64,000 nucleotides of DNA from Isoetes taiwanensis (taxonomy: Eukaryota; Streptophyta; Lycopodiopsida; Isoetales; Isoetaceae): NCBI GenBank assembly GCA_021234155.1, contig JAJEKV010000099.1:62001-126000 (forward strand), read 5' to 3'. Within the stretch, counting starts at the first letter, position 1. The number at the start of each line of letters is the position of its first letter. Position numbers and translations under genes: made by a program. Below the pieces are notes generated by a model, which was given only the letters and a program-made list of their open reading frames with translations, did not search any database and was not told the origin of the DNA. Positions 1-64,000 of the stretch are shown piece after piece.

Positions 1-769
1 TACCACTCCAAACTTCTTCTGGAATTTTATCTGGTCTCGCGGATGTGGGAATTCGATTTCGCACATAACAAGCTGTGTTCACTGCTTCGGCCCAAAGAGA
101 GAGAGATAAACCAGATAACCACAACATACTCCGTGCTGCTTCAACCAATGTTCTATTCTTACGTTCTGCAACTCCATTTTGTGGAGGTGTACCTAGACAT
201 GTATATTCACATTTGATTCCATGAGAAGCACAAAACTCCTGGAACTCTCTTGACATGTACTCACCACCACGATCAGATCTCAAACATTTGATCTTTTTTC
301 CAATCAAGTTCTCTGCCCATGCTTTATATTGCTTGAAGACTCCAAAAACTTCATCCTTTGTGCTCAGGAAATAACATTTGCATTTCCTGCTAAAATCATC
401 AATGAAAGTTACGAAGTATAGCTTTCTATTCAAAGAAGAAACCTGCATGGGTCCAACAACATCAGAATGAACAAGCTCCAATACTTCACTAGTTTTTCTT
501 TCAGAGTCTTTGAAAGGCAAAACATGCATCTTTCCAAGCATGCATCCTGAACAAACACCCATCTTAGTTTCATGCCCACAACTAAGATCTGCTACTAATT
601 GATTCTTCATCATATGTTGGATCGTGGCCACATTCAAATGTGCCAATCTACGATGCCAAAGTTCAAGTTGAGAATCAGGAGGTTTTGCTACAAGACTCAA
701 CAACTTCTCTTGGTCAGAATCAACCAAGATTTCATATAAGTTAACTCGACGTTCAAATTGAAGAACCAT
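1..769 (-). CDS. copia integrase, 3' part of ORF outside window
   Basis: About 256 codons are open from the ATG at 769 to the window edge. Early in the frame comes a pre-integrase zinc site: LWHRRLAHLN supplies the histidines and CSGCMLGK the cysteines. The catalytic core follows, with first Asp in VHSDVVGP, second Asp in RSDRGGEY and Glu in GVAERKNR, so the D,D,E triad is intact. Integrase joins retrotransposon cDNA to host DNA. An in-frame TAG lies just upstream of the ATG. In the ancestral element this was part of one polyprotein; it was split from the protease frame by the 19-bp duplication at 774-811. Confidence 0.88.
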   Translation of the reverse strand, partial: MVLQFERRVNLYEILVDSDQEKLLSLVAKPPDSQLELWHRRLAHLNVATIQHMMKNQLVADLSCGHETKMGVCSGCMLGKMHVLPFKDSERKTSEVLELVHSDVVGPMQVSSLNRKLYFVTFIDDFSRKCKCYFLSTKDEVFGVFKQYKAWAENLIGKKIKCLRSDRGGEYMSREFQEFCASHGIKCEYTCLGTPPQNGVAERKNRTLVEAARSMLWLSGLSLSLWAEAVNTACYVRNRIPTSARPDKIPEEVWSG

Positions 770-773
770 CTTC

Positions 774-811
774 TAATCTAGATTGAAGATTCCAATCTAG
801 ATTGAAGATTC
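774..811. repeat. 19-bp tandem duplication
   Basis: Copies 774-792 and 793-811 differ only at their first base. Nineteen is not a multiple of three, so the duplication shifts the copia frame between protease and integrase. Confidence 0.9.
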
Positions 812-1021
812 TACAACATTCACTGTCAAACAACACTCGATGTCCTGTGTCGCAAATCTTTGCCACTGATACAAGATTAGTTATCAAATCACGTACCAAT
901 AAAGCATCAAAAAAATGCAAAACTTTTCCATTTGACAAAGGGATTCGTGCATCTCCTACTCCACCTACAATCTTCTCATCACTATCTCCAACTCTCACCA
1001 TAGTTGAAGTGTTCTGCAACT

Positions 1022-1071
1022 TATCAAACCAAGCACGAGATGAAAATATCAAACAAAGCACGAGATGAAAA
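1022..1071. repeat. 25-bp tandem duplication
   Basis: Copies 1022-1046 and 1047-1071 differ at one base (1030 versus 1055). The extra 25 bases shift the copia protease frame and repeat the SSRA-FD coding block. Confidence 0.92.
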
Positions 1072-1356
1072 CATATTGTTTGTTGCACCAGAATCAATGC
1101 ACAAATGACTCCTACTATATCTATCAGCAACCTCCATAGCTTTCAAACCAATCTCTTCTTTATTTTCATTTTTTATATCACCTGAGAATGCAATGTTTGT
1201 TGCACTACTTGCTGGAGCAATATCATTCACATTTTGGCTCTTGTGCTCAGCTGACAATCTCCTCAAATAAGCTTTTCTTTGTCTACAAAATCTTCGTATG
1301 TGACCCAACTTATGGCAATAGTTACACTCGACATTGGCAAATCTCCCATCATCATG

Positions 1357-2016
1357 TCAACGTCTTCCACGACCATTACCATCTTCTTGTGTGGTACCTC
1401 TAATTGTACCTACACCTCCTCGGCCACCACGACCACGTCCACGATAAACATAACCACAACCTCTTCCACGTCCACAGCCACGTATTGCAAGAGCCACTTC
1501 ATTAGAATTACTGCTATACCCTGCAGCTTGTTGTGTCTCAAGCTCAGCCCTAATGGAACTACACGCTTCTACAAAATTACCTTTATAAAGTGTCCTTACA
1601 GACATCTTTAAAGGATCAAGTCTTTGAGGAAAAGCTTTTATGAAAGCTATTACTTGAACCTCTTGCGTCTTAGCTTGGCCTGCAGCAGCAAACTTTGCAA
1701 ATATCTCATTGAAAGCTACAATGAGTTTTTCCACGTCTTCTCCTTCCTTATACTTCAAAGTATCTAACTTTGCCTCTAAAGCAGCAAGCTCTGCAGAGGT
1801 TAATTGTCCATTCTTTGCTTCTAATGCCTCCCAAAGATCATGTGCAGATGTGAAAGAAGTTGGTGAAGATGATGAAGATATAGAACTACTTCCCGGTAAC
1901 TGCATTAATACACCATTAGTGATAACATTTAAAAGAAATGCTATCGCCCTACGATAAGAGTTTCCCCTAAGGAAATATTTTACGTGGGTAACTTTAGAAC
2001 ACCTGGCGAATTTCAA
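1357..2016 (-). CDS. copia Gag (UBN2-type), N-terminus eroded
   Basis: The 219-codon frame matches the plant copia Gag fold: AHDLWEALEAKNG near residue 60, then the helix-rich VEKLIVAFNEIFAKFA, then FPQRLDPLKMSVRTLY. A Gly/Arg-rich tail (GRGRGRGGRGG) precedes the zinc knuckle, which lies in another frame. Gag forms the virus-like particle that packages element RNA. The frame opens on TTG, with no good ATG, and the first 30 residues do not match the usual LNGxNYxxW start, so the N-terminus is probably lost. Confidence 0.82.
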   Translation of the reverse strand: MKFARCSKVTHVKYFLRGNSYRRAIAFLLNVITNGVLMQLPGSSSISSSSSPTSFTSAHDLWEALEAKNGQLTSAELAALEAKLDTLKYKEGEDVEKLIVAFNEIFAKFAAAGQAKTQEVQVIAFIKAFPQRLDPLKMSVRTLYKGNFVEACSSIRAELETQQAAGYSSNSNEVALAIRGCGRGRGCGYVYRGRGRGGRGGVGTIRGTTQEDGNGRGRR

Positions 2017-2118
2017 TTTTGAAGGTTAGGAAATAGAGGCGATTATATATTTTTCTACACATTTTGACATAGTATTAAAGGCGATTCTTTTATTAGCAAA
2101 ATGGAAAGTGTTTCTAAG

Positions 2119-2238
2119 GGACGTGATGATATGTTTGTCGATGGAGAAGGCATTGATTCTTTGATGTCTCATTTCTAAGCGATGGGATGACATGTTTGCT
2201 GCAAGAGAAGGCATTGATTTTTTGATGTCTCATTTTTT
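2119..2238. repeat. Imperfect tandem repeat, about 60 bp, two copies
   Basis: Both units contain AGAAGGCATTGATT followed by TTTGATGTCTCATTT. The second copy has drifted at several bases. No gene is associated. Confidence 0.75.
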
Positions 2239-2640
2239 TATATTTCTTATTTGTAATTTGACACAATTTATAATTCTTATTCGTAATTGGACACGACAAA
2301 GCTCTATGTAAAATGGATTATTTCCCAATAAGGCAACTCATTCACACGAAAAGCCTTATGATTCTTTCTTGCAACTTGTTCTTAGCCAGACAAACATTTT
2401 CATGATGTTATTCTTTACATGCCAAAGAACTATATTAACTCAAGAACCTTGAACGCTTGTCACCATTCTAATTCATTTGAACTTTTGATATATGATGTTT
2501 TAGAAAGTTTAAACAAATTTTGAAGTTCAAATAACAAAAAGTATGACAAGGGAACTGCCAGGCCATTACTACCATATGTCAAAATGGTGATTTCAGGGGC
2601 GGGAACAAGCTACAAATTATAACGGAGATAGCCACAGAAG
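2239..2640. other. AT-rich spacer, nothing recognised
   Basis: No coding signal or repeat boundary was seen between the repeat on the left and the telo-box promoter on the right. Confidence 0.5.
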
Positions 2641-2654
2641 GGGCAAACTTATCT

Positions 2655-2800
2655 TCCTTTATTATAAAGTTTTAGTGTATGTCGTGCATAAAACCCTAAA
2701 ACTTTCGACGGCCCAGATTTGATGAAATCAATGGAAGAGATGACGCCACGTAAAATTCTAGGGTTTTTTTTGGCTAGGGTTAGCGAGGGCACCTTCGAGC
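2655..2800 (+). promoter_or_regulatory. Telo-box / site II-like promoter of the small gene at 3159
   Basis: A TATA-like ATTATAAAG lies near 2660. A telo-box AAACCCTA is at 2691-2698, a GGCCCA (reverse of site II TGGGCC) near 2710, and a reversed telo-box CTAGGGTTT near 2758. In plants telo-boxes and site II elements together mark promoters of ribosomal, translation and mitochondrial biogenesis genes. The order and spacing relative to the ATG at 3159 fit a core promoter with a roughly 400-base leader. The role is inferred. Confidence 0.5.
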
Positions 2801-2844
2801 TAGGGCGGCAGTAGCACCTTCGAGCTGCTAGCTCCTCCTCCAGT

Positions 2845-3244
2845 AGCTGCCCTTGCATTTTTAAGTGATCTGTGCATCCGGCTTTAGAAGGGCATCCGAT
2901 CAAGAAGGCGCCCATTTCTTCTTCTTTTCGCATCCTCAAAATGAGTCTCAACGGAAGTGCAGAAGCAAATTCTCATGGAGGCCACAAACACCATCGCTTC
3001 AAACCCTTCTACCGCCTCCAAGCAGCCTAGAAGTTTTCCTTCGTCTTCCCAAGCTGTTCAGAAGCTGCCCTTGCATTTTTAAGTGATCTGTGCATCCGGC
3101 TTTAGAAGGGCATCCGATCAAGAAGGCGCCCATTTCTTCTTCTTTTCGCATCCTCAAAATGAGTCTCAACGGAAGTGCAGAAGCAAATTCTCATGGAGGC
3201 CACAACACCATCGCTTCAAACCCTTCTACCGCCTCCAAGCAGCC
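2845..3244. repeat. Roughly 182-bp direct duplication of leader and first-exon start
   Basis: The segment 2845 to about 3027 recurs at 3063 to about 3244, an offset of 218 bases. Each copy contains the same ATG context (2941 and 3159). The left copy has one extra A in a run of A (near 2987), which shifts its frame, so only the right copy leads cleanly into the splice donor at 3290. Confidence 0.9.
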
Positions 3245-3603
3245 CAGACCGGCCTCTCAGCCTGTTGATAATCACTTTGTCTCCCGCAGGTAAGTTTTTC
3301 TAGGGTTTAATGTTCATTAAGCATGCATTTAACTTCTGTTTTGCTCAGGTTTTTCTTCTTTGTTCAATTGCATAAATGTTCTTTAAGGCATCTGGGATTA
3401 TTAACTTGATTACTTGCTTGAAGAAAATGGCATGTCTCCCTACCGTTCTTTGCAGGAAAAGAGGTATCTAAAGACCTGTACATCTTTATGCCTTTGTTTG
3501 CAGGTACTACATTGTTCCTATGTCAATAGGTGGAGGAGAATGGCTTCTTTTTTTACATCTATTACATTTTGTTCTTCCCAAAGATTTTGTCAAGAAGCGG
3601 TAA
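3159..3603 (+). CDS. Small two-exon gene, 76 residues, unknown function
   Basis: Exon 1 is 3159-3289 and ends CGCAG before a consensus GTAAGT donor. The intron is 3290-3503 and ends TTTGTTTGCAG. Exon 2 is 3504-3603 and ends in TAA. Joining keeps the frame and gives 76 residues. The first 44 are hydrophilic and rich in Ser, Asn and Pro. The last 32 begin YYIVPMSIGGGEW and continue into a hydrophobic Leu-rich stretch that could be a membrane anchor or buried helix, ending in FVKKR. No family was recognised. The telo-box promoter and clean splice signals argue for a real gene. Further exons could exist if exon 2 has an internal donor. Confidence 0.5.
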
Positions 3604-3729
3604 ATTTGATGAGCTATAGAGGACCTTTTAGTGGCCTATAGAGAAGCTGCGAGAGACCTTTCGGTGGCTTACGGGACGGGCTTACGGGGGCGGTTTGCGA
3701 AAGCCCTTCAAACCGCATTAGCGGTACTA

Positions 3730-4329
3730 ACCATGATCGGGGATAGGTTGCATGCGTATGAAATTATTTTTTAGGGCGTATAAAGTTCAAAATCACGTAT
3801 TTTTGGGAAAATACGTATTTTCATTATTTTATACTTCGGCCCGGAAAAAAAATTTGGCGTAAAGCGAAACCATACGTTTTAAACTACAGCTTGGCTTTCG
3901 GCGTAGCGAAACCTTGATTTAAAATTGCTGGCGAAAATTCAAAAAAAAAAAAGCGAAACCTTGTTTAAACTGCGTTAGGCGAAGCGAAAACAGCCAGCCG
4001 AAACTAATTTTTTTTTTTTTTTTTCGGCGTAAGCGAAACCTTCCGGTTTAAACTACGCGAAAAAAGTTCAGCGTAAAGCGAAGGGGAAAGGTTTAAAAAA
4101 AAAAATTTAAGTTTGGCGTAAGCAAACTGAAGGTTTACTGCTTCTACGCTGAAAAAAGTTTCGCGTAAGTTTAAATAGAAGGTTTAAACTACAGCGAAAT
4201 TTTTTCGATTTGGAAATTTTTTGGACGTATTTTTGGCGTATTAAGCGTCAAATTTGTGCCGTATCAAGCGAAAAATACGTGACACGTATAAAAGCGTTAT
4301 CTGAGATTGAACCTATCCCCGACCATGAT
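3730..4329. mobile_element. hAT-type MITE with 8-bp target duplication
   Basis: The element is 3738-4321 (584 bp). Its ends are perfect 12-bp inverted repeats, CGGGGATAGGTT on the left and the reverse complement on the right. ACCATGAT directly flanks it at 3730-3737 and 4322-4329, an 8-bp target duplication as made by hAT transposases. The interior encodes nothing and is built from A/T runs plus repeated AGCGAAACC (3863, 3905, 3952, 4032) and TTTAAACT words. It is a non-autonomous element; its transposase source is unknown. Confidence 0.88.
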
Positions 4330-5047
4330 AATGAATTATATCATCTCATTTGATTATGCCATGACACGAAGAACTCGTTGAGAAATTTAAGCTTCTATTT
4401 TCCATTTTCCTTTATGAATTAAAAGCAATTACATCTATCTCTTTTGCCTTTGTCATTGCGATTGCTAGACCTTTCTAATAAAGTAATACATTTGCTTCTT
4501 TTGCCCTTTATAGCAGTTTAATTGACCATCTATTTATGGAAATTAAGGCCCTTCACAATATTTTTTAGAGTAGTATTAGGCGATTCGGTTTGGCGATTTG
4601 GTGACCAATCGACGCATTGAATCATCGTACTATGCTATTTATATTTCTAATATTTTCCCGACTTATAATTAACGGTGATGCGAGTTATACGCTAATTTTC
4701 CAAATCATCCTTTGAGCGGATGTAGAGGCCACGAACAATGCGGGAGCACGCGGTTTATTTCTCCGCCACCTCTGAGAATAAGCTCAGTCTTGGTTTAATC
4801 ATACTTTAACCATTTCTTTTTTTGCTTTTTTGGAGCTAAGGAAACCAGAATACCTCCAGTTAATGAAACAAGGCTCCAAACCCAATGAAATGGGTATCTA
4901 ACCCAAAGGCTTTATTTGCCCAAAGTGTAACATTTTTGTTATGCATAAGCAAACATTCCAGTGCATATTATATATCAACTCATGTTATTCCAATGTTCCT
5001 ATCATGCTCAAGCATGTAGCTGAGCCAAATGTCTATTCAGCACTCAC
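4330..5047. other. AT-rich spacer, nothing recognised
   Basis: No convincing coding frame, splice pattern or repeat boundary was found. Confidence 0.5.
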
Positions 5048-5137
5048 GATGAAAGAGACTATATTATTGCTTCAAGGCATTAATATAAAAATGATGAAAG
5101 AGACTATATTATTGCTTCAAGGCATTAATATAAAAAT
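5048..5137. repeat. 45-bp perfect tandem duplication
   Basis: Copies 5048-5092 and 5093-5137 are identical, each beginning GATGAAAGAGACTATATTAT. The length is a multiple of three, and the surrounding frame stays open through both. Confidence 0.93.
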
Positions 5138-5330
5138 GTCTGTGGATTCTGTTACAAGTCCTATAACATATGATTTTTTATTTAAAGTTTCTTGCTGGAG
5201 TTGTGCCTGTCTGTATTATGTTGGAGTTTTTAGTTCTTGAGCTAATTATGAATCATTTTTATTTTACAATGATCGATTATTCACACTTTTGGAACTTGAC
5301 AGTCTCTAGGAACAATAACAATCATGGAGC

Positions 5331-5591
5331 TTGCCATTTCTGTACTGTGTTTTCCATCAACCATATACCAATGAAGTTTTCAAGGCATTGTGGTGTTCAG
5401 GGAAGGCTGTTGAAGATAGACAAGTCATTATGGAAAAGAAGCAAAGGGTTTTTCAACGCACACGATTTTTCACAATTGCATTAGACCTACAATCACAGAT
5501 GAAAAGAACAGGAGCCACGGTTGAAGAAGCAAAATATATAAGGCTCTTACTATTCTTCCTAGATATTAACAGCTTAATGATTAGATGGTAA
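5331..5591 (+). CDS. Unidentified open frame, possible exon
   Basis: This frame of 86 codons includes LWCSGKAVEDRQVIMEKKQ and MKRTGATVEEAKYI, a charged helix-like composition that looks protein-like rather than random. It could be a later exon of the small gene upstream or a fossil exon. No family was recognised, and no clean acceptor-donor pair was established. Confidence 0.2.
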   Translation: MPFLYCVFHQPYTNEVFKALWCSGKAVEDRQVIMEKKQRVFQRTRFFTIALDLQSQMKRTGATVEEAKYIRLLLFFLDINSLMIRW

Positions 5592-6031
5592 TTCACATGA
5601 TGATGTTAAGTGATCTTGGAATTGTAGAGTTGGAAATGTTTCTCTAAATTGTTATGTCTAGGTTTTACTTCTTACAATGATATCTTAGTTCAAGTACATA
5701 AAAATCCATCAAATCTTCATTTCTATGACACTAAATGCATCAATATATAATGCTAAAATAGTAATACTAAAATGCCTCCCCTATGCATGTCAAACACAAT
5801 GCGAAGCTTAGTATAATTATGTGGATGTTGTAGCTTAGTTGTTGTTGAAAGTAGTATGAATAAAAAGTTATAGGTTGAAGACAAAACGTAACTGGAGGTT
5901 AAGTCTACTAAAGAAACAACCCCGACCTAAGCCAACAACTTTAAGGGTGGAATGTTGGTTCTAGGTTTTGCACGCATAAAGTAAATCATTTGTAGGTTCT
6001 CGGCTTATGCCCAATAACGCGTCGGGCACCA
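5592..6031. other. AT-rich spacer, nothing recognised
   Basis: No coding or structural signal was seen. Confidence 0.5.
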
Positions 6032-6261
6032 TAACCATGAACATATAAAATGTCAAATACACACAACATACATCTACAAGTTCATCATTAACAAATCAAC
6101 GACGTCGGGCACCATAACTATGAAGATATAAAATGTCAAATGCACATATCATACATCTATAGGTTCATCATTGACATATCTTCAACCTAACTATGAAGAT
6201 ATAAAATGTCAAATGCACATATCATACATCTATAGGTTCATCATTGACATATCTTCAACCT
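6032..6261. repeat. 73-bp tandem repeat, two exact copies and one diverged
   Basis: Copies 6116-6188 and 6189-6261 are essentially identical (AACTATGAAGATATAAAATG and onward). A third, diverged copy precedes them at about 6032-6103. The phrase GTCGGGCACCATAAC occurs before two of the copies. Confidence 0.85.
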
Positions 6262-6779
6262 GAGCAAGTAGATCACCTCTATCTCTATTTCATCCAATCC
6301 ATTTGGGCTAAGAAAGCCTGCTAGCAGGCAAGGTCCAAATAGCTAACTTATAAATCTAACAACCCTAGCCCATCAACGATGGGCACCATAACTAGTTGCT
6401 CTTGAGAAGATAGTATTCATAGTTCTGATAGAGACAATATCTACTCGTGTACATACAAATAGTTTAGCTATGATCTGGAGCTTTTGTCGGCCTTAAACTG
6501 CACAATACATATTTAGCACAGCCCATGAAGATCTGGCATGTGCTGCAATCATCTGAAATTATTTGAAAGTCCCCAAATAAAGTTGGCTAATTAAGTAGAT
6601 AAAAAAGGAGTCATGAAATGTGTCCTAAGCATATTTCATCACTTGTTAAACTCAGCATGGGAATTGCTGATTTTGGTGGCTTTGACTATATTATCTATAG
6701 AATTCGCAGGATCAACATAGCTCAATGGCACTCACAAATTTTATAATAGCTCTTTATCGGAGTTTATCGGAGTTTATCG

Positions 6780-7228
6780 GGGTCCCACAGGCTACAGATT
6801 GAGACAGGTAGATGGGAGCGCCCAAGAATTGCCATGAAGCGAGACTATGTACTGTTGCCGATTCTGTGTTATTGAAGATGAAAGCCATACTCTTCTGAGT
6901 TGCCCTGCTTTTGAGATAGTCCGGAATCATTTTTCGACCTTAGCATTCCATTCCACGCTTCCACAACTTCTCAGCACACCATCTGTGCATGACTTGGCAT
7001 TATATATACTTGAGGTTCTAGATAAACGTCTGCAATTACTGAGCCCTCAGTAGTCATTATCTAAGCTTGTCTAGTAGCATCATTACTGCAAAGGTTTTTC
7101 CCTTGAAAACCTTTCGAGGCAGGGGTTTTTTAATCCTAGTAGTAATGATTGTACTAGCCCATTGTATGGGTCCCATGACCTATTGGTCTCCGTGGACGTT
7201 AAAAAAACTATTCTATTCTATTCTATTT
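6780..7228 (+). mobile_element. LINE 3' end: RT C-terminal zinc site, 3' UTR hairpin and TTCTA tail
   Basis: The frame ending at 7053 contains CCRFCVIEDESHTLLSCPAF, the Cys/His zinc site at the C-terminus of plant LINE reverse transcriptases. A 3' UTR follows with a 9-bp hairpin (AAAGGTTTT at 7090-7098 pairing with 7106-7114). Next come the phrase CCTATTGGTCTCCGTGGACG and a terminal TTCTA repeat at 7210-7227. Short tandem tails replace poly(A) in some plant LINE families. The 5' part is missing, as is usual after incomplete reverse transcription. Confidence 0.72.
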
Positions 7229-7820
7229 TTCAACTTCTGGAGGAATTCTATGATCCCAAATTTTAGATGTCGAAATCTGCAAGTTATACAGAAAAGTCAA
7301 TTAAGTTTATCACACAACCAAACGAAGGGCAATATTGAATAGGTATCAATTGAACCTTGTTTGAAGCACATATATTGATAAATATTTTCTACTCATTGCT
7401 ATTTTTTGTTTTCATACAGAAAAAGACTGAGGTTTGATGGCCACTGGCCTCATTAGGATCAGAAGATCCAAACAACTTAAGACCAATCTTTGAATCTTCT
7501 TCTATTACGAGTAGCTAGCAGCAATTGCAATCCAAACAATACATCAAAGTACTAGAATCTTACATAAATAATGGATGGAAATGAACTAAATTTACTTCTA
7601 ATTCTGAGTCATGAGACTCTGCACCTTCATTCCTCGCCAGTTCGTAGGATTTTAGCCCTGGCATTAGGTCTTGGGATCCCTAGCTGGTAGATTCAAGACT
7701 ATAATTGGGTCTAGTTTAAGAAGTGTAAGATAGGAGACTACACATATATATCTAAACCCATCATTTACTCATTAGTATCCAGCTAAATAGAGAAGAAGAC
7801 AAAATTCCAATTGATTTAAA
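7229..7820. other. Unique spacer between LINE and LTR element
   Basis: No gene or repeat was recognised. The last bases AATTTG are the left copy of the LTR element's target site. Confidence 0.5.
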
Positions 7821-7826
7821 AATTTG

Positions 7827-9385
7827 TGTGACGTTCCAGCATAATATACGGTATGAATACGTATATTATACTGACACGTCACTAGTACATGTCGACTCAG
7901 ACGACATGTACACGGCGACCGTAAAGGGTAGTACCCTAGGGTACGACCTTGTGAACCATTATATTGCACATGTTAAAGCAACATGTGAATATAATCCCTT
8001 TTTGCCACGTGGCAATGATCCATTGACCAAAAGGGACCAGCCCTAAATTCATGGGGATAAAGGGGCATAAACCCTAAAAGGGAAACCCTTTCAGTTCTCA
8101 GCCCCTGAGTCTCGGATTGAAGCAGCAGAGGATGCATTTCCGCCTGAACGGGAGCATAGAAGTCAGATCTCCCAGGTTGCAGCTCGATCCAAGATCAGCA
8201 GACTCGAGATCAGCAGCATGGACGCTTTCAGAGGAGTGGGAGCCAGCCAAGATGCGGGTGGGTGGTTGATTCAATAGGTAGATCCGAGTTATCAGGCCTC
8301 TTTCAGTAGGTTTAGCATCCATTCTTATCTATAGGCGACCCCTACAGCCTAAGAATGATAGACACTAACAAAGGAACCTAACCATGTATGATTAGGTAGA
8401 TTAGAATAGATGTATTCTATTATTTTCAGTTCTGTTGTGATGATGTTTTGACATTATATGCGCCACTCTTGTGTATTGAGAAGGGGGGTAGAGACCCAGA
8501 GCCCAAGTAGTTGTATGATCCTAGTTTTAGCCCATTAATTCCCAATTAATGCGGCCTGTGCATAAGAGCCCGCCTGGCTGTGGGTGGCGGAGCTAGACCG
8601 GCTGACAAGGGAGGGCTTGTCTAATCACGGTTGATCCGGCCGGGCGGCGGCGAGGCGGCGGTGAGCTAGGCCTAATACCCGGGCGCTGCGTGAGGCAGGG
8701 TATGGGCTCGACACTCGTGGGGTGATGCGTCACCTTCCAGTGAGTTGAAGTCGAATACGAGCAGTGGCTCTCTAGCTCGCCTGTGATTGGCATGAACCTC
8801 CTGGAGGGGAGTGATCTCCTCCTGCCTCATCGGGACTGGGGAGATGCAACCCAGTAGTAGTAGCCCCTCTGGCTATTCACCCGGCAGGCTACGGTCAGGC
8901 TCCAATACTTTTCAGCCTATCTGCAAAGTATGCACAGGAGGGGCGGATGGAGTGGACTACCCAACGACCATGTTCCTATGCCGCCAAAATCCATTTGCCA
9001 TGAATTACATGCGCATTGCTATCTGGAGACCCCAAGCCGTCAGTCTTTCCCCATGAGTCTGAGCCTGGGTAGGTTTTCCCCATGTTATGTTGATGTACTG
9101 ATGTGTTGTTGCAGCTACTGTGATATGGTGGACCACCCTTCGAGGTGGGTATGTTATTGTTGATTGATGTCATGTGCTCATGTTTTGTTTACGCTTCCGC
9201 AGCTAGGTCGATCCCGAGGGAGACGGGATGAATGACACGTCCATTCTTCCCCGTCGGGTTCTTGGCCACCATCAAGGGCCCGATGTTAGGTGGACGGCCT
9301 CATGTCAGCGAGCAGATGCTGATTTGAGGGATGATCTCCAGTTTGTATACGATCAGGGCATCGTATATGAGCTGGGGCCGTCACA
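7827..9385 (+). repeat. 5' LTR (1559 bp)
   Basis: It begins TGTGACG and ends CGTCACA, a perfect TGTGAC/GTCACA terminal inversion with TG...CA ends. Long blocks are shared with the 3' LTR, for example TTATATTGCACATGTTAAAG and GGTAGATCCGAG. Confidence 0.9.
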
Positions 9386-9386
9386 A

Positions 9387-9398
9387 TGGTATCAGAGC
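9387..9398 (+). other. Primer binding site for initiator tRNA-Met
   Basis: TGGTATCAGAGC complements the 3' end of plant initiator tRNA-Met. It begins one base after the 5' LTR, where minus-strand cDNA synthesis starts. Confidence 0.93.
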
Positions 9399-9640
9399 TC
9401 TGATCTTGGCAGACCAGGATCGAGCACTGACCGAAACCCTATAGGAACTAACTCATCTAGACATTCAGTCTTGGAGGTAAAAGCCCAAGCACAAACCTCG
9501 AGTAGCGGGAAAATTTTTCTTCCCGGGGTAGAGTTAGTAATTATCTAGGATTAGGATAATTAGAGAACATAGGTAAGATAGAACAAACAGACGAAAATCA
9601 CTTAAGAGAGCCTACTAAATTTCAAGCACTTTAGGCCAAT

Positions 9641-9711
9641 GACTCCAAGAGTGCGCCAGGAGCATGTTAGGTTCAGACCTAATGGCCCTCTCGCGCACTC
9701 TTAGAGTAGTC
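9641..9711 (+). other. Leader hairpin copy 1
   Basis: The outer stem pairs AAGAGTGCGC with GCGCACTCTT, extended by ACTC/GAGT across one C-A mismatch. An inner stem TTAGGT/ACCTAA (9667-9682) closes a TCAG loop. Confidence 0.85.
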
Positions 9712-9857
9712 ACCCCATACGAACCCTAGAACTTGGCCTTAGGAACTCCAAATGATAAAATAAAAGATGAAATCCCAATTAAAAAGCTCGAAATAGCTAG
9801 AATTATATGTTAAAACATCAAAAAAACATTAAGTACAAGTCACTTTTGGAACAATGC

Positions 9858-9921
9858 CTCCAAGAGTGCGCCAGAGTATAGTTAGGCCCCGACCTAACCC
9901 CCTCCTCGCGCACTCTTAGAG
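9858..9921 (+). other. Leader hairpin copy 2
   Basis: The outer stem is CTCCAAGAGTGCGC (9858-9871) with GCGCACTCTTAGAG (9908-9921). The inner stem is GTTAGG/CCTAAC. The arms match copy 1, while the loop-side sequence and the spacer between copies differ. Confidence 0.85.
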
Positions 9922-10068
9922 TCATCCCTAAAAGTGACCTCAAAAATTGATCATAACTTACTCAAATGGTAAAGGTAATAATAGAATCTTGTTTAAAATG
10001 ATTAAATTAGTGGGAAACGCATGTTAAATTGTGTAAATTGGATAAGTTTAGAGCGGAAAGGGACAACA

Positions 10069-10134
10069 CCTCTAAGGGTGCGCCAGGGCATAGTTAGGTC
10101 TGGACCTAATACCCTCCTCGCGCAGGCTTAGAGG
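10069..10134 (+). other. Leader hairpin copy 3
   Basis: CCTCTAAGGGTGCGC (10069-10083) pairs with GCGCAGGCTTAGAGG (10120-10134), with a two-base GG/GG mismatch. The position that is a C-A mismatch in the other copies is a T-A pair here. The inner stem is lengthened to TTAGGTC/GACCTAA. Confidence 0.82.
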
Positions 10135-10463
10135 GGTTCGAGAGAAAATAGTTGAAGAAGACCTAGCTTCGATTCGAGATATGGAGGATTTCATCAACAA
10201 ACCAAGAAATTAAGCAAGGCAGAGATGGAGGTCGTGCAACACTTGAAGACTCATTGGCGTGCACGCCTCCATAAAAACACAGAGAGACATGAGGCTGGCG
10301 AAAGTACATCAAGAGGACGAGATAAATAGAACACAAGCTGCTTTTGTAACTAACAGGTTTATATGTGATGTATGAAAATTTGAATAATAAAGATATATAG
10401 TCGTTTAAAAATGTGTATTCATTAGGTACGATATCACGGAGCAAATGCGATATTTTGACCAAC

Positions 10464-10534
10464 GACTCCAAGAGTCTTGCTTGAGCATAGTTAGGTCCCA
10501 ACCTAACCCCCTCCTCAGCAAGACTCTTAGAGTC
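10464..10534 (+). other. Leader hairpin copy 4, both arms changed together
   Basis: GACTCCAAGAGTCTTGCT (10464-10481) pairs with AGCAAGACTCTTAGAGTC (10517-10534) with one mismatch. Compared with the other copies, the segment TGCGC became CTTGCT on the left arm and its complement on the right arm, so pairing is kept. The inner stem is GTTAGGT/ACCTAAC with a CCCA loop. Confidence 0.88.
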
Positions 10535-10677
10535 ATCCGACCAAGCTGGGGCCTTGATTAGCCCTACTTGCTCCAAACGTAGTAATAAACAAAGAAACTT
10601 GCATTTAGGAAGAAAACTAATAGGAATTTACCCTTCCCAGCGGATTCTTGGCATCCATTAGGCAGAGATAGGCCAAT

Positions 10678-10743
10678 GACTCCAAGAGTGCGCCAGAGGC
10701 CACTTAGGTCCCAACCTAACACCCCCCTCGCGCACTCTTAGAG
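10678..10743 (+). other. Leader hairpin copy 5
   Basis: GACTCCAAGAGTGCGC (10678-10693) pairs with GCGCACTCTTAGAG (10730-10743). The inner stem is TTAGGT/ACCTAA around CCCA. Its arms are the same as copy 1, about 1 kb away. Confidence 0.85.
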
Positions 10744-10759
10744 GCGTCTGATTTTTCAA

Positions 10760-13700
10760 ACCCCATAACTTGAGCTACAGAGCTCCAAATCGCTTGAAAT
10801 TTGTTGCAATAGGACCGTTAGACAGCCTAGAATCCATTTATGACCTCAAATTAGGCTAGAAATGTCAAACCCCAGCTCAAAATGACCAAAATGGATTAAA
10901 CCCTTGAATTGTTTTTCCAAACTGTGGTTTGTTTGTAAATAGAAGCATACCCCAGTAGTACCTCACAAGTATTACCTCGGCCCAAAGCTGATGCCTTACT
11001 CCAAGGTAGAAGTGCCCAAGAACACCCCTTTGTTATAGTCATCAACCTCAGCATAGCAACCGAAGTCCAACTGTTGGTACATCACCTCTGCTCATGCCAA
11101 AGGCATAAACCTTGACCTAATTTTGTGCCCTTCTAATAGAGTTTGACCTATACAGCCGCCACATTGACACTCCCTATTGCCAGGATACCTAGAAAGGAGC
11201 TAGAGTCTAGAGCTGCCCAAGTCACTCCATGTGTAGAGATTGGACTCCCCCAAACCAACTTTGCTAGGACCTTAGAGTATGCCTCAAACATCATGGAGGT
11301 TTTGCAAAACAACCCTCATGTCATACCATACCACGCCCTAATGTCCATAGACTTGGAGATTATAGACATGTCTCGATAATCTTTGCTTTCGAGCCATCTT
11401 GCTTGCTTATAGAGCCCAAAATGTTGTAGGAGAGCCCTTCAAGTAGACCTTTAGACTCTAGGATATCTGGCGTTATTTTGAAGGGCGGGCCCAGAGCCAC
11501 GTGAAGAGCTAGAGGGCAACTCCTTGAAGACATCAAGGTCCCAGCCGATGTCAGACAAGATAAGGAGAGGAGACCGAAAAGGCAGACCCAAGAGAGGGAA
11601 GCACAACGACAAACACCTCAACCGACAAAAGAGTAGAACAGGACACCACCGGCCTATCATCAATCTTCATCAAATGAGAAGAATATTCGGTAACCAACCC
11701 CATCAAGAATCTTCTAGATGTCAACCTCCCGGCTACCACGTCTACGAGCTCACATCAGAAAGATGATCTCGACGCCCTCACCAGCTCGACGCACATGAGT
11801 TTCAAATAGAAGAACGCAAGGCAGCAAGATACACTTAGACAGCAATGTCACGTTAGCATCACGAGCTAGGGCCAGAGGGCATAATCTTCCGTCGAGGAGA
11901 GAAGGCATGGCGACACAGGAGTGTATAGAAAGCAAAGGAAGGATGACTTTACTACGTCAGCCAAGGAGTGCGAGACTCGAATGGATAGGATCCAAGGGAA
12001 GGAGGAGACAACCTAGCCAGCAGGTACAAATCACGCAAAGGCAACCAGAAGAAGCTAGGGTAGGTGCAATGGAGATGACCACACTTCCAAGCACAGGAGA
12101 GGCACCTCGGAATGAAGCAAAGCCCAATAAAAGCGGGCGCACTTTCGGGGAATTCAACCTACGGAGGAATGACAACGCGCCCTCTGACGACCACGACATC
12201 TCCGAGCCGAAAACATTCAAGAACGTCCGAACGCGCAACAGCCGGTGATCAAACCATCAATGGCACCAAGACATCGGCAACCTTGCAACGAGACACCGTG
12301 ATCTGAGGGGCGTTGGCGGTCACCGCATTCCTTACGGCGGACATACACATTAAGGAGGAGCATCTTTTTCAAGGGATCACATCGACGAACACTCTTCGCA
12401 ACTTGGGGTGACGAGCTCGGATCAGACATGAAGCTCAAAAAATAGTAGCAGCATCTCAAGGAATCTCGGAGTCAACCAGAACGAAGAAGATGTAGCAAAA
12501 CCGAAGGATCAAACGCGATAGGAGCAAGGGAAACCCTAAAGGAGTGTAAACATTTAAGTAGATCTTCGTAGTTGTTTTGAAAAAGTGGATGAATTAAAAT
12601 CCCAATGTAAATGCGTATATGTCTATTGTATATCTCAGGTGCTCACAGATATAGTGTAGAAACATGAGTTTAAAGTCATGTTTTACGGATTTAGCGCTTA
12701 GATCAGAAAGCTCCTTCACTTCGACTACCAAATGAGGAAGCAAGGAAGCACAACTATAGCCCAAGATCAAAATGGAAGAGCAAGTACGCGCGCGAAAGCT
12801 TGACGAGCAAGCAAACCTTCGACTTCAAACACTTCGGGAAGTGCCCTCAAGTAGAAGACCGCTCGTCCACCCAATGTTAGAATAAGAGACAACACCGGTC
12901 ATGTCAAGATCATCGGCATCTCGCACGGGACATCGTCGGGCCGCACCACTACCTCTTGTGGCAGCGGCAACACTTGACGAACTTATGACACGAGTGGCCT
13001 CAACAATAGAAGGAGGAACGACCCGACATCAACGAGCCAACTAGGAAGGCAACATCTCGACAACCATAATTCCACCTTGTGGTAATATAGGGTGATGCGC
13101 TATGACACGTGTATTAGATGGAGAGGCACTTACGAAAGGCACTGCGACGAGGAGATATGCCTTCAACAACTAGGTGATGGCTTCGTCAGATACTCCTACC
13201 AGTAATTAGAAGAAAAGAAGCCGATCGTATCTCCGACATGAGGGACATCAAACGCCCAAGGTAGAAGCACTCGACACCTTAACGACAAGGATAGCAACTG
13301 AAGCACCTTCGGCAAAAAGAGAGTTCAAGATAATAGCGGGGCTATTCAGCGACAAGACTATATCTAAGGCAGGTACTTCTTCAATTCAAAGGGTCAAAGG
13401 CTGCGCCAAATATAAGGATCCATCACCCGGACAATATAGCCGCCAGGAGGAGAGCCATGAAGCTTTACTTGACAGAGAGACCGACATGCATAGAGGGACA
13501 AAGGTCAGGAACTGAAAGCTGGAGAAGTGTTAGCAACCGACTTCTTCCAAGAGCTTCCTAGAGGCAACAAAGAGGATCAAGCCAGCGGGCACAATCAAAA
13601 ACCACTTGGGTACCTCAAGACAAGGCGGTATGGCGAGAGCGTGACAGCGTCAAGCCAGGTGTCGAGGGGATCGGCAAAGGAAGATTAGGCTTCGATGGAG

Positions 13701-16700
13701 AACCAACTAGGTGAGGCAAGAAGCGTGAGCCGATGACTTGCCACTGGCGGACTGCATGCAACGGGTGAACCCAGGATCGGCGATTCAAGAACAAGCTGCG
13801 AGAGAACAACTCGGAGGTATAGCCAAAGGAAGCGTACGGCCTCAGGCGCGCCAAATAGCTTCAGGAAGTATCATGAGAGGAAACAATTACAACCCGGCAG
13901 TCGGGGAAAGCGGGCCAATGTCGAGCATCGCTGACCAGCACATCTTTAGTTAGAATGTGATGCAAAGTGTTGTGCCATAAGCGAACAAACATCGAGAGGG
14001 CCCAAGCATATCAACAAAGTTACCACCGGAGTCTGGTGACGTACAAATAGGAGGATATAGATGCGTCAACACCATGTACCACGGGGAGGAACACGATGGT
14101 ACAAAAGGGTAGGTGTGCAACTTCGAGCGGAGGCACAAGGGGACATATGCTCCTATTAGTAATTGTAATTATATAAAGCTATATGCTTTGCATGTATAGT
14201 TCCCTTGTTATTTCTTCCCTCCCATAGCGTAACAAATCAAGCGAAGAGATGTCGAGGCAATTTGCGGTGAAGCAATCAGCATCTTCAGCACTCTTGAGAC
14301 ATACGATAGCGACAGAGAGGACTGCGATGTGTGGGCATTCGTGGAGTCCCGAAACAATATCGGGATATAGAGTAGATCCTTCGGCTGCCAAGACAAGAGT
14401 TCAAGATGAAGATGATATTTTTTCAAGCGAAGCGCCATGAGCTTTTAGCGGCATGGAAGATTTCAAGTGACCAACTACACCATCAAAGGCCGACAGGAGG
14501 CTTCTAAGCGAACAAAGTCAACCTCTACATCAAAGAACCGTCAAGACTGAAGTATCTCGAGAGCAACTTCGGGCATTGCCTTGCAGCTTCAAGCGGGCAA
14601 AGGTGGATGAGCTTCCTAGCTCGAGGGGATCTGAACCATGGGGCCTAGTAGATTAAATGTATAGTGATAACATCCATATTGGGATTAGAAGGCGCTTCCG
14701 GATATTCTCATTGAAAGGATTGCCCCAATATTGAGCCTAGCGTCCAAAAAGTTGGGAAGGAAAGCGCATAGGAGTGACTAAGCTTCTACCGCGATTGTTG
14801 CTGAGGACATCCAGCGTGTGAAATCACTTGGTGAGATCACCTGCGCTAAGAAGGAATCATTACTAGGATGGTGTTGACCATGTATAAATCTAGTACCTCC
14901 AAAAGAGAATAATCAGCACAGAAAGAAGAAAAGAAGTAATCTAACAAATTAAGGTAACTTCACGATGACATCAATTAGATTGGTAGGAATATTCAAGAGT
15001 TTAAATAACTAAGAAAGGGAAATCTCTAGAATATAAAAGAATAATACATGTAAAATTACATTTAAAATAAAATTATAGTAATCAAATAGTCTTTTGAGAC
15101 AAAGGAATTGTCATAATATTAAAACCTTGTGCTTTGGAACTCATTAACTATATTGAAACAAATGATAACATAATAGGCATCCATCTTAGATGTGGTTATA
15201 TATATATTAGCTAAGGCTAGTAAAGTAATCGCTAAGTAAGGGGAGAGAATAAATATGGCGTTGTGTACAAGCATACATTGAAGGGTGCAGGACCATTTTT
15301 CTTTCGAAGAAAGTGGGAGGAGCTCAATCTCGAGATGAGCGATGCTTGCATCGAATTGACCGATAAGTAGAATAGAGTTCACTCAGGCAATGGCGAAGCC
15401 CGAATAGGCGTGGAAATAGATAGATACCTTAGGCTGGGGGGGCCTTCAGCGTGCAAAAGGCTGGCGTAGTATGCGCTACACCAATGAGTGGAGTGCGCTA
15501 TAGGAGCAATGCAACGACCAGTCATCTCAAATTACTCCGCGCCCGGCTCAATGGTGGATCGTTCTACCAGCCTTAGGTAAGGTGTGCATGTATTATAAGC
15601 TTTAATGTGTCTTATAGATAAGTTAAATATAGATCCTAATAGCTTTGCACTTAGAATTGATGTCGCATTATATGTATCATACGGAAATAAGTTAAATAAC
15701 AACGATAATGTGAGTTAGCATGTTAATTAATCCTTGTAGAGGATGCAATTCCTTCCAAGGATAGCTATATGACCTGGGGTCCTTATAAATATAAATAGAA
15801 AATAAGTGGATATACTTAAAGCATCTTAGGGATATACTTCCAAAGTGTCACAAGGCCAAGGAAGAGAATAAGAAGCATCTAATTCTTGTGTATGATAACT
15901 AAAACCTTCTCTATGTAAACAATAGGTCTAAAATGGGGTTATTGTTTTAGATAATGTGATCTAAAAGTAATTAAATATTGTAAGCTTAGAGTAAATATAA
16001 TTGTACTATCCCGGAAGTAATGCATCAGATGCTATGATACTTGTTAATTCATAAATATTACGTTAAGGTAATTATATTGTCCACATGCATTAAAGGGCGG
16101 CAAAAATGGAAACAGGGCATGTCGATTTGTGTTTAGATTAATTTCATGTGTAGTTAAGTATAATCTACATACAGCTTTATGGTGGGGTTGCATGCGTTAC
16201 TCTGCGATGATGAGATTACTCACGGTGATCTCACAGAGCGTGGTGTAATGTCCAATGTAGGCATGGTAAGCGTTTCATGGATGAGTGGAAGGTAGATTAG
16301 AAAGTCATACGTTTCCCGCAGGAGGGTAGGCGACCTCGAAGAAAGGAGTCATTCAGGTGCATTGATAGGAAAAGCACCTCTAGCCCTTATATGCTTTGAT
16401 AGGGAGGAATGGCCTTCGCCCTTATCTTGGGAAGGACCTATCCTCCCATGTTGAACTAGAGTGTAGGCATGGCGGCATATAGGCATATAGAGGCATCCAG
16501 CCATAATGGAAGATTCACCTCTTCCTGCAGCCCAGGAGATTAGCCATGCACATCCATGTGGAGTATTAGAATTGGTCACCATATAGCCAAAATTTTTATT
16601 AATAATTAAAATGGTTATAGCGTAGTGACTGACACAACGGGCCAATAAGGGCGAGGAGGTCGAGCCTCACGAGACTTGCAACACAAGTTTTTGTTATAAT

Positions 16701-17290
16701 GTGTTGCAAGGGATAGAAAGGTACCCCTTAGAAGTGTAAATTTTGTATGAAATTGATAGAACTTTGATAAACTTAAATATTGTATTAAGTAGAGGCAATA
16801 ATTACCTTTAAGGATTAAGTTATGAAGTCATAAGTTAATTGGATAATAAATGATACTGATAATGTCTTAAAAACGTACCTTAGAAGTAGTATAATAATTA
16901 AGATAGTAAGTGTGTAATTATAGATATTGTAAAATTATCTGGGATTTTAAGGTCGCGAAGACTTGCAACTTCTAAATTTTGTTGAATGTGCAAGGAATGA
17001 GAATACTGCTTAAATAATAATTGTATATGAGGAGTGTTAAATTGTGATAAACTAAATGTTGTGATACTTGAGAAACTAATAAGTACCTTGTTTTAATAGA
17101 AGTTCTGATTTGACAAGTTATTTGATAGCGTATTAAGTAATGTGGTTAAAATATTGCCTTAAGAGTAATCTTAATAGTATTAATGCATTATAATAGTAGC
17201 CATTGTATGCATCAAGCAAGTTGGTTGCGAAGACGGGAAGAGCCCAAGGTGGGGAGACTCGATCTTTGCTTGAGACTGACTTATCAATTC
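10760..17290 (+). other. Interior of the LTR element, no recognised coding
   Basis: From about 10976 to 14640 the DNA is richer in G and C and contains short open frames, such as an Arg/Lys-rich 80-codon frame at 11524 and a 113-codon frame at 11907. None shows a retroviral motif. From about 14650 to 17290 it is AT-rich and closed in all frames. The GC-rich part may be a decayed Gag or foreign insert. Confidence 0.55.
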
Positions 17291-17306
17291 AAGGTAAAGG
17301 GGAGAA
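17291..17306 (+). other. Polypurine tract
   Basis: AAGGTAAAGGGGAGAA sits directly before the 3' LTR start TGTGGCG, the usual place of the plus-strand primer. Confidence 0.8.
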
Positions 17307-18857
17307 TGTGGCGTTCGGCATAATGTCACGGTATGAATCGTATATTATCTTGACCGTCACTAGTACGTAATGCATTCGGGCGACATGTACCGCAGCGGCC
17401 GTAAGAGGTAGTACCCACAGAGAATTGACAGCAATGAACCATTATATTGCACATGTTAAAGCAACATGTGAATATAATCCCTTTTTACTGCGTGGCAATG
17501 ACCCATTGACCAAAAGGACCAGCCTAGAATTCGTGGGGATAAAGGCATAAACCTAAAAGGGAAACGCACCGGTTCTCGGCCGAGTCTTTCCGGTTAAAGC
17601 GGCGAAGGATGCATTTCCGCTGAGCGGGAACATAGAAGTCAGATCTCGGGTTACCTTTCGATCGAAGATCAATGAACTTCGAGGTCCCGGCGGCATGGGC
17701 GGCACTGAGAGAGGGTAGAGCCAGCAAGATCTTGTGGTGGTGGATTGGTCCAATAGGTAGATCCGAGGATTATCGAGGCCTGCTGATAGAGTTTAGCATC
17801 CATTCTCTTATCTATAAGCGACCCTCTGACTGGGAATGATGAACAGCACAAAGGAACCTAACCAGCTAGCCATGATTAGGTAGATTAGAATAGGTATTCT
17901 ATTATTTTGATTACATTTGTGATGATGTTTTGACATTATATCTCGCGCCCTCTTGTGTATTGAGAAGGGGGTAGAGACCCGAGCCCAAGTAGTTGTATGA
18001 TCCTAGTTTTACCCATTAATTCCCAGTGTCACGGCACGTACATAAACGCCTTTGTTTGTGGGTGAGCTGAAGCCAGAGTGACAAGGGAGGGCTTGTCTAA
18101 TCCAGTTGATCAGTGGCGTAACGGCAGTAGGGGCGGTATGACTGAGCCCTAATACCACGGCGCTAGCGTGAGGCGAGGTATGGGCTCGACACTGGAATGG
18201 GGTGATCGTCACCTTCGGTGAGTTGAAGTGAATGACGATGGCTCTCTAGCTACTTGTGATTGGCATGAACCTCACGGAGGTGATCTCCTCTGCCTCATGG
18301 GGCCCGGGAGATGCAACCGGTAGTAGTAGCCCCTCACGGCTATTCACGGCGAGCTACGGTGGGAGCTCCGATAGCACCGGCCCTATCGCAAAGTAATACG
18401 GGAGGGCGGATGGAGTGGACTACCCAGAGCCATGTTCCTATACCCGGTAAATCCATTTTGCCTTAAGTGCATGCGCATTGCTATCACACGGAACCCCAAG
18501 CGTCGATCTTTCCCCATGAGTCTGAGCTTTGCAGGTAAGAGTTTTTCCCCATGTTATATTTGATGTCTTGATGTGTTGTTGCGCATTTCTTGTGATATGG
18601 TGGACCACCCGCCCGAGGTGGGTATGTTGTGTTGATTGATGTCATGTGCTCATGTTTTGTTTGCGGCCAGGCTAGGTGCGATCCCAAAGGGAGGCGGGAT
18701 GAATAACCGTCCATTCTTCCCAAAAATTGAGTTCTTAGCCACCATAAGGGCGATGTTAGGTGGAGCGGCCTCATGTCGGCTGGCAGTCTTTGATTTGAGG
18801 ATGATCTCCGGTTGCTCTGATCGAGGGCATAAATTATATGAGGTACAGAGACGTCTA
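17307..18857 (+). repeat. 3' LTR (about 1551 bp)
   Basis: It aligns along its length with 7827-9385 but with many small differences. Many 5' LTR CAG words are CGG here, and runs such as GGGG or CCC differ in length. The terminal CACA is altered to CTA, which explains the loss of the canonical CA end. ATTTG of the target site follows at 18858. Confidence 0.87.
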
Positions 18858-18862
18858 ATTTG

Positions 18863-19076
18863 TTTACCATGTATAGGAAACATACGCAAATATTATTTGT
18901 CATCTTGTCATTGACTATGAGCACGGGGAAGGTCACCTCACATTCCAACACTCATCATTTCAAATGCTATAATCTATACCACAATTTGTAGATACAAGTA
19001 TGATTATTGATACATAGAATCTAGTGACTTAATAGCCATGATGGAACTAGATGAGGCAAAAGTAAGAGGATGTAAA
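18863..19076. other. Short spacer after the LTR element
   Basis: Nothing was recognised. Confidence 0.5.
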
Positions 19077-19178
19077 GGCAATCCTAGAAAAGAAAAAACT
19101 TTGTAGGGAAAAGATGCAAAGCTTTGTAGAGCAATCCTAGAAAGAAAAACACGTGAGGGAAAGATGCAAGTTTTGCTT
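19077..19178. repeat. Imperfect tandem repeat, about 50 bp, two copies
   Basis: GCAATCCTAGAAA-GAAAAA followed by GGGAAA-GATGCAA occurs at about 19078 and again at about 19131, with small indels. Confidence 0.7.
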
Positions 19179-19179
19179 A

Positions 19180-20120
19180 GTACTTCCTTTTTTGTTTAGT
19201 TGTGTGCAACATTCTAAATTTCTTTGAAAAGCAGGTCCAAAAGGAACTATAAAAATCTGAAGTAAATTCTTTTTGGCAAATGAAAATTATTGATACTGCC
19301 TACCCAACATAGTCATGACTATACAATGTTCAATTGGGAAAGAGGAGGAATTTGTAAGCTGAATAATAATTACCAAATGTAGAACTATTTTTGAATGATA
19401 CTAACTATTAAGTTAACAATAGCCATTAATTACGACGAAAACAATACTTAGCATTAGGCTGGCTCATATATGCTCTAATTAATGCACAAGACAATTGATA
19501 TTCATCTTTGCTCACAAGCGAGAAAAGCGAAAGCAACATCCCATTTGCTCCTACAATCCATGTCCCGGAGCACCACGGGATGGCAATTGCCAATAGAGAT
19601 GTAATTTGAAAGCGCATAACCCACCTTAAAATTTTTCTTTTTTCCTCACTATTATTATAAAAAGTTAAGCTAAAATCTTGGGTTTGTATTCTACTTTTTT
19701 ATTTCTAATTTTTATTATGCAACAACTTTAATGCAGCTAGAAGGTCAAAATAGCTTCTATGAAATCAACCCTAGAATCCAATAATCGAGAAGGCACATTC
19801 ACATAGAAAAGAAAAATAATAAACCATAAATGAAGAAAAAAATGACACGCAAAGTGTCACATGTCATGTTCGGGTCATCCAAAGCGCATCACGGACCTGA
19901 TTTGACATGGTTAGAGTCGCGACCTTGAGAGCATATAAGAAGTATGGGTTAGATTATGTCAATTGAATGCCCAAAATACATGGTGATGCCTAAAATTTTA
20001 CCATATATAGCCACTATCTAACAAAGAGGCGGAATAAAATAAGTAGACAATCATATTGAGTTTAGTCAAACTTTTGGAAGTTTGCTTAGGCTGTATCGAT
20101 TTAAAGCCAATTTACCTTTT
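19180..20120. other. Spacer, nothing recognised
   Basis: AT-rich DNA with no coding frame of note. Confidence 0.45.
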
Positions 20121-20124
20121 CAAA

Positions 20125-20290
20125 ACATATGCCTGTGATAGCGGTTAGAGGTAAGAGGCAAATTGATCTTGAATATAGAATCTCATATGAATTACCTTTA
20201 AAAACACTTATACTTACGGCGATAGCGACCTTTAGAATAAGAAGCGAAATTGATCTTGGTCATAGAGATCTCATATAAATTGGTGAATAG
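20125..20290. repeat. Imperfect tandem repeat, about 85 bp, two copies
   Basis: Both copies run from a GATAGCG-TT-AGA block through AAATTGATCTTG to AATCTCATATGAATT or its variant. It may belong to the copia remnant whose Gag lies to the right. Confidence 0.6.
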
Positions 20291-20526
20291 TTAGAAATTC
20301 CTCATCGTCTTTAGGGCAGTTAGAGCTGTGAGAGTCTAATCATCGAGGAAACACAGGCGAAAAATATTTTTCCTTCTTAAATCAAAACCTACTCCAGTTA
20401 GTATTTTTTTTAGAACCCTTAAATATAGCATCTTAGCGAATATTAAGCATAAAACCACGCCTCACGATCTTTCTCCTTCCGCATCTATCGAGTTTGGTTT
20501 TAGACTCTCTATCCACGGACCAGCAA

Positions 20527-21000
20527 TCATGACTTCAACAAACCCTTCACTCGAAACTTCCAAGAATGCCAATGGGTTCCATCAAAAGGCTTTAGAGTGG
20601 ACTCACTCTTCATAAACTTAGACATCTCGAACAACGAGACAAGATCAACCTACAGCTCTGATACCATGTAAAGAATAAGTAGAGGAGAACAATAAACAAG
20701 ATCCTTCACCAAACCAAGACACATTCTCCTTTATTCACATTCAATATATATACAATGAATAAATCTCAATGCACATGCATACTATACAAGTGTTGTGCAT
20801 GCAATCACATACGTGCATGGGCATGTGCATGTACATGCATGCAATCTTGCTTAGCCCCCAATAAGTGACGAATTTATGAGGGGGTCTCTTAATAAGTTAA
20901 GAGTTGGCGAACTTAAGACATTACGGAATTTGGCCAAGTGGCCTAAATAGTCATTCCATAAGTATATCTAGTTCTCACTTGGGACTAAATTGGCCCCAAA
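20527..21000 (-). mobile_element. Ty1/copia 5' end: LTR, primer site, Gag start
   Basis: On the minus strand TGGTATCAGAGC (20656-20667 on plus, reversed) is an initiator tRNA-Met primer site. Just right of it the plus strand begins TGTAAAG at about 20669, the end of an LTR running rightward to about 21000; its far end was not located. Downstream on the minus strand, the ATG at 20625 opens a 32-codon Gag start containing KPFDGTHWHSWKFRVKGLL, the classic copia Gag N-terminus, then a TGA at 20527. The rest of the element is not recognisable. Confidence 0.75.
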
Positions 21001-21339
21001 GTTAATACCACTCCAATTAGCAAACATCTAATTGGCCATTCTAATATCATAATAGACAATAAAGTGCCTGGCTTGGTAGTCTGTGGTGAGTAGGTAGGTA
21101 AAGGCATCTATTCAAGCCCGTGAGTCACTTGCATTTTGCTGAACACGTAATTTGTGGCCAAATGGCCCTTGAGAATACTAAAATTTTTCAGCTTGGAGTA
21201 AATGCACACTATGAAATTGTAGAAAATGCCAAATGTTATAACATAAATTAATAAATTATGTTAACTGTGGTTGCATGTGTCTACAATCAAACTATTAAAT
21301 TTAGCATTGTTTGCGTAAAATTGAGTAGAATATTGTACT

Positions 21340-21360
21340 CAATATCAGCAATCAAGAAAC

Positions 21361-21452
<92 letters not shown>

Positions 21453-21562
21453 GCTTAGACATATTTTTATCAATATCATCAATCAAGAAACATATAATAA
21501 ATAATAGTAGGTAGCTTAGACACATTTTAATCAATATCATCAATTAAGAAATATATAATAAT
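21340..21562. repeat. (AAT)n microsatellite with three flanking direct repeats
   Basis: A near-perfect AAT array of about 90 bp runs from 21362 to 21452. The unit AATATCATCAATCAAGAAACATATAATA, shown here only as a description of its order, occurs before the array and twice after it with small changes. Array growth seems to have started inside one copy of a tandem repeat. Confidence 0.88.
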
Positions 21563-21824
21563 AATAGTTTAAGAGAAGCTCACAATATAGCTTTTTACAT
21601 TCATAGTTTGAATTACACTAATATAACGACAACCTTCTGGATATGTTGATCAAATTACATTTATCTCTAACTCTTGAAGGAAGATGTTATACAACCAAAC
21701 CCATGCATTTAGTTGGAAATTGACTATTTGTTATATTCCCTTTTTAACGACATCAAGCTAATGATGTAGATGAAGAAAAATGATCATGTAATATTTGTGC
21801 AAAAGCTATTATGTTAGAGATAAT

Positions 21825-22045
21825 GTTAGCTGCGGGCCTGCGGGGTAAAGGACACGGTGAGCGGCGGGGGGCGGGCCCCAGTCGCACCCAGCGTAAGCCC
21901 CTAGCAGCCAGCTGATGCGGATTAGAGGAGGATATTTCTGCCTTGCGTGGTCTTGCGTCGTAGCCACACAACTCGTGCCGTTGTCGACCAACAGGAGAAG
22001 GTGGCTTAGGGCAGCCGGAGGAAGCGGTATGACACGTATACGTAT
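21825..22045. other. GC-rich island of unknown origin
   Basis: About 220 bases rich in G and C (for example GCGGCGGGGGGCGGGCCCC) stand out sharply from AT-rich flanks. Open minus-strand frames exist but show no recognised domain. It could be a fragment of a mobile element or transferred sequence. Confidence 0.5.
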
Positions 22046-22729
22046 AAGATCGCTTATAATATGACGAAATATCCTCCCCCCTAACTTTACGATCATGTAT
22101 TGATCATTCTGAGTAGAGACATAAAGTTATAAACACATTTGACCTAGGGCATTATTTTCATTGGAAGGTAGAAATAAGAGTTGATTCAATGGTTGACTTA
22201 ACCTAGGTCATAAAGAGAAGACGTGTTTCTATTGTGGCTTAAATTAATATAAGACATTATGTTTAGAATTTTAGAAGGTCATATGATTTGGAGCCAAAAT
22301 CATTTCGAAATTTAGGGTCGCGAGATCGGCAAGGAAAAATTGCAGATCAGTCCATCTTGGTTGCCAGATCGATGAATATAAATCTAAAAAGTATGTTTGT
22401 GATGATCACTGGTTCGATGAAGCTAATTGCAGATCAAACTGAGCTCCCTTGGGCTCTCGAAGAAGTTGGTAAATAATGCTACAGTAATGTGGTCAATCCC
22501 ATTTGAACTGTGGTTTTTTTGTAGCGTATTCAATGGTTGGATGTTGAAATTTTGAAATGCGTAATTACCATTGATATATTGCTCATTGTCTAAGATGTCC
22601 AAGGTCATTGGCTAGTTAAAGATTGTTGTGCAAGTTCTTAGCTTAATATATCTAGATAAATATTCTTTAGTAGAAGTGCCACACCATCTTTAGTTGCGAT
22701 ATAAAAGTGAATGGGACAACAACCATAGA
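22046..22729. other. Spacer, nothing recognised
   Basis: Short frames only, none convincing. Confidence 0.45.
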
Positions 22730-22800
22730 GCACTGTTGGTGTGATGTGTGCATCTCATTGGCCTATTGGTCTCTAATGGATATAAAAGAAAAACGTTATT
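22730..22800 (+). mobile_element. Degenerate LINE 3' end
   Basis: GGCCTATTGGTCTCTAATGG closely resembles CCTATTGGTCTCCGTGGACG in the LINE 3' UTR at about 7180, and an A-rich stretch follows. This suggests the tail of the same LINE family. Confidence 0.45.
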
Positions 22801-23363
22801 GACATAGCATCAGAACATACAAAATTAGCATTGTTTTGTAATACCACGAGAATGGACAAGGCAAAATATTGGAATGGGCTAAAAACGACGAACTAGAAAT
22901 GAGCATTTCAAAATTTTCATTACTTCATGACAAAGGAATCAATGTTCCTAAACATAAGAGATTGGTCTATTGCCTATTGATTTTGGTGGGGATGTTTGAT
23001 GCCAGACACGGATGCATTGGATGCAATTCCCTCCCCATGACTATTATATCCTAGGAGCGGCCTTAATTGAGCCTGTGCTGGCCATGGCTTGCCCTGTCGG
23101 ACTCGCCTCCCATACAAGTAGCTTGTGTAATGGCCTGCTCATTGCTCAAAGAAACTTAGCATGATTGCATCGTTAATCATTTAAATTATACAAATTATTG
23201 GGGAACCAACCAAATTTATAAAAGTGCAAATAGAAAGAACCAAAAATTAAAGTCCAACCAAACAGAAAGACCAAAAAAGAAATTATTTATACCACCTAAT
23301 GGTCAAGATTCTGCAGGCCCTTATTTCTCACAAAACACTAAACCACAGTCTTTAGTTTTGCCA
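22801..23363. other. Upstream flank of the AAE gene
   Basis: No telo-box or clear TATA was identified close to the ATG. The promoter must lie here but no element could be assigned. Confidence 0.4.
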
Positions 23364-26300
23364 ATGGATCGACCGGAATGGAAGAACATTGGCAGCCTGA
23401 TGCTAGAAGATATTGTTATGGCTGGTCTCCTTCCTTATGAAGCCCTTGCTTTTTATAAAAAATTTCAGCAGGTTCTCTCAGAAACTGGTGGCTCTCCCAC
23501 ATCCACATGGAGAATTCTTTCTCAAAATGTACTGCTTCCTAGCCATCCGCATGCTCTGCATCAGCTTGTATATTACTGTGCTTACTACAACTGGGATGCC
23601 TCCAAATTGGGCCCTCCATTGGCTTGGTTTCCAACACTGTAAGTTTGCAAACTTGTATATATTTTTCAGATTCAGTACTAAATTGATAAATAGTGAATCA
23701 GCAAAGCTCACAAATCTTGGTCGGATTATGGAAATTCATGGAGCCCATTTGCTGGGATCAGCTTATAAAGATCCCATTTCCAGTTTTAAGGATTTTCAAA
23801 AGTTCTCAGTTAAACATCCAGAGGTATATTAATCTCTAGGAAAATAAAAAATTGGTCCCATTTATGTTATTTTTTCTTCGGATATTAATTGATCCCCTAC
23901 CATTACAGGTTTACTTTTCCATTGTGCTTCAAGAAATGAGTCTTCATTTCCATATACCACCAAAATGCATTTTAGATACAGACGACCTCTCTGTTTCTGG
24001 TGGAACATGGTTACCGGGAGCAGTTTTAAATATAGCAGAATGTTGTGTCTTACCAAAACCTTCAATCAAGAAGACGGATAATTACAAGGCCGTCGTCTGG
24101 AGGGATGAAGCCAAGGACGATGCACCTGTAAATTACCTTACGCTTTTGGAACTTCGTGCAAGTGCCAGGTACTGTCCCTTTTGTAGACACAACGTTCTGC
24201 ACATCATTGTTTATTTATGCGGATGTGATACTCTCATGTTGAAAGAACTTAAAATCAAGCCCCAGTCTGGCAGATGAGAAAGTAAGGACATAGGGAGTTA
24301 GATGAGTACCCTTTTTTATTTCAGGGGATAACTATGTTCAAGATCTTCTATATGACTGCTGGGGCAAATTCTAATGCCTTCAGCTGGCCTTTCAAATGGC
24401 AATTTACATCTGTCAACATTTCTTGGGTAGTATCCAAGTACATAACAGAATTTTCAAGAAAATGTTCGCTGCTTGAAAGCATTCTACTTAATATGTCTTG
24501 CCGATGGAAATTTCAATGACCAATTGATAATGTAGCAAGATCAGGCCGTGGTTACAAGGGCAGAAGTTAGTCTGTAAAGGACTCTTGTTACTTGTTAATA
24601 GTTCCTCTCATCCTGACACTTTTGCTCTTCTTTCCTTTTGCAGCCAGGTGGCAAATGCTCTAGAAGTCTATGGATTTCAAAGAGGAGATGCAATAGCAAT
24701 TGATATGCCAATGCATGTTGAGTCTGTGATAATATACCTAGGAATTATATTAGCAGGCTGTGTAGTAGTCTCAATAGCGGACAGCTTCGTTCCGGCAGAA
24801 ATTGCTACACGGCTTCGTATTTCCAAAGCCAAAGCAATTTTTACACAGGTTTAAGCTAAGCCCAAGCACATATAGAAAATTGTTACTTGTTTTCTTTCAT
24901 CAATAGTTGTCTCTCGTACAGATGCTAGATGCCTTCATAATGGGATTGTTTGACTATGGTACATTAGCTTATTATAAAAACTTTTCTGCAGGACAAGATC
25001 CTTAGAGCTGGCAAAATAATTCCGCTGTACAGGTGAGCAGCCATGCTTTAGGTTTTAAGGCTTATAATAGCTCTTTGTAGTGCTTAAGCATTTGCTCATC
25101 CATCCACTTGTAGAATTTTGGATATTGGCAGGAGAAAACTTACATATTGTTTACCTAATACATGCATTTTTCAACTCTGAGTTGCATGCAGTCGCGTGGT
25201 TGAAGCAAAATCACCAAATGCAATTGTTATTGCACTCGACGGAAAGAAGCTAGGTTGTCAGCTACGGCCTGGGGACATGTCGTGGAGTCAATTTCTTACT
25301 TATGCAACTAAAAGAAAGAGGTAAGTCTTAGTCTTTAGTTAGACATTATATCATGCAAAGGGACATAAGTTCAGTCAGTATACTTGTAGACATCAATTCA
25401 GGAAGAAAGTGAGCAACAGAAATGGTCAGTGGATGATATAAAAGATGCAGTGCATATACTGGCGTATTTAAATTGAGTAGTTTTAATAGATCATTGTTGT
25501 ATTACGGCTTGGAGCTCTTGGACACCCTTATCGCTGAAATAGATATGTGAAGTATAAATATATAATTTTCTTGCAAGACAGATCTTTATAGCCTTCCTTA
25601 AGACCGCTGTCAAAGGTCGGAAGTCCAAGGGAAACTGGACTTCTGTATTTCAAGAGTCTAAAGTGGAATTTAATCAGATATTGGGACATAAGTGCCCAAA
25701 TAATTTCTGAACATGCACACACTCCAGAAATAAAGGCCTTCAAAAGTTTCCATTTTCAGTCCCATTCTAAATTTAGTGAATTCAAATAAATTTATGCCCA
25801 CATACAAGAAGAAACCCTATCGTTATTTACAAGAATAACAAAGAAATCTATTACTGGGTTTAGTCAGTCCCGATTTTATGGTCATTTAAAATAAAAAGAG
25901 AGAAATTTTTTATTTCTTTGATATCTCATTTTGACAGACCACAAGAATATAAGGCTGTCCATCAATCAGTCGCTGCTGTGGTAAATATACTATTTTCTTC
26001 GGGTACTACAGGTACGAATGGTTTTATTAAGTGCAATAATGTGTTCACACCTATTGCTTATTATTTTTGTTTTTCCATTTTCATTTCTATACGCTTAAGA
26101 AAGTAATAGAAAATGGTTGACCTGATCAAATAATGTATCACAGACCTGATTACCTGTTAAACATATCAAAAGCAAGTGAGTACTGTTAAACATATGGAAA
26201 GCAAGTGAGTACTGTAAATATATGATCAAGCTATTGATGCATGCATAGGGTTGAAAACAATGGAATCTTGTGTAAAAATTGTGTGAAAGTCATAATGATT

Positions 26301-28704
26301 TACTGAACGCTCAAGTGCTCAGGCTTAGTTTTAACAGGTTATAAACAATGATAGGCATTCTTTCTCTATGCTGCTTAGAGGCTGGCTTGTTTTCACACCA
26401 ATCATCTTGGTATGTTTCTCTAAAGTGGCCTTGGTACTGGCTGTCATGAGGGACTCGACTACACATTCTGTTTCAGTCATACAATGGAAGGTGGTATAGG
26501 TTATGATGCCATCTTAGGTTTCTAATTTAAAATAGATGACTAACAATAAGCTGCGGATGTGTTAGCATATTTGACCATTGCAGTCACTTGCATCAATCTG
26601 TGCAAGGGCACATTTATGTTGGGCTATTGTCTATGCAAGATCTACCGTCCTCTAAATGTCTTCAAAAATATTCATTCATAGGCTGGTCCCATGGTCTCCT
26701 TGTTCCATTCAGAAACATATTGGACCCCAAATCGTGTATGAAGACTTAAAATGTACCATGCCATTTGCTGTACAAATTACCCAGCACAAAGTGTCATTGC
26801 TCTCAACTCGGATTCATTAACCAAAATCTGTGTAGTAGTTGAAAAAAGTTAATTCTTGGTACATTATGCACTTTATCTTAGCTTTGCAGTTTGTTACAGT
26901 TTCCTATTTGCCCTGCCCCTTTAGTAATGCTTTGCTTGATGAATCAGACAACTCAACTAAAGTTAGCTTATTTTAACTTTAGCGGAGCCAAAGGCTATAC
27001 CTTGGACCCAGGCATCACCCATCAGGTGTGCAGCTGATTGTTGGGCACATTCAGACATCAAACATGGCGACATTTTTGCTTGGCCAACTAATTTAGGTTG
27101 GATGATGGGGCCATTGCTCATATTTGCAACTTTGCTTAATGGTGCCTCAATTGCTCTATATAATGGGTCTCCTCTAAGCCGAGGTTTTGGAAAGTTTGTT
27201 CAGGTAAGATTATTGATATATTTGCACAAATAATCCTTGCCCATCATTTGATATAAATTGGTGTATTCTAGGATGCAAAAGTCACATCCCTGGGTACGGT
27301 ACCAAGTATGGTGAAGTACTGGAGGAAAACATCCTGTATGGAGTCACTTGATTGGTCTAGTATCAGGTAGCTGGTTGGAAATATGCATATGGATCTCGGC
27401 ATTGCTAACTTCACGAATTTAACAGATCCTTTGGGACTACTGGCGAAGCATCAAGTCCAGATGATGACTTGTGGTTGAGTGCAAAAGCAGGGTACAAGCC
27501 AGTACTTGAATGTTGTGGGGGCACAGAGCTTGCTTCAGGGTTTCTTCAGTGCTCTTTGCTGCAGTCACAAGCATTTGCACATTTCAGCACCCCTTGTATG
27601 ACCACATCATTTGTGATACTCGATGATGATAAGAGTGTTATTGTAAGTATGTCCCATTTGAAAACTATGCCTCTAATTTTGAACCCTGGAAACCTGAGCA
27701 CAGTAGTCTAGAAATGCCTATCACATCTCATCTCACCTTCTGTACTGTATTGGGTTCCTTGAATTATTCCTCTGCTATTACTATGATGATCATCGTATAT
27801 ATTAATTAGCATACTAAACCGTTTCGTTGGAATATGCAGCCAGATGAACAACCGTGCATGGGAGAGCTGGCATTAATCCCCACTATGTTAGGGGCATCAA
27901 ACCGTTTACTTAATGCAGATCACAATGCAGTTTATTTTAAGGACATGCCTGCGTATAATGGAAAGGTAAGGGTTGTGTTTTGACTATCAATTTTGATGTT
28001 TATTGAGGGCATTTCATTCTATAGTCTGGTTATCAATTATAGCATTCGAACTAGCATACGGGTTTTGATGGACATAAAATACATCATTGCTTTGCAGTGT
28101 TTGTAATTACCACAATCCCCTGTGACAATTCATATACTTTTGTAGATCCTAAGGAGACATGGTGACTTGTTCGAACGTACGCCTGGCGGATATTACAGGG
28201 CACTTGGTCGAGCAGATGATACAATGAATCTTGGGGGTATAAAGGTTTGTGAGCTGGATCACATTTGTGTATGTCAAGAATCCTGTCTAATTAGTGGCTT
28301 GTATTTGCTCTAGACAAGTGCTGTTGAAATCGAACAGGTATGTAACAGGGCTCATGAGAGGGTTGTTGAAACAGCTGCTGTTGCTCTATCCCCTCCAGGT
28401 GGTGGCCCAGAAAATCTAATTGTAGTAGCAGTTTTGAACGAGGGGCCTACTGTCAGTTTAGAAGTATTAAAGAAAGCATTTTCATCAGCCATACAAGCCA
28501 ATCTAAATCCACTATTTAAGGTGAGATTTTGGTTTTCTTTCCCGTGCACCGGTCATTCTGATGTTATTTTTTAAACGTGAAATGCAGGTTCATTCTGTAT
28601 TCATTGTTCAGGAGTTCCCTCGCACAGCATCAAACAAGATAATGCGAAGAATTCTCCGCAATCAAATTAAACAAATGCATACCAGTCGCAGCAGCAGGCT
28701 ATGA
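23364..28704 (+). CDS. AAE18: Peroxisomal acyl-activating enzyme, AAE17/AAE18-like (14 exons, 739 aa)
   Basis: Exons: 23364-23638, 23670-23823, 23909-24168, 24644-24848, 24992-25032, 25192-25320, 25938-26011, 26983-27203, 27272-27366, 27426-27642, 27840-27965, 28146-28244, 28314-28520, 28588-28704. All junctions are GT-AG, and the joined frame of 2220 bases has no stop. The enzyme adenylates a carboxylic acid with ATP, then forms its CoA thioester. Seen: P-loop SSGTTAEPKAI (375-385), [17 protein letters not shown], the ADDTMNLGG motif (about 622-630) and catalytic Lys718 in RTASNK. The C-terminus SRL is a type 1 peroxisomal signal. Arabidopsis AAE18, about 725 residues, is peroxisomal and was found through its need in the 2,4-DB pro-auxin response; the natural substrate is uncertain. 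The symbol marks family, since AAE17 is nearly the same. The first ATG in frame, six bases after a TTG, was chosen. Confidence 0.93.
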
Positions 28705-28856
28705 TTTTTTCTAAAAGCCCAGTTCTGCCCGACCAGCCTGTTAAAAAACCTGACCTTTTGAGAAAAGTACGTCATGGATAAGCACCTCTACAAAATTTTA
28801 GTCCCATGTAGAATATTTCTTGGTAATTGAATACCTATTTCATAACCTATTTCATA

Positions 28857-29291
28857 TTTACTAGTAAACCAACGCCGGGATAATGTCCAGCATATGTTTT
28901 TACTCTATGTGTAACTTCAATAACATCGCATATTGATGTTTGCAAGAATGAACATTATTTGCTTTTGTAATTATTTTTGTTATTGAAATTGTCCAATGGC
29001 AGTCTCATTAATTGTTTATCATCATTACAAAAGTGAGGATTGTTTCTCCATTTGATTTTTTTTGAACTATAAGATGCAACTTTTCTTTTTTATAAAACAC
29101 CACATGGTCGTTTTCATTTCATTGCCACCAGTCTTGTTTGGAGTATTTCAATAGAATGGTTATTACAATTATTATCTGCATGAAAAAGAGAACGAAATCG
29201 TTCGCATAATAAAATATTTTTGGCATAACACCATGTAGGCAAAGGATGCTAAGGCTCTTTAAAATATTGTTAAAATTGTACTCTAAAAATC
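28857..29291 (+). repeat. Dispersed repeat, copy A
   Basis: From TTACTAGTAAAC to GTACTCTAAAAA, this segment matches the reverse complement of 37897-38352 over its whole length with moderate divergence. It encodes nothing and begins about 150 bases after the AAE stop codon. Confidence 0.8.
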
Positions 29292-32200
29292 ATAACATGT
29301 TGTAGTTTTGTTAGCTTAGGATATCAGTGTTCACATTCACTGGCTTGGTGGATTCTAATTCATATTTCTTTTGCATTGAAAGGTCATTTATTTACTCTAA
29401 CTTATTTGCGCTCCATAATCTCTGCATAGAAGTTTCTAATTTTAAATGCATTGGTTCTTATCTTAACTGTTCCACTTTTGTGCAGTTGAAGATGTCAAAT
29501 TTTGTAGTTGTTCCCTTTAAGTACTGGTTTCATTTTTTGGAAATAATCTAGCTGCTGGATGCAATAGTCAGAACAATTGTTTTGTACAACACTGGAAATA
29601 CATGACATCAAGAATAGAATAGAATAGACAGGAACTATTATTAGCCCTGCAGGATTATGAATATGTTTCTGCAATTCATGGTAGTTATGGACCTTCGAAA
29701 CAAAGCATTCACATTTAACCATGAAGTTCTAAGCCCTTCTTACATCTAACATGGTTGTTAAATAGTTCAGGTCATTTTGCAACTTGAAGGGGAACAGAAG
29801 TAATCTCCTTTGGCTACTTATTTCAAAGGCAAAAAATGTGCTAGGATTGCTATAAGTTCGTAATCTTTGTATTTCAAAGCATGACCCTACTTGGGATCAT
29901 AAAATGTTGAGATACTTGCTTAAATGGGTTTAGGCTCTTTTCTGAAGAAAGATTCTGAAAAATACCAAACTCTATGAATCAATCTTGTTAATTTGGGATT
30001 TTCCGATTTGGTGAAAAAGTTTTTTGGAATTTTTTCTTATCCGATTTCCTAAGATTATTGAAATTTTGGTCGCCGGAAAAGATTTTCGATTTTCCAAAAA
30101 TCGCTAACCCTTTTATGATTTGATGGTGGGTGGATTGGAAATAAAGAAATTAGCTTGAGGTAGGATAGGAATTTTTTCGAGGAAGCGCATGGATGCCACA
30201 TGCCAAGGCATTCTCATTCTTCATGCGAATGGGATTTTGCAAAATTATTGGAAGAATTTGTGTCATGAGGGTTTTCTTTCCAATTGAATTGCTGGTTGCG
30301 AAGGGTGGTTATCTTCTTCTGCGAAGTGCTCGGTTCGGGCATGAAGCAAGGTCGGTGGCTATGGCGGCCCACCCCAACCCTTGCTCTTTTATTTAGCGCA
30401 ATACGACCATGTTGAGGGGGTTTGTGTGTTTATAGGCGGATGGATCGTATCTGCGCGAGAAAACTTAGCCGCCTTGAGAAGCGGTAAGCCATGGCAGTGA
30501 AATGGGCAATGTGGAGAATGGAGCAATGATGGCAATCTAGAAAATGGGCGGTCGATGTGAGATAAAATATAAAAGGGAATGTCTAGATCAGCAAGATTAG
30601 CCTATTTTTGGGTTGCACGCAAGGTATGCTATTTCTTTCATTTATGTATACCTTAGAGGGCTCTGATTATTGAAGCGAGTTGTTGCTAGAGGTATCTATG
30701 CGTTAATATCTTCTAGAAGGTCATCTTATACAAATGGAGATACACTCTTTTGCAATTGCATTTTTGTTAACTCAAGGAAAGACACAACAAGCGTTTTTGC
30801 ATTTGGCTTTTCACATGTAGATACATAGAAGCGTTGTCTTACTACTATGACAAATAACTAGCCACCTTGATTTTAGAGCCTCCTAATGAGTCTCTTCTAA
30901 TGAGTCTCTTCTTTGGAAAGAGCGTGTGCTTTGCATTATGCGGAATGTGCAATAATCTGATAATTGCACGGAGGAGTATTTGGTTAATACACATGCTACA
31001 CTTATTACATGGACCCGAGAATAGAAGTAGCAGTACAATCATATAGTGACCACAAGATGAATAGTTGAAGGACATTTGAGGAGCATAGTGCGGCTAAGCT
31101 ATTGAGCTAATCATCCTGCATCCTTTCTTAAGGTATGCTTCTAACATCACCTCTTACAACATATCCATGTCCTTTGTTTTTTTGCTCTATATTCACCTTC
31201 TGACTTAATTTGTATGGAGTGCAACGAGCCTCAAAGGTGTAAGCGACCATATACTCTCGAGCAAAGGATGATTGTGGAGTTGATATTCAATGAGCCATTA
31301 CTAATCAACCCGCTAGCCAAGGTGCCACAAGTTTTTATCTTACTTGAGACTCTTTGAGTTCTGCTTGAGTTACGCGTCTGTCGGCATTAATCTCAACATC
31401 ATGTAGTAGCAATAAAGCCTCCATGGCGAAATTTGGGCACAATATTAATTTCTCTTTTTTAGCCATGGAGATTTATTTGGGCCTACAATTATGGTCAACA
31501 TATAATTATAGGTTTAGGCACTCTACGGCATATGAAGCTCTTTTTAGATCTAGAACTCATTTACTGAATGTTTAGTTAACAAAACCATTTTTTATTATTT
31601 GAATTAGCATCATTCTGAGGCGAGCATTGGTGAAAAATGTTGTTGATCATAGGAATCACTCTTTATAAATCAAGTAAGTTTTATGGAAGGAAATCTTTGT
31701 CTCCACAAGAAACCCACATAAATGAGGGGCAACCCAAAAAATGACATATTGCATAAGGGATATGCATGGAACCCATGAGTGAAGGTTTTTTTGGTGATGG
31801 ATTACTCAATATCTCGTGTGATGCATCTTTGCTCAAACATGCTTTACAAGGTGAGTGAAAATTATTTGTGACACAGTCCTCACGAGAGGATTGACTTGGA
31901 TTGCAAAATAGTTTTTCTGAGGGATGCTCCGCGTCGAAGGTTCACACATCAATACGGTTACCCAGTGCGGACACGTATAGAGGCCCGACACATGGACACC
32001 GCAAATTCGGTACTTATATATTAATGGCGATATATTCTCAACAATCCACTAAATCCATAGGAAGTAAAGTCAAGGTTGTCCAGGATGCCTCTATCCACAA
32101 CAAAGGCTGATTTCAAAGCCGAGTATTAAAAGAAGGTTCTTTGATGTTGCGGCCTTCAAAGCACCTAATTACATGCGTATGATGCTTTAATGTAAATGAT

Positions 32201-32540
32201 ATGTTGGATTATTTGAATTCTTATTTGGGAGCCCGGCCTTGATTTGGCAAGCTTTCTTTTAGAACGCACATTTCCTTGATTCTTCTGCTTACGCAGCATT
32301 CACTCTACATGATATAAACATCATCATAGATGCACGACGAGGCCTCTTTGAAAACTTTTCAAATAAAGCACATGATACACTAGCATTAATTGTTTCATCG
32401 CTAACATCACACATGGTTTAATTGCGGGCAAAGAAGGCGAGAAGCAAAGTGGTTGAACTTGGAGGATGCTTCATTCTTACGGGTGAGCCACCATTCTGAG
32501 GCATATTATCTTCTTGATGAAAGACTAAAGAAGTTTTGAA
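29292..32540. other. Long unexplained AT-rich region
   Basis: A short AGAATAGAATAGAATAG run near 29611 may be a reversed LINE tail. The block ATAAAATGTTGAGATACTTGC at about 29899 resembles one at about 37824. No gene was recognised elsewhere, and all frames are short. Confidence 0.4.
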
Positions 32541-32756
32541 GTGCATTTGCCAATTCCACTATTTATGCAACTAATGTACTTTCGGAGAGCACATAGAAAC
32601 TTGCATCATCATAGCAGCATATATTATGGTAAGGAGGTTTTCATAGCATTTAAGGAAATGCAATGTGAGGATAAACCAAATATCTTAACCTTTGTTAGTT
32701 TCTATTTTCATGGGGTCACGGGCTTTCATTTGATCATAATATACCACAATTCTTAG
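32541..32756 (+). pseudogene. Possible PPR remnant
   Basis: The 71-codon frame contains VFIAFKEMQCEDKPNILTFV, which fits the second half of a PPR motif (FxxMxxxxxxPNxxTF). Only about one motif is visible and the surrounding DNA is closed in all frames. It may be the fossil of a gene like the one at 41800. Confidence 0.35.
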
Positions 32757-33889
32757 AACAATATGGATGTGTGTTTGGTATTCTTGGGCGATTTGGATGG
32801 CTAGGCGAGGGCAAATGATCTTATAAACAAATCTTATTTTCAGCACAGTAGAGTTCCTTGGTTAGGCTTGCTTGGTTATCTATCAAATTCATGGTGACCT
32901 GTGAAGCTTCTGCATGAGTTTATTGAGAGCATGATTTTAGCGAATCAGGACGAGGATGCAACATCTGTGTTGCTACATGTCTTTGATACACTATGATAAG
33001 TCTATGTAGGCCTTCTTAATCATTTTAGCATTATTTGATCTAAGGCAGTTGGCCAATAGAACAAATTATTACTCACCACTAGCATCATAACTTGGGGTAT
33101 GACCATGTATGTGACAATTAATAGATGACCACCAATGCGTTGGGAGATTCATACAAAAGGTATGTAGCCAAGATACAGGCTTCTTTGTATCAATCCAATC
33201 AATTTTCTTTGCATCTATATCTACCTCGTACCCCATTTGTGCGAGTTTACTTAATTATCAAAATTCTTAAGTGTCCGTATGCGTCTGGAGTTGACATTGT
33301 AGGGCTTTTATTGTCGAGGGGGTGTCTAAGTTCCTAGGCGCAAACAAGCGACATGTTTTGAAACGAACAAATGTGATTACATTTGGAAATTCAGATTAGC
33401 CAAGAGCTACCATCACAATGTATTGAAGCTTGAAGCAGATAATTTGTTGTTTCAATGGTTTTGCAAGGGGAGTTGGTAGGCCGATTTTTAGGCGAATTAA
33501 TAAATTTTAAGTTTAAACCTCCATAAGATGGAGCGTGATAACCTCTTGCATCAATTTTTAAAAGTGTTTTGTTCCCTTGTAAGAGGCAATGTTTATCACA
33601 TGCAGAAAATGGTGGTATAAGATAGTGCTCATTCTTGCCTCGACCATGAACACAACAACATCAGATAGATGGCTTTTCATTCATCTCGGCGGTTTTTCTA
33701 CAATGGGTATGGGGTGGGTAGGCATGGCGAGGGCTACCCAAAAATGAAAACATAGGGGAATATCCGGTTATAACACTTGGACCCCAAATAAGATTGTGTG
33801 CTATAGATGTTGGCTGGTGTACAGAGTTTATGTAGGGATTAAAAAACCCATACTTCGGGTTTTCGGGAAAAACCTAGCGATAAAATCTG
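32757..33889. other. Spacer, nothing recognised
   Basis: No coding or repeat structure could be supported. Confidence 0.4.
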
Positions 33890-34120
33890 GCAAGGGGCTT
33901 GGACAGCGGTACGCTAAGCGTTCCCAAAAAAACCCGCGCTCCCTTGAGAATACCCGAGAAGTGGCATCACCCGGACACGCGCCACCAGCGAGAAAAACCA
34001 ATGAGAGAAAAACACCAGCGAGGGGGTCCGCAGCGTGCCGCGACAAAAAACAACATTTACACCTGGCGAGGGGGCGACCACCCAGCGTGCCGCGGCTCAA
34101 TTATAACAAATATGAACATA
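33890..34120. repeat. GC-rich island with an internal duplicated unit of about 50 bp
   Basis: The block CCAGCGAGGGGGTCCG...CAGCGTGCCGCG (about 34011-34042) recurs as CTGGCGAGGGGGCGACC...CAGCGTGCCGCG (about 34062-34093). The GC content contrasts with both flanks. The open frame through it, rich in Arg, Lys and Pro, shows no domain. Confidence 0.55.
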
Positions 34121-34177
34121 TAAATAACAATTTTTAAGGGGTAGAGCCATGGATGCTGGCGAGATGAGAAAGCTGGC

Positions 34178-34750
34178 CCAGATGAAAGCGTCGATGAAGA
34201 ACTACGCAATAAGTAGCGATCCCTCAGCACGATGAGCGGCCTAGAAATGCATGCGATGCAGCCATGCGGCGCTGAATGCATGCATGCTTTCGTCTCGACA
34301 AGAATGGCGTTAAGCTACGGCGAATGATAGCATCTTGCACTACATTTCGCATGAACACAACAACATCCGAATGCAGAGAACTTCAAATACTAGATCCCAG
34401 GGAGAAAAGGTTGAAGAAGATTGTCCTAGAATTTTGAACAAAGAGGGCAAAAGATAGAAGAGATTAGAAAGGATAGGGAAAGAAAGGCCAAGAAAGCGTA
34501 GCTCATGCAAGAAGAAGCCCACTCCATAAGCATGAGATCAAATAATAGAAATAGCCATGAATCACTGAGATGAAAGCGCCGATGAAGCGTCGATGAAGAA
34601 CTACGCAATAAGTAGCGATCCCTCAACTTTGATGAAACGGCCTAGAAATACGATGCATGCATGCGGCGCTATGCAATGCATGCATGCTGGAATCTCGTCT
34701 AGAATAGCGATTGCATCTCTTGGCAGCGAATGATAGCATCTAATTGTATG
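34178..34750. repeat. Direct repeat, about 165 bp, two copies 395 bp apart
   Basis: The segment from GATGAAAGCGTCGATGAAGA at about 34180 to GCGAATGATAGCATCT at about 34335 recurs from about 34575 to 34742. Shared blocks include CTACGCAATAAGTAGCGATC and AATGCATGCATGC. Between them lies a unique, A-rich segment of about 230 bases. Confidence 0.85.
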
Positions 34751-37319
34751 TTGCTCTGAGACATATCTTGCTTCACAACCCATCGACTTTCTCCTCACGA
34801 TCTTCATCCATGACTTTGGCACCCTCTTCCGCGGCTCAAGCAAGTTCTTCATTGCCATGGGCCGAATATTCTGTCATTTCCTTAGTTTGCTAATTTATCT
34901 TAAGCGGAGTGTATGTTGGCTATAATGGGCTACAGAATGATGATCTCCATCCTCACGTAGGAAATGCCGTCTTGCGCCAGAAAATCAACAAAGCTCTTAA
35001 TAATGGTATACTCAAACCCCTTTCTAGATGTACACTTATAGAAGTAGACAATACGTTTTAAAGGCAGTTTATGCGCATAGGATTGATCAAACCCATTGTC
35101 AAAAGTTCTATTGATCAAATTGGTAAATAATGTCTCTCGGGTTTATCAATAGTAGTGTGGATAGTAATGGGACTTTTCCTTTTTGGTGACTAAAATGTCA
35201 TTCTATCCATTTTAAATTTCGAATCCGTAGCATTGCATGGGAGAAATTTAACAACTGGCGAAATATTGAAAGCAGAAATAACATTAGATGTATAAGAATG
35301 TCGTATCATCATCTCAATATCACGAGACGGATGTGTTTGTTGTATTATTAGATTACGCCTTTGTAGCATGAGTGTTAATAGTCTATACCCCATTTAAGGC
35401 CTCACACAATTTATCTCACATTACCATCGATCCAATCTTTTAGAGCTTTTAATGAAAGGTCATTTTCAATCAATAAGATGCACCATCTGCTCCCTTAAGT
35501 TGATATGTACTAAGTATTCTTGAGGGTTTTGTGTATGGCGTCTTCTGCACATAGGCTCCTGCAGTTTCTGTAAAATAAGGAAGGATCCATGAAGAATTTA
35601 AATAAGATCCATAAACAAGACATGAGATAAAAGAGGTTGGAAGCAGTACAATTGTCCTAAAGGTGCCTTCTCGCTTTATTTGGTCTTATTCATCTAGTTC
35701 TTGCCTTAACTAAACATTAACTGCATTAGAACACATGCCTTTTGGAACTAGGAATATGCATCACAATTTGTTGTATTCTTCTATCAATTTAACTCATTAT
35801 AAGCGCAAAAATAGGCAAAAGATGATGAAAGTAGATGGAAGTGTTGGAATACAAAGATTTGCTACTTCTATACAAACCATCTTAAGTTATTTATAAATCA
35901 AAATCTTGAGAGCTTCTAAGCTGAATGGGCAATCTTCAATCAATAAGCATTATTTGCGTGGCTATTCAACACTTGAGATGTTTAACAAGTCTGCTTATTT
36001 TGAGTTAAATATAATAGTGCTTTCGATCTTGCTTATTTTAGGATAAATATAATAGTTTCACCTAAAATATACGGCTAACCTTCGGTGTTGCTCAAAAGGA
36101 ATGTTGTTTTGAAAAAATAGGCTTGAAACAAAAGGTTTTAAGCGCTTTCCTTGCAAAATTGGTTGTGTGTGTTTTTTTGAGGAGGATTTTTCATACGAGG
36201 GAATGCCCTCTAGTACAAATTATTTATTCATGGAATCTCCCGGTTATCAATTCATATGTTTAGATTTATATAGAAAGTAAATTCATGAGGCATTTTAAGC
36301 ATGGCCAATTAGGGATCGGTGTGCCATTATTCGTGGAACTAAAATGATGAGATTAAGAACTAAAATGATGACATTAGAAAGCGTCGCGTGTATTCCATTT
36401 TATTTGAGTCAAGTTCAAGGTCATCTATAAGCAATAAACAACATGTTACTTCAAAGACTCCACATACCATGTTGCTTGCTTACATACCATCTACAATGTG
36501 AGAACAAAAGAAAAGCCCCATTTACCTTGCATTCACAAAAGGAGGAAAACATAATTGATGAATATGTTTGGCCCTTTGTCATTAAGCATAAACGAATAAA
36601 TGTGTCTAGATATTTTTTTCCACTTTGGTTCAAGTAATTCTATCATTGTTCAAATAGCCAAAATCCTATTTCTAGATGACCAAGTAACATGTCCGAAATT
36701 GTAATGGGTATTACATGTGTGTACTACTTTTCAAATAATTCAAGGTAATTATTTACAAATAGCAAAATCATCTCTATATGACCAACATATTAAAATTGTA
36801 GAATTACATGCATTGATACTTCTTCAAATGACTCAGGTGATTATTCACAAAACCCTTTTCAGCGGGAAGACCCTTTACCTAGCTATAGCTAATAGATATG
36901 AACAACTTCATATGTTGATTGATATTTAGAAAAACCAATGAATGAACATTCCATTGTACTTATAAGCCAACCAAACAAACACTTGCATTTGGCATCACAT
37001 GGCACTCAATGTAGTACATTGTACTTCAGCTAAACAAAAGAACAATCAAAGTTCCGGTTACTAAAGCTCACATATAAGCGAAATAATGTCTGTAACATTT
37101 ATGCGGTTTAACATCAGATTGCACAATGGTTCTTTATTTTTGAAGCCACTTTCAGAAACAGAAAACCACTCTAGCCAACAACTTTGGAAACAACGGCCTC
37201 CTCAAATGCGTTACTAAAGCGGCAACCGGACACCATAACTAGTTCTCTTTAAAGTACAATTTTTAAGCAAAATTTAAGAGTCTTAGCATCGATCCTATAT
37301 GATGTTTACCCAGCACAAA
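34751..37319. other. Long AT-rich region with short tandem duplications
   Basis: No gene was recognised. Short duplications occur near 35993-36060 (TGCTTATTTT-G-TAAATATAATAGT twice) and at about 36340-36380 (GAACTAAAATGATGA-ATTA twice). Confidence 0.45.
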
Positions 37320-37632
37320 GTGCGTGGTCTAGAATGCCTAGAAGGGACCTATCACCAAGCAATTGCCCTTTACCCGAGTTGGCCAAAGGGATAGGGATAG
37401 GCATTGCATTGCATTGAGTATGGGCGAGGGTTAGATCCTCGGGATGCAATCCCTATAGATTTATGTGCTAAGGACCTCCAAAGTACCTTAGCGTGAGAGG
37501 GCTCTTTACCAAAGTCAGGGAGAAATGCAAGCACAAAAGTGCGTGGTCTAGAAGATGCCTAAGAAGGGACTATCGCAAGCAATTGCCCCTTTACGGTTGG
37601 CCCAGGGGATAGGGATGAGCATTGCATTGCAA
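37320..37632. repeat. Direct repeat, about 95 bp, two copies 218 bp apart
   Basis: GTGCGTGGTCTAGAA-TGCCTA through GGGATAGGGAT-GCATTGCATTGC is present at about 37320 and about 37540, with small indels in runs of C and G. Confidence 0.8.
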
Positions 37633-37896
37633 ATGGTGTGATTCACATAGATAATAATAATTGTAGAAATTATTCTATTGAAGAGATCTTTATACTCCAA
37701 GCAAATACTGGTGGCAATGAAATAAAGATAGCCACGTGGTATTTTATGTGCCAATAATTCTCGGTCCATTGGTGCTACAAGTTCATCTTTATATTTCAAC
37801 GGATGGCCTTGTCTAGAATCTTAAAATGTTAGATAATTGCTTACGTGGTTTTAGGCTGTTTTATGAAAAAAGATTTTGGACCATCAAACTACATGT

Positions 37897-38352
37897 ATCT
37901 TTTTAGAGTACAACTTTAACAATATTTTAAAGAACCTTAGCATCCATTGCCTACATGCTGTTATGCCAGAAGTATTTTGTTATGCATACAATTTCGTTCT
38001 TTTTTTTATGCAGACAATAAATGTAATAACCATTCTATTGAAATACTCCAAGCAACACTGTTGGCAATGAAATGAAGACGGCTATGTGATGTTTTATAAG
38101 AAAGAAAAATTGCATCTTACAGTTCAAAAGAAGTCAAGTGGAGAAACAATTATCACTTTTGTAATGATGATAAACAATCAATGAGAATGCCATTAGACAA
38201 TTTCAATAACAAAAATAATTACAAAAGCAAATAATGTTCATTCTTGCAAAAATCAATATGCAATGATGTTGAAGTTACACATATAGATGTTAAAGACCGA
38301 GTAAAAACATATGCCAGCACATTAGCCTGACAATGTCGGGCACACGTTTACT
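37897..38352 (-). repeat. Dispersed repeat, copy B (inverted)
   Basis: This is the reverse complement partner of 28857-29291. Its far end carries the palindrome-like ACTAGT and a GTGCCCGACATTGTC block. Parts of it also recur at about 37640-37760 in direct orientation. Confidence 0.8.
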
Positions 38353-38820
38353 AGTAATAACTATTCACAACTTGAAATGGAATGCCATTAAGATTGCAAT
38401 ATGTTTGACATCAGAATTGCATGAAAAAACAACTTATTCCTTTTAATTTTTTCCATGTAGATAGAAGCAAACAATCAAAATGTTGGGCAAACTTCTTAGG
38501 CCTAACCAGCAACTTCCTAGGTAGCTTCCTAGGTAGCTGAATATTTGCATTATCTTATTCTAAGTAGATTTATTCGAAAAATTCCTTGCAACACACTAAC
38601 TTAATAAAGTTCAATTCTAAGTTTCACTATAGGTTTTACTTGTAGTTTGAATTGAATTTTCTAGTAACATTGGCATACATTTGATCTAATTCTTGAATGT
38701 CCATGTAAGATGCAGAAGTTGAGGTTGTAAAGGGAATTCATCTTTCAGAATCGATTTAACGTTGACACAAATTTGTAGAACTTGCAATAGATGATGCACT
38801 GATATAGATGAACTAAATAA
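38353..38820. other. Spacer with CTTCCTAGGTAG duplication
   Basis: CTTCCTAGGTAG is tandemly repeated near 38512-38535. No gene was seen. Confidence 0.45.
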
Positions 38821-39300
38821 GATTCATTCATAAGATCAACATTTAAATATAACCTTTTCTCATTCATAAGATCAACATTTAAATTGGGCAATACAAGAGA
38901 TTATATTCCAAAATGAAGATTGTATTGAATTGAATGAATACATGTACAAGTTGAGTGATCCAATAGTATATGCTTTGCTCATCAACGAACAAATCAGATA
39001 AAATACAAGAAATATGATCTCTTAATTTTGATCTTGTTTGGCATGCCCTGCAGATATAAACACTTTCTCCATATTTACAATGACATATGTCTTTCTTCAC
39101 ATTACTTCGAGATGTTCACTTCCGTTGGGCAATAAGGTGCTTTGCATTATATTCGTGCAAATGATTTGCAAACATGTCCATCTTCACATTATACTCCGAG
39201 ATGATATTACACTATCAACACAAAGTCGCAAGATCTTCTTGCATCTCCCGTTTCATCATATGTTCTGCAGCAATATAAAGATTTGGTGCGTTTGACATCA
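38821..39300 (-). pseudogene. Duplicated 3' end of the CPL4-like gene
   Basis: This segment repeats about 39675-40160, which covers the last 30 or so codons and 3' flank of the phosphatase gene at 40070-41329. It lacks 39 bases present in the intact copy (between GGGCAA and TAAGGTGC). The phosphatase and BRCT domains are absent, so it cannot encode the enzyme. A small tandem duplication of CATTCATAAGATCAACATTT marks its left edge. Confidence 0.82.
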
Positions 39301-39674
39301 TATTTTTCTTTGCACCATCAAGAAGTAGTTGAGAAACCCAAGAGAAACAATATCCTACTTATCATAAATTTACAATATCAATGAAGCCTATAAAGGCAAA
39401 CTAAGAAGGTACAAAGAAAGCTAAAGGCCGTGTATGGACCAAGGGTGTACAAGATATCACCAACTTTCTTTAATAAAATGCCTTGTATAAAGTTAAAAAA
39501 AAAAAAAAAGTTTGCAAAAACTCTAGCGAAACCCTTGATAAGCATTTTGCAAGCATTTTGATAAATAGAGATAAGCATTTTGCTAGTACCAATATTAAGT
39601 GAAACTCTTGACTAAAGGATAAGCATTTTGCTACTAGCAACATTAAGATGCAAACACCAATTTCTAACTCTTAC
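39301..39674 (+). other. Spacer with AATAAA plus poly(A) tract
   Basis: TTAATAAAATG at about 39470 is followed 20 bases later by a run of 15 A (near 39493-39507), which resembles a retroposed transcript tail on the plus strand. After it GATAAGCATTTTGC recurs several times up to about 39640. Confidence 0.5.
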
Positions 39675-40069
39675 TTTCTCATTCATAAGATCAACATTTA
39701 AATATGGGCAATACAAGAGATTATATTCCAAAATGAAGATTGTATTGAATTGAATGAATACATGTACAAGTTGATCTAGTGATCCAATAGTATATGCTTT
39801 GCTCATCAACGAACAAATCAGATAAAATATAAGAAATATGATCTCTTAATTTTGATCTTGTTTGGCATGCCGTGCAGGTATAAACACTTTCTCCATATTT
39901 ACAATGACATTTGTCTTTCTTCACATTACTTCGAGATGTTCACTTCCGTTGGGCAAAGCTTTTCTATCGTGGTACATCTCACCTCGTCTTCTACATAAGG
40001 TGCTTTGCATTATATTCATGCAAATGACTTGCAAACATGTCCATCTTCACATTATACTCCGAGATGATA

Positions 40070-41329
40070 TTACACTATCAACACAAAGTCGCAAGATCTT
40101 CTTGCATCTCCTGTTTCATCATATGTTCTGCAGCAATATAAAGATTTGGTGCGTTTGACATCATCTTTTTCTTCTTCTTTTTCTTCTTCACCTAGCTTTC
40201 GCTTTCGTGGCAATTGTTGATCCGTGCCATCTTCATATACATTTGAAACAACATCAACGGTTGGGAAAGAAGGATAGAAGATGGAAAACTGAACTAAAGA
40301 GTACTGTTTTTCATCAGGATGCTTCCAAAGATGACAAGCAGCTTGAACCCAGCAAGGGTGCACTAAGAACCGGTCATTTTCCTTTGCCCACATGGCCACC
40401 TCATTGTCGTCCTTGTAGGCTATGACATGGGTGATGCCATCATCCATCTCAACATGACAAGTGGCACCCAAAGCCGCCGCTAGCTTCTCCACGTGATCCC
40501 TATGACCTTGAAGTCCACCGCAATAAACATGGCAACCTTGTAGAACTCTACTCCTCAACTTTTCCATCACTTGAGTGATACTCACATATGGGCACGATGG
40601 TTTGAAGAATTCATTGTGCGCCTCGCGAAGAACGTCTAGGATTTTTGTAAGATTGCCTTCAGCCTCGCTCTCGTCACTCTCCATTTGAGTTAGAGAAAGA
40701 TCATCTAGATGAAACTTCTTGCAACTAGAGCTGAAGAAGTGGTAACGTTCCACCTCTAACAAGTTGGCCTCATGTTGTGGCCACATTGTTCTTGAATCAT
40801 CGAGTATCAAAGTGGCATGTTCTACTCCAAGAAAGGCGTCCAAATCCTTGTGCTTCTTACCATGGCTTGAGATAATTCTTCCTTGAAAATACTGCATCTT
40901 AGGATCAAGTAAATCAGCCATGACTAGGGCATACATCTCGCTAGCCATGGTATGGATATACAACTCGAACATCTTACTGGCCTCCTCTAGAAACTTATGA
41001 ACATAAGGCCGAAGCTTTGTCCAGTACCCCCAGCAATCTATTTGGTAAAGCTGATCCGGTCCTTGGCAAATTTCAGGATTGAAATCTGATATATGTCGTG
41101 AAAAATAATTGTCGATGATGTAATCTTGCTCTTCCCTGCCCAGTAAGGATGCGTGTGCAGAATTGAGAAGGGTATGGTCTAGATCAAGAACAAGATAGAG
41201 CTTCTTTTGAGCAAGAAGGTATGGAAGCTCTGCGTTGCGTTGCAATGCAGCCTCTTCGCTGTCCAAATCCATGCCTCTGTGCTCTGCCATTAGTAAGCTT
41301 TGAGAAAACGCTGTTCTTGACGAAATCAT
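40070..41329 (-). CDS. CPL4: FCP1-like RNA polymerase II CTD phosphatase, CPL4-like (419 aa, one exon)
   Basis: CPL4/FCP1 enzymes remove phosphates from Ser residues of the polymerase II C-terminal repeats in the nucleus. Seen: the HAD signature LYLVLDLDHTLL with nucleophile Asp49 and Asp51, TKLRPYVHKFLEEASKMFE, VERYHFFSSSC, and the second Asp pair LILDDS (176-179). A BRCT domain spans about 257-345 and ends HPCWVQAACHLW. A basic PRKRKL and an acidic stretch near the C-terminus may be a nuclear signal. The Arabidopsis protein has about 100 more N-terminal residues with a short Cys cluster; these are absent. The alternative start Met14 (41290) is possible. The intact frame suggests a working gene, perhaps a retrocopy or divergent paralogue. 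Confidence 0.88.
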   Translation of the reverse strand: MISSRTAFSQSLLMAEHRGMDLDSEEAALQRNAELPYLLAQKKLYLVLDLDHTLLNSAHASLLGREEQDYIIDNYFSRHISDFNPEICQGPDQLYQIDCWGYWTKLRPYVHKFLEEASKMFELYIHTMASEMYALVMADLLDPKMQYFQGRIISSHGKKHKDLDAFLGVEHATLILDDSRTMWPQHEANLLEVERYHFFSSSCKKFHLDDLSLTQMESDESEAEGNLTKILDVLREAHNEFFKPSCPYVSITQVMEKLRSRVLQGCHVYCGGLQGHRDHVEKLAAALGATCHVEMDDGITHVIAYKDDNEVAMWAKENDRFLVHPCWVQAACHLWKHPDEKQYSLVQFSIFYPSFPTVDVVSNVYEDGTDQQLPRKRKLGEEEKEEEKDDVKRTKSLYCCRTYDETGDARRSCDFVLIV

Positions 41330-41330
41330 T

Positions 41331-41590
41331 GTCCTTCCGACCTCAAAAGCCTGACGAACACTGTCCTTCCGACCTCAAAAGCTTGAGAACACTGATCTGA
41401 ATGATCTCAATACGATTCGCTTGAGCATTTCTTGACCTATTAATGCTGTTTCCAGAACCTTTTGTATTGATGCTGTTTCCAGAACCTGGGCAATGCCCTT
41501 TTCTTGCATATAACCTTTTCGTTCCCTTTTTCCCGTCAATTACTTTTCTAGAAATATAACCTTTTCGTTTCCTTTTTTTGCCGTCAATTT
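41331..41590. repeat. Three tandem duplications in the CPL4-like upstream flank
   Basis: GTCCTTCCGACCTCAAAAGC lies at 41331 and 41363 (offset 32). ATGCTGTTTCCAGAACCT is at 41443 and 41470 (offset 27). ATAACCTTTTCGTT is at 41510 and 41556 (offset 46). All lie within 260 bases of the ATG, probably in the promoter and leader. Confidence 0.9.
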
Positions 41591-41799
41591 TGTTCCTTGG
41601 CATTATAGGGAATTAATGCGCATATTGTTCTTGCAAGATGATTCCAAGCAAATGTAAGCTGAAGCATGGATGAGATTTTCTTCGGGTCTACCATACCTCG
41701 AGGCAAAAATCATGAATATCATCCACTATCAATATCTACTTAGTATTACCAAATCCGGACCTCTGATAGCCATTGTCTCAGCCTATTAACTTTTTAGTG

Positions 41800-43351
41800 A
41801 TGTGTGACGGTGCGCAGATAAGGAAGGCAATAGCAAAACTACCTGATCAAGGCAACAATGCGGATCTAAATGGCTCTGTGCAGCTTTTGCGAGAATACAC
41901 CAAGCTCAAAGCTCTGTCAAAGGGTAGGAAAGTTCATGCATACATCATAAAACATAGAACTACTTTACGCATTTTTCATGTCAACACAGTAATTAATATG
42001 TACATAAAATGTGGAAGCCTTTTGGAAGCAAATGTCCTGTTTGATCTGATGCCCAAGCGGAATGTGTTTACGTGGACCACGATGATTTCAGGGTACGCCC
42101 AATATGGGACGTGCAAGAGTGCAGTGAAGCTTTTAATGCAAATGCAAGAAGAGGGATACGAGCCAAATGAGGTCACATATGCTAGTGCTTTGAATTCCTG
42201 TGTCTATTATCAAACATTAGAATGGGGGAAGCATATTCATGCTCATCTCATTAAGGCCAGATTAGAGACAGATGTGTTTGTGGGGAGCATTCTCATAGAT
42301 ATGTATGCAAAATATGGAAATACCAGTGATGCTTGCCGAGTGTTTGACATGATAGCCATGCATGATATTGTCTTGTGGAACGTCATGATATCTGTTTATG
42401 CCAAAGTTGGGAGCGCAGAATCCATGAAACTATTTTGTCAAATGCAGCAGCTTGGTTTCAAACCGAACAAGGTAACATATTTAGCTGTCTTAGATGCATG
42501 TTGTAATGCTGTTTCTCTAGCTTTTGGCAAAGTGTTCATCATCCCACATCCTCAACCATAAATTCGACTCGATATCTTTGTTTGGAACTTCTCTCGTTGA
42601 CATGTATTTTGAATGTGAAAGTATTGTAAGTGCATATGAATTGTTTGATACTTATGATGCCTGCACGGAACTTATAGTTTCATGGACTACGATGATTTCA
42701 GGGCATGCTCGACATGGCCTATACAGAGGCTATTATATGCTTCAGGCATATGCGCTTAAGATGGTTTGAAGCCAAACAAGTTACCTATCTCACTGTTCTG
42801 ACTGCCTTTGCAAATGCTTAGGAGCCCTAGCATGGGCAAAGCATGTCCATTCTCAACTACTAAAAACTGAACTGGAGTCAGATACCTTTGCGGAAGTAAA
42901 CTTGATTGTCATGTATGGCCATTGGCTGGCAGCATGGAATGTGCTCAACAAGTTTTTGATCACATGTTCACAAGAGATTCTATTTCCTGGGCATGCATTA
43001 TCACAGGATATGCTGACCATGGTCAGCGAAGCTTGAAGCTTTTGTCTGATGCAGCTGGGATGCTTGTAGACCAGATTACATATTGCAATTTTAAATGCTT
43101 GTAGTCACATGGGTTTTAGTAGATGAAGGCCACCATCATTTCGTTTTGTATGCATGAACACTGGCAGAATTAATATGTTAGAGGCATTATGCATGTGCCG
43201 TGATCTGCTTGGGCGTGCAGGATACTTGCTGGAAGCAATAGACTGCATAAGGCTCGATACCCACTGCCACAAGATTCAGCAGTTTGGAGGGCATTTCTTG
43301 AGGGTACCTGCATCAGTCGAGGGTAATAAAGTGGAGGAGCATACTATATGA
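41800..43351 (+). pseudogene. PPR protein, frameshifted
   Basis: PPR proteins bind organellar RNA and guide editing, splicing or stability. The first frame, from the ATG at 41800 to 42561, is intact for about 250 codons. It carries PLS-type motifs such as GRKVHAYIIKH, NVFTWTTMISGYAQYG, GYEPNEVTYASALNSC and DVFVGSILIDMYAKYG. The protein then continues in other frames: 42524-42769 (SLVDMYFECESIVSAYELFD), about 42831-42920 (AWAKHVHSQLLKTELESDTF), 42922-43104 and 43154-43351, which resembles the end of the PPR array. At least four frame changes or stops are needed, more than introns explain. The intact 5' part could still be expressed as a short protein. Confidence 0.85.
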
Positions 43352-43693
43352 GATTTCAAGTTTGGATTTATATGATATAGCTGGCGTTACTTTAATATCA
43401 AATGTATATGCCATGGAGTAAGTTAAGTGAGTGACTTGGGTTGACAAAACATATGCATTGAAGAATTTATTGTTGCTTTTTTGGGCAAAAGCATGCTTGG
43501 CTGCATATGTGAAGAGGAATGCTCGTTGCTGACATTGAATATCTCATTGCATCGAACGTGCTTGTCAGCATAAATATGTGTGGGAAGAGCCTAGAAATGG
43601 TAGACAACAGATGGTGAAATGTTGTTGATTACACCGCCCTGAGGTATTGGTCCTGTTAGGTGATTATATGCAGATTGAGGCTCTTTAGTTGGG

Positions 43694-45590
43694 TCAAATT
43701 CACAAAGGCAGATAGTATCTTCCCAAAAAAGTCATTCCTTCACAAGTCCAAGGTGATAATTTCAGTAATCCTTGTTCCAATGAACCTAGGTATTTCTCCC
43801 GTGATTTTAGTCCCCGCCAATGATAGATATTCCAAAGTGTTGAAAACATCTGCTCCTTCAAATTAAGCCCCCAAATATTTCTTTGTATCTGCGTGAACTT
43901 ATTCTCTGACAAATCTACAGAATATATGAAGGTTTGCATCTTGGAGTTATCCATATCCAGTGTGAAGTTGAATTTGATGGAGCCTTGCAAGTTGTTATCA
44001 TGGAGATCTATATCTCTATATGCAGGAATGGTGGGAATTTCAGAAGTGAAACTGTTATGTGAAAGATTTACCAGACTAAAAAACCAAGTGGTGTCATCAG
44101 CTACCATCGAATTGATTCTGAGACAAATCTAGATACTGCAAATTGCTCGATAATGTTGGTATAATACCACTTAGCTTGTTTGATGACATAAACAGCCACA
44201 TAACTTGGACAAATTGCTGAATGATGCTGTAATGGTGCCAACTAAAGAATTGCTTGAAAGTCGTAAAGTAGTCAGGCTTGACATAAACCCTATTTCGCTT
44301 GGAATGGTGCCAGATAGTTGATTGGACCCGGAATTTAGTGTTTCCAACTTTTTTGAAGGCCAACTCTGCAGGTATCTGTCCTGACAATCTGTTTTGATCA
44401 AGGTCCATATAAGTGACATTGCAGAGTTCCTCAACTCGGTATGCTCCGCTGAATCTATTATTCAAGAAGAGACAGCCGCTCAAACTATCAGATTGCCAAT
44501 GGATCTTGGGATTGCACCTGAAACATGTTGCTGGTTCAAAGATGTTAATTCTTTCAATTCTCAATGGACTCTGGAAGCTTGCTGCCAATTTGAGTTCCAT
44601 ATCTGAGCACTTTGTAGTTTGTTAAATTGCTAAAAATCAAGATGAGCTACCTGTTAGGTTATTTGGACCAATGATCCTCGAGCTTTTCCAAGGTTCTTGA
44701 GTTTTGTGTTGAAGCTGGCTGGGATTTTGCCAGTTAATCCTGAAGCACTCAAGCTAAGACCGCGGAGGCTATAAAGGTTACCAAGGGTTTGTGGGATTGG
44801 GCCTGAAAGTGCACCTTCAAGGCCAAAGTATTGAAGGGCTTTTAAATTACCAAGAGAAGCTGGAATGGCACTTATGAAATTGTTTCCTTGAAATTATAAG
44901 GTGTGTAGATTAACCAGCTTCCGATGCTACTGGGTATTTCTCCATTCAAATTGTCATATTCAAGACGAAGCTCTTTCAACTTGAAAAGACCTCCTAAACA
45001 CCCTGGAATCACACCAGTCAAATGATAGTTTCTACCTAAACTTAAATACTCCAGCTTTGTCAGACTGCATAGCTGAAGAGGTAATTTACCACCAATATTG
45101 TTGTTGTCCAAGTCTAGATGAACCAGTTCAGTGAGATTCTCTAGCTGCTCAGGAAGTTTTCCATTCAATTTCTGTGATGAAAAATCAAGGTATTTCAACT
45201 TGTTCAATCCTCCCAAACAATGAGGTACAATTCCATATCTGATTAGATTCCAAGGAAAGGTAGTCGAGGTTTCTAAGATGGCATATGGAAATAGGAAATG
45301 CGCCTGACAACTCATAGTTATAGCTCAAATCCAGCTGCTCAAGCTTAGGAAGATTGCCAATTTCTGCTGGTAAGGAATTGAAAATTTTAGAGTTGCTAAG
45401 ATAAAGGGATTTGAGTTTAGAAAGCTGCGACAGTTCTGCTGGGAAAGACTGGTGGAGCTTCACATATGACAGGTTTAAGAGCTCCAAGGATTGGAGAGCA
45501 ACGAGCAAGTTAAAGCTCTTATCCAAGTGTCAAAATCAACAACTGCACCTCCACTAGAAAAAATTGAGGGTGGTTTTTGTTCTAGAAACA
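43694..45590 (-). pseudogene. Leucine-rich repeat receptor-like protein, broken
   Basis: Successive minus-strand frames give plant extracellular LRRs: 45185-45526 (LEQLDLSYNYELSGAFP), 44872-45315 (GGLNKLKYLDFSSQKLNGKLP), about 44650-44880 (SLGNLKALQYFGLEGALSGP), 44097-44600 (LSGQIPAELAF, LSGIIPTLSSNLQYLDLSQN) and 43700-44107 (FFSLVNLSHNSFTSEIP). The consensus LxxLxxLxLxxNxLxGxIP is clear in most. No signal peptide, transmembrane helix or kinase is visible, and the frame changes several times. It is a decayed receptor-like protein or kinase ectodomain of the type used in development or immune sensing. Confidence 0.85.
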
Positions 45591-46199
45591 TTGGTGTGTT
45601 GCCATAAACAGAGACTATACTATTTCAATCAATCTGAAGTTTGGTATTAATCACCATGACTTATTCTTCCACAAAATCTGCTTAACTAATTCTTATGACT
45701 ATCCACATAGCTTTCATGGTTTAGCTAGCCTAGTTATACCATTCTGCAGTGTGCTTCTTGTGCCACAACTTTTTTCCAAGATTGTTTTTGCTCCGAGATT
45801 TATATGCTATAACTGCTGGCAGAATGCAAGGCATGTTTGATAAGAAATCACTCTTTATTCACAGAATTTTATTTGGACTAAAGAACTATCCGTCTTTCTT
45901 TCTCGTATAGTTGGATGGCATAGCTCTACTTAGATGCAGACAACAATTTAGAGCATTTTGCAATACTAGTATGTTTTTGTTGCTTTCAAATGCTTTGGTT
46001 GCTTTGCCGCTTGAACATTGCTCTCATATTTTAAAAGACTCACTGTTTTTTTGTTGTCAAGCTATCTATTTCTTTTGCTAGTTATTGAATGCGGGTGATT
46101 AGTGCATTGTAAGATCTTTTGTGGAACTTTGATTGTGGGGCTTTGTGTAGTTTTACGTCACATGGGTGTAACAACTTTTTCCTTTCTAGTATACCCTCT
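45591..46199. other. AT-rich spacer
   Basis: Nothing recognised. Confidence 0.45.
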
Positions 46200-46616
46200 C
46201 ATTACTTGGTGTATTCTCCAAACCTTAGACATATTCTCCAAACCTTAGACATCTTTGTTATTAGGCTTCTACTTTTGGGGGAAACCAAAAGTACTATGCA
46301 TCACTATACTCAGATACTTGTCATTGTGGACAGGTTGACGAAGTATGCACGCTTTATACCTCTGACAAAGAATGCTGATGGCTTGGCGGTGGCCAAGGCT
46401 TATATGCAGCATATATTTCCTATTTTTGGATTACCCAAAGCTATTGGAAGCGATCGTGATGTGAAATTCATTGGGAATTTTTTGCGTGAATTGTTCTCTA
46501 CATTAAAATGCACTCTTCAATTCTCTAGTGGAGATCATCCGGAAACGGATGGGCAAACTGAAAGAGTGAATCACAGGTTGGTTCGAAATAAAGGCAGTAT
46601 GGTAGCTTCCAGTTAA
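46200..46616 (+). pseudogene. Ty3/gypsy integrase core fragment
   Basis: The frame contains ILVIVDRLTKYARFIPL (first Asp), GSDRDVKFIGNF (second Asp) and HPETDGQTERVNH (Glu), the D,D,E core of gypsy integrase. Upstream and downstream pol parts are missing. A 20-bp unit ATTCTCCAAACCTTAGACAT is tandemly doubled at about 46208-46247, just before the core. Confidence 0.88.
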
Positions 46617-47438
46617 GTCTCCTCGTTTGGCATATTGTTTACGCTTGCATGTAGACACAACTACTATTATACAGGCCTACACTTGCATCAAAAAGTTGTG
46701 CAAACCACTGAAACAAGAGGCTTTTCAATCATTGTTGCACCATTATGATGGTTCAAAGTCCTGTTTACAACTATCTATTTCTAAGGTAGTCTTTTGTCCT
46801 TGGTTTTTCCTATTACGTATTCTTGATGCACAATGTGGCTGAAAGAATGTTTTAACATTGTAGACATTGGCTTTACTTAACGTATCCATGGAAAATGGAT
46901 ATGTCTAGATTTGAAGACGTATATGCATTATAGTACAAGAAATTTATCGCGGCGACCAAGGCCGCCGCAAACATTTCTCTTCAATCGTCTCGTATGTATG
47001 TTTTAGGACATGCAAATTTGGACCTGCATTTTCACACCTCTCCATGGAATGGAAAGATGTCGAGTGTATTTTAGTTACTAAAATAACCTTTGTAGAAAAT
47101 ATAAAAATTGCATTTCATAATTTTGAGTGTTGTTTATTTAAGCGCGTGAATTTGCACTATGGTTCGACTACTATCATAACTAATTCCTTGAATTTTTGTT
47201 TTTCGCTTGGCTCCAGATGTAACAAGGTGGTGCGCATGAGGGGTTGCCCTCCAGTCGCCCAAGAGTGTCTTTTCATGGGTTTGTTTCGTTCTTTTGTGTT
47301 GGGTCTTGTTTGTTTTGTGTAGAGCCGTGTAAATGATATGAACACAGGTTGTCATTTTCTGAGCTCAAGAAGGTTCTCATTGTCTATTTGGACTCGAACA
47401 TTTTGTTCGTAGTATGAACCCTATGGTCATTACATCCT
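46617..47438. other. Spacer; possible CACTA-like end near 46933
   Basis: TACAAGAAATTTATCGCGGC followed by GACCAAGGCCGCCGC resembles the start of plant CACTA transposons (CACTACAAGAAA plus GC-rich subterminal repeats), but the first bases differ and no partner end was found. The open frame at 47044 has no domain. Confidence 0.3.
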
Positions 47439-47585
47439 GTAATTGCATTGAATCGGGCATTCGCCAGTAAAGGCACCGGCAATGCCGCCACTCGGCAGCG
47501 CACTCATGGCTCCAGACTTGGCGGTGCACGGGCCTGCTTGCCTGGAGCCTTTACTGGGTGAAATGACCCTTCTCAGGGCAATTAC
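47439..47585. repeat. 147-bp foldback hairpin element
   Basis: The terminal 8 bases GTAATTGC (47439-47446) pair with GCAATTAC (47578-47585). CCAGTAAAGGC (47464-47474) pairs with 47547-47557, and CCGCCA (47485-47490) with TGGCGG (47519-47524). The whole folds into a long imperfect hairpin that is GC-richer than its flanks. It could be a small MITE, a foldback element or a small-RNA precursor. No target duplication is evident. Confidence 0.78.
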
Positions 47586-49755
47586 CATGTGGCTATAGTC
47601 ATATAGTCATGTGTTGTTACTCTAAAAGTATATGCTCTCATTGTGTTATAAATCAAAATCGTCTCCATTTCGTGTTCTTCCATGTTGGCTATGAATTTGA
47701 TTTATGAATCTGGTTTTTGTATTAGTATTCTTGGAAGAGCTGCTTGCAAAGCATCAGCATTAAAGCTGCATGTGCAATGTTTGACAGTCATTGTCTACAA
47801 AGTGTGCAAGTCAAACTTCTCACATATAATATTCAAACAATTGCATTTCTTCCAATTAGCCTTCCAGAGAGGTTGAACCTTCCAGAGAGACTGAATCGCA
47901 TGAATATGAGTACATATACAAACTATATTAGTGGTGTCCGTCAATGCTACAATAAGTTAGACAAATAGGGTTTTTAACGTCTATGGAGAGTCCACAACAT
48001 GTAATAAAGGCATTACACGTGCAACAAAAGATTGTAAAGAAGCTATGTATAGAATATATGATTTCATCTTTTTGGTTCAGGCTAAGAAAATTCTTCCTTC
48101 GTTGTTGTTTGTTCCTTGTTTTTAAAGTGTCTCCGTCTTAGATTATATGCAAGTACGTAAATTCTATCTACACTTGATCTTTGAAATGGTTGGTAGGATC
48201 GACCTACCCTAAATCTATTTCTTAGGTCCCATTTATACAAGACTTTGCCATGTTTATTGCCGTGAAATAATAATCGTTTATTTAGATTCAACATGATGGT
48301 TTAAGGATCTGTGAGACAAGAAGTTTGGCGGGTAAAAACTACGGGAAGTATTTTGTATAATTAAGGAGATTCTGATGAAAGTAATCTTTATCGACTATTT
48401 AAAAGTACATAATTGGTCAGGTTGTCGGCCGGTAGAAGTACATTACCCGGTGAGCTCTTGTCACCTTGTCCTTGCCCCTTTGATTCATTTGATGTGAGAC
48501 CTACAAGGCGGCCAGGGGAAAAGCATATATCACGCGCTTCTTTATGTTAAAGAGAGCAGCTAAGCGACTTTGAGATATTGCATTACGAGCCTTATGCGTA
48601 GCACTGCTTGAATTTGTAAACTAGGTAGAATCTCAAATATAGCGAGTTTTGTGCTTCACTCCTGCTTTTGACAAGCCTCTTATTTTACTCATACCAATAT
48701 TTATATCGTAATCATTCCCAAGCAACATATGTTGACCATGGAGCACCATTTTCATAGTGGTCCTAATATGTATCTTTAAAATTTGGATGCTATTTTCTAG
48801 CCGACTTTTGTTTGTAATTGGACGCGTGGATGGTATCTTCTATGATCTGAACAACAAGCACACCAATTGGCGGCCCTAAAAGACTTAACATAGAAATTAA
48901 AAGAAATGAAGTTACCACTTCGGCCTCATCGATGATTCTTCCAATCTCTGCAAGTGCTTTCGAATAAGCTTCCTCCTTGGTCACGCATTATTATGATCAA
49001 AGGGATCAAATGCTTAACTCAATTAAGTGAAGGTAATGTTTCCCATCATCTACCTTCTTGACTCTCTTAAGTTCTCAATCTTGCTCAAATCCATGCATGT
49101 TCAAGATCATTTACCTATATTACAAGACTTAGCGATATTGAAGCCTAATTAAAGAAAGCGAATAATATAATGGATTACAGTTGCACCATAAGCACGGCTG
49201 ACTATTAGATTTTTCCAACATGTGTGCTTGCTTTGGTGCAAATGGGCTCTAACTATTGCTTACCAATTCAGTGTGGTAGCGTGGGGTTATTGCCCACATT
49301 ATCTCCTCAAAAAAGTAATTGTATTCGAGGGTAGGATTTTAGCTTCGGGATCTCAATGTAAATAATTCTTCTTTTAGCTTTTGTAATATATGGAATTGAA
49401 CACACTTTAAGCAGAGGCCTTGGGGATGGCACAAACAATGGCGTGGAGAGGAGGCACTCAATGGGAACTTATCTGATGCAGAGTTATTACTCTTAAACTG
49501 ACCTTTTCAAAATGCTTTTGAGGTTTCAATATCCTTTGCTTTACACTTCTAAGGTTGACCACATTTTCAGGGCGGGAGCCTGAGGTTCAACTAAAGCTTT
49601 ATCAGACACATCTCCAGTTAAGTACTTTGGACCATTAGTAGGGCTCTCAACCAATCAAATCACAATGTGGCACCTAACAAGCCAATATCCATCAGCATAG
49701 TTAATCATGATATTCACCAATTTGGCATCAAAACAAACATGATACCTCAGACAAT
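47586..49755. other. Spacer, nothing firm
   Basis: CCTTCCAGAGAG is tandemly repeated near 47861-47890. A minus frame at 48790-48984 has an amphipathic start (TKEEAYSKALAEIGRIIDEA) and a hydrophobic middle but no recognised family. Confidence 0.4.
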
Positions 49756-51050
49756 TTGACCTGCTCCAAACTTTCGTTCTCTGTACCCATATCACACACA
49801 AGCGAGGGGAAGGCTTTGGTTATGTTCGTAAATGGGCACACAAAAATCAAATCACAATTCATGAAGACCACTAAAGAAAATCACAATGATAAGTCTCTTT
49901 TGAAGTATTGTGAAACAAGATTTGGTTACAATTTTATTATGCTTGAAAGACTACATGAATTGCGTTAGGTGTTGGAAGCTCTTTTTGTAGATGAGAACTC
50001 TCGTAAGAGCAATGCAAAGCTTCTACCTCAACTATAGGTAAAACTTGTGCTGAAGTTGTTTTTGACAAATGCTTTTGGGATGCCGTTGAGCACCATATTG
50101 AGGTTGTAGAGCCTATTATCTTGATGCTATGCTTGATTGATGGGAATGCTCCTTGTCTCAGAAAGTTTATGGAGGGCTTAGTAAGATGGTTGAGCATATG
50201 AGATAGATTGAGAAGGATGCTTCAAAAATGGCAGAGTTGAACTCTTTGTGCAAATCACGATATGATAATTATCACGCCCCAATCCAAGCTGTTGCATATT
50301 ACTTGCATCCTGAATTTCAAGGGAAAAAGCAATGGAAAGATCTTGAAGTTTCTACACATTGGGGCCAATGCTCAATAGGATGCTTAAGGATGCGGATGAA
50401 AGGAGCAAAATAAGAGAACAATATGCCATTACAAAGCAAAAGGAGGAAGATTTGGAAGTACAGATGCACAAGTAGACCACTTCAAAATTGATTCAGCTCT
50501 TTGGTGGGAAGAGTATGGGGGAAGAAACTTACTGGATGCGATTAGCATTAGCATTCTTAGTCGAGGCATCATCTTCTGCGGTCGAGGGCTTTTAGTGTTT
50601 TGGTCATGTTGCAAGCATTAAAAAGGTAAGACTTCTCCATCAAAAGAACCCCGGTTGAGGTATTGTAGTGCAAATTTGAAGCTCCTTAAGTCTACTGAGA
50701 ATTACGTAAAGAGAACCATATATTGGCACAAAGAAGGAAAGTGACTGCGGAACTCAAGAATGGGAAATGGACGATGTGGGAGAGCAAAGTGATGAGATTG
50801 CACAAGAGCAAGAAAGTAATGATGACAATGACGTTGGTGATAGAAATGAAGGTGAGGAAATGAGAGCTCCAATAGATGATGATGAAACTTGTTGGGGGCA
50901 TCCAGATTATATACCTTCATCTCATCCAGGTATAGATCCTTACTTACACACTCATTTTATTTGTCGTTTGGTCATGTTTTTCTTACTCACTTTTGTTTGT
51001 ACTCATCCAAGTGTGCCTTATCGGGATTTGCGAACAAATCCTTACATGCT
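49756..51050 (+). pseudogene. hAT transposase, decayed
   Basis: Segments match plant hAT transposases. ALVMFVNGHTKIKSQF and LLKYCETRFGYNFIMLERL correspond to the conserved DUF659-side block (usually KPCETRFATNFIMLERL). YDNYHAPIQAVAYYLHPEFQG matches the HAAGYFLNPEF block, and the acidic stretch VGEQSDEIAQEQESNDDND fits the C-terminal tail. Stops and frame changes separate them, so it is inactive. The terminal inverted repeats were not located. Confidence 0.78.
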
Positions 51051-51275
51051 TGATTACTTCTACATGTGTTCTAAACTATGTTCTATGATATTTTCGTGTT
51101 CTAGACTATGTTCTAAACTATGTTTTATGTTACGGCGTGATTTCTAAAACTATATTCTATATTTAAAAAATTATTTTTATGCTACAATCACCCCTTTCGT
51201 TTTAACTAGTATCTTGGTTTATTATTCATTTATTTTAGAGTTTGCCGTATCGTATTCCGTATCCGTATTTGGTAA

Positions 51276-52330
51276 CTATGCACTTAACATCCCAAGTTGA
51301 GGCAACTCTTTACCATGATAAGCCTTTAGGAATGACGCATTCACTACATCATGCATTTTCCAACCTTGAGGCGATCTTAATTGATATGCATTCTCATTGA
51401 CCACTTTAATAGCAGAAATGGTCCATGGAAGCGAGGTCACCAACTTAGATCCTTCTTGCAGCGCATCTTTCTTAAATGGCCTTTTTGGATCCTCATCCAT
51501 ATCAATCTTCTTCCTAAAAACCATTGGTTGCATAACTTAGATGATTTATGTGCAAAAGGCGCTTTGAGCATCTGAATATCTGAGCCCAGAAGCAAGTCTA
51601 TGAGATCATATGCTCAATAACTAAATCATGATGAAGCTGGAACATCCTCACACACTCGAAGAGTGGCTCCCTGAGAGTGACCATAGGCGCTTTGAAAAGG
51701 GGTCATCTTTATGGTAGCAAATGATAGGTGTTGTTATACACAAATTGAAATAGACAAATACTCTTAGAATAACCTTGATGTTCATTGACAAACCCCTTAG
51801 ATGGAGCAAATAACTTTTATTTACCACCTCAGTTGTCCATCAGTCTCTGGTAAAAGCACTAGGAACCTTAACTTCTGTTCTTAATTATAAACAATGCCTT
51901 CGAATTCTTGGTAAACTTTTTTATCCGCGATGGGATGCAATAATCTTAGGCAACCCATGCTTAGCGAAATATCTCTTTGATAAAGAGCCTAGCACACTAT
52001 AAAAGTACATCAACTTATCGAACAAAAGGAATAAAATGTGTGTGTTTAGTTAAACAATCAACAATTGTCAAATGACGGTATTCTGCGAGAACTTCGCGGA
52101 AGACCAGCAATAAAATCCATAGTGATCTGTGGTCCCACTTTGCTTCGAGAATAGGCAAGGATAAAGGAACACCATGAGGTTTTCTTGTTCGATCTCTTTA
52201 TCTATTTGGCAAGCACTTAAGTGACACAATGGCGAATATGAACCAAAGATATCTCTCATAATCCGGGCCAAATAAAATATTATTCAAGCTTTTCCAAAAA
52301 TTAAGCCCCGCCCACGATGACCAGTAGGTG
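51276..52330 (-). pseudogene. Ty3/gypsy integrase and C-terminal domain, minus strand
   Basis: 51276-51533 gives ISAIKVVNENAYQLRSPQGW and KMHDVVNASFLKAYHGKELP, the conserved C-terminal part of gypsy integrase. 52068-52271 and adjoining frames give CQIDKEIEQEN and the WDH...DF segment before the core, then TKHTHFIPF. The catalytic core is heavily broken. Orientation and order match the RT/RNase H fragment at 55026-56345, so the two may be halves of one element split by 2.7 kb. Confidence 0.75.
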
Positions 52331-55025
52331 CATCATGGACCTCTTTAAGGACTGAATTCTGATTGCCCGGCGTTCTTGGTATCAAGTGGAGACATGTAAA
52401 TATTTTGAACCTCTTTGTTTCTCAATTAAGCTATTTGTTTCATAGTTGTCTCTAGTGCTTTTGTCTCTAATCAAACTTCGCGTTTCATAGCTATCTCTAT
52501 CTCTGAGTGCTTTTGTCTGCTGCATAAGCATTTCTCTCTCTATATATTTAGCTCAGCCATTTTATATTTGCCTTTTTTAGCACATCACCTTGTCATTTTG
52601 TAATGGGATACTGTGTATTGGTTTTGCTCTATCGTTTTTAGTTAAGGAAGCCTTAATATATATCCATGTCAAAGGTTGTGCTATGAATTTATTATGCAAT
52701 GCTTTTTGTCAAAAGGTCCATATTGCACAATCAACATTACATCATAATTTATGTATTGTAGTCTTGTATGTCATATCCAGTCTCCAAATTCACAGTCACC
52801 AAAATGTGTGTTCTTACTTGGCATTTTATGAAAAAACTATTAGGTCCAAGCCAAAACCCAGCATTGAATTTTGAATTTAAAAAAACCTTGGGGTTTCTTC
52901 CTCACAAGGGACTTTCCTTCATTGATTCTCTATTTAGATTGGAGGAGTTTTATAATAAATTGTATTTTATCGAAGCTACCAAAGGCCGATACAAAAACAT
53001 TCATGCGTTATGCGAACATTCATGCTTTATTTGTGAATTCTAAGACTTAAGTTTTGTGATTGCATTCTTACTATAATGGTTTTGTGATTGCATTCTTCTT
53101 GTGATGGAATGTTAGCGGATCAAATAGGGAGGAAACCCGTCAAGCTTTCATTTAAAACTGAAAAAAATTACAAGGTGCAAGGTTAACAATCCATACGGAT
53201 CCGAATGGATCAGAATGCTTTTTGCTGGTAATTTACATACAACTATAAAATATATGAAGTCAATGACCGCCACTTACCCACCTTGGTAGATCTTGTAAAA
53301 AGTGTATCAATTTGTAATAAGCATTAATTGAATTTAAGCCATACGCAATTTCAAACTCTGGATCCAAGAGCAAAATTTGTAATTTTTGTATTGCTTCACG
53401 GTATGGCAAAAGGTCGGGCTCATGAACTATTTTGCCACCAAATTGAAGCCCCGAACACCAACCGGCTACCATCATCTGTTTTAATTGTGATCCACAAATT
53501 TTATACGTCTAAATTGTTTATGGTAGCATGCTCCTATCAATTATAAAGAGTTAAAGCAATACCCTGCAGGTTGGCATGTCGGACTTGTGCTGCAAAGACT
53601 TCCTCTAAAAAACGCTTCTCTATATTTGCAACCACTTACCTGGTCAAAGATCAAGACTTTAGAGATAGAGTTTGACATTTTTGATACACTTGAATGAGCC
53701 AGATCACCAAGAAACAGTCGGTATTTAGTAAAGAACCAATTCTTGAGCATGAACTGCAAAATCATAGAGAAGATTGTAGAAAGCTTAAAGTTAGCTTAAC
53801 AAAGAAAAAATTGAAGATGCTTCTTCACTTTGTCACATTTGTTATTATTGATTAGTCCACCATGTCCATTCTCTTAAAGTAGTAATTGCTTTTGTAATGG
53901 TTTGCTTCATCCATGATCTGTGATGGCACTTTTTCCACTTTTCTTCCAAATGTAAATGTTCTGCCTGCATACTCTGCATCCCCTTGTATCCTCTCCTTCA
54001 TTTTCCACTTCACCTTTGTATTGAGTGCATACAAATTTGAAGCTATATACGCATTGTTAAAAGAACGCGTAGGATTCTGACATGTATGATGTAAATAGGA
54101 AATGCTTTAAATCCAGAGCGTCACGGTCACCTATGTAGTTCACCAATTTTGAGCATTACATCTCGATATTTATAACAAAGCTCAACATTTTAATGAGACT
54201 AATGCAAATTTGCATTGAATTTGTAATTTAAAGAAATATACACTGCTTTTAGGGAGGATTACCTTGAGAAGCATTTTATCACGACTTTCAAAGTTGTCCT
54301 CATTGCACCACGATCGACCCAAAGAGCACCAATATTTTAGAAGTGGCTTACCAAAAAACTATAAAGAAGCATCTGATACTATTTGAGGACATGCTATTGT
54401 GTTTCATTTGGTAAGGCCTCTAAATTCATAGGCTTATGATATCGCAGTTGTCAAGACTTAATAACATGTCTACCTTATATAATAAACCCAGATCCAACAA
54501 AAGTATGAGAATAAAAACAGCGATGAATATAAAACTCAGTTATAGAAGAGGAGTCAGGCAAAAGTAGCTCAAAAAAATCTTACCAAGAAAAGAGTTGTTA
54601 TATTTGCGAGAATGGAAGCACGCATTATGTGTATTCACAAAAGGATGCTTTATAGAATAAGTTAGTAGAGGCGGGGAGGATGGCTATGGCGTGTGTCACG
54701 TGAGTGAGTCTAACTCTGACCTTACACTTTCGAGAGAAGTTTTGTGCACATGCAACTATGGGGATCCTTCCCTTGCCATGGGAAAAAAGTCGAAAGTTGA
54801 TCTAATACCGCCCTCTGTTGCCTCCGTATCATCCTTACATTGAACTGCTGCTGCTGCATCAAAGGTATGACTGAAGAAGGGATCAACTCCGACGGATAGG
54901 GTTAGGTCTTGGCCAAGCTTCTCTCGATGTTTTTTGTTTTTTAGGCTGAAAAAAAAGGTGGGTTTCCATGTGAACCATCGGATTCGCCAAAAGAACGGCA
55001 ACCATCCGATCTAGAGCGTGGTCCA
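52331..55025. other. Insert or spacer between gypsy fragments
   Basis: No transposon domain was recognised. GTTTTGTGATTGCATTCTT is tandemly repeated at about 53053-53101. Open frames at 52590-53043 (plus) and 53852-54034 (minus) lack known motifs. Confidence 0.4.
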
Positions 55026-56345
55026 TTACCAAACATTATAATATAAGATAAGTGATTTAAAGTCATGAACAATACATAGCTTTTGACCTTTATATAAGAA
55101 CCCATTAACGATCTTATATCCATATGCATTGCCACTTTGAGCCAATAACCAAACATCCTTATAATCATGGTCAGTGACATACGACGGCTTCATTTTCTCC
55201 AAATGGTTGGATTGTGCTATAGAAAGAGAACAAAGTGCATAATGCCTACTTAAAGCATCCAGCCACAACATTCTCTTTACCAGAATGATAGTGCACTGAG
55301 AAATCATATTGTTGCATAAAAGCAACCCATTTCAATTATCTTTCTGATAATGTTTTCTGTGAAACAATGTGCCTAATGTTTTGGTGGTCAGTCAAAATTT
55401 GAACCGTTGACCCTAACAAATAATGTCACCACATTTTCAAAGCATGAATGATAGCCAAAAATTCTTTTCATAAACACTATATCTCTTTTCGTGTCAGAAA
55501 ACTTCCGACTTTCATAACAATAGGATGACCATCCTGCATCAAAACTGCACCCGAAGCCATACCACTTATATAACAAGTAAGGTAGACCAAACTTTGGCGA
55601 ACGCAGAACATGAGGATTAACCATGGCATCCTTTAAAGCTTGAAAAGCGAACTGATGATTATGATCCCGTTGGAAAGGGACATCTTTTCATAGCAATAAA
55701 TATAGATCTGAAGCCTAAACGAGCAAAATTCTGTACAAACTTCCTATAATAACTGCATAAGCCCAAAATAAAATGTAATGCAACAATTGAAGTAGGTACT
55801 GGCCAATCCACAATTGCTTGTACCTTATACTGGGATCAACTTTAAGACCCTCAACGTAAACAATATGACCCAAATATTTAATTTCCAATTGGAAGAAGCT
55901 ACTTTTCTTAGGATTAAGAGTAATAGACTCATCCCTTAACCGACGAAAAACCTCCCGCAAATGCAAGTAATGATCTTCCTCGGACTTACTAAAAACTAAT
56001 ATGTCATCAAAGAAAATAACAACATAAGCGCCATGCACATCTTCAAATATTCATCCCATTAGCCCCTGTAAAGAAATTTTGGTAGCATTTGTAAAGTCAA
56101 ATGGCATGACTAAAACTCATAATGTCAAAAGGTTGTCGAAACGATCTTATGAACATCTTCGAGCGCAACCTTAAGTTTCCAATACCCGACTTAAGATCAA
56201 GGCGGCTAAAAACTATGGCACCTTGGAGTTGATCAAAATCATCCGCCCTTGGTATAGGAAACCTATTCTTTATGATTTATCTTATTCAAAGTAGCGATAA
56301 TCTATACATATGTGCCAGGAATTATCTTTTTCTTAAGCAACAAGG
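55026..56345 (-). pseudogene. Ty3/gypsy reverse transcriptase and RNase H, frameshifted
   Basis: Reading leftward on the minus strand: the RT region near 56345-56050 in shifting frames ([34 protein letters not shown]), then 55715-56038 with the catalytic VVIFFDDILVFSKSEEDHYL and KYLGHIVYVEGLKVDPS. FFDD replaces YxDD, as in other plant gypsy elements. RNase H follows at 55388-55624 (GCSFDAG, YESRKFSDTKRD) and a linker toward integrase at 55026-55325. Several frame breaks make it inactive. Confidence 0.87.
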
Positions 56346-57164
56346 CAGAGGAGCACCAAAGATGAAGAACTATGGCCGGATCAATCCGACGAGTAACTCA
56401 TCAAGTTAGCCTAATCTCAACTTGTTGGCCATGCACATTCTCACGATAAGAGGCTTTGATTAGGAGGTTCTTTCCTAGGAAGAAGATCAATCCTATAGTT
56501 CACCCTTATATTTGGGGTGGCAAAGTTTAAATTTTAATTTTCTCGACGAATCGTGGAATTGTTTTATCCTTTCTTTGCTTAGATTCTGTGCCTAACTCCA
56601 TTGAATTGAGTCCTAGCAATTGATTGGATTATTTCTTCACAGGTTTACGGCTCATTGTTTTCTCGACGAGCCACCCCAATGGGCCGGATCGAACAAAGAA
56701 CGCCATTGATTATTTAATTCGCAGAGATCATAAAGCTGCATCCAAAAAGAATTATCTCGGTAATTAGGTCAATCATATGTGCAAAGGATTATTCGATTCT
56801 AAATTTGCGAGAATCAAAGAGGAAGTTGAGCCTACTGGTTAATCTACGGAAGATTAATCCCATCGATTAAATTATAGGGGAACTATATAGGAGTTCATAG
56901 GTGGGTGGTAGGCTGGTGGCCCTTTCACGTTGTTTGGGAAGGCTGCGGAGATTAACGCGTGATAGAACCTTTTTAGGAAAAGTGAAAGCTGAATTATTGA
57001 ATTAACGCATTACGCTTTATATTTTATGACTTTCTCAGAGATGCTTGATTTGGAGTCTCCATACTTGTTTACTTTGTTGCTGCTCAAAATCCTATGAATA
57101 ACCTTCTCCTTACTCTTTGTTTTTTTTCCTTAGGAGCATAGAAGTCTTAGCCATAGGATACTTA
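56346..57164. other. Decayed gypsy flank
   Basis: It may hold eroded protease and Gag sequence upstream of the RT on the minus strand, but no motif is secure. Confidence 0.35.
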
Positions 57165-58077
57165 GGGTCGTTCCCACTTGCTATTAAGTTAAGTTAAATA
57201 AGGCAAATAACTGGAACTTGCTTTCCCATGACCCTTAAGTTAATATGGGTTAAGTTAATTCCGATTAATTTTTACGTTCATTAACTTAGCGGGCATCCTT
57301 CTCACTAGAAAAGTTAAGTTATTTTTTAACCAAATTAAAAATATTTAACCAACTTCAGTGCAAAAAGTTAAAGTGACCTAAGCAGGTCTGCCAACTTCTA
57401 ACTTTTTGGTTAAAGCATTAAGCTAACCCAACTACAAGTGCGAAAATAGTTCGGTTAAGGTTAGACTCTTAAATGCGTAATTTTGACAAGGAGGCCAACT
57501 AGTTGACCAAAGCTGTCTTATTAGTTTGATAGATTGAATAAAAACATTAAAATAAGAGGTGGATTTTAAGAATTTTATGATAGATTGGTAGTCACGTAGC
57601 GCGACTAGAAAGTATTAAAATGTAGAGAGTTGACTATCAGTCAATTGATTGATGAAAGTGTAAGTTAACCAAAATTCAACTCATTGACTAGAGGCAACCA
57701 TTTTACTAGATTTTACACTAGGTAGTCAAACAATTCACAAAAATAGTAACTTGACACAAAAGTCATATCCTCCATTTAACTTAACGTATCTCTTAGCGAA
57801 GTGAAAGCGAACACATTTATCTCTAACCTAACATAACTTCTCAGCTTTGCTAGTGTGAGCACAGAAGCTCATTATAAAGGTTAGGTTAAGTTGATTTCAT
57901 GAGCTTAACCTAAGTGATCCATAATTGGTATAGTGTGAATGCATATCTTCACAATCCTTTAAGTTAGTCTTAACTTAATGACTTTAATGGGAAATCACAA
58001 CCTACTTTCCGTTAAGTTAAGAGATAACCAACTGGTTAAGTTAACCTAACCTAATTGTGAGTGGGAAACTACCCTTA
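57162..58077. mobile_element. PIF/Harbinger (Tourist-like) MITE, 910 bp
   Basis: The element is 57165-58074. It begins GGGTCGTTCCCACTTG and ends with the near reverse complement GTGAGTGGGAAACTACCC, and the inverted similarity extends about 35 bases into runs of TTAAGTTAA. TTA flanks it at 57162-57164 and 58075-58077, the 3-bp target duplication typical of PIF/Harbinger. The interior is full of TTAAGTTAA and GGTTAACTTAA words and encodes nothing. The size is large for a Tourist MITE. Confidence 0.83.
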
Positions 58078-58084
58078 GAGTAAG

Positions 58085-58520
58085 AAATATTAAGCTCAAT
58101 AATGCCACGATGAAGGATTCTGTAAGGGATTTTGTCATCCTAGGAAGAGAATATTTTCTTCTGGATGCAAACAGAGGGAAAGTTAGTTTGGGGGATAGAA
58201 ATTTGAATGACTTCCCCGTTTGCCTAACAATAATACTGAGATAGAGCGGAGTCCAACACCCCATCAGAAGATTGGAGCTGGAGATCCAGGTGGTAGTAGA
58301 AATAGACGAGAAATCCCCCAGGATATATGAAGGATCCCATTTCATGATATAAACAGGGTGCCCCGAGATAAAGGATGTTTTCTTAGTTAAGATAAGGGGG
58401 ACACTCCTTTCTTCTCTGCAAATAATTTGAAAGGACTTATTATCCAGCTTGAGGATGGAAAGAATAGGAACTTGCTGGGTTTTAGTGATCCAATGCTTGA
58501 CCACACTTGAAGGCACTTTT
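58085..58520 (-). pseudogene. DUF4283-like fragment (LINE ORF1 type)
   Basis: The minus frame has LTKKTSFISGHPVYIMKWDPS, then a Trp and, after a frame shift, LQLQSSDGVLDSALSQYYC. This resembles the plant DUF4283 pattern (F..G.P...K.W.P, then a W/LQLPS block) found before zinc knuckles in LINE ORF1 and related proteins. The match is by eye only. Confidence 0.35.
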
Positions 58521-61400
58521 GAGGGAAATGGGTAAAGATTGGCTCTGCCACGACCGAGGAGTTTCTAAGAATGGCTGAATTATCAATATGCTGTGAAGGT
58601 CCAAAATATTCGTTTTCCTTCATTTTTGTATTATTATCGGAACAAATGGGTCGAGGCAATATTATTAGAACACAAAGAATTGAGCAAAACACTTTTATAA
58701 AATTACCATTAATCATTAGAGGAAATTTGAGATCTCATTTCATCCCCATAGAATCCTCAATGGAATGGCTACCCTCTAATGCTTGCAATTAATGCGGCAC
58801 CAACAACCTTCATTAACATGGAAACTTTCCCATAACTTTTGATCCACTTGTCAAAAATATTTGCGGCGTTTATTGCATTAGATGCGGAATAGAAAGATGC
58901 TTTCCAATGATATATGGTTATAATGTATTTTCAATATGGTCATATGCGCGTTTAACCTTAAAAAAATATGATTTTTGCTTATTTCTTATATATTTATAAG
59001 TAAAAAGTCTTATGAATGGCTTATCACTAGATAGATTTTGTGAGAAGACGAACCGTTGCTTACAAAAGTTTTTGAATCAATGTTTTGGATCAAAGTTATA
59101 ATGAAAAAATGATACTAGAGAAGTTAGTTAGCATTTTGCATTAATTCTGTTTGCCACATATCTTGGAATGAGATATCACTTTGGAGCTCTTCTCTTATTG
59201 GGCCGGTTTAAAAGGCGACATAGCATTTTAAGCATCCTTAATGGGACAAATGTGATCTCATTTTCCTCTAATGCTTGTCGTGCTGCCATGATGAACGAGA
59301 AGATTTGACACTTGTTCCGAAGCTTTCATTTTATTTTTATCCATATTCCTTTCTTTAATGTTGATCACCGATTCTGGCTGATCACAATTTCCGCCAATCA
59401 ATGGGATGGGAAATGAACCATTCATGCGTGATTTTATGATGGAAGGCTTCTGGCGGGAGAATTTTGGTAGGTCTTGTAATCCATCTCACTTCTTTAAAGG
59501 GCTCTATAGCAAATGAGGGCACGCTCTTGAAACCTTCAGAAAGTTTATTATGACGCGATCATGTCACTTCCTTTGAAATCGACTGACCAAAAAGAGGTCT
59601 TTTGGATTTTCAGCCAAGGTCTTGATTCCTCGGCTAAGTTACGGTTGCTTGCAACATATCCATCATTGATCTTCTAAAATTTGATTTTTAAAGGCGCAGC
59701 AATCTTCCCTTGGAGTGCCCACTTTGTTTTGCTTTCACGATTAGTTAGTAGAGGAGGATGATGTCCATTTTCACGAATTTTTACGGAAGCATTTGCTAAA
59801 CCAAATCCCTATCGTAGCCTTCCCCTCCTTATATTGATTCTCGAGCCTTTGCATTTCAATTTCTTGAGACTAAGATTTGTTCTTCTTTTTGCAACCCCTT
59901 ACAATTCCTTGTTGCTTCTTGTTGCTCTTTGATAATATCAAGAGCGGCCTTCAACTCTTTCATTTTTGATCCAATTTGGGTCCTTTTATCATCGAAACGA
60001 AATTTGATCCAAATTTGGATGACCCGAAGAGGATGTCGGTGTCTTTATATTTAAAGATTCCCTTTTTTGAAGAAGAAGAGGCCTCCAACTGCAATTGTAT
60101 TGGTAGTTCCCTTGGATTTCATGGTGCAAAGGAAAGAACACGGCCCTTGAGAGAGAAGGAAGAGGGCGGATCAGGAGAACTAAAGGACGAGATAAAAAAG
60201 GCAACAAAGGAGAATTTGAACCTAACCAATAAAGGGAAAAGAGAAAATAGGAAAAGAAAGGCGGAAGAAAGGAAAAAAGAGGGAAAGCTGCCTTCTTATG
60301 CTAATTAAAGCCGAGAGGCGTGCAGAAGCTGAGACTATAGAGATCTAGCATAGAGTGGCCCAGCCAATTCAAATCAAGCCTGAAAGAAAGAAGGAAGTAA
60401 GCGGTTAAACTAGATAATAATAAGGGGATCACTTGAAGGTAACCATAGGCGAAGGCGGGATCTAATTAAGCCACCCCAAACCTCAAGCGATAATTCCAAG
60501 ATCAGAAAAACTTACGCGGCCCGAGTGGTAGATAGGTTCCACCCCAAAATCTGCGAGGGGACTTGAAAAGAAAAGATTCACCGTAAATCTGTTGCCTGAC
60601 AAAAATGGTTGGGAGTTGTGCCTTTGTCACCACGAGGAGCCGACTCTGTCGAGAAGCAAGGATCTTTGAGGAAGTACTTGTTAAAAAACTCAACATCTAA
60701 CTGCCAAAACCTAGTTTAGAGCGAGATTCAACAGCCAAAGCGACAAGATTTTCAATAGCACGGATGGTTCTCTCATGTACCCTTTGGGGAGTGACCACAA
60801 AACCCGGCCCTTGGAGAATAGCCGAACCAAAACCCCTCATCCATCAGGTCAGGTGGTGCCACAGATCCCAAAGTATTTGGAGAAGCCTTCTGAGAACATC
60901 CTCCTCCTCCAATTCGAAATGTCCTCATTACAATGCTATAATAAAGCTCATTTTATAAGCCTGGCCTTCTAACTTAGGGTTACAACATGATTCCATCCAA
61001 CAGAGAATTGTAGTTTAGGTTTGGGGAGAGGATGTAAAACGTCGGGCAGAGGTTGAGAAAGAGAGATAAACCGTGGGATAACTATCAGCTGATTGAGCGG
61101 ACAATTTGGTTGGAAGAAATTCTTAGGCATCCCGGAAGGATTCTTGACCGCTACTCCTCATCTCCTTAGTATTTGCTCCGCGATTTGAGTCCAGGCTGAG
61201 GCATATTGCTGTAGTGGGAATCAAAAAGCAATAGCAGTTTCAATTTTTAAGGAGGCACTTACGGTGAAAAGGCGCCGCCCAGTCTGATGGAATCACCCTT
61301 AAGTGCATCGAACGCTGAGACCATAGTCTTGGAGTTTTTCATACAAGAGATTCCTAGAAGTGAGATATCCACGTCCGTTATCACCAGTCCAGCAACGTGG
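58521..61400. other. Spacer with weak minus-strand coding traces
   Basis: A minus frame near 59990-59830 begins MKELKAALDIIKEQQEATRN, coiled-coil-like, perhaps a Gag fragment. Another near 60840-60700 gives GSAILQGPGFVVTPQRVHER. Neither was assigned to a family. The 5' part has poly-purine coding-like stretches at 60120-60300. Confidence 0.35.
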
Positions 61401-61552
61401 CGCATAGAGGTAGAAAGGAAACCCTAGAAAAGAAGCTCTCGCCTCTTCCATTGGCTCAAGGCTCTCTGCACATTTCCTTTCTTTCTCCTCAAGAATTCTT
61501 GTTCGGCATTTGACTTCCGCTGCCTCAGCTCGAGGAATCGCGCTATCAGGTA
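61400..61552 (+). promoter_or_regulatory. Leader and first splice donor of the NFX1-like gene
   Basis: AAACCCTAGA (telo-box-like) near 61421 is followed by a pyrimidine-rich leader and ATCAG before GTAATT (donor GT at 61550-61551). A pyrimidine stretch and GGCAG acceptor near 61798-61803 would end the intron, so the ATG at 61796 may be intronic and the first exonic ATG would be at 61835. Confidence 0.45.
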
Positions 61553-61795
61553 ATTTTACCCGTTCGTCGTACAGAACAATTTTGAAATAATTTCATACTG
61601 TAAACCGCTGCCTCCCATGTTTTGAAATGCATTCTAAGTCGCGGTTGAATGCAAATTAAATGAATTTTTCTTCTAGCGTGATATTCTTTTCCCATAAGCT
61701 TCGTGGCTGATCCATATAAATCAACAGATTGCTATCAGAAAAGTTTCCTCCAACATGGATTATACAGCAAATACTAAAGGCTTTCTTTTTCATTA

Positions 61796-64000
61796 ATGGC
61801 AGCCTGTTTCAAGCCCAGAATTCTGAAAGAAGGGATGAAGGAGAAAAGAAAAGAATCGCGAGCCAGTTTCTCTGGTAGTAATACCAGAGAGAGCAATTAT
61901 TCGCATAGATCACAAAATTTGAAGACTTACTTGCGGTCAAAAGGAGTCAGGCCAAGGCACAAAATCTTGGCCGAGGATAGAGGTCATGACCAATGGAGGG
62001 CCAGGGGATGGGTGCCAGATGATAGGTTATATAAGCGGCATTGACGCATCATTTATTGATAACAATGGAAATAAGAACCTTGATACGAAAATCCATGCCA
62101 CAACAGAAGCTAGAGTAAACATTCATGGGACAATATGCGCATCAAACTCCTCAACAAGCAAGTTGGAAGGTGGTGATAATTTGGACGCACAGGTATTACT
62201 TAATGATAGTATACTTTCAAATGGGGAAATGAGGGACAAAAGAACTTGAAAGCCATAGTAGGTTCAAAGGAGGGAACAGAGCAAGATTTTGACAGAAGGA
62301 ACCATTGGAGCCTGTTGGAGTCAGGAAAAAATTCTGTACGTGAGGAAAGCCCAAGTTATTGTGAGCAAAACAATGGAGTTTCCTGCACTGGTGAGAGTGC
62401 AGACCAGTCTATCAAATCTCTTTTCGACCAGAATATTCAGAGATTGGGAACTCTTTCTATTGATGGCAGGGTTCAAAGGAGACATGGTTCTGAAAACATA
62501 AGATGAAAAATGGAATTGTCAACTTGAAAGAGCAGGTAGTGCCTCAGCTACTTCAGGAGCTTGTGGAGAAGCTCTTGAGAGGAAATATTGAATGCATGAT
62601 TTGCTATGATATAATAGGGCGTGCTGCAGCTATATGGTCTTGCTCAGGTTGTTATTCTATATTTCACCTTAATTGCATCAGGAAATGGGCAAAGGCTCCT
62701 ACATCTTCAGATCTTTCAGCTCAAGAAGTAATGCATGAAGGAAGCTGGTGATTGCCCTGGATGCCAAGCAGTGCAGCATATTCCTGCAAATGAACTTAAA
62801 TATGAGTGCTTTTGTGGCGAGGTGGTTGACCACCTGTAGGCCATTATCTTACTCCCACATTCATGTGGTGGTCCCTATGAGAAGGGTCTTGACAGCGAGA
62901 ACAGGGGGTGTAAACATGTTTGTACCTTCAATGCCATCAGGACCTTGCCTCCTGTCTTGCCTTTGCCCCACCTCAATCTTGTTCTTGTGGAAAATCTAGT
63001 TTCATTAGCGGTGTTCTGAACTGAACAGTGAAAGTATCAGCTGTGGAAATACATGTGGACTAGGGCAGTCATGTGGAAGACATTTTGTGAAAATGTTTGC
63101 CATGAACATACATGTAGTGTGCTCTAAAATTTTGACTGCAAAATGTTTTTGTGGAAGGAAAGTGGACATGATGGAAGTGTGAGGTGAAGTTTCTCTTAAA
63201 GGTGCAATTGACTGGACTATTGGGGTTTTTCATGTAATGGAACATGTTCAAAATTTTTATCTTGTGGGAACCATAATTGCATGGAGATAGATGCCATCCA
63301 GGGCTGCTTAATGGGGATTATAAGCTTTCCCCAACATATCAACATACTTGTCCTGTAATGGGAAAGACGTTAAGAACTTGGAAATGTAAAGAAAAAGCTG
63401 TCTCGATCCACTACCAACCTGTGGATTGACCTGTAGCAGGTTACTGCCATGCAATAAGCATTCTTGCCAAGATAAGTGTCATTTGGGTCCTTGTCCACCT
63501 TGCATAATTCAGTTGAACAGAGATGCGATGTGGATTATCATCCTGAGGGTACAATGTCATATATGGCTCAAGGGGTGTGCATGGCGAAGGTGCATTTCTT
63601 TGTGAGGGAGGAAGTGTGGGAAGAAGAAAAGAGGTGTGGTAGGCATAGATGTAATAGTAGATGCTGTCCAGCTCCAGGAATGGATGAGTTTGCTGCGATC
63701 CCGTTTGTGTGCTTCTTTGTGGCAAAAAAATTGAGATGTGGCAGGCATACATGTAATGAGCTATGCCACACTGGTCAATGCCCCCATGCATGGAATCTTC
63801 TTTTACTGAGCTATCTTGTGCCTGTGGAAGGACAATTATTCCTCCCTGTTCCATGTGGAACTCCACTTCCTTCTTGCGAGTACCCTTGCTCCCATTCCTC
63901 CAGGCCTGTGAACATACAGCAACACATCCTTGCCGCTTTGGAATTTGCCCTTGCTCCACCCTATAGCCAAAAGTGTGTAGCAGGTGAGGGATCATGTGAT
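61796..64000 (+). pseudogene. NFX1-like zinc-finger protein (NFXL1 type), frameshifted, 3' end outside window
   Basis: NFXL1 proteins are nuclear regulators of stress and growth with a RING-CH-like finger and many NFX1 fingers. A Ser/Asn-rich N-terminus runs in shifting frames from about 61835. The frame 62503-62751 has IECMICYDIIGRAAAIWSCS and CYSIFHLNCIRKWAKAPTS, the characteristic N-terminal finger, then CPGCQAVQ one frame over. NFX1 fingers follow: CGNTCGLGQSCGRHFCENVCH (in pieces) near 63040, SCGNHNCMEICHPG near 63270, TCGLTCSRLLPCNKHSCQDKC and HLGPCPPC near 63420, RCGRHTCNELCHTGQCPPC near 63733 and CACGRTIIPP. At least six frame changes or stops occur, so this copy looks dead. The leader intron argues against a processed copy. 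Confidence 0.85.

Follow-up and report, generated by a model that had tools for sequence, protein, structure and literature searches.

The window, a stretch of 64,000 nucleotides of Isoetes taiwanensis DNA, holds one LTR element at 7827-18857 (Table 1), the leader of which bears five hairpins directly after the primer-binding site. Elsewhere in the window, an open frame uniting a NIF-type phosphatase with a BRCT domain and an adjoining PPR-repeat frame were noted at 40070-41371 (minus strand) and 41770-42558 (plus strand), as were other retrotransposon pieces at 1357-2025 (minus), 46113-46613 (plus) and 55715-56050 (minus), namely copia-type gag, an integrase core below cut-off and a reverse transcriptase.

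Table 1. Coordinates of the element, its hairpins and related features; positions refer to the window unless a locus handle (L) precedes them.
Feature	Position	Strand	Remarks
Target-site duplication ATTTG, 5' side	7822..7826	+	read from sequence
5' LTR, TGTGACG...CGTCACA	7827..9385	+	
Primer-binding site TGGTATCAGAGC	9387..9398	+	
Hairpin 1	9636..9712	+	fold z -6.4; in covariance model
Stretch with spacers (hairpins 2-4 inside)	9713..10672	+	in-register spacer homology traces
Hairpin 2	9851..9927	+	fold z -7.6; in covariance model
Hairpin 3, outer stem Y-type (other four X-type)	10063..10139	+	fold z -3.9; in covariance model
Scar of deleted H3-like ORF, last ~40 codons left, decayed	10212..10335	+	collinearity with C4
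Hairpin 4, GCGC/GCGC stem segment reads CTTGCT/AGCAAG	10459..10538	+	fold z -10.0
Hairpin 5	10673..10749	+	fold z -5.9; in covariance model
Interior without counterpart in gag-pol relative C4	10892..17306	+	
Polypurine tract preceding 3' LTR	17296..17306	+	read from sequence
3' LTR	17307..18857	+	
Target-site duplication ATTTG, 3' side	18858..18862	+	read from sequence
H3-like ORF, 394 codons, H3-tail start, long charged linker	L076:991-2172	+	
Other H3-like ORF loci	L078, L079, L080; C4 = L046-L049		
C4 Gag, protease, RT, integrase zinc-domain pieces, downstream of H3-like ORF	L068:1171-4375		frames broken

The window element and its hairpins

LTRs, a primer-binding site (which we take to be of the initiator-methionine tRNA type), a polypurine tract and a target-site duplication are all present, as in a LARD-like element, and no gag-pol domains were detected, a result limited by assembly errors. 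The ten ORF pieces scanned, out of 22 ORFs of at least 70 amino acids in the interior, matched no Pfam family at cut-off; one of the ten comes from 10166-10627. The original prediction of an 11-kb LTR element with a primer site and no proteins of its own agrees with the LTRs, primer-binding site and target-site duplication found, and with the lack of a Pfam match in these ten pieces.

Successive hairpins start 215, 212, 396 and 214 nt apart. Folded as single strands they reach -31.9 to -37.8 kcal/mol, which none of 200 shuffles equalled, and the fold z-scores of all five (-3.9 to -10, beside -0.8 to +1.5 in five spacer controls) bear out the five two-tier hairpins that had been predicted after the primer site. 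With up to three mismatches, the 17-base 5' arm has seven matches in the window, all within the array, where 0.06 would be expected. In a global fold of the leader, copies 1 and 3 are unpaired locally (6 and 0 of 64 bases).

Nowhere in the window does an Rfam match attain the gathering score, and the array was therefore rejected as a member of a known Rfam family; a relaxed scan of 9390-10900 returned four sub-threshold matches, with no ribozymes among them. The Rfam scans of the window likewise revealed no hammerhead ribozyme, on which ground we set aside a retrozyme. Short peptides were also discounted: an ATG-to-TAG frame is found in copies 1, 2 and 5, and ATG is, by eye, absent from Y-type hairpins. 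Viral sequence collections yielded no match to the array, and four bacterial matches from prokaryotic collections were taken as chance stems.

Hairpins of different units of the window element are 66-83% identical, and spacers among units of one element at most 52% (ungapped). For the 120 nt following copies 1 and 2, 1 and 5, and 2 and 4, the best ungapped identity (0.52, 0.44 and 0.42) nevertheless falls near offset 0, the mean over all offsets being 0.28-0.31, and only 0, 0 and 1 of 200 shuffles did as well; the remaining seven of the ten flank pairs are at chance level. This in-register homology argues for an ancient tandem duplication of a unit of ~213 nt. Apparent decayed echoes of 10750-10900, downstream of hairpin 5 (ccataacttgagctacagagctccaaat), were seen in other spacers by eye only.

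The element family and its histone H3-like gene

The genome searched comprised 1,658,258,908 bases in 1110 contigs; the assembly is given as 1658.30 Mb, in 204 scaffolds and 909 contigs, in its published description (PMC8566536). With the array as query, the best 40 of 1463 candidates were all of array length at 91-100% identity, 37 of them covering the whole query, and five further matches were short; as the array was itself the query, its presence in these 40 copies is no rate. At least 65 nt are present at all five hairpin places in 39 of the 40 aligned copies, L038 alone lacking most of hairpin 1, and a few hairpins elsewhere are partly deleted. In 24 of the 40 copies the aligned match takes in the primer-binding site. 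The original prediction had named as contrary evidence an array private to one copy; 39 other copies, L038 included, have it.

The palindrome TTAGGTN4ACCTAA occurs at 1767 places in the genome (reversed control, 287). From the first 15 places listed we obtained 12 more array-bearing elements (C4, C9, C11, C12, C12b, C16, C16b, C20, C24, C24b, C35 and C44), C28, which is L026, and C27 being left out; at C1 the covariance model found no hairpin. Inside blocks of hairpins, the step from one to the next is mostly 207-216 nt and ranges from 184 to 223, apart from a single double step of 438.

In C4, C16, C20, C24 and C35 the gap between hairpin blocks is ~1.2 kb longer and encodes a histone H3-like protein, the ORF having been read in all five relatives with such a gap; the hairpin step across it is 1612-1638 nt. 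Three copies match PF00125 (E 7e-23 for the C4 fragment, 2e-22 and 3e-22), and the C4 fragment matches H3.3 from the PDB at E 3e-21. When the genome was searched with the protein, the best 150 of 9547 candidates all matched, at 54-100% identity and many with long open frames. Array hairpins accompany the ORF at all nine further loci inspected among these matches, which were picked without reference to the hairpins; eight have three upstream and two downstream, and the ninth, L075, has the two downstream hairpins only, within the stretch read. The ORF is uninterrupted over 394 codons at four of the nine loci, starting MARTKQTARK (twice), MARRKQTARK and MARTKHTARK. That of C4 starts MARTKQTARK, while C16, C20 and C35 retain MARTKQTA; neither RTKQ nor an H3-tail start was seen in C24. 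The N-terminal likeness to the H3 tail is one of letters. The H3 histone fold is present, and canonical H3 length and tail are not; with 394 amino acids and a long linker between tail-like start and fold, the product is accordingly termed H3-like and not canonical H3.

For the four intact ORFs compared with one another, dN/dS lies at 0.10-0.22 when the whole frame is counted and at 0.03-0.14 for the fold. Between C4 and C20 it is 0.022 at a dS of 0.97 over 91 fold codons, a value that somewhat overstates the similarity, as ten codons (1-4 and 32-37) are omitted and 32-37 differ in C20. With frame-shifted stretches kept, the values are 0.10 (C4-C16), 0.23 (C4-C35) and 0.75 (C16-C35). The H3-like ORF is under purifying selection.

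Its position invites the reading that the flanking hairpins act in RNA to govern its translation or processing. At L076 the ORF begins 216 nt past hairpin 3 and hairpin 4 begins 134 nt past its stop, and stable 5' hairpins would impede scanning; the window's subfamily, however, is without the ORF and keeps five hairpins in 40 copies (one minus most of hairpin 1), and we regard such control as quite improbable.

The relative C4 clarifies the family's wider anatomy. It matches Retrotrans_gag (4e-16), Ty3_capsid (8e-11), RVP_2 (7e-8), RVT_1 (1e-18) and Integrase_H2C2 (6e-7); RNase H gave a weak match only (0.034, below cut-off), the integrase core was not found in the pieces tried, and the frames are broken. 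The RT piece (L068:2074-3123) precedes the integrase zinc domain (L068:4196-4375), the order typical of Ty3/gypsy, and C4 is a Ty3/gypsy LTR retrotransposon. Its two LTR parts are 87.7% alike and resemble the window LTRs; neither an LTR start motif nor a target-site duplication was found in C4. Since C4 closes, after its gag-pol pieces, with an LTR that resembles the one at its 5' end, the H3-like gene lies inside the element.

C4 and the window element align over the LTR and leader, through hairpin 3 to 10217, and again at 10212-10891, the extra 1.2 kb of C4 between these blocks being mostly the H3-like ORF. Past 10891 nothing common to the window and the gag-pol stretch of C4 was detectable, and that 7-kb stretch had no blastn match in the window element at E 1e-5. 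The trace left by the ORF is weak in the window by tblastn with the H3-like protein (E 0.64); in the sister copy C12 it covers amino acids 185-224 at E 4e-6. The window element deleted the H3-like ORF and kept its hairpins, which accounts for the 396-nt step. The original prediction saw in this double gap between copies 3 and 4 the loss of one copy; an H3-like ORF stands there in all five long-gap relatives, which rules out a lost sixth hairpin. A deleted ORF had thus been mistaken for a lost hairpin, and the H3-like gene missed. Given gag-pol pieces between window-like LTRs in one H3-bearing relative, the window element is a non-autonomous relative that keeps the LTR, primer-binding site and array.

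Probable assembly error, conservation and pairing

Differences between copies must be weighed against the quality of the assembly, which according to its published description was built from ONT v9.4.1 reads and polished with racon and pilon (PMC8566536). Over the 40 leader copies, departures from the majority amount to 0.131 at CAG/CTG sites, against 0.027 beyond 20 nt of them, and to 0.093 at CG; isolated substitutions make up 602 of 1888 variant cells. Close to CG/CHG sites (within 3 nt) the divergence of the two window LTRs is 14.4%; elsewhere it is 2.2%. Replacements at these sites are short, complex and unlike between copies. Such variation fits basecalling errors linked to methylation better than it fits decay, real hypermutation being a less probable cause. 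With differences clustered at CG/CHG sites, LTR ages are inflated and frames are possibly broken by error.

The altered stem of copy 4 is a case in point. In the 40 copies, hairpin 4 has GCGC in both arms in 16, a changed 3' arm only in 14, a changed 5' arm only in three and changes in both in seven, where 5.3 would be expected if the arms were independent. We rejected compensatory evolution on account of this near-independence; CTTGCT/AGCAAG is probably a sequencing or assembly error, since both arms offer the basecaller the same sequence and the both-arm count is close to independence. Like replacements occur in single arms of other hairpins. Against error, both-arm changes in hairpins 1 and 2 (two and three) exceed the 0.7 and 0.5 expected under independence. 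Stem changes that look compensatory, and likewise LTR ages, can thus be products of methylation-linked error when they are taken from ONT assemblies of plants.

The contention that spacers have diverged and hairpins have not holds between the units of one element; between elements it fails except in the stem cores. In the young set of 40 copies, hairpin pi (0.074, inflated by CG/CHG errors) exceeds spacer pi (0.046), and in comparisons of diverged elements neither whole hairpins nor spacers are consistently the more alike, now one and now the other being slightly ahead. Between X and Y lineages, by contrast, identity is 0.931 in the stem cores (0.958 in their inner arms), 0.796 in the spacers and 0.633 in other hairpin bases, a contrast of core and spacer that is partly built in, the cores having been picked after the conserved columns were viewed. 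These figures derive from six X and three Y elements, C4 (misaligned), C9 and C12 being left out; with these three included, core, spacer and remainder stand at 0.909, 0.794 and 0.622, and with CG/CHG surroundings masked at 0.935, 0.835 and 0.660. Stems no more conserved than spacers, which the original prediction had reckoned as damaging, are thus what whole hairpins display in the 40 copies and not what stem cores display across lineages.

These comparisons bear on the possibility that the array is a functionless relic of a ~213-nt tandem repeat, the cores of which stay similar through template switches or conversion while the element is reverse-transcribed. The number of hairpin units indeed varies between elements, and whole hairpins do not surpass spacers in conservation at orthologous positions; yet the cores are conserved while the hairpin bases next to them are more variable than the spacers, with CG/CHG masked too. 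Further difficulty comes from the arms. Outer arms are 0.80/0.82 identical within an element at different positions and 0.66/0.75 between X and Y at the same position, whereas inner parts are 0.74 identical within an element and 0.84 when X and Y are compared position by position; 48 of 52 hairpins were compared (C4-2, C4-3, C11-5 and C12-5 dropped), in groups without C11 and with labels of merged hairpins assigned by us. Within a lineage, then, the outer stems changed for the most part in concert, and the inner parts stayed true to their position in the array. An exception is the third hairpin in the window's subfamily, which is Y-type within an X-type element. Homogenised outer arms around position-specific inner parts are hard to obtain by conversion, in which the inner part should travel along, and we consider a neutral relic rather improbable.

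Pairing was tallied at 19 positions in the 38 hairpins, of 46, that have a length of exactly 77. Ten positions are Watson-Crick in at least 37. Pair 7-72 varies in a compensatory manner (C-G 31, A-T 2, T-A 1, other, unpaired, 4); pair 15-64 is G.T in 15, A-T in 14, G.G in seven and otherwise in two; 6-73 is non-standard in 32, and 22-57 is C.C in 36. According to these tallies covariation is weak and sequence conservation dominant. Pair 11-68, in the same 38 hairpins (L072-L080 and the window), is C.A in 19, T-A in ten, T.G in nine and C-G in none; this position is perhaps a required weak point.

With 11-68 excluded, plus-strand G.U outnumbers A.C by 28 to 9, counted as cells and not as independent events; 15 of the 28 come from pair 15-64, without which the count is 13 to 9. 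Among 70 pattern-picked hairpins it is 67 to 31, 11-68 again excluded. The excess leans towards plus-strand RNA. In each of the window's five hairpins the minus strand gives the better fold; as the tally leans the other way, minus-strand RNA was not adopted. Stems stable on both strands would suit a source of small RNAs, diced from hairpins or from duplexes between them, a role we hold to be extremely improbable given stems interrupted by internal loops and the conserved C.C mismatch, and given that no Rfam family scored above gathering.

Conservation of the cores in sequence makes binding at the DNA level the main rival to a role in RNA, if an unlikely one. In this case GTTAGGT-N4-ACCTAAC and CTCYAAG...CTTAGAG would be paired sites for a host transcription factor or chromatin protein, the factor being one of R2R3-MYB type if the palindromes are read as resembling AC elements. 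Su(Hw) sites in the leader of Drosophila gypsy bind a chromatin protein. Inner-stem arms are near-invariant in the 42 covariance-model hairpins (12 of 12 bases in 34, 11 of 12 in seven, one truncated), a count less biased than that from 48 hairpins picked by the inner motif; half-sites are spaced by 4, loop pi is 0.49, covariation is weak and coding relatives carry an H3-like gene. DNA sites, however, need neither long outer stems, nor both-arm changes at 7-72, nor the lean towards G.U, and the step of ~213 is broken across the ORF in five relatives.

Possible roles of the array

Of the roles first proposed, RNA packaging or dimerisation remains the best. That the array is a cis-acting RNA region serving either is our preferred reading, which we hold tentatively. 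The strongest argument is that the window's subfamily, without the ORF, kept the LTR, primer-binding site and hairpins, although retention of the array could stem from deletion end points alone. A second is that the array lies directly after the primer-binding site and is present in 40 copies as well as at the H3-like ORF loci. Outer stems that change element by element would fit a requirement that the stems of one RNA match one partner or each other. A DNA-binding or a sequence-specific RNA-binding protein would fit equally well, the cores being conserved in sequence with little covariation.

Predicted duplexes are stabler than two monomers in all ten combinations of window hairpins 1, 2, 3 and 5 (hairpin 4 omitted). 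Among 30 hairpins from seven elements, the mean predicted gain is -13.4 kcal/mol within an element and -10.1 between X and Y (standard deviations of 6-7), and -6.0 for spacer controls. The small difference between the first two gains speaks against the reading, as do copies 1 and 3 left unpaired in the global fold, the better folding of the minus strand and whole hairpins no more conserved than spacers.

A role in packaging or dimerisation would unfold as follows. The family is of Ty3/gypsy type, with mutually complementary repeated hairpins between the primer-binding site and gag; Gag or another element protein would recognise the hairpins, and two genomic RNAs would pair through them, leading to RNA that is packaged and reverse-transcribed. 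Coding members carry the H3-like ORF within the array (three hairpins before it and two after), followed by gag-pol in the one member read to its 3' LTR. The window's non-autonomous subfamily has deleted the H3-like ORF, has a different interior where gag-pol would stand, and keeps LTR, primer-binding site and hairpins; presumably it is mobilised in trans. Little is known of the way in which RNAs of plant retrotransposons are selected for packaging, and hairpins common to coding and non-coding subfamilies make the question testable.

Several known systems offer parallels. LARDs, found in relatives of barley, are large non-autonomous derivatives of LTR retrotransposons. As in the window element, a long LTR element without coding domains occurs in many copies and is presumed to be mobilised in trans; unlike LARDs, the window element has a leader common to H3-bearing relatives and a series of two-tier hairpins in units of ~213 nt. 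BARE2, from barley, is a copia element. It has no Gag of its own, while dimerization and packaging signals are conserved and packaging into VLPs is described (PMC3735527); the window element similarly does not make Gag itself, and the parallel in packaging or dimerisation is putative on its side. Neither a hairpin array nor a histone gene is mentioned in the part of that article at hand (PMC3735527). In the packaging and dimer-linkage leaders of HIV-1 and ALV, as described in excerpts of the literature, hairpins of the 5' leader are bound by nucleocapsid or rearrange into extended dimers; the Isoetes array differs in being made of five almost identical repeats, which an ORF splits in coding members, and its function is putative. 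The insulator of Drosophila gypsy lies in the 5' UTR, where sites for a protein recur shortly downstream of the 5' LTR. Both it and the Isoetes array are repeated near the 5' LTR, but gypsy is without palindromic hairpins and without a histone gene. No comparable retrotransposon hairpin array was found in the literature excerpts consulted.

Nor did those excerpts contain a histone H3 gene carried by an LTR retrotransposon. Histones are borne by viruses, as H4 in bracovirus and as giant-virus histones, according to a review (PMC9145170) the main text of which has no occurrence of 'retrotransposon'. These viruses and the Isoetes family are alike mobile genomes with a core-histone-type gene; the Isoetes gene differs in lying in an LTR retrotransposon and in encoding a 394-amino-acid H3-like protein with a long linker. 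That the family builds chromatin or ribonucleoprotein of its own, the protein working with or on the hairpins and compacting RNA or cDNA or marking the integrated 5' end, with the non-autonomous subfamily borrowing it in trans through the hairpins it kept, strikes us as highly doubtful; gene and hairpins may be partners or may have nothing to do with each other. An LTR retrotransposon family with a selected, multicopy histone H3-like gene would be an unexpected instance of a mobile element that brings its own chromatin protein, and this ORF, with at least 150 genomic matches, may surprise more than the hairpins.
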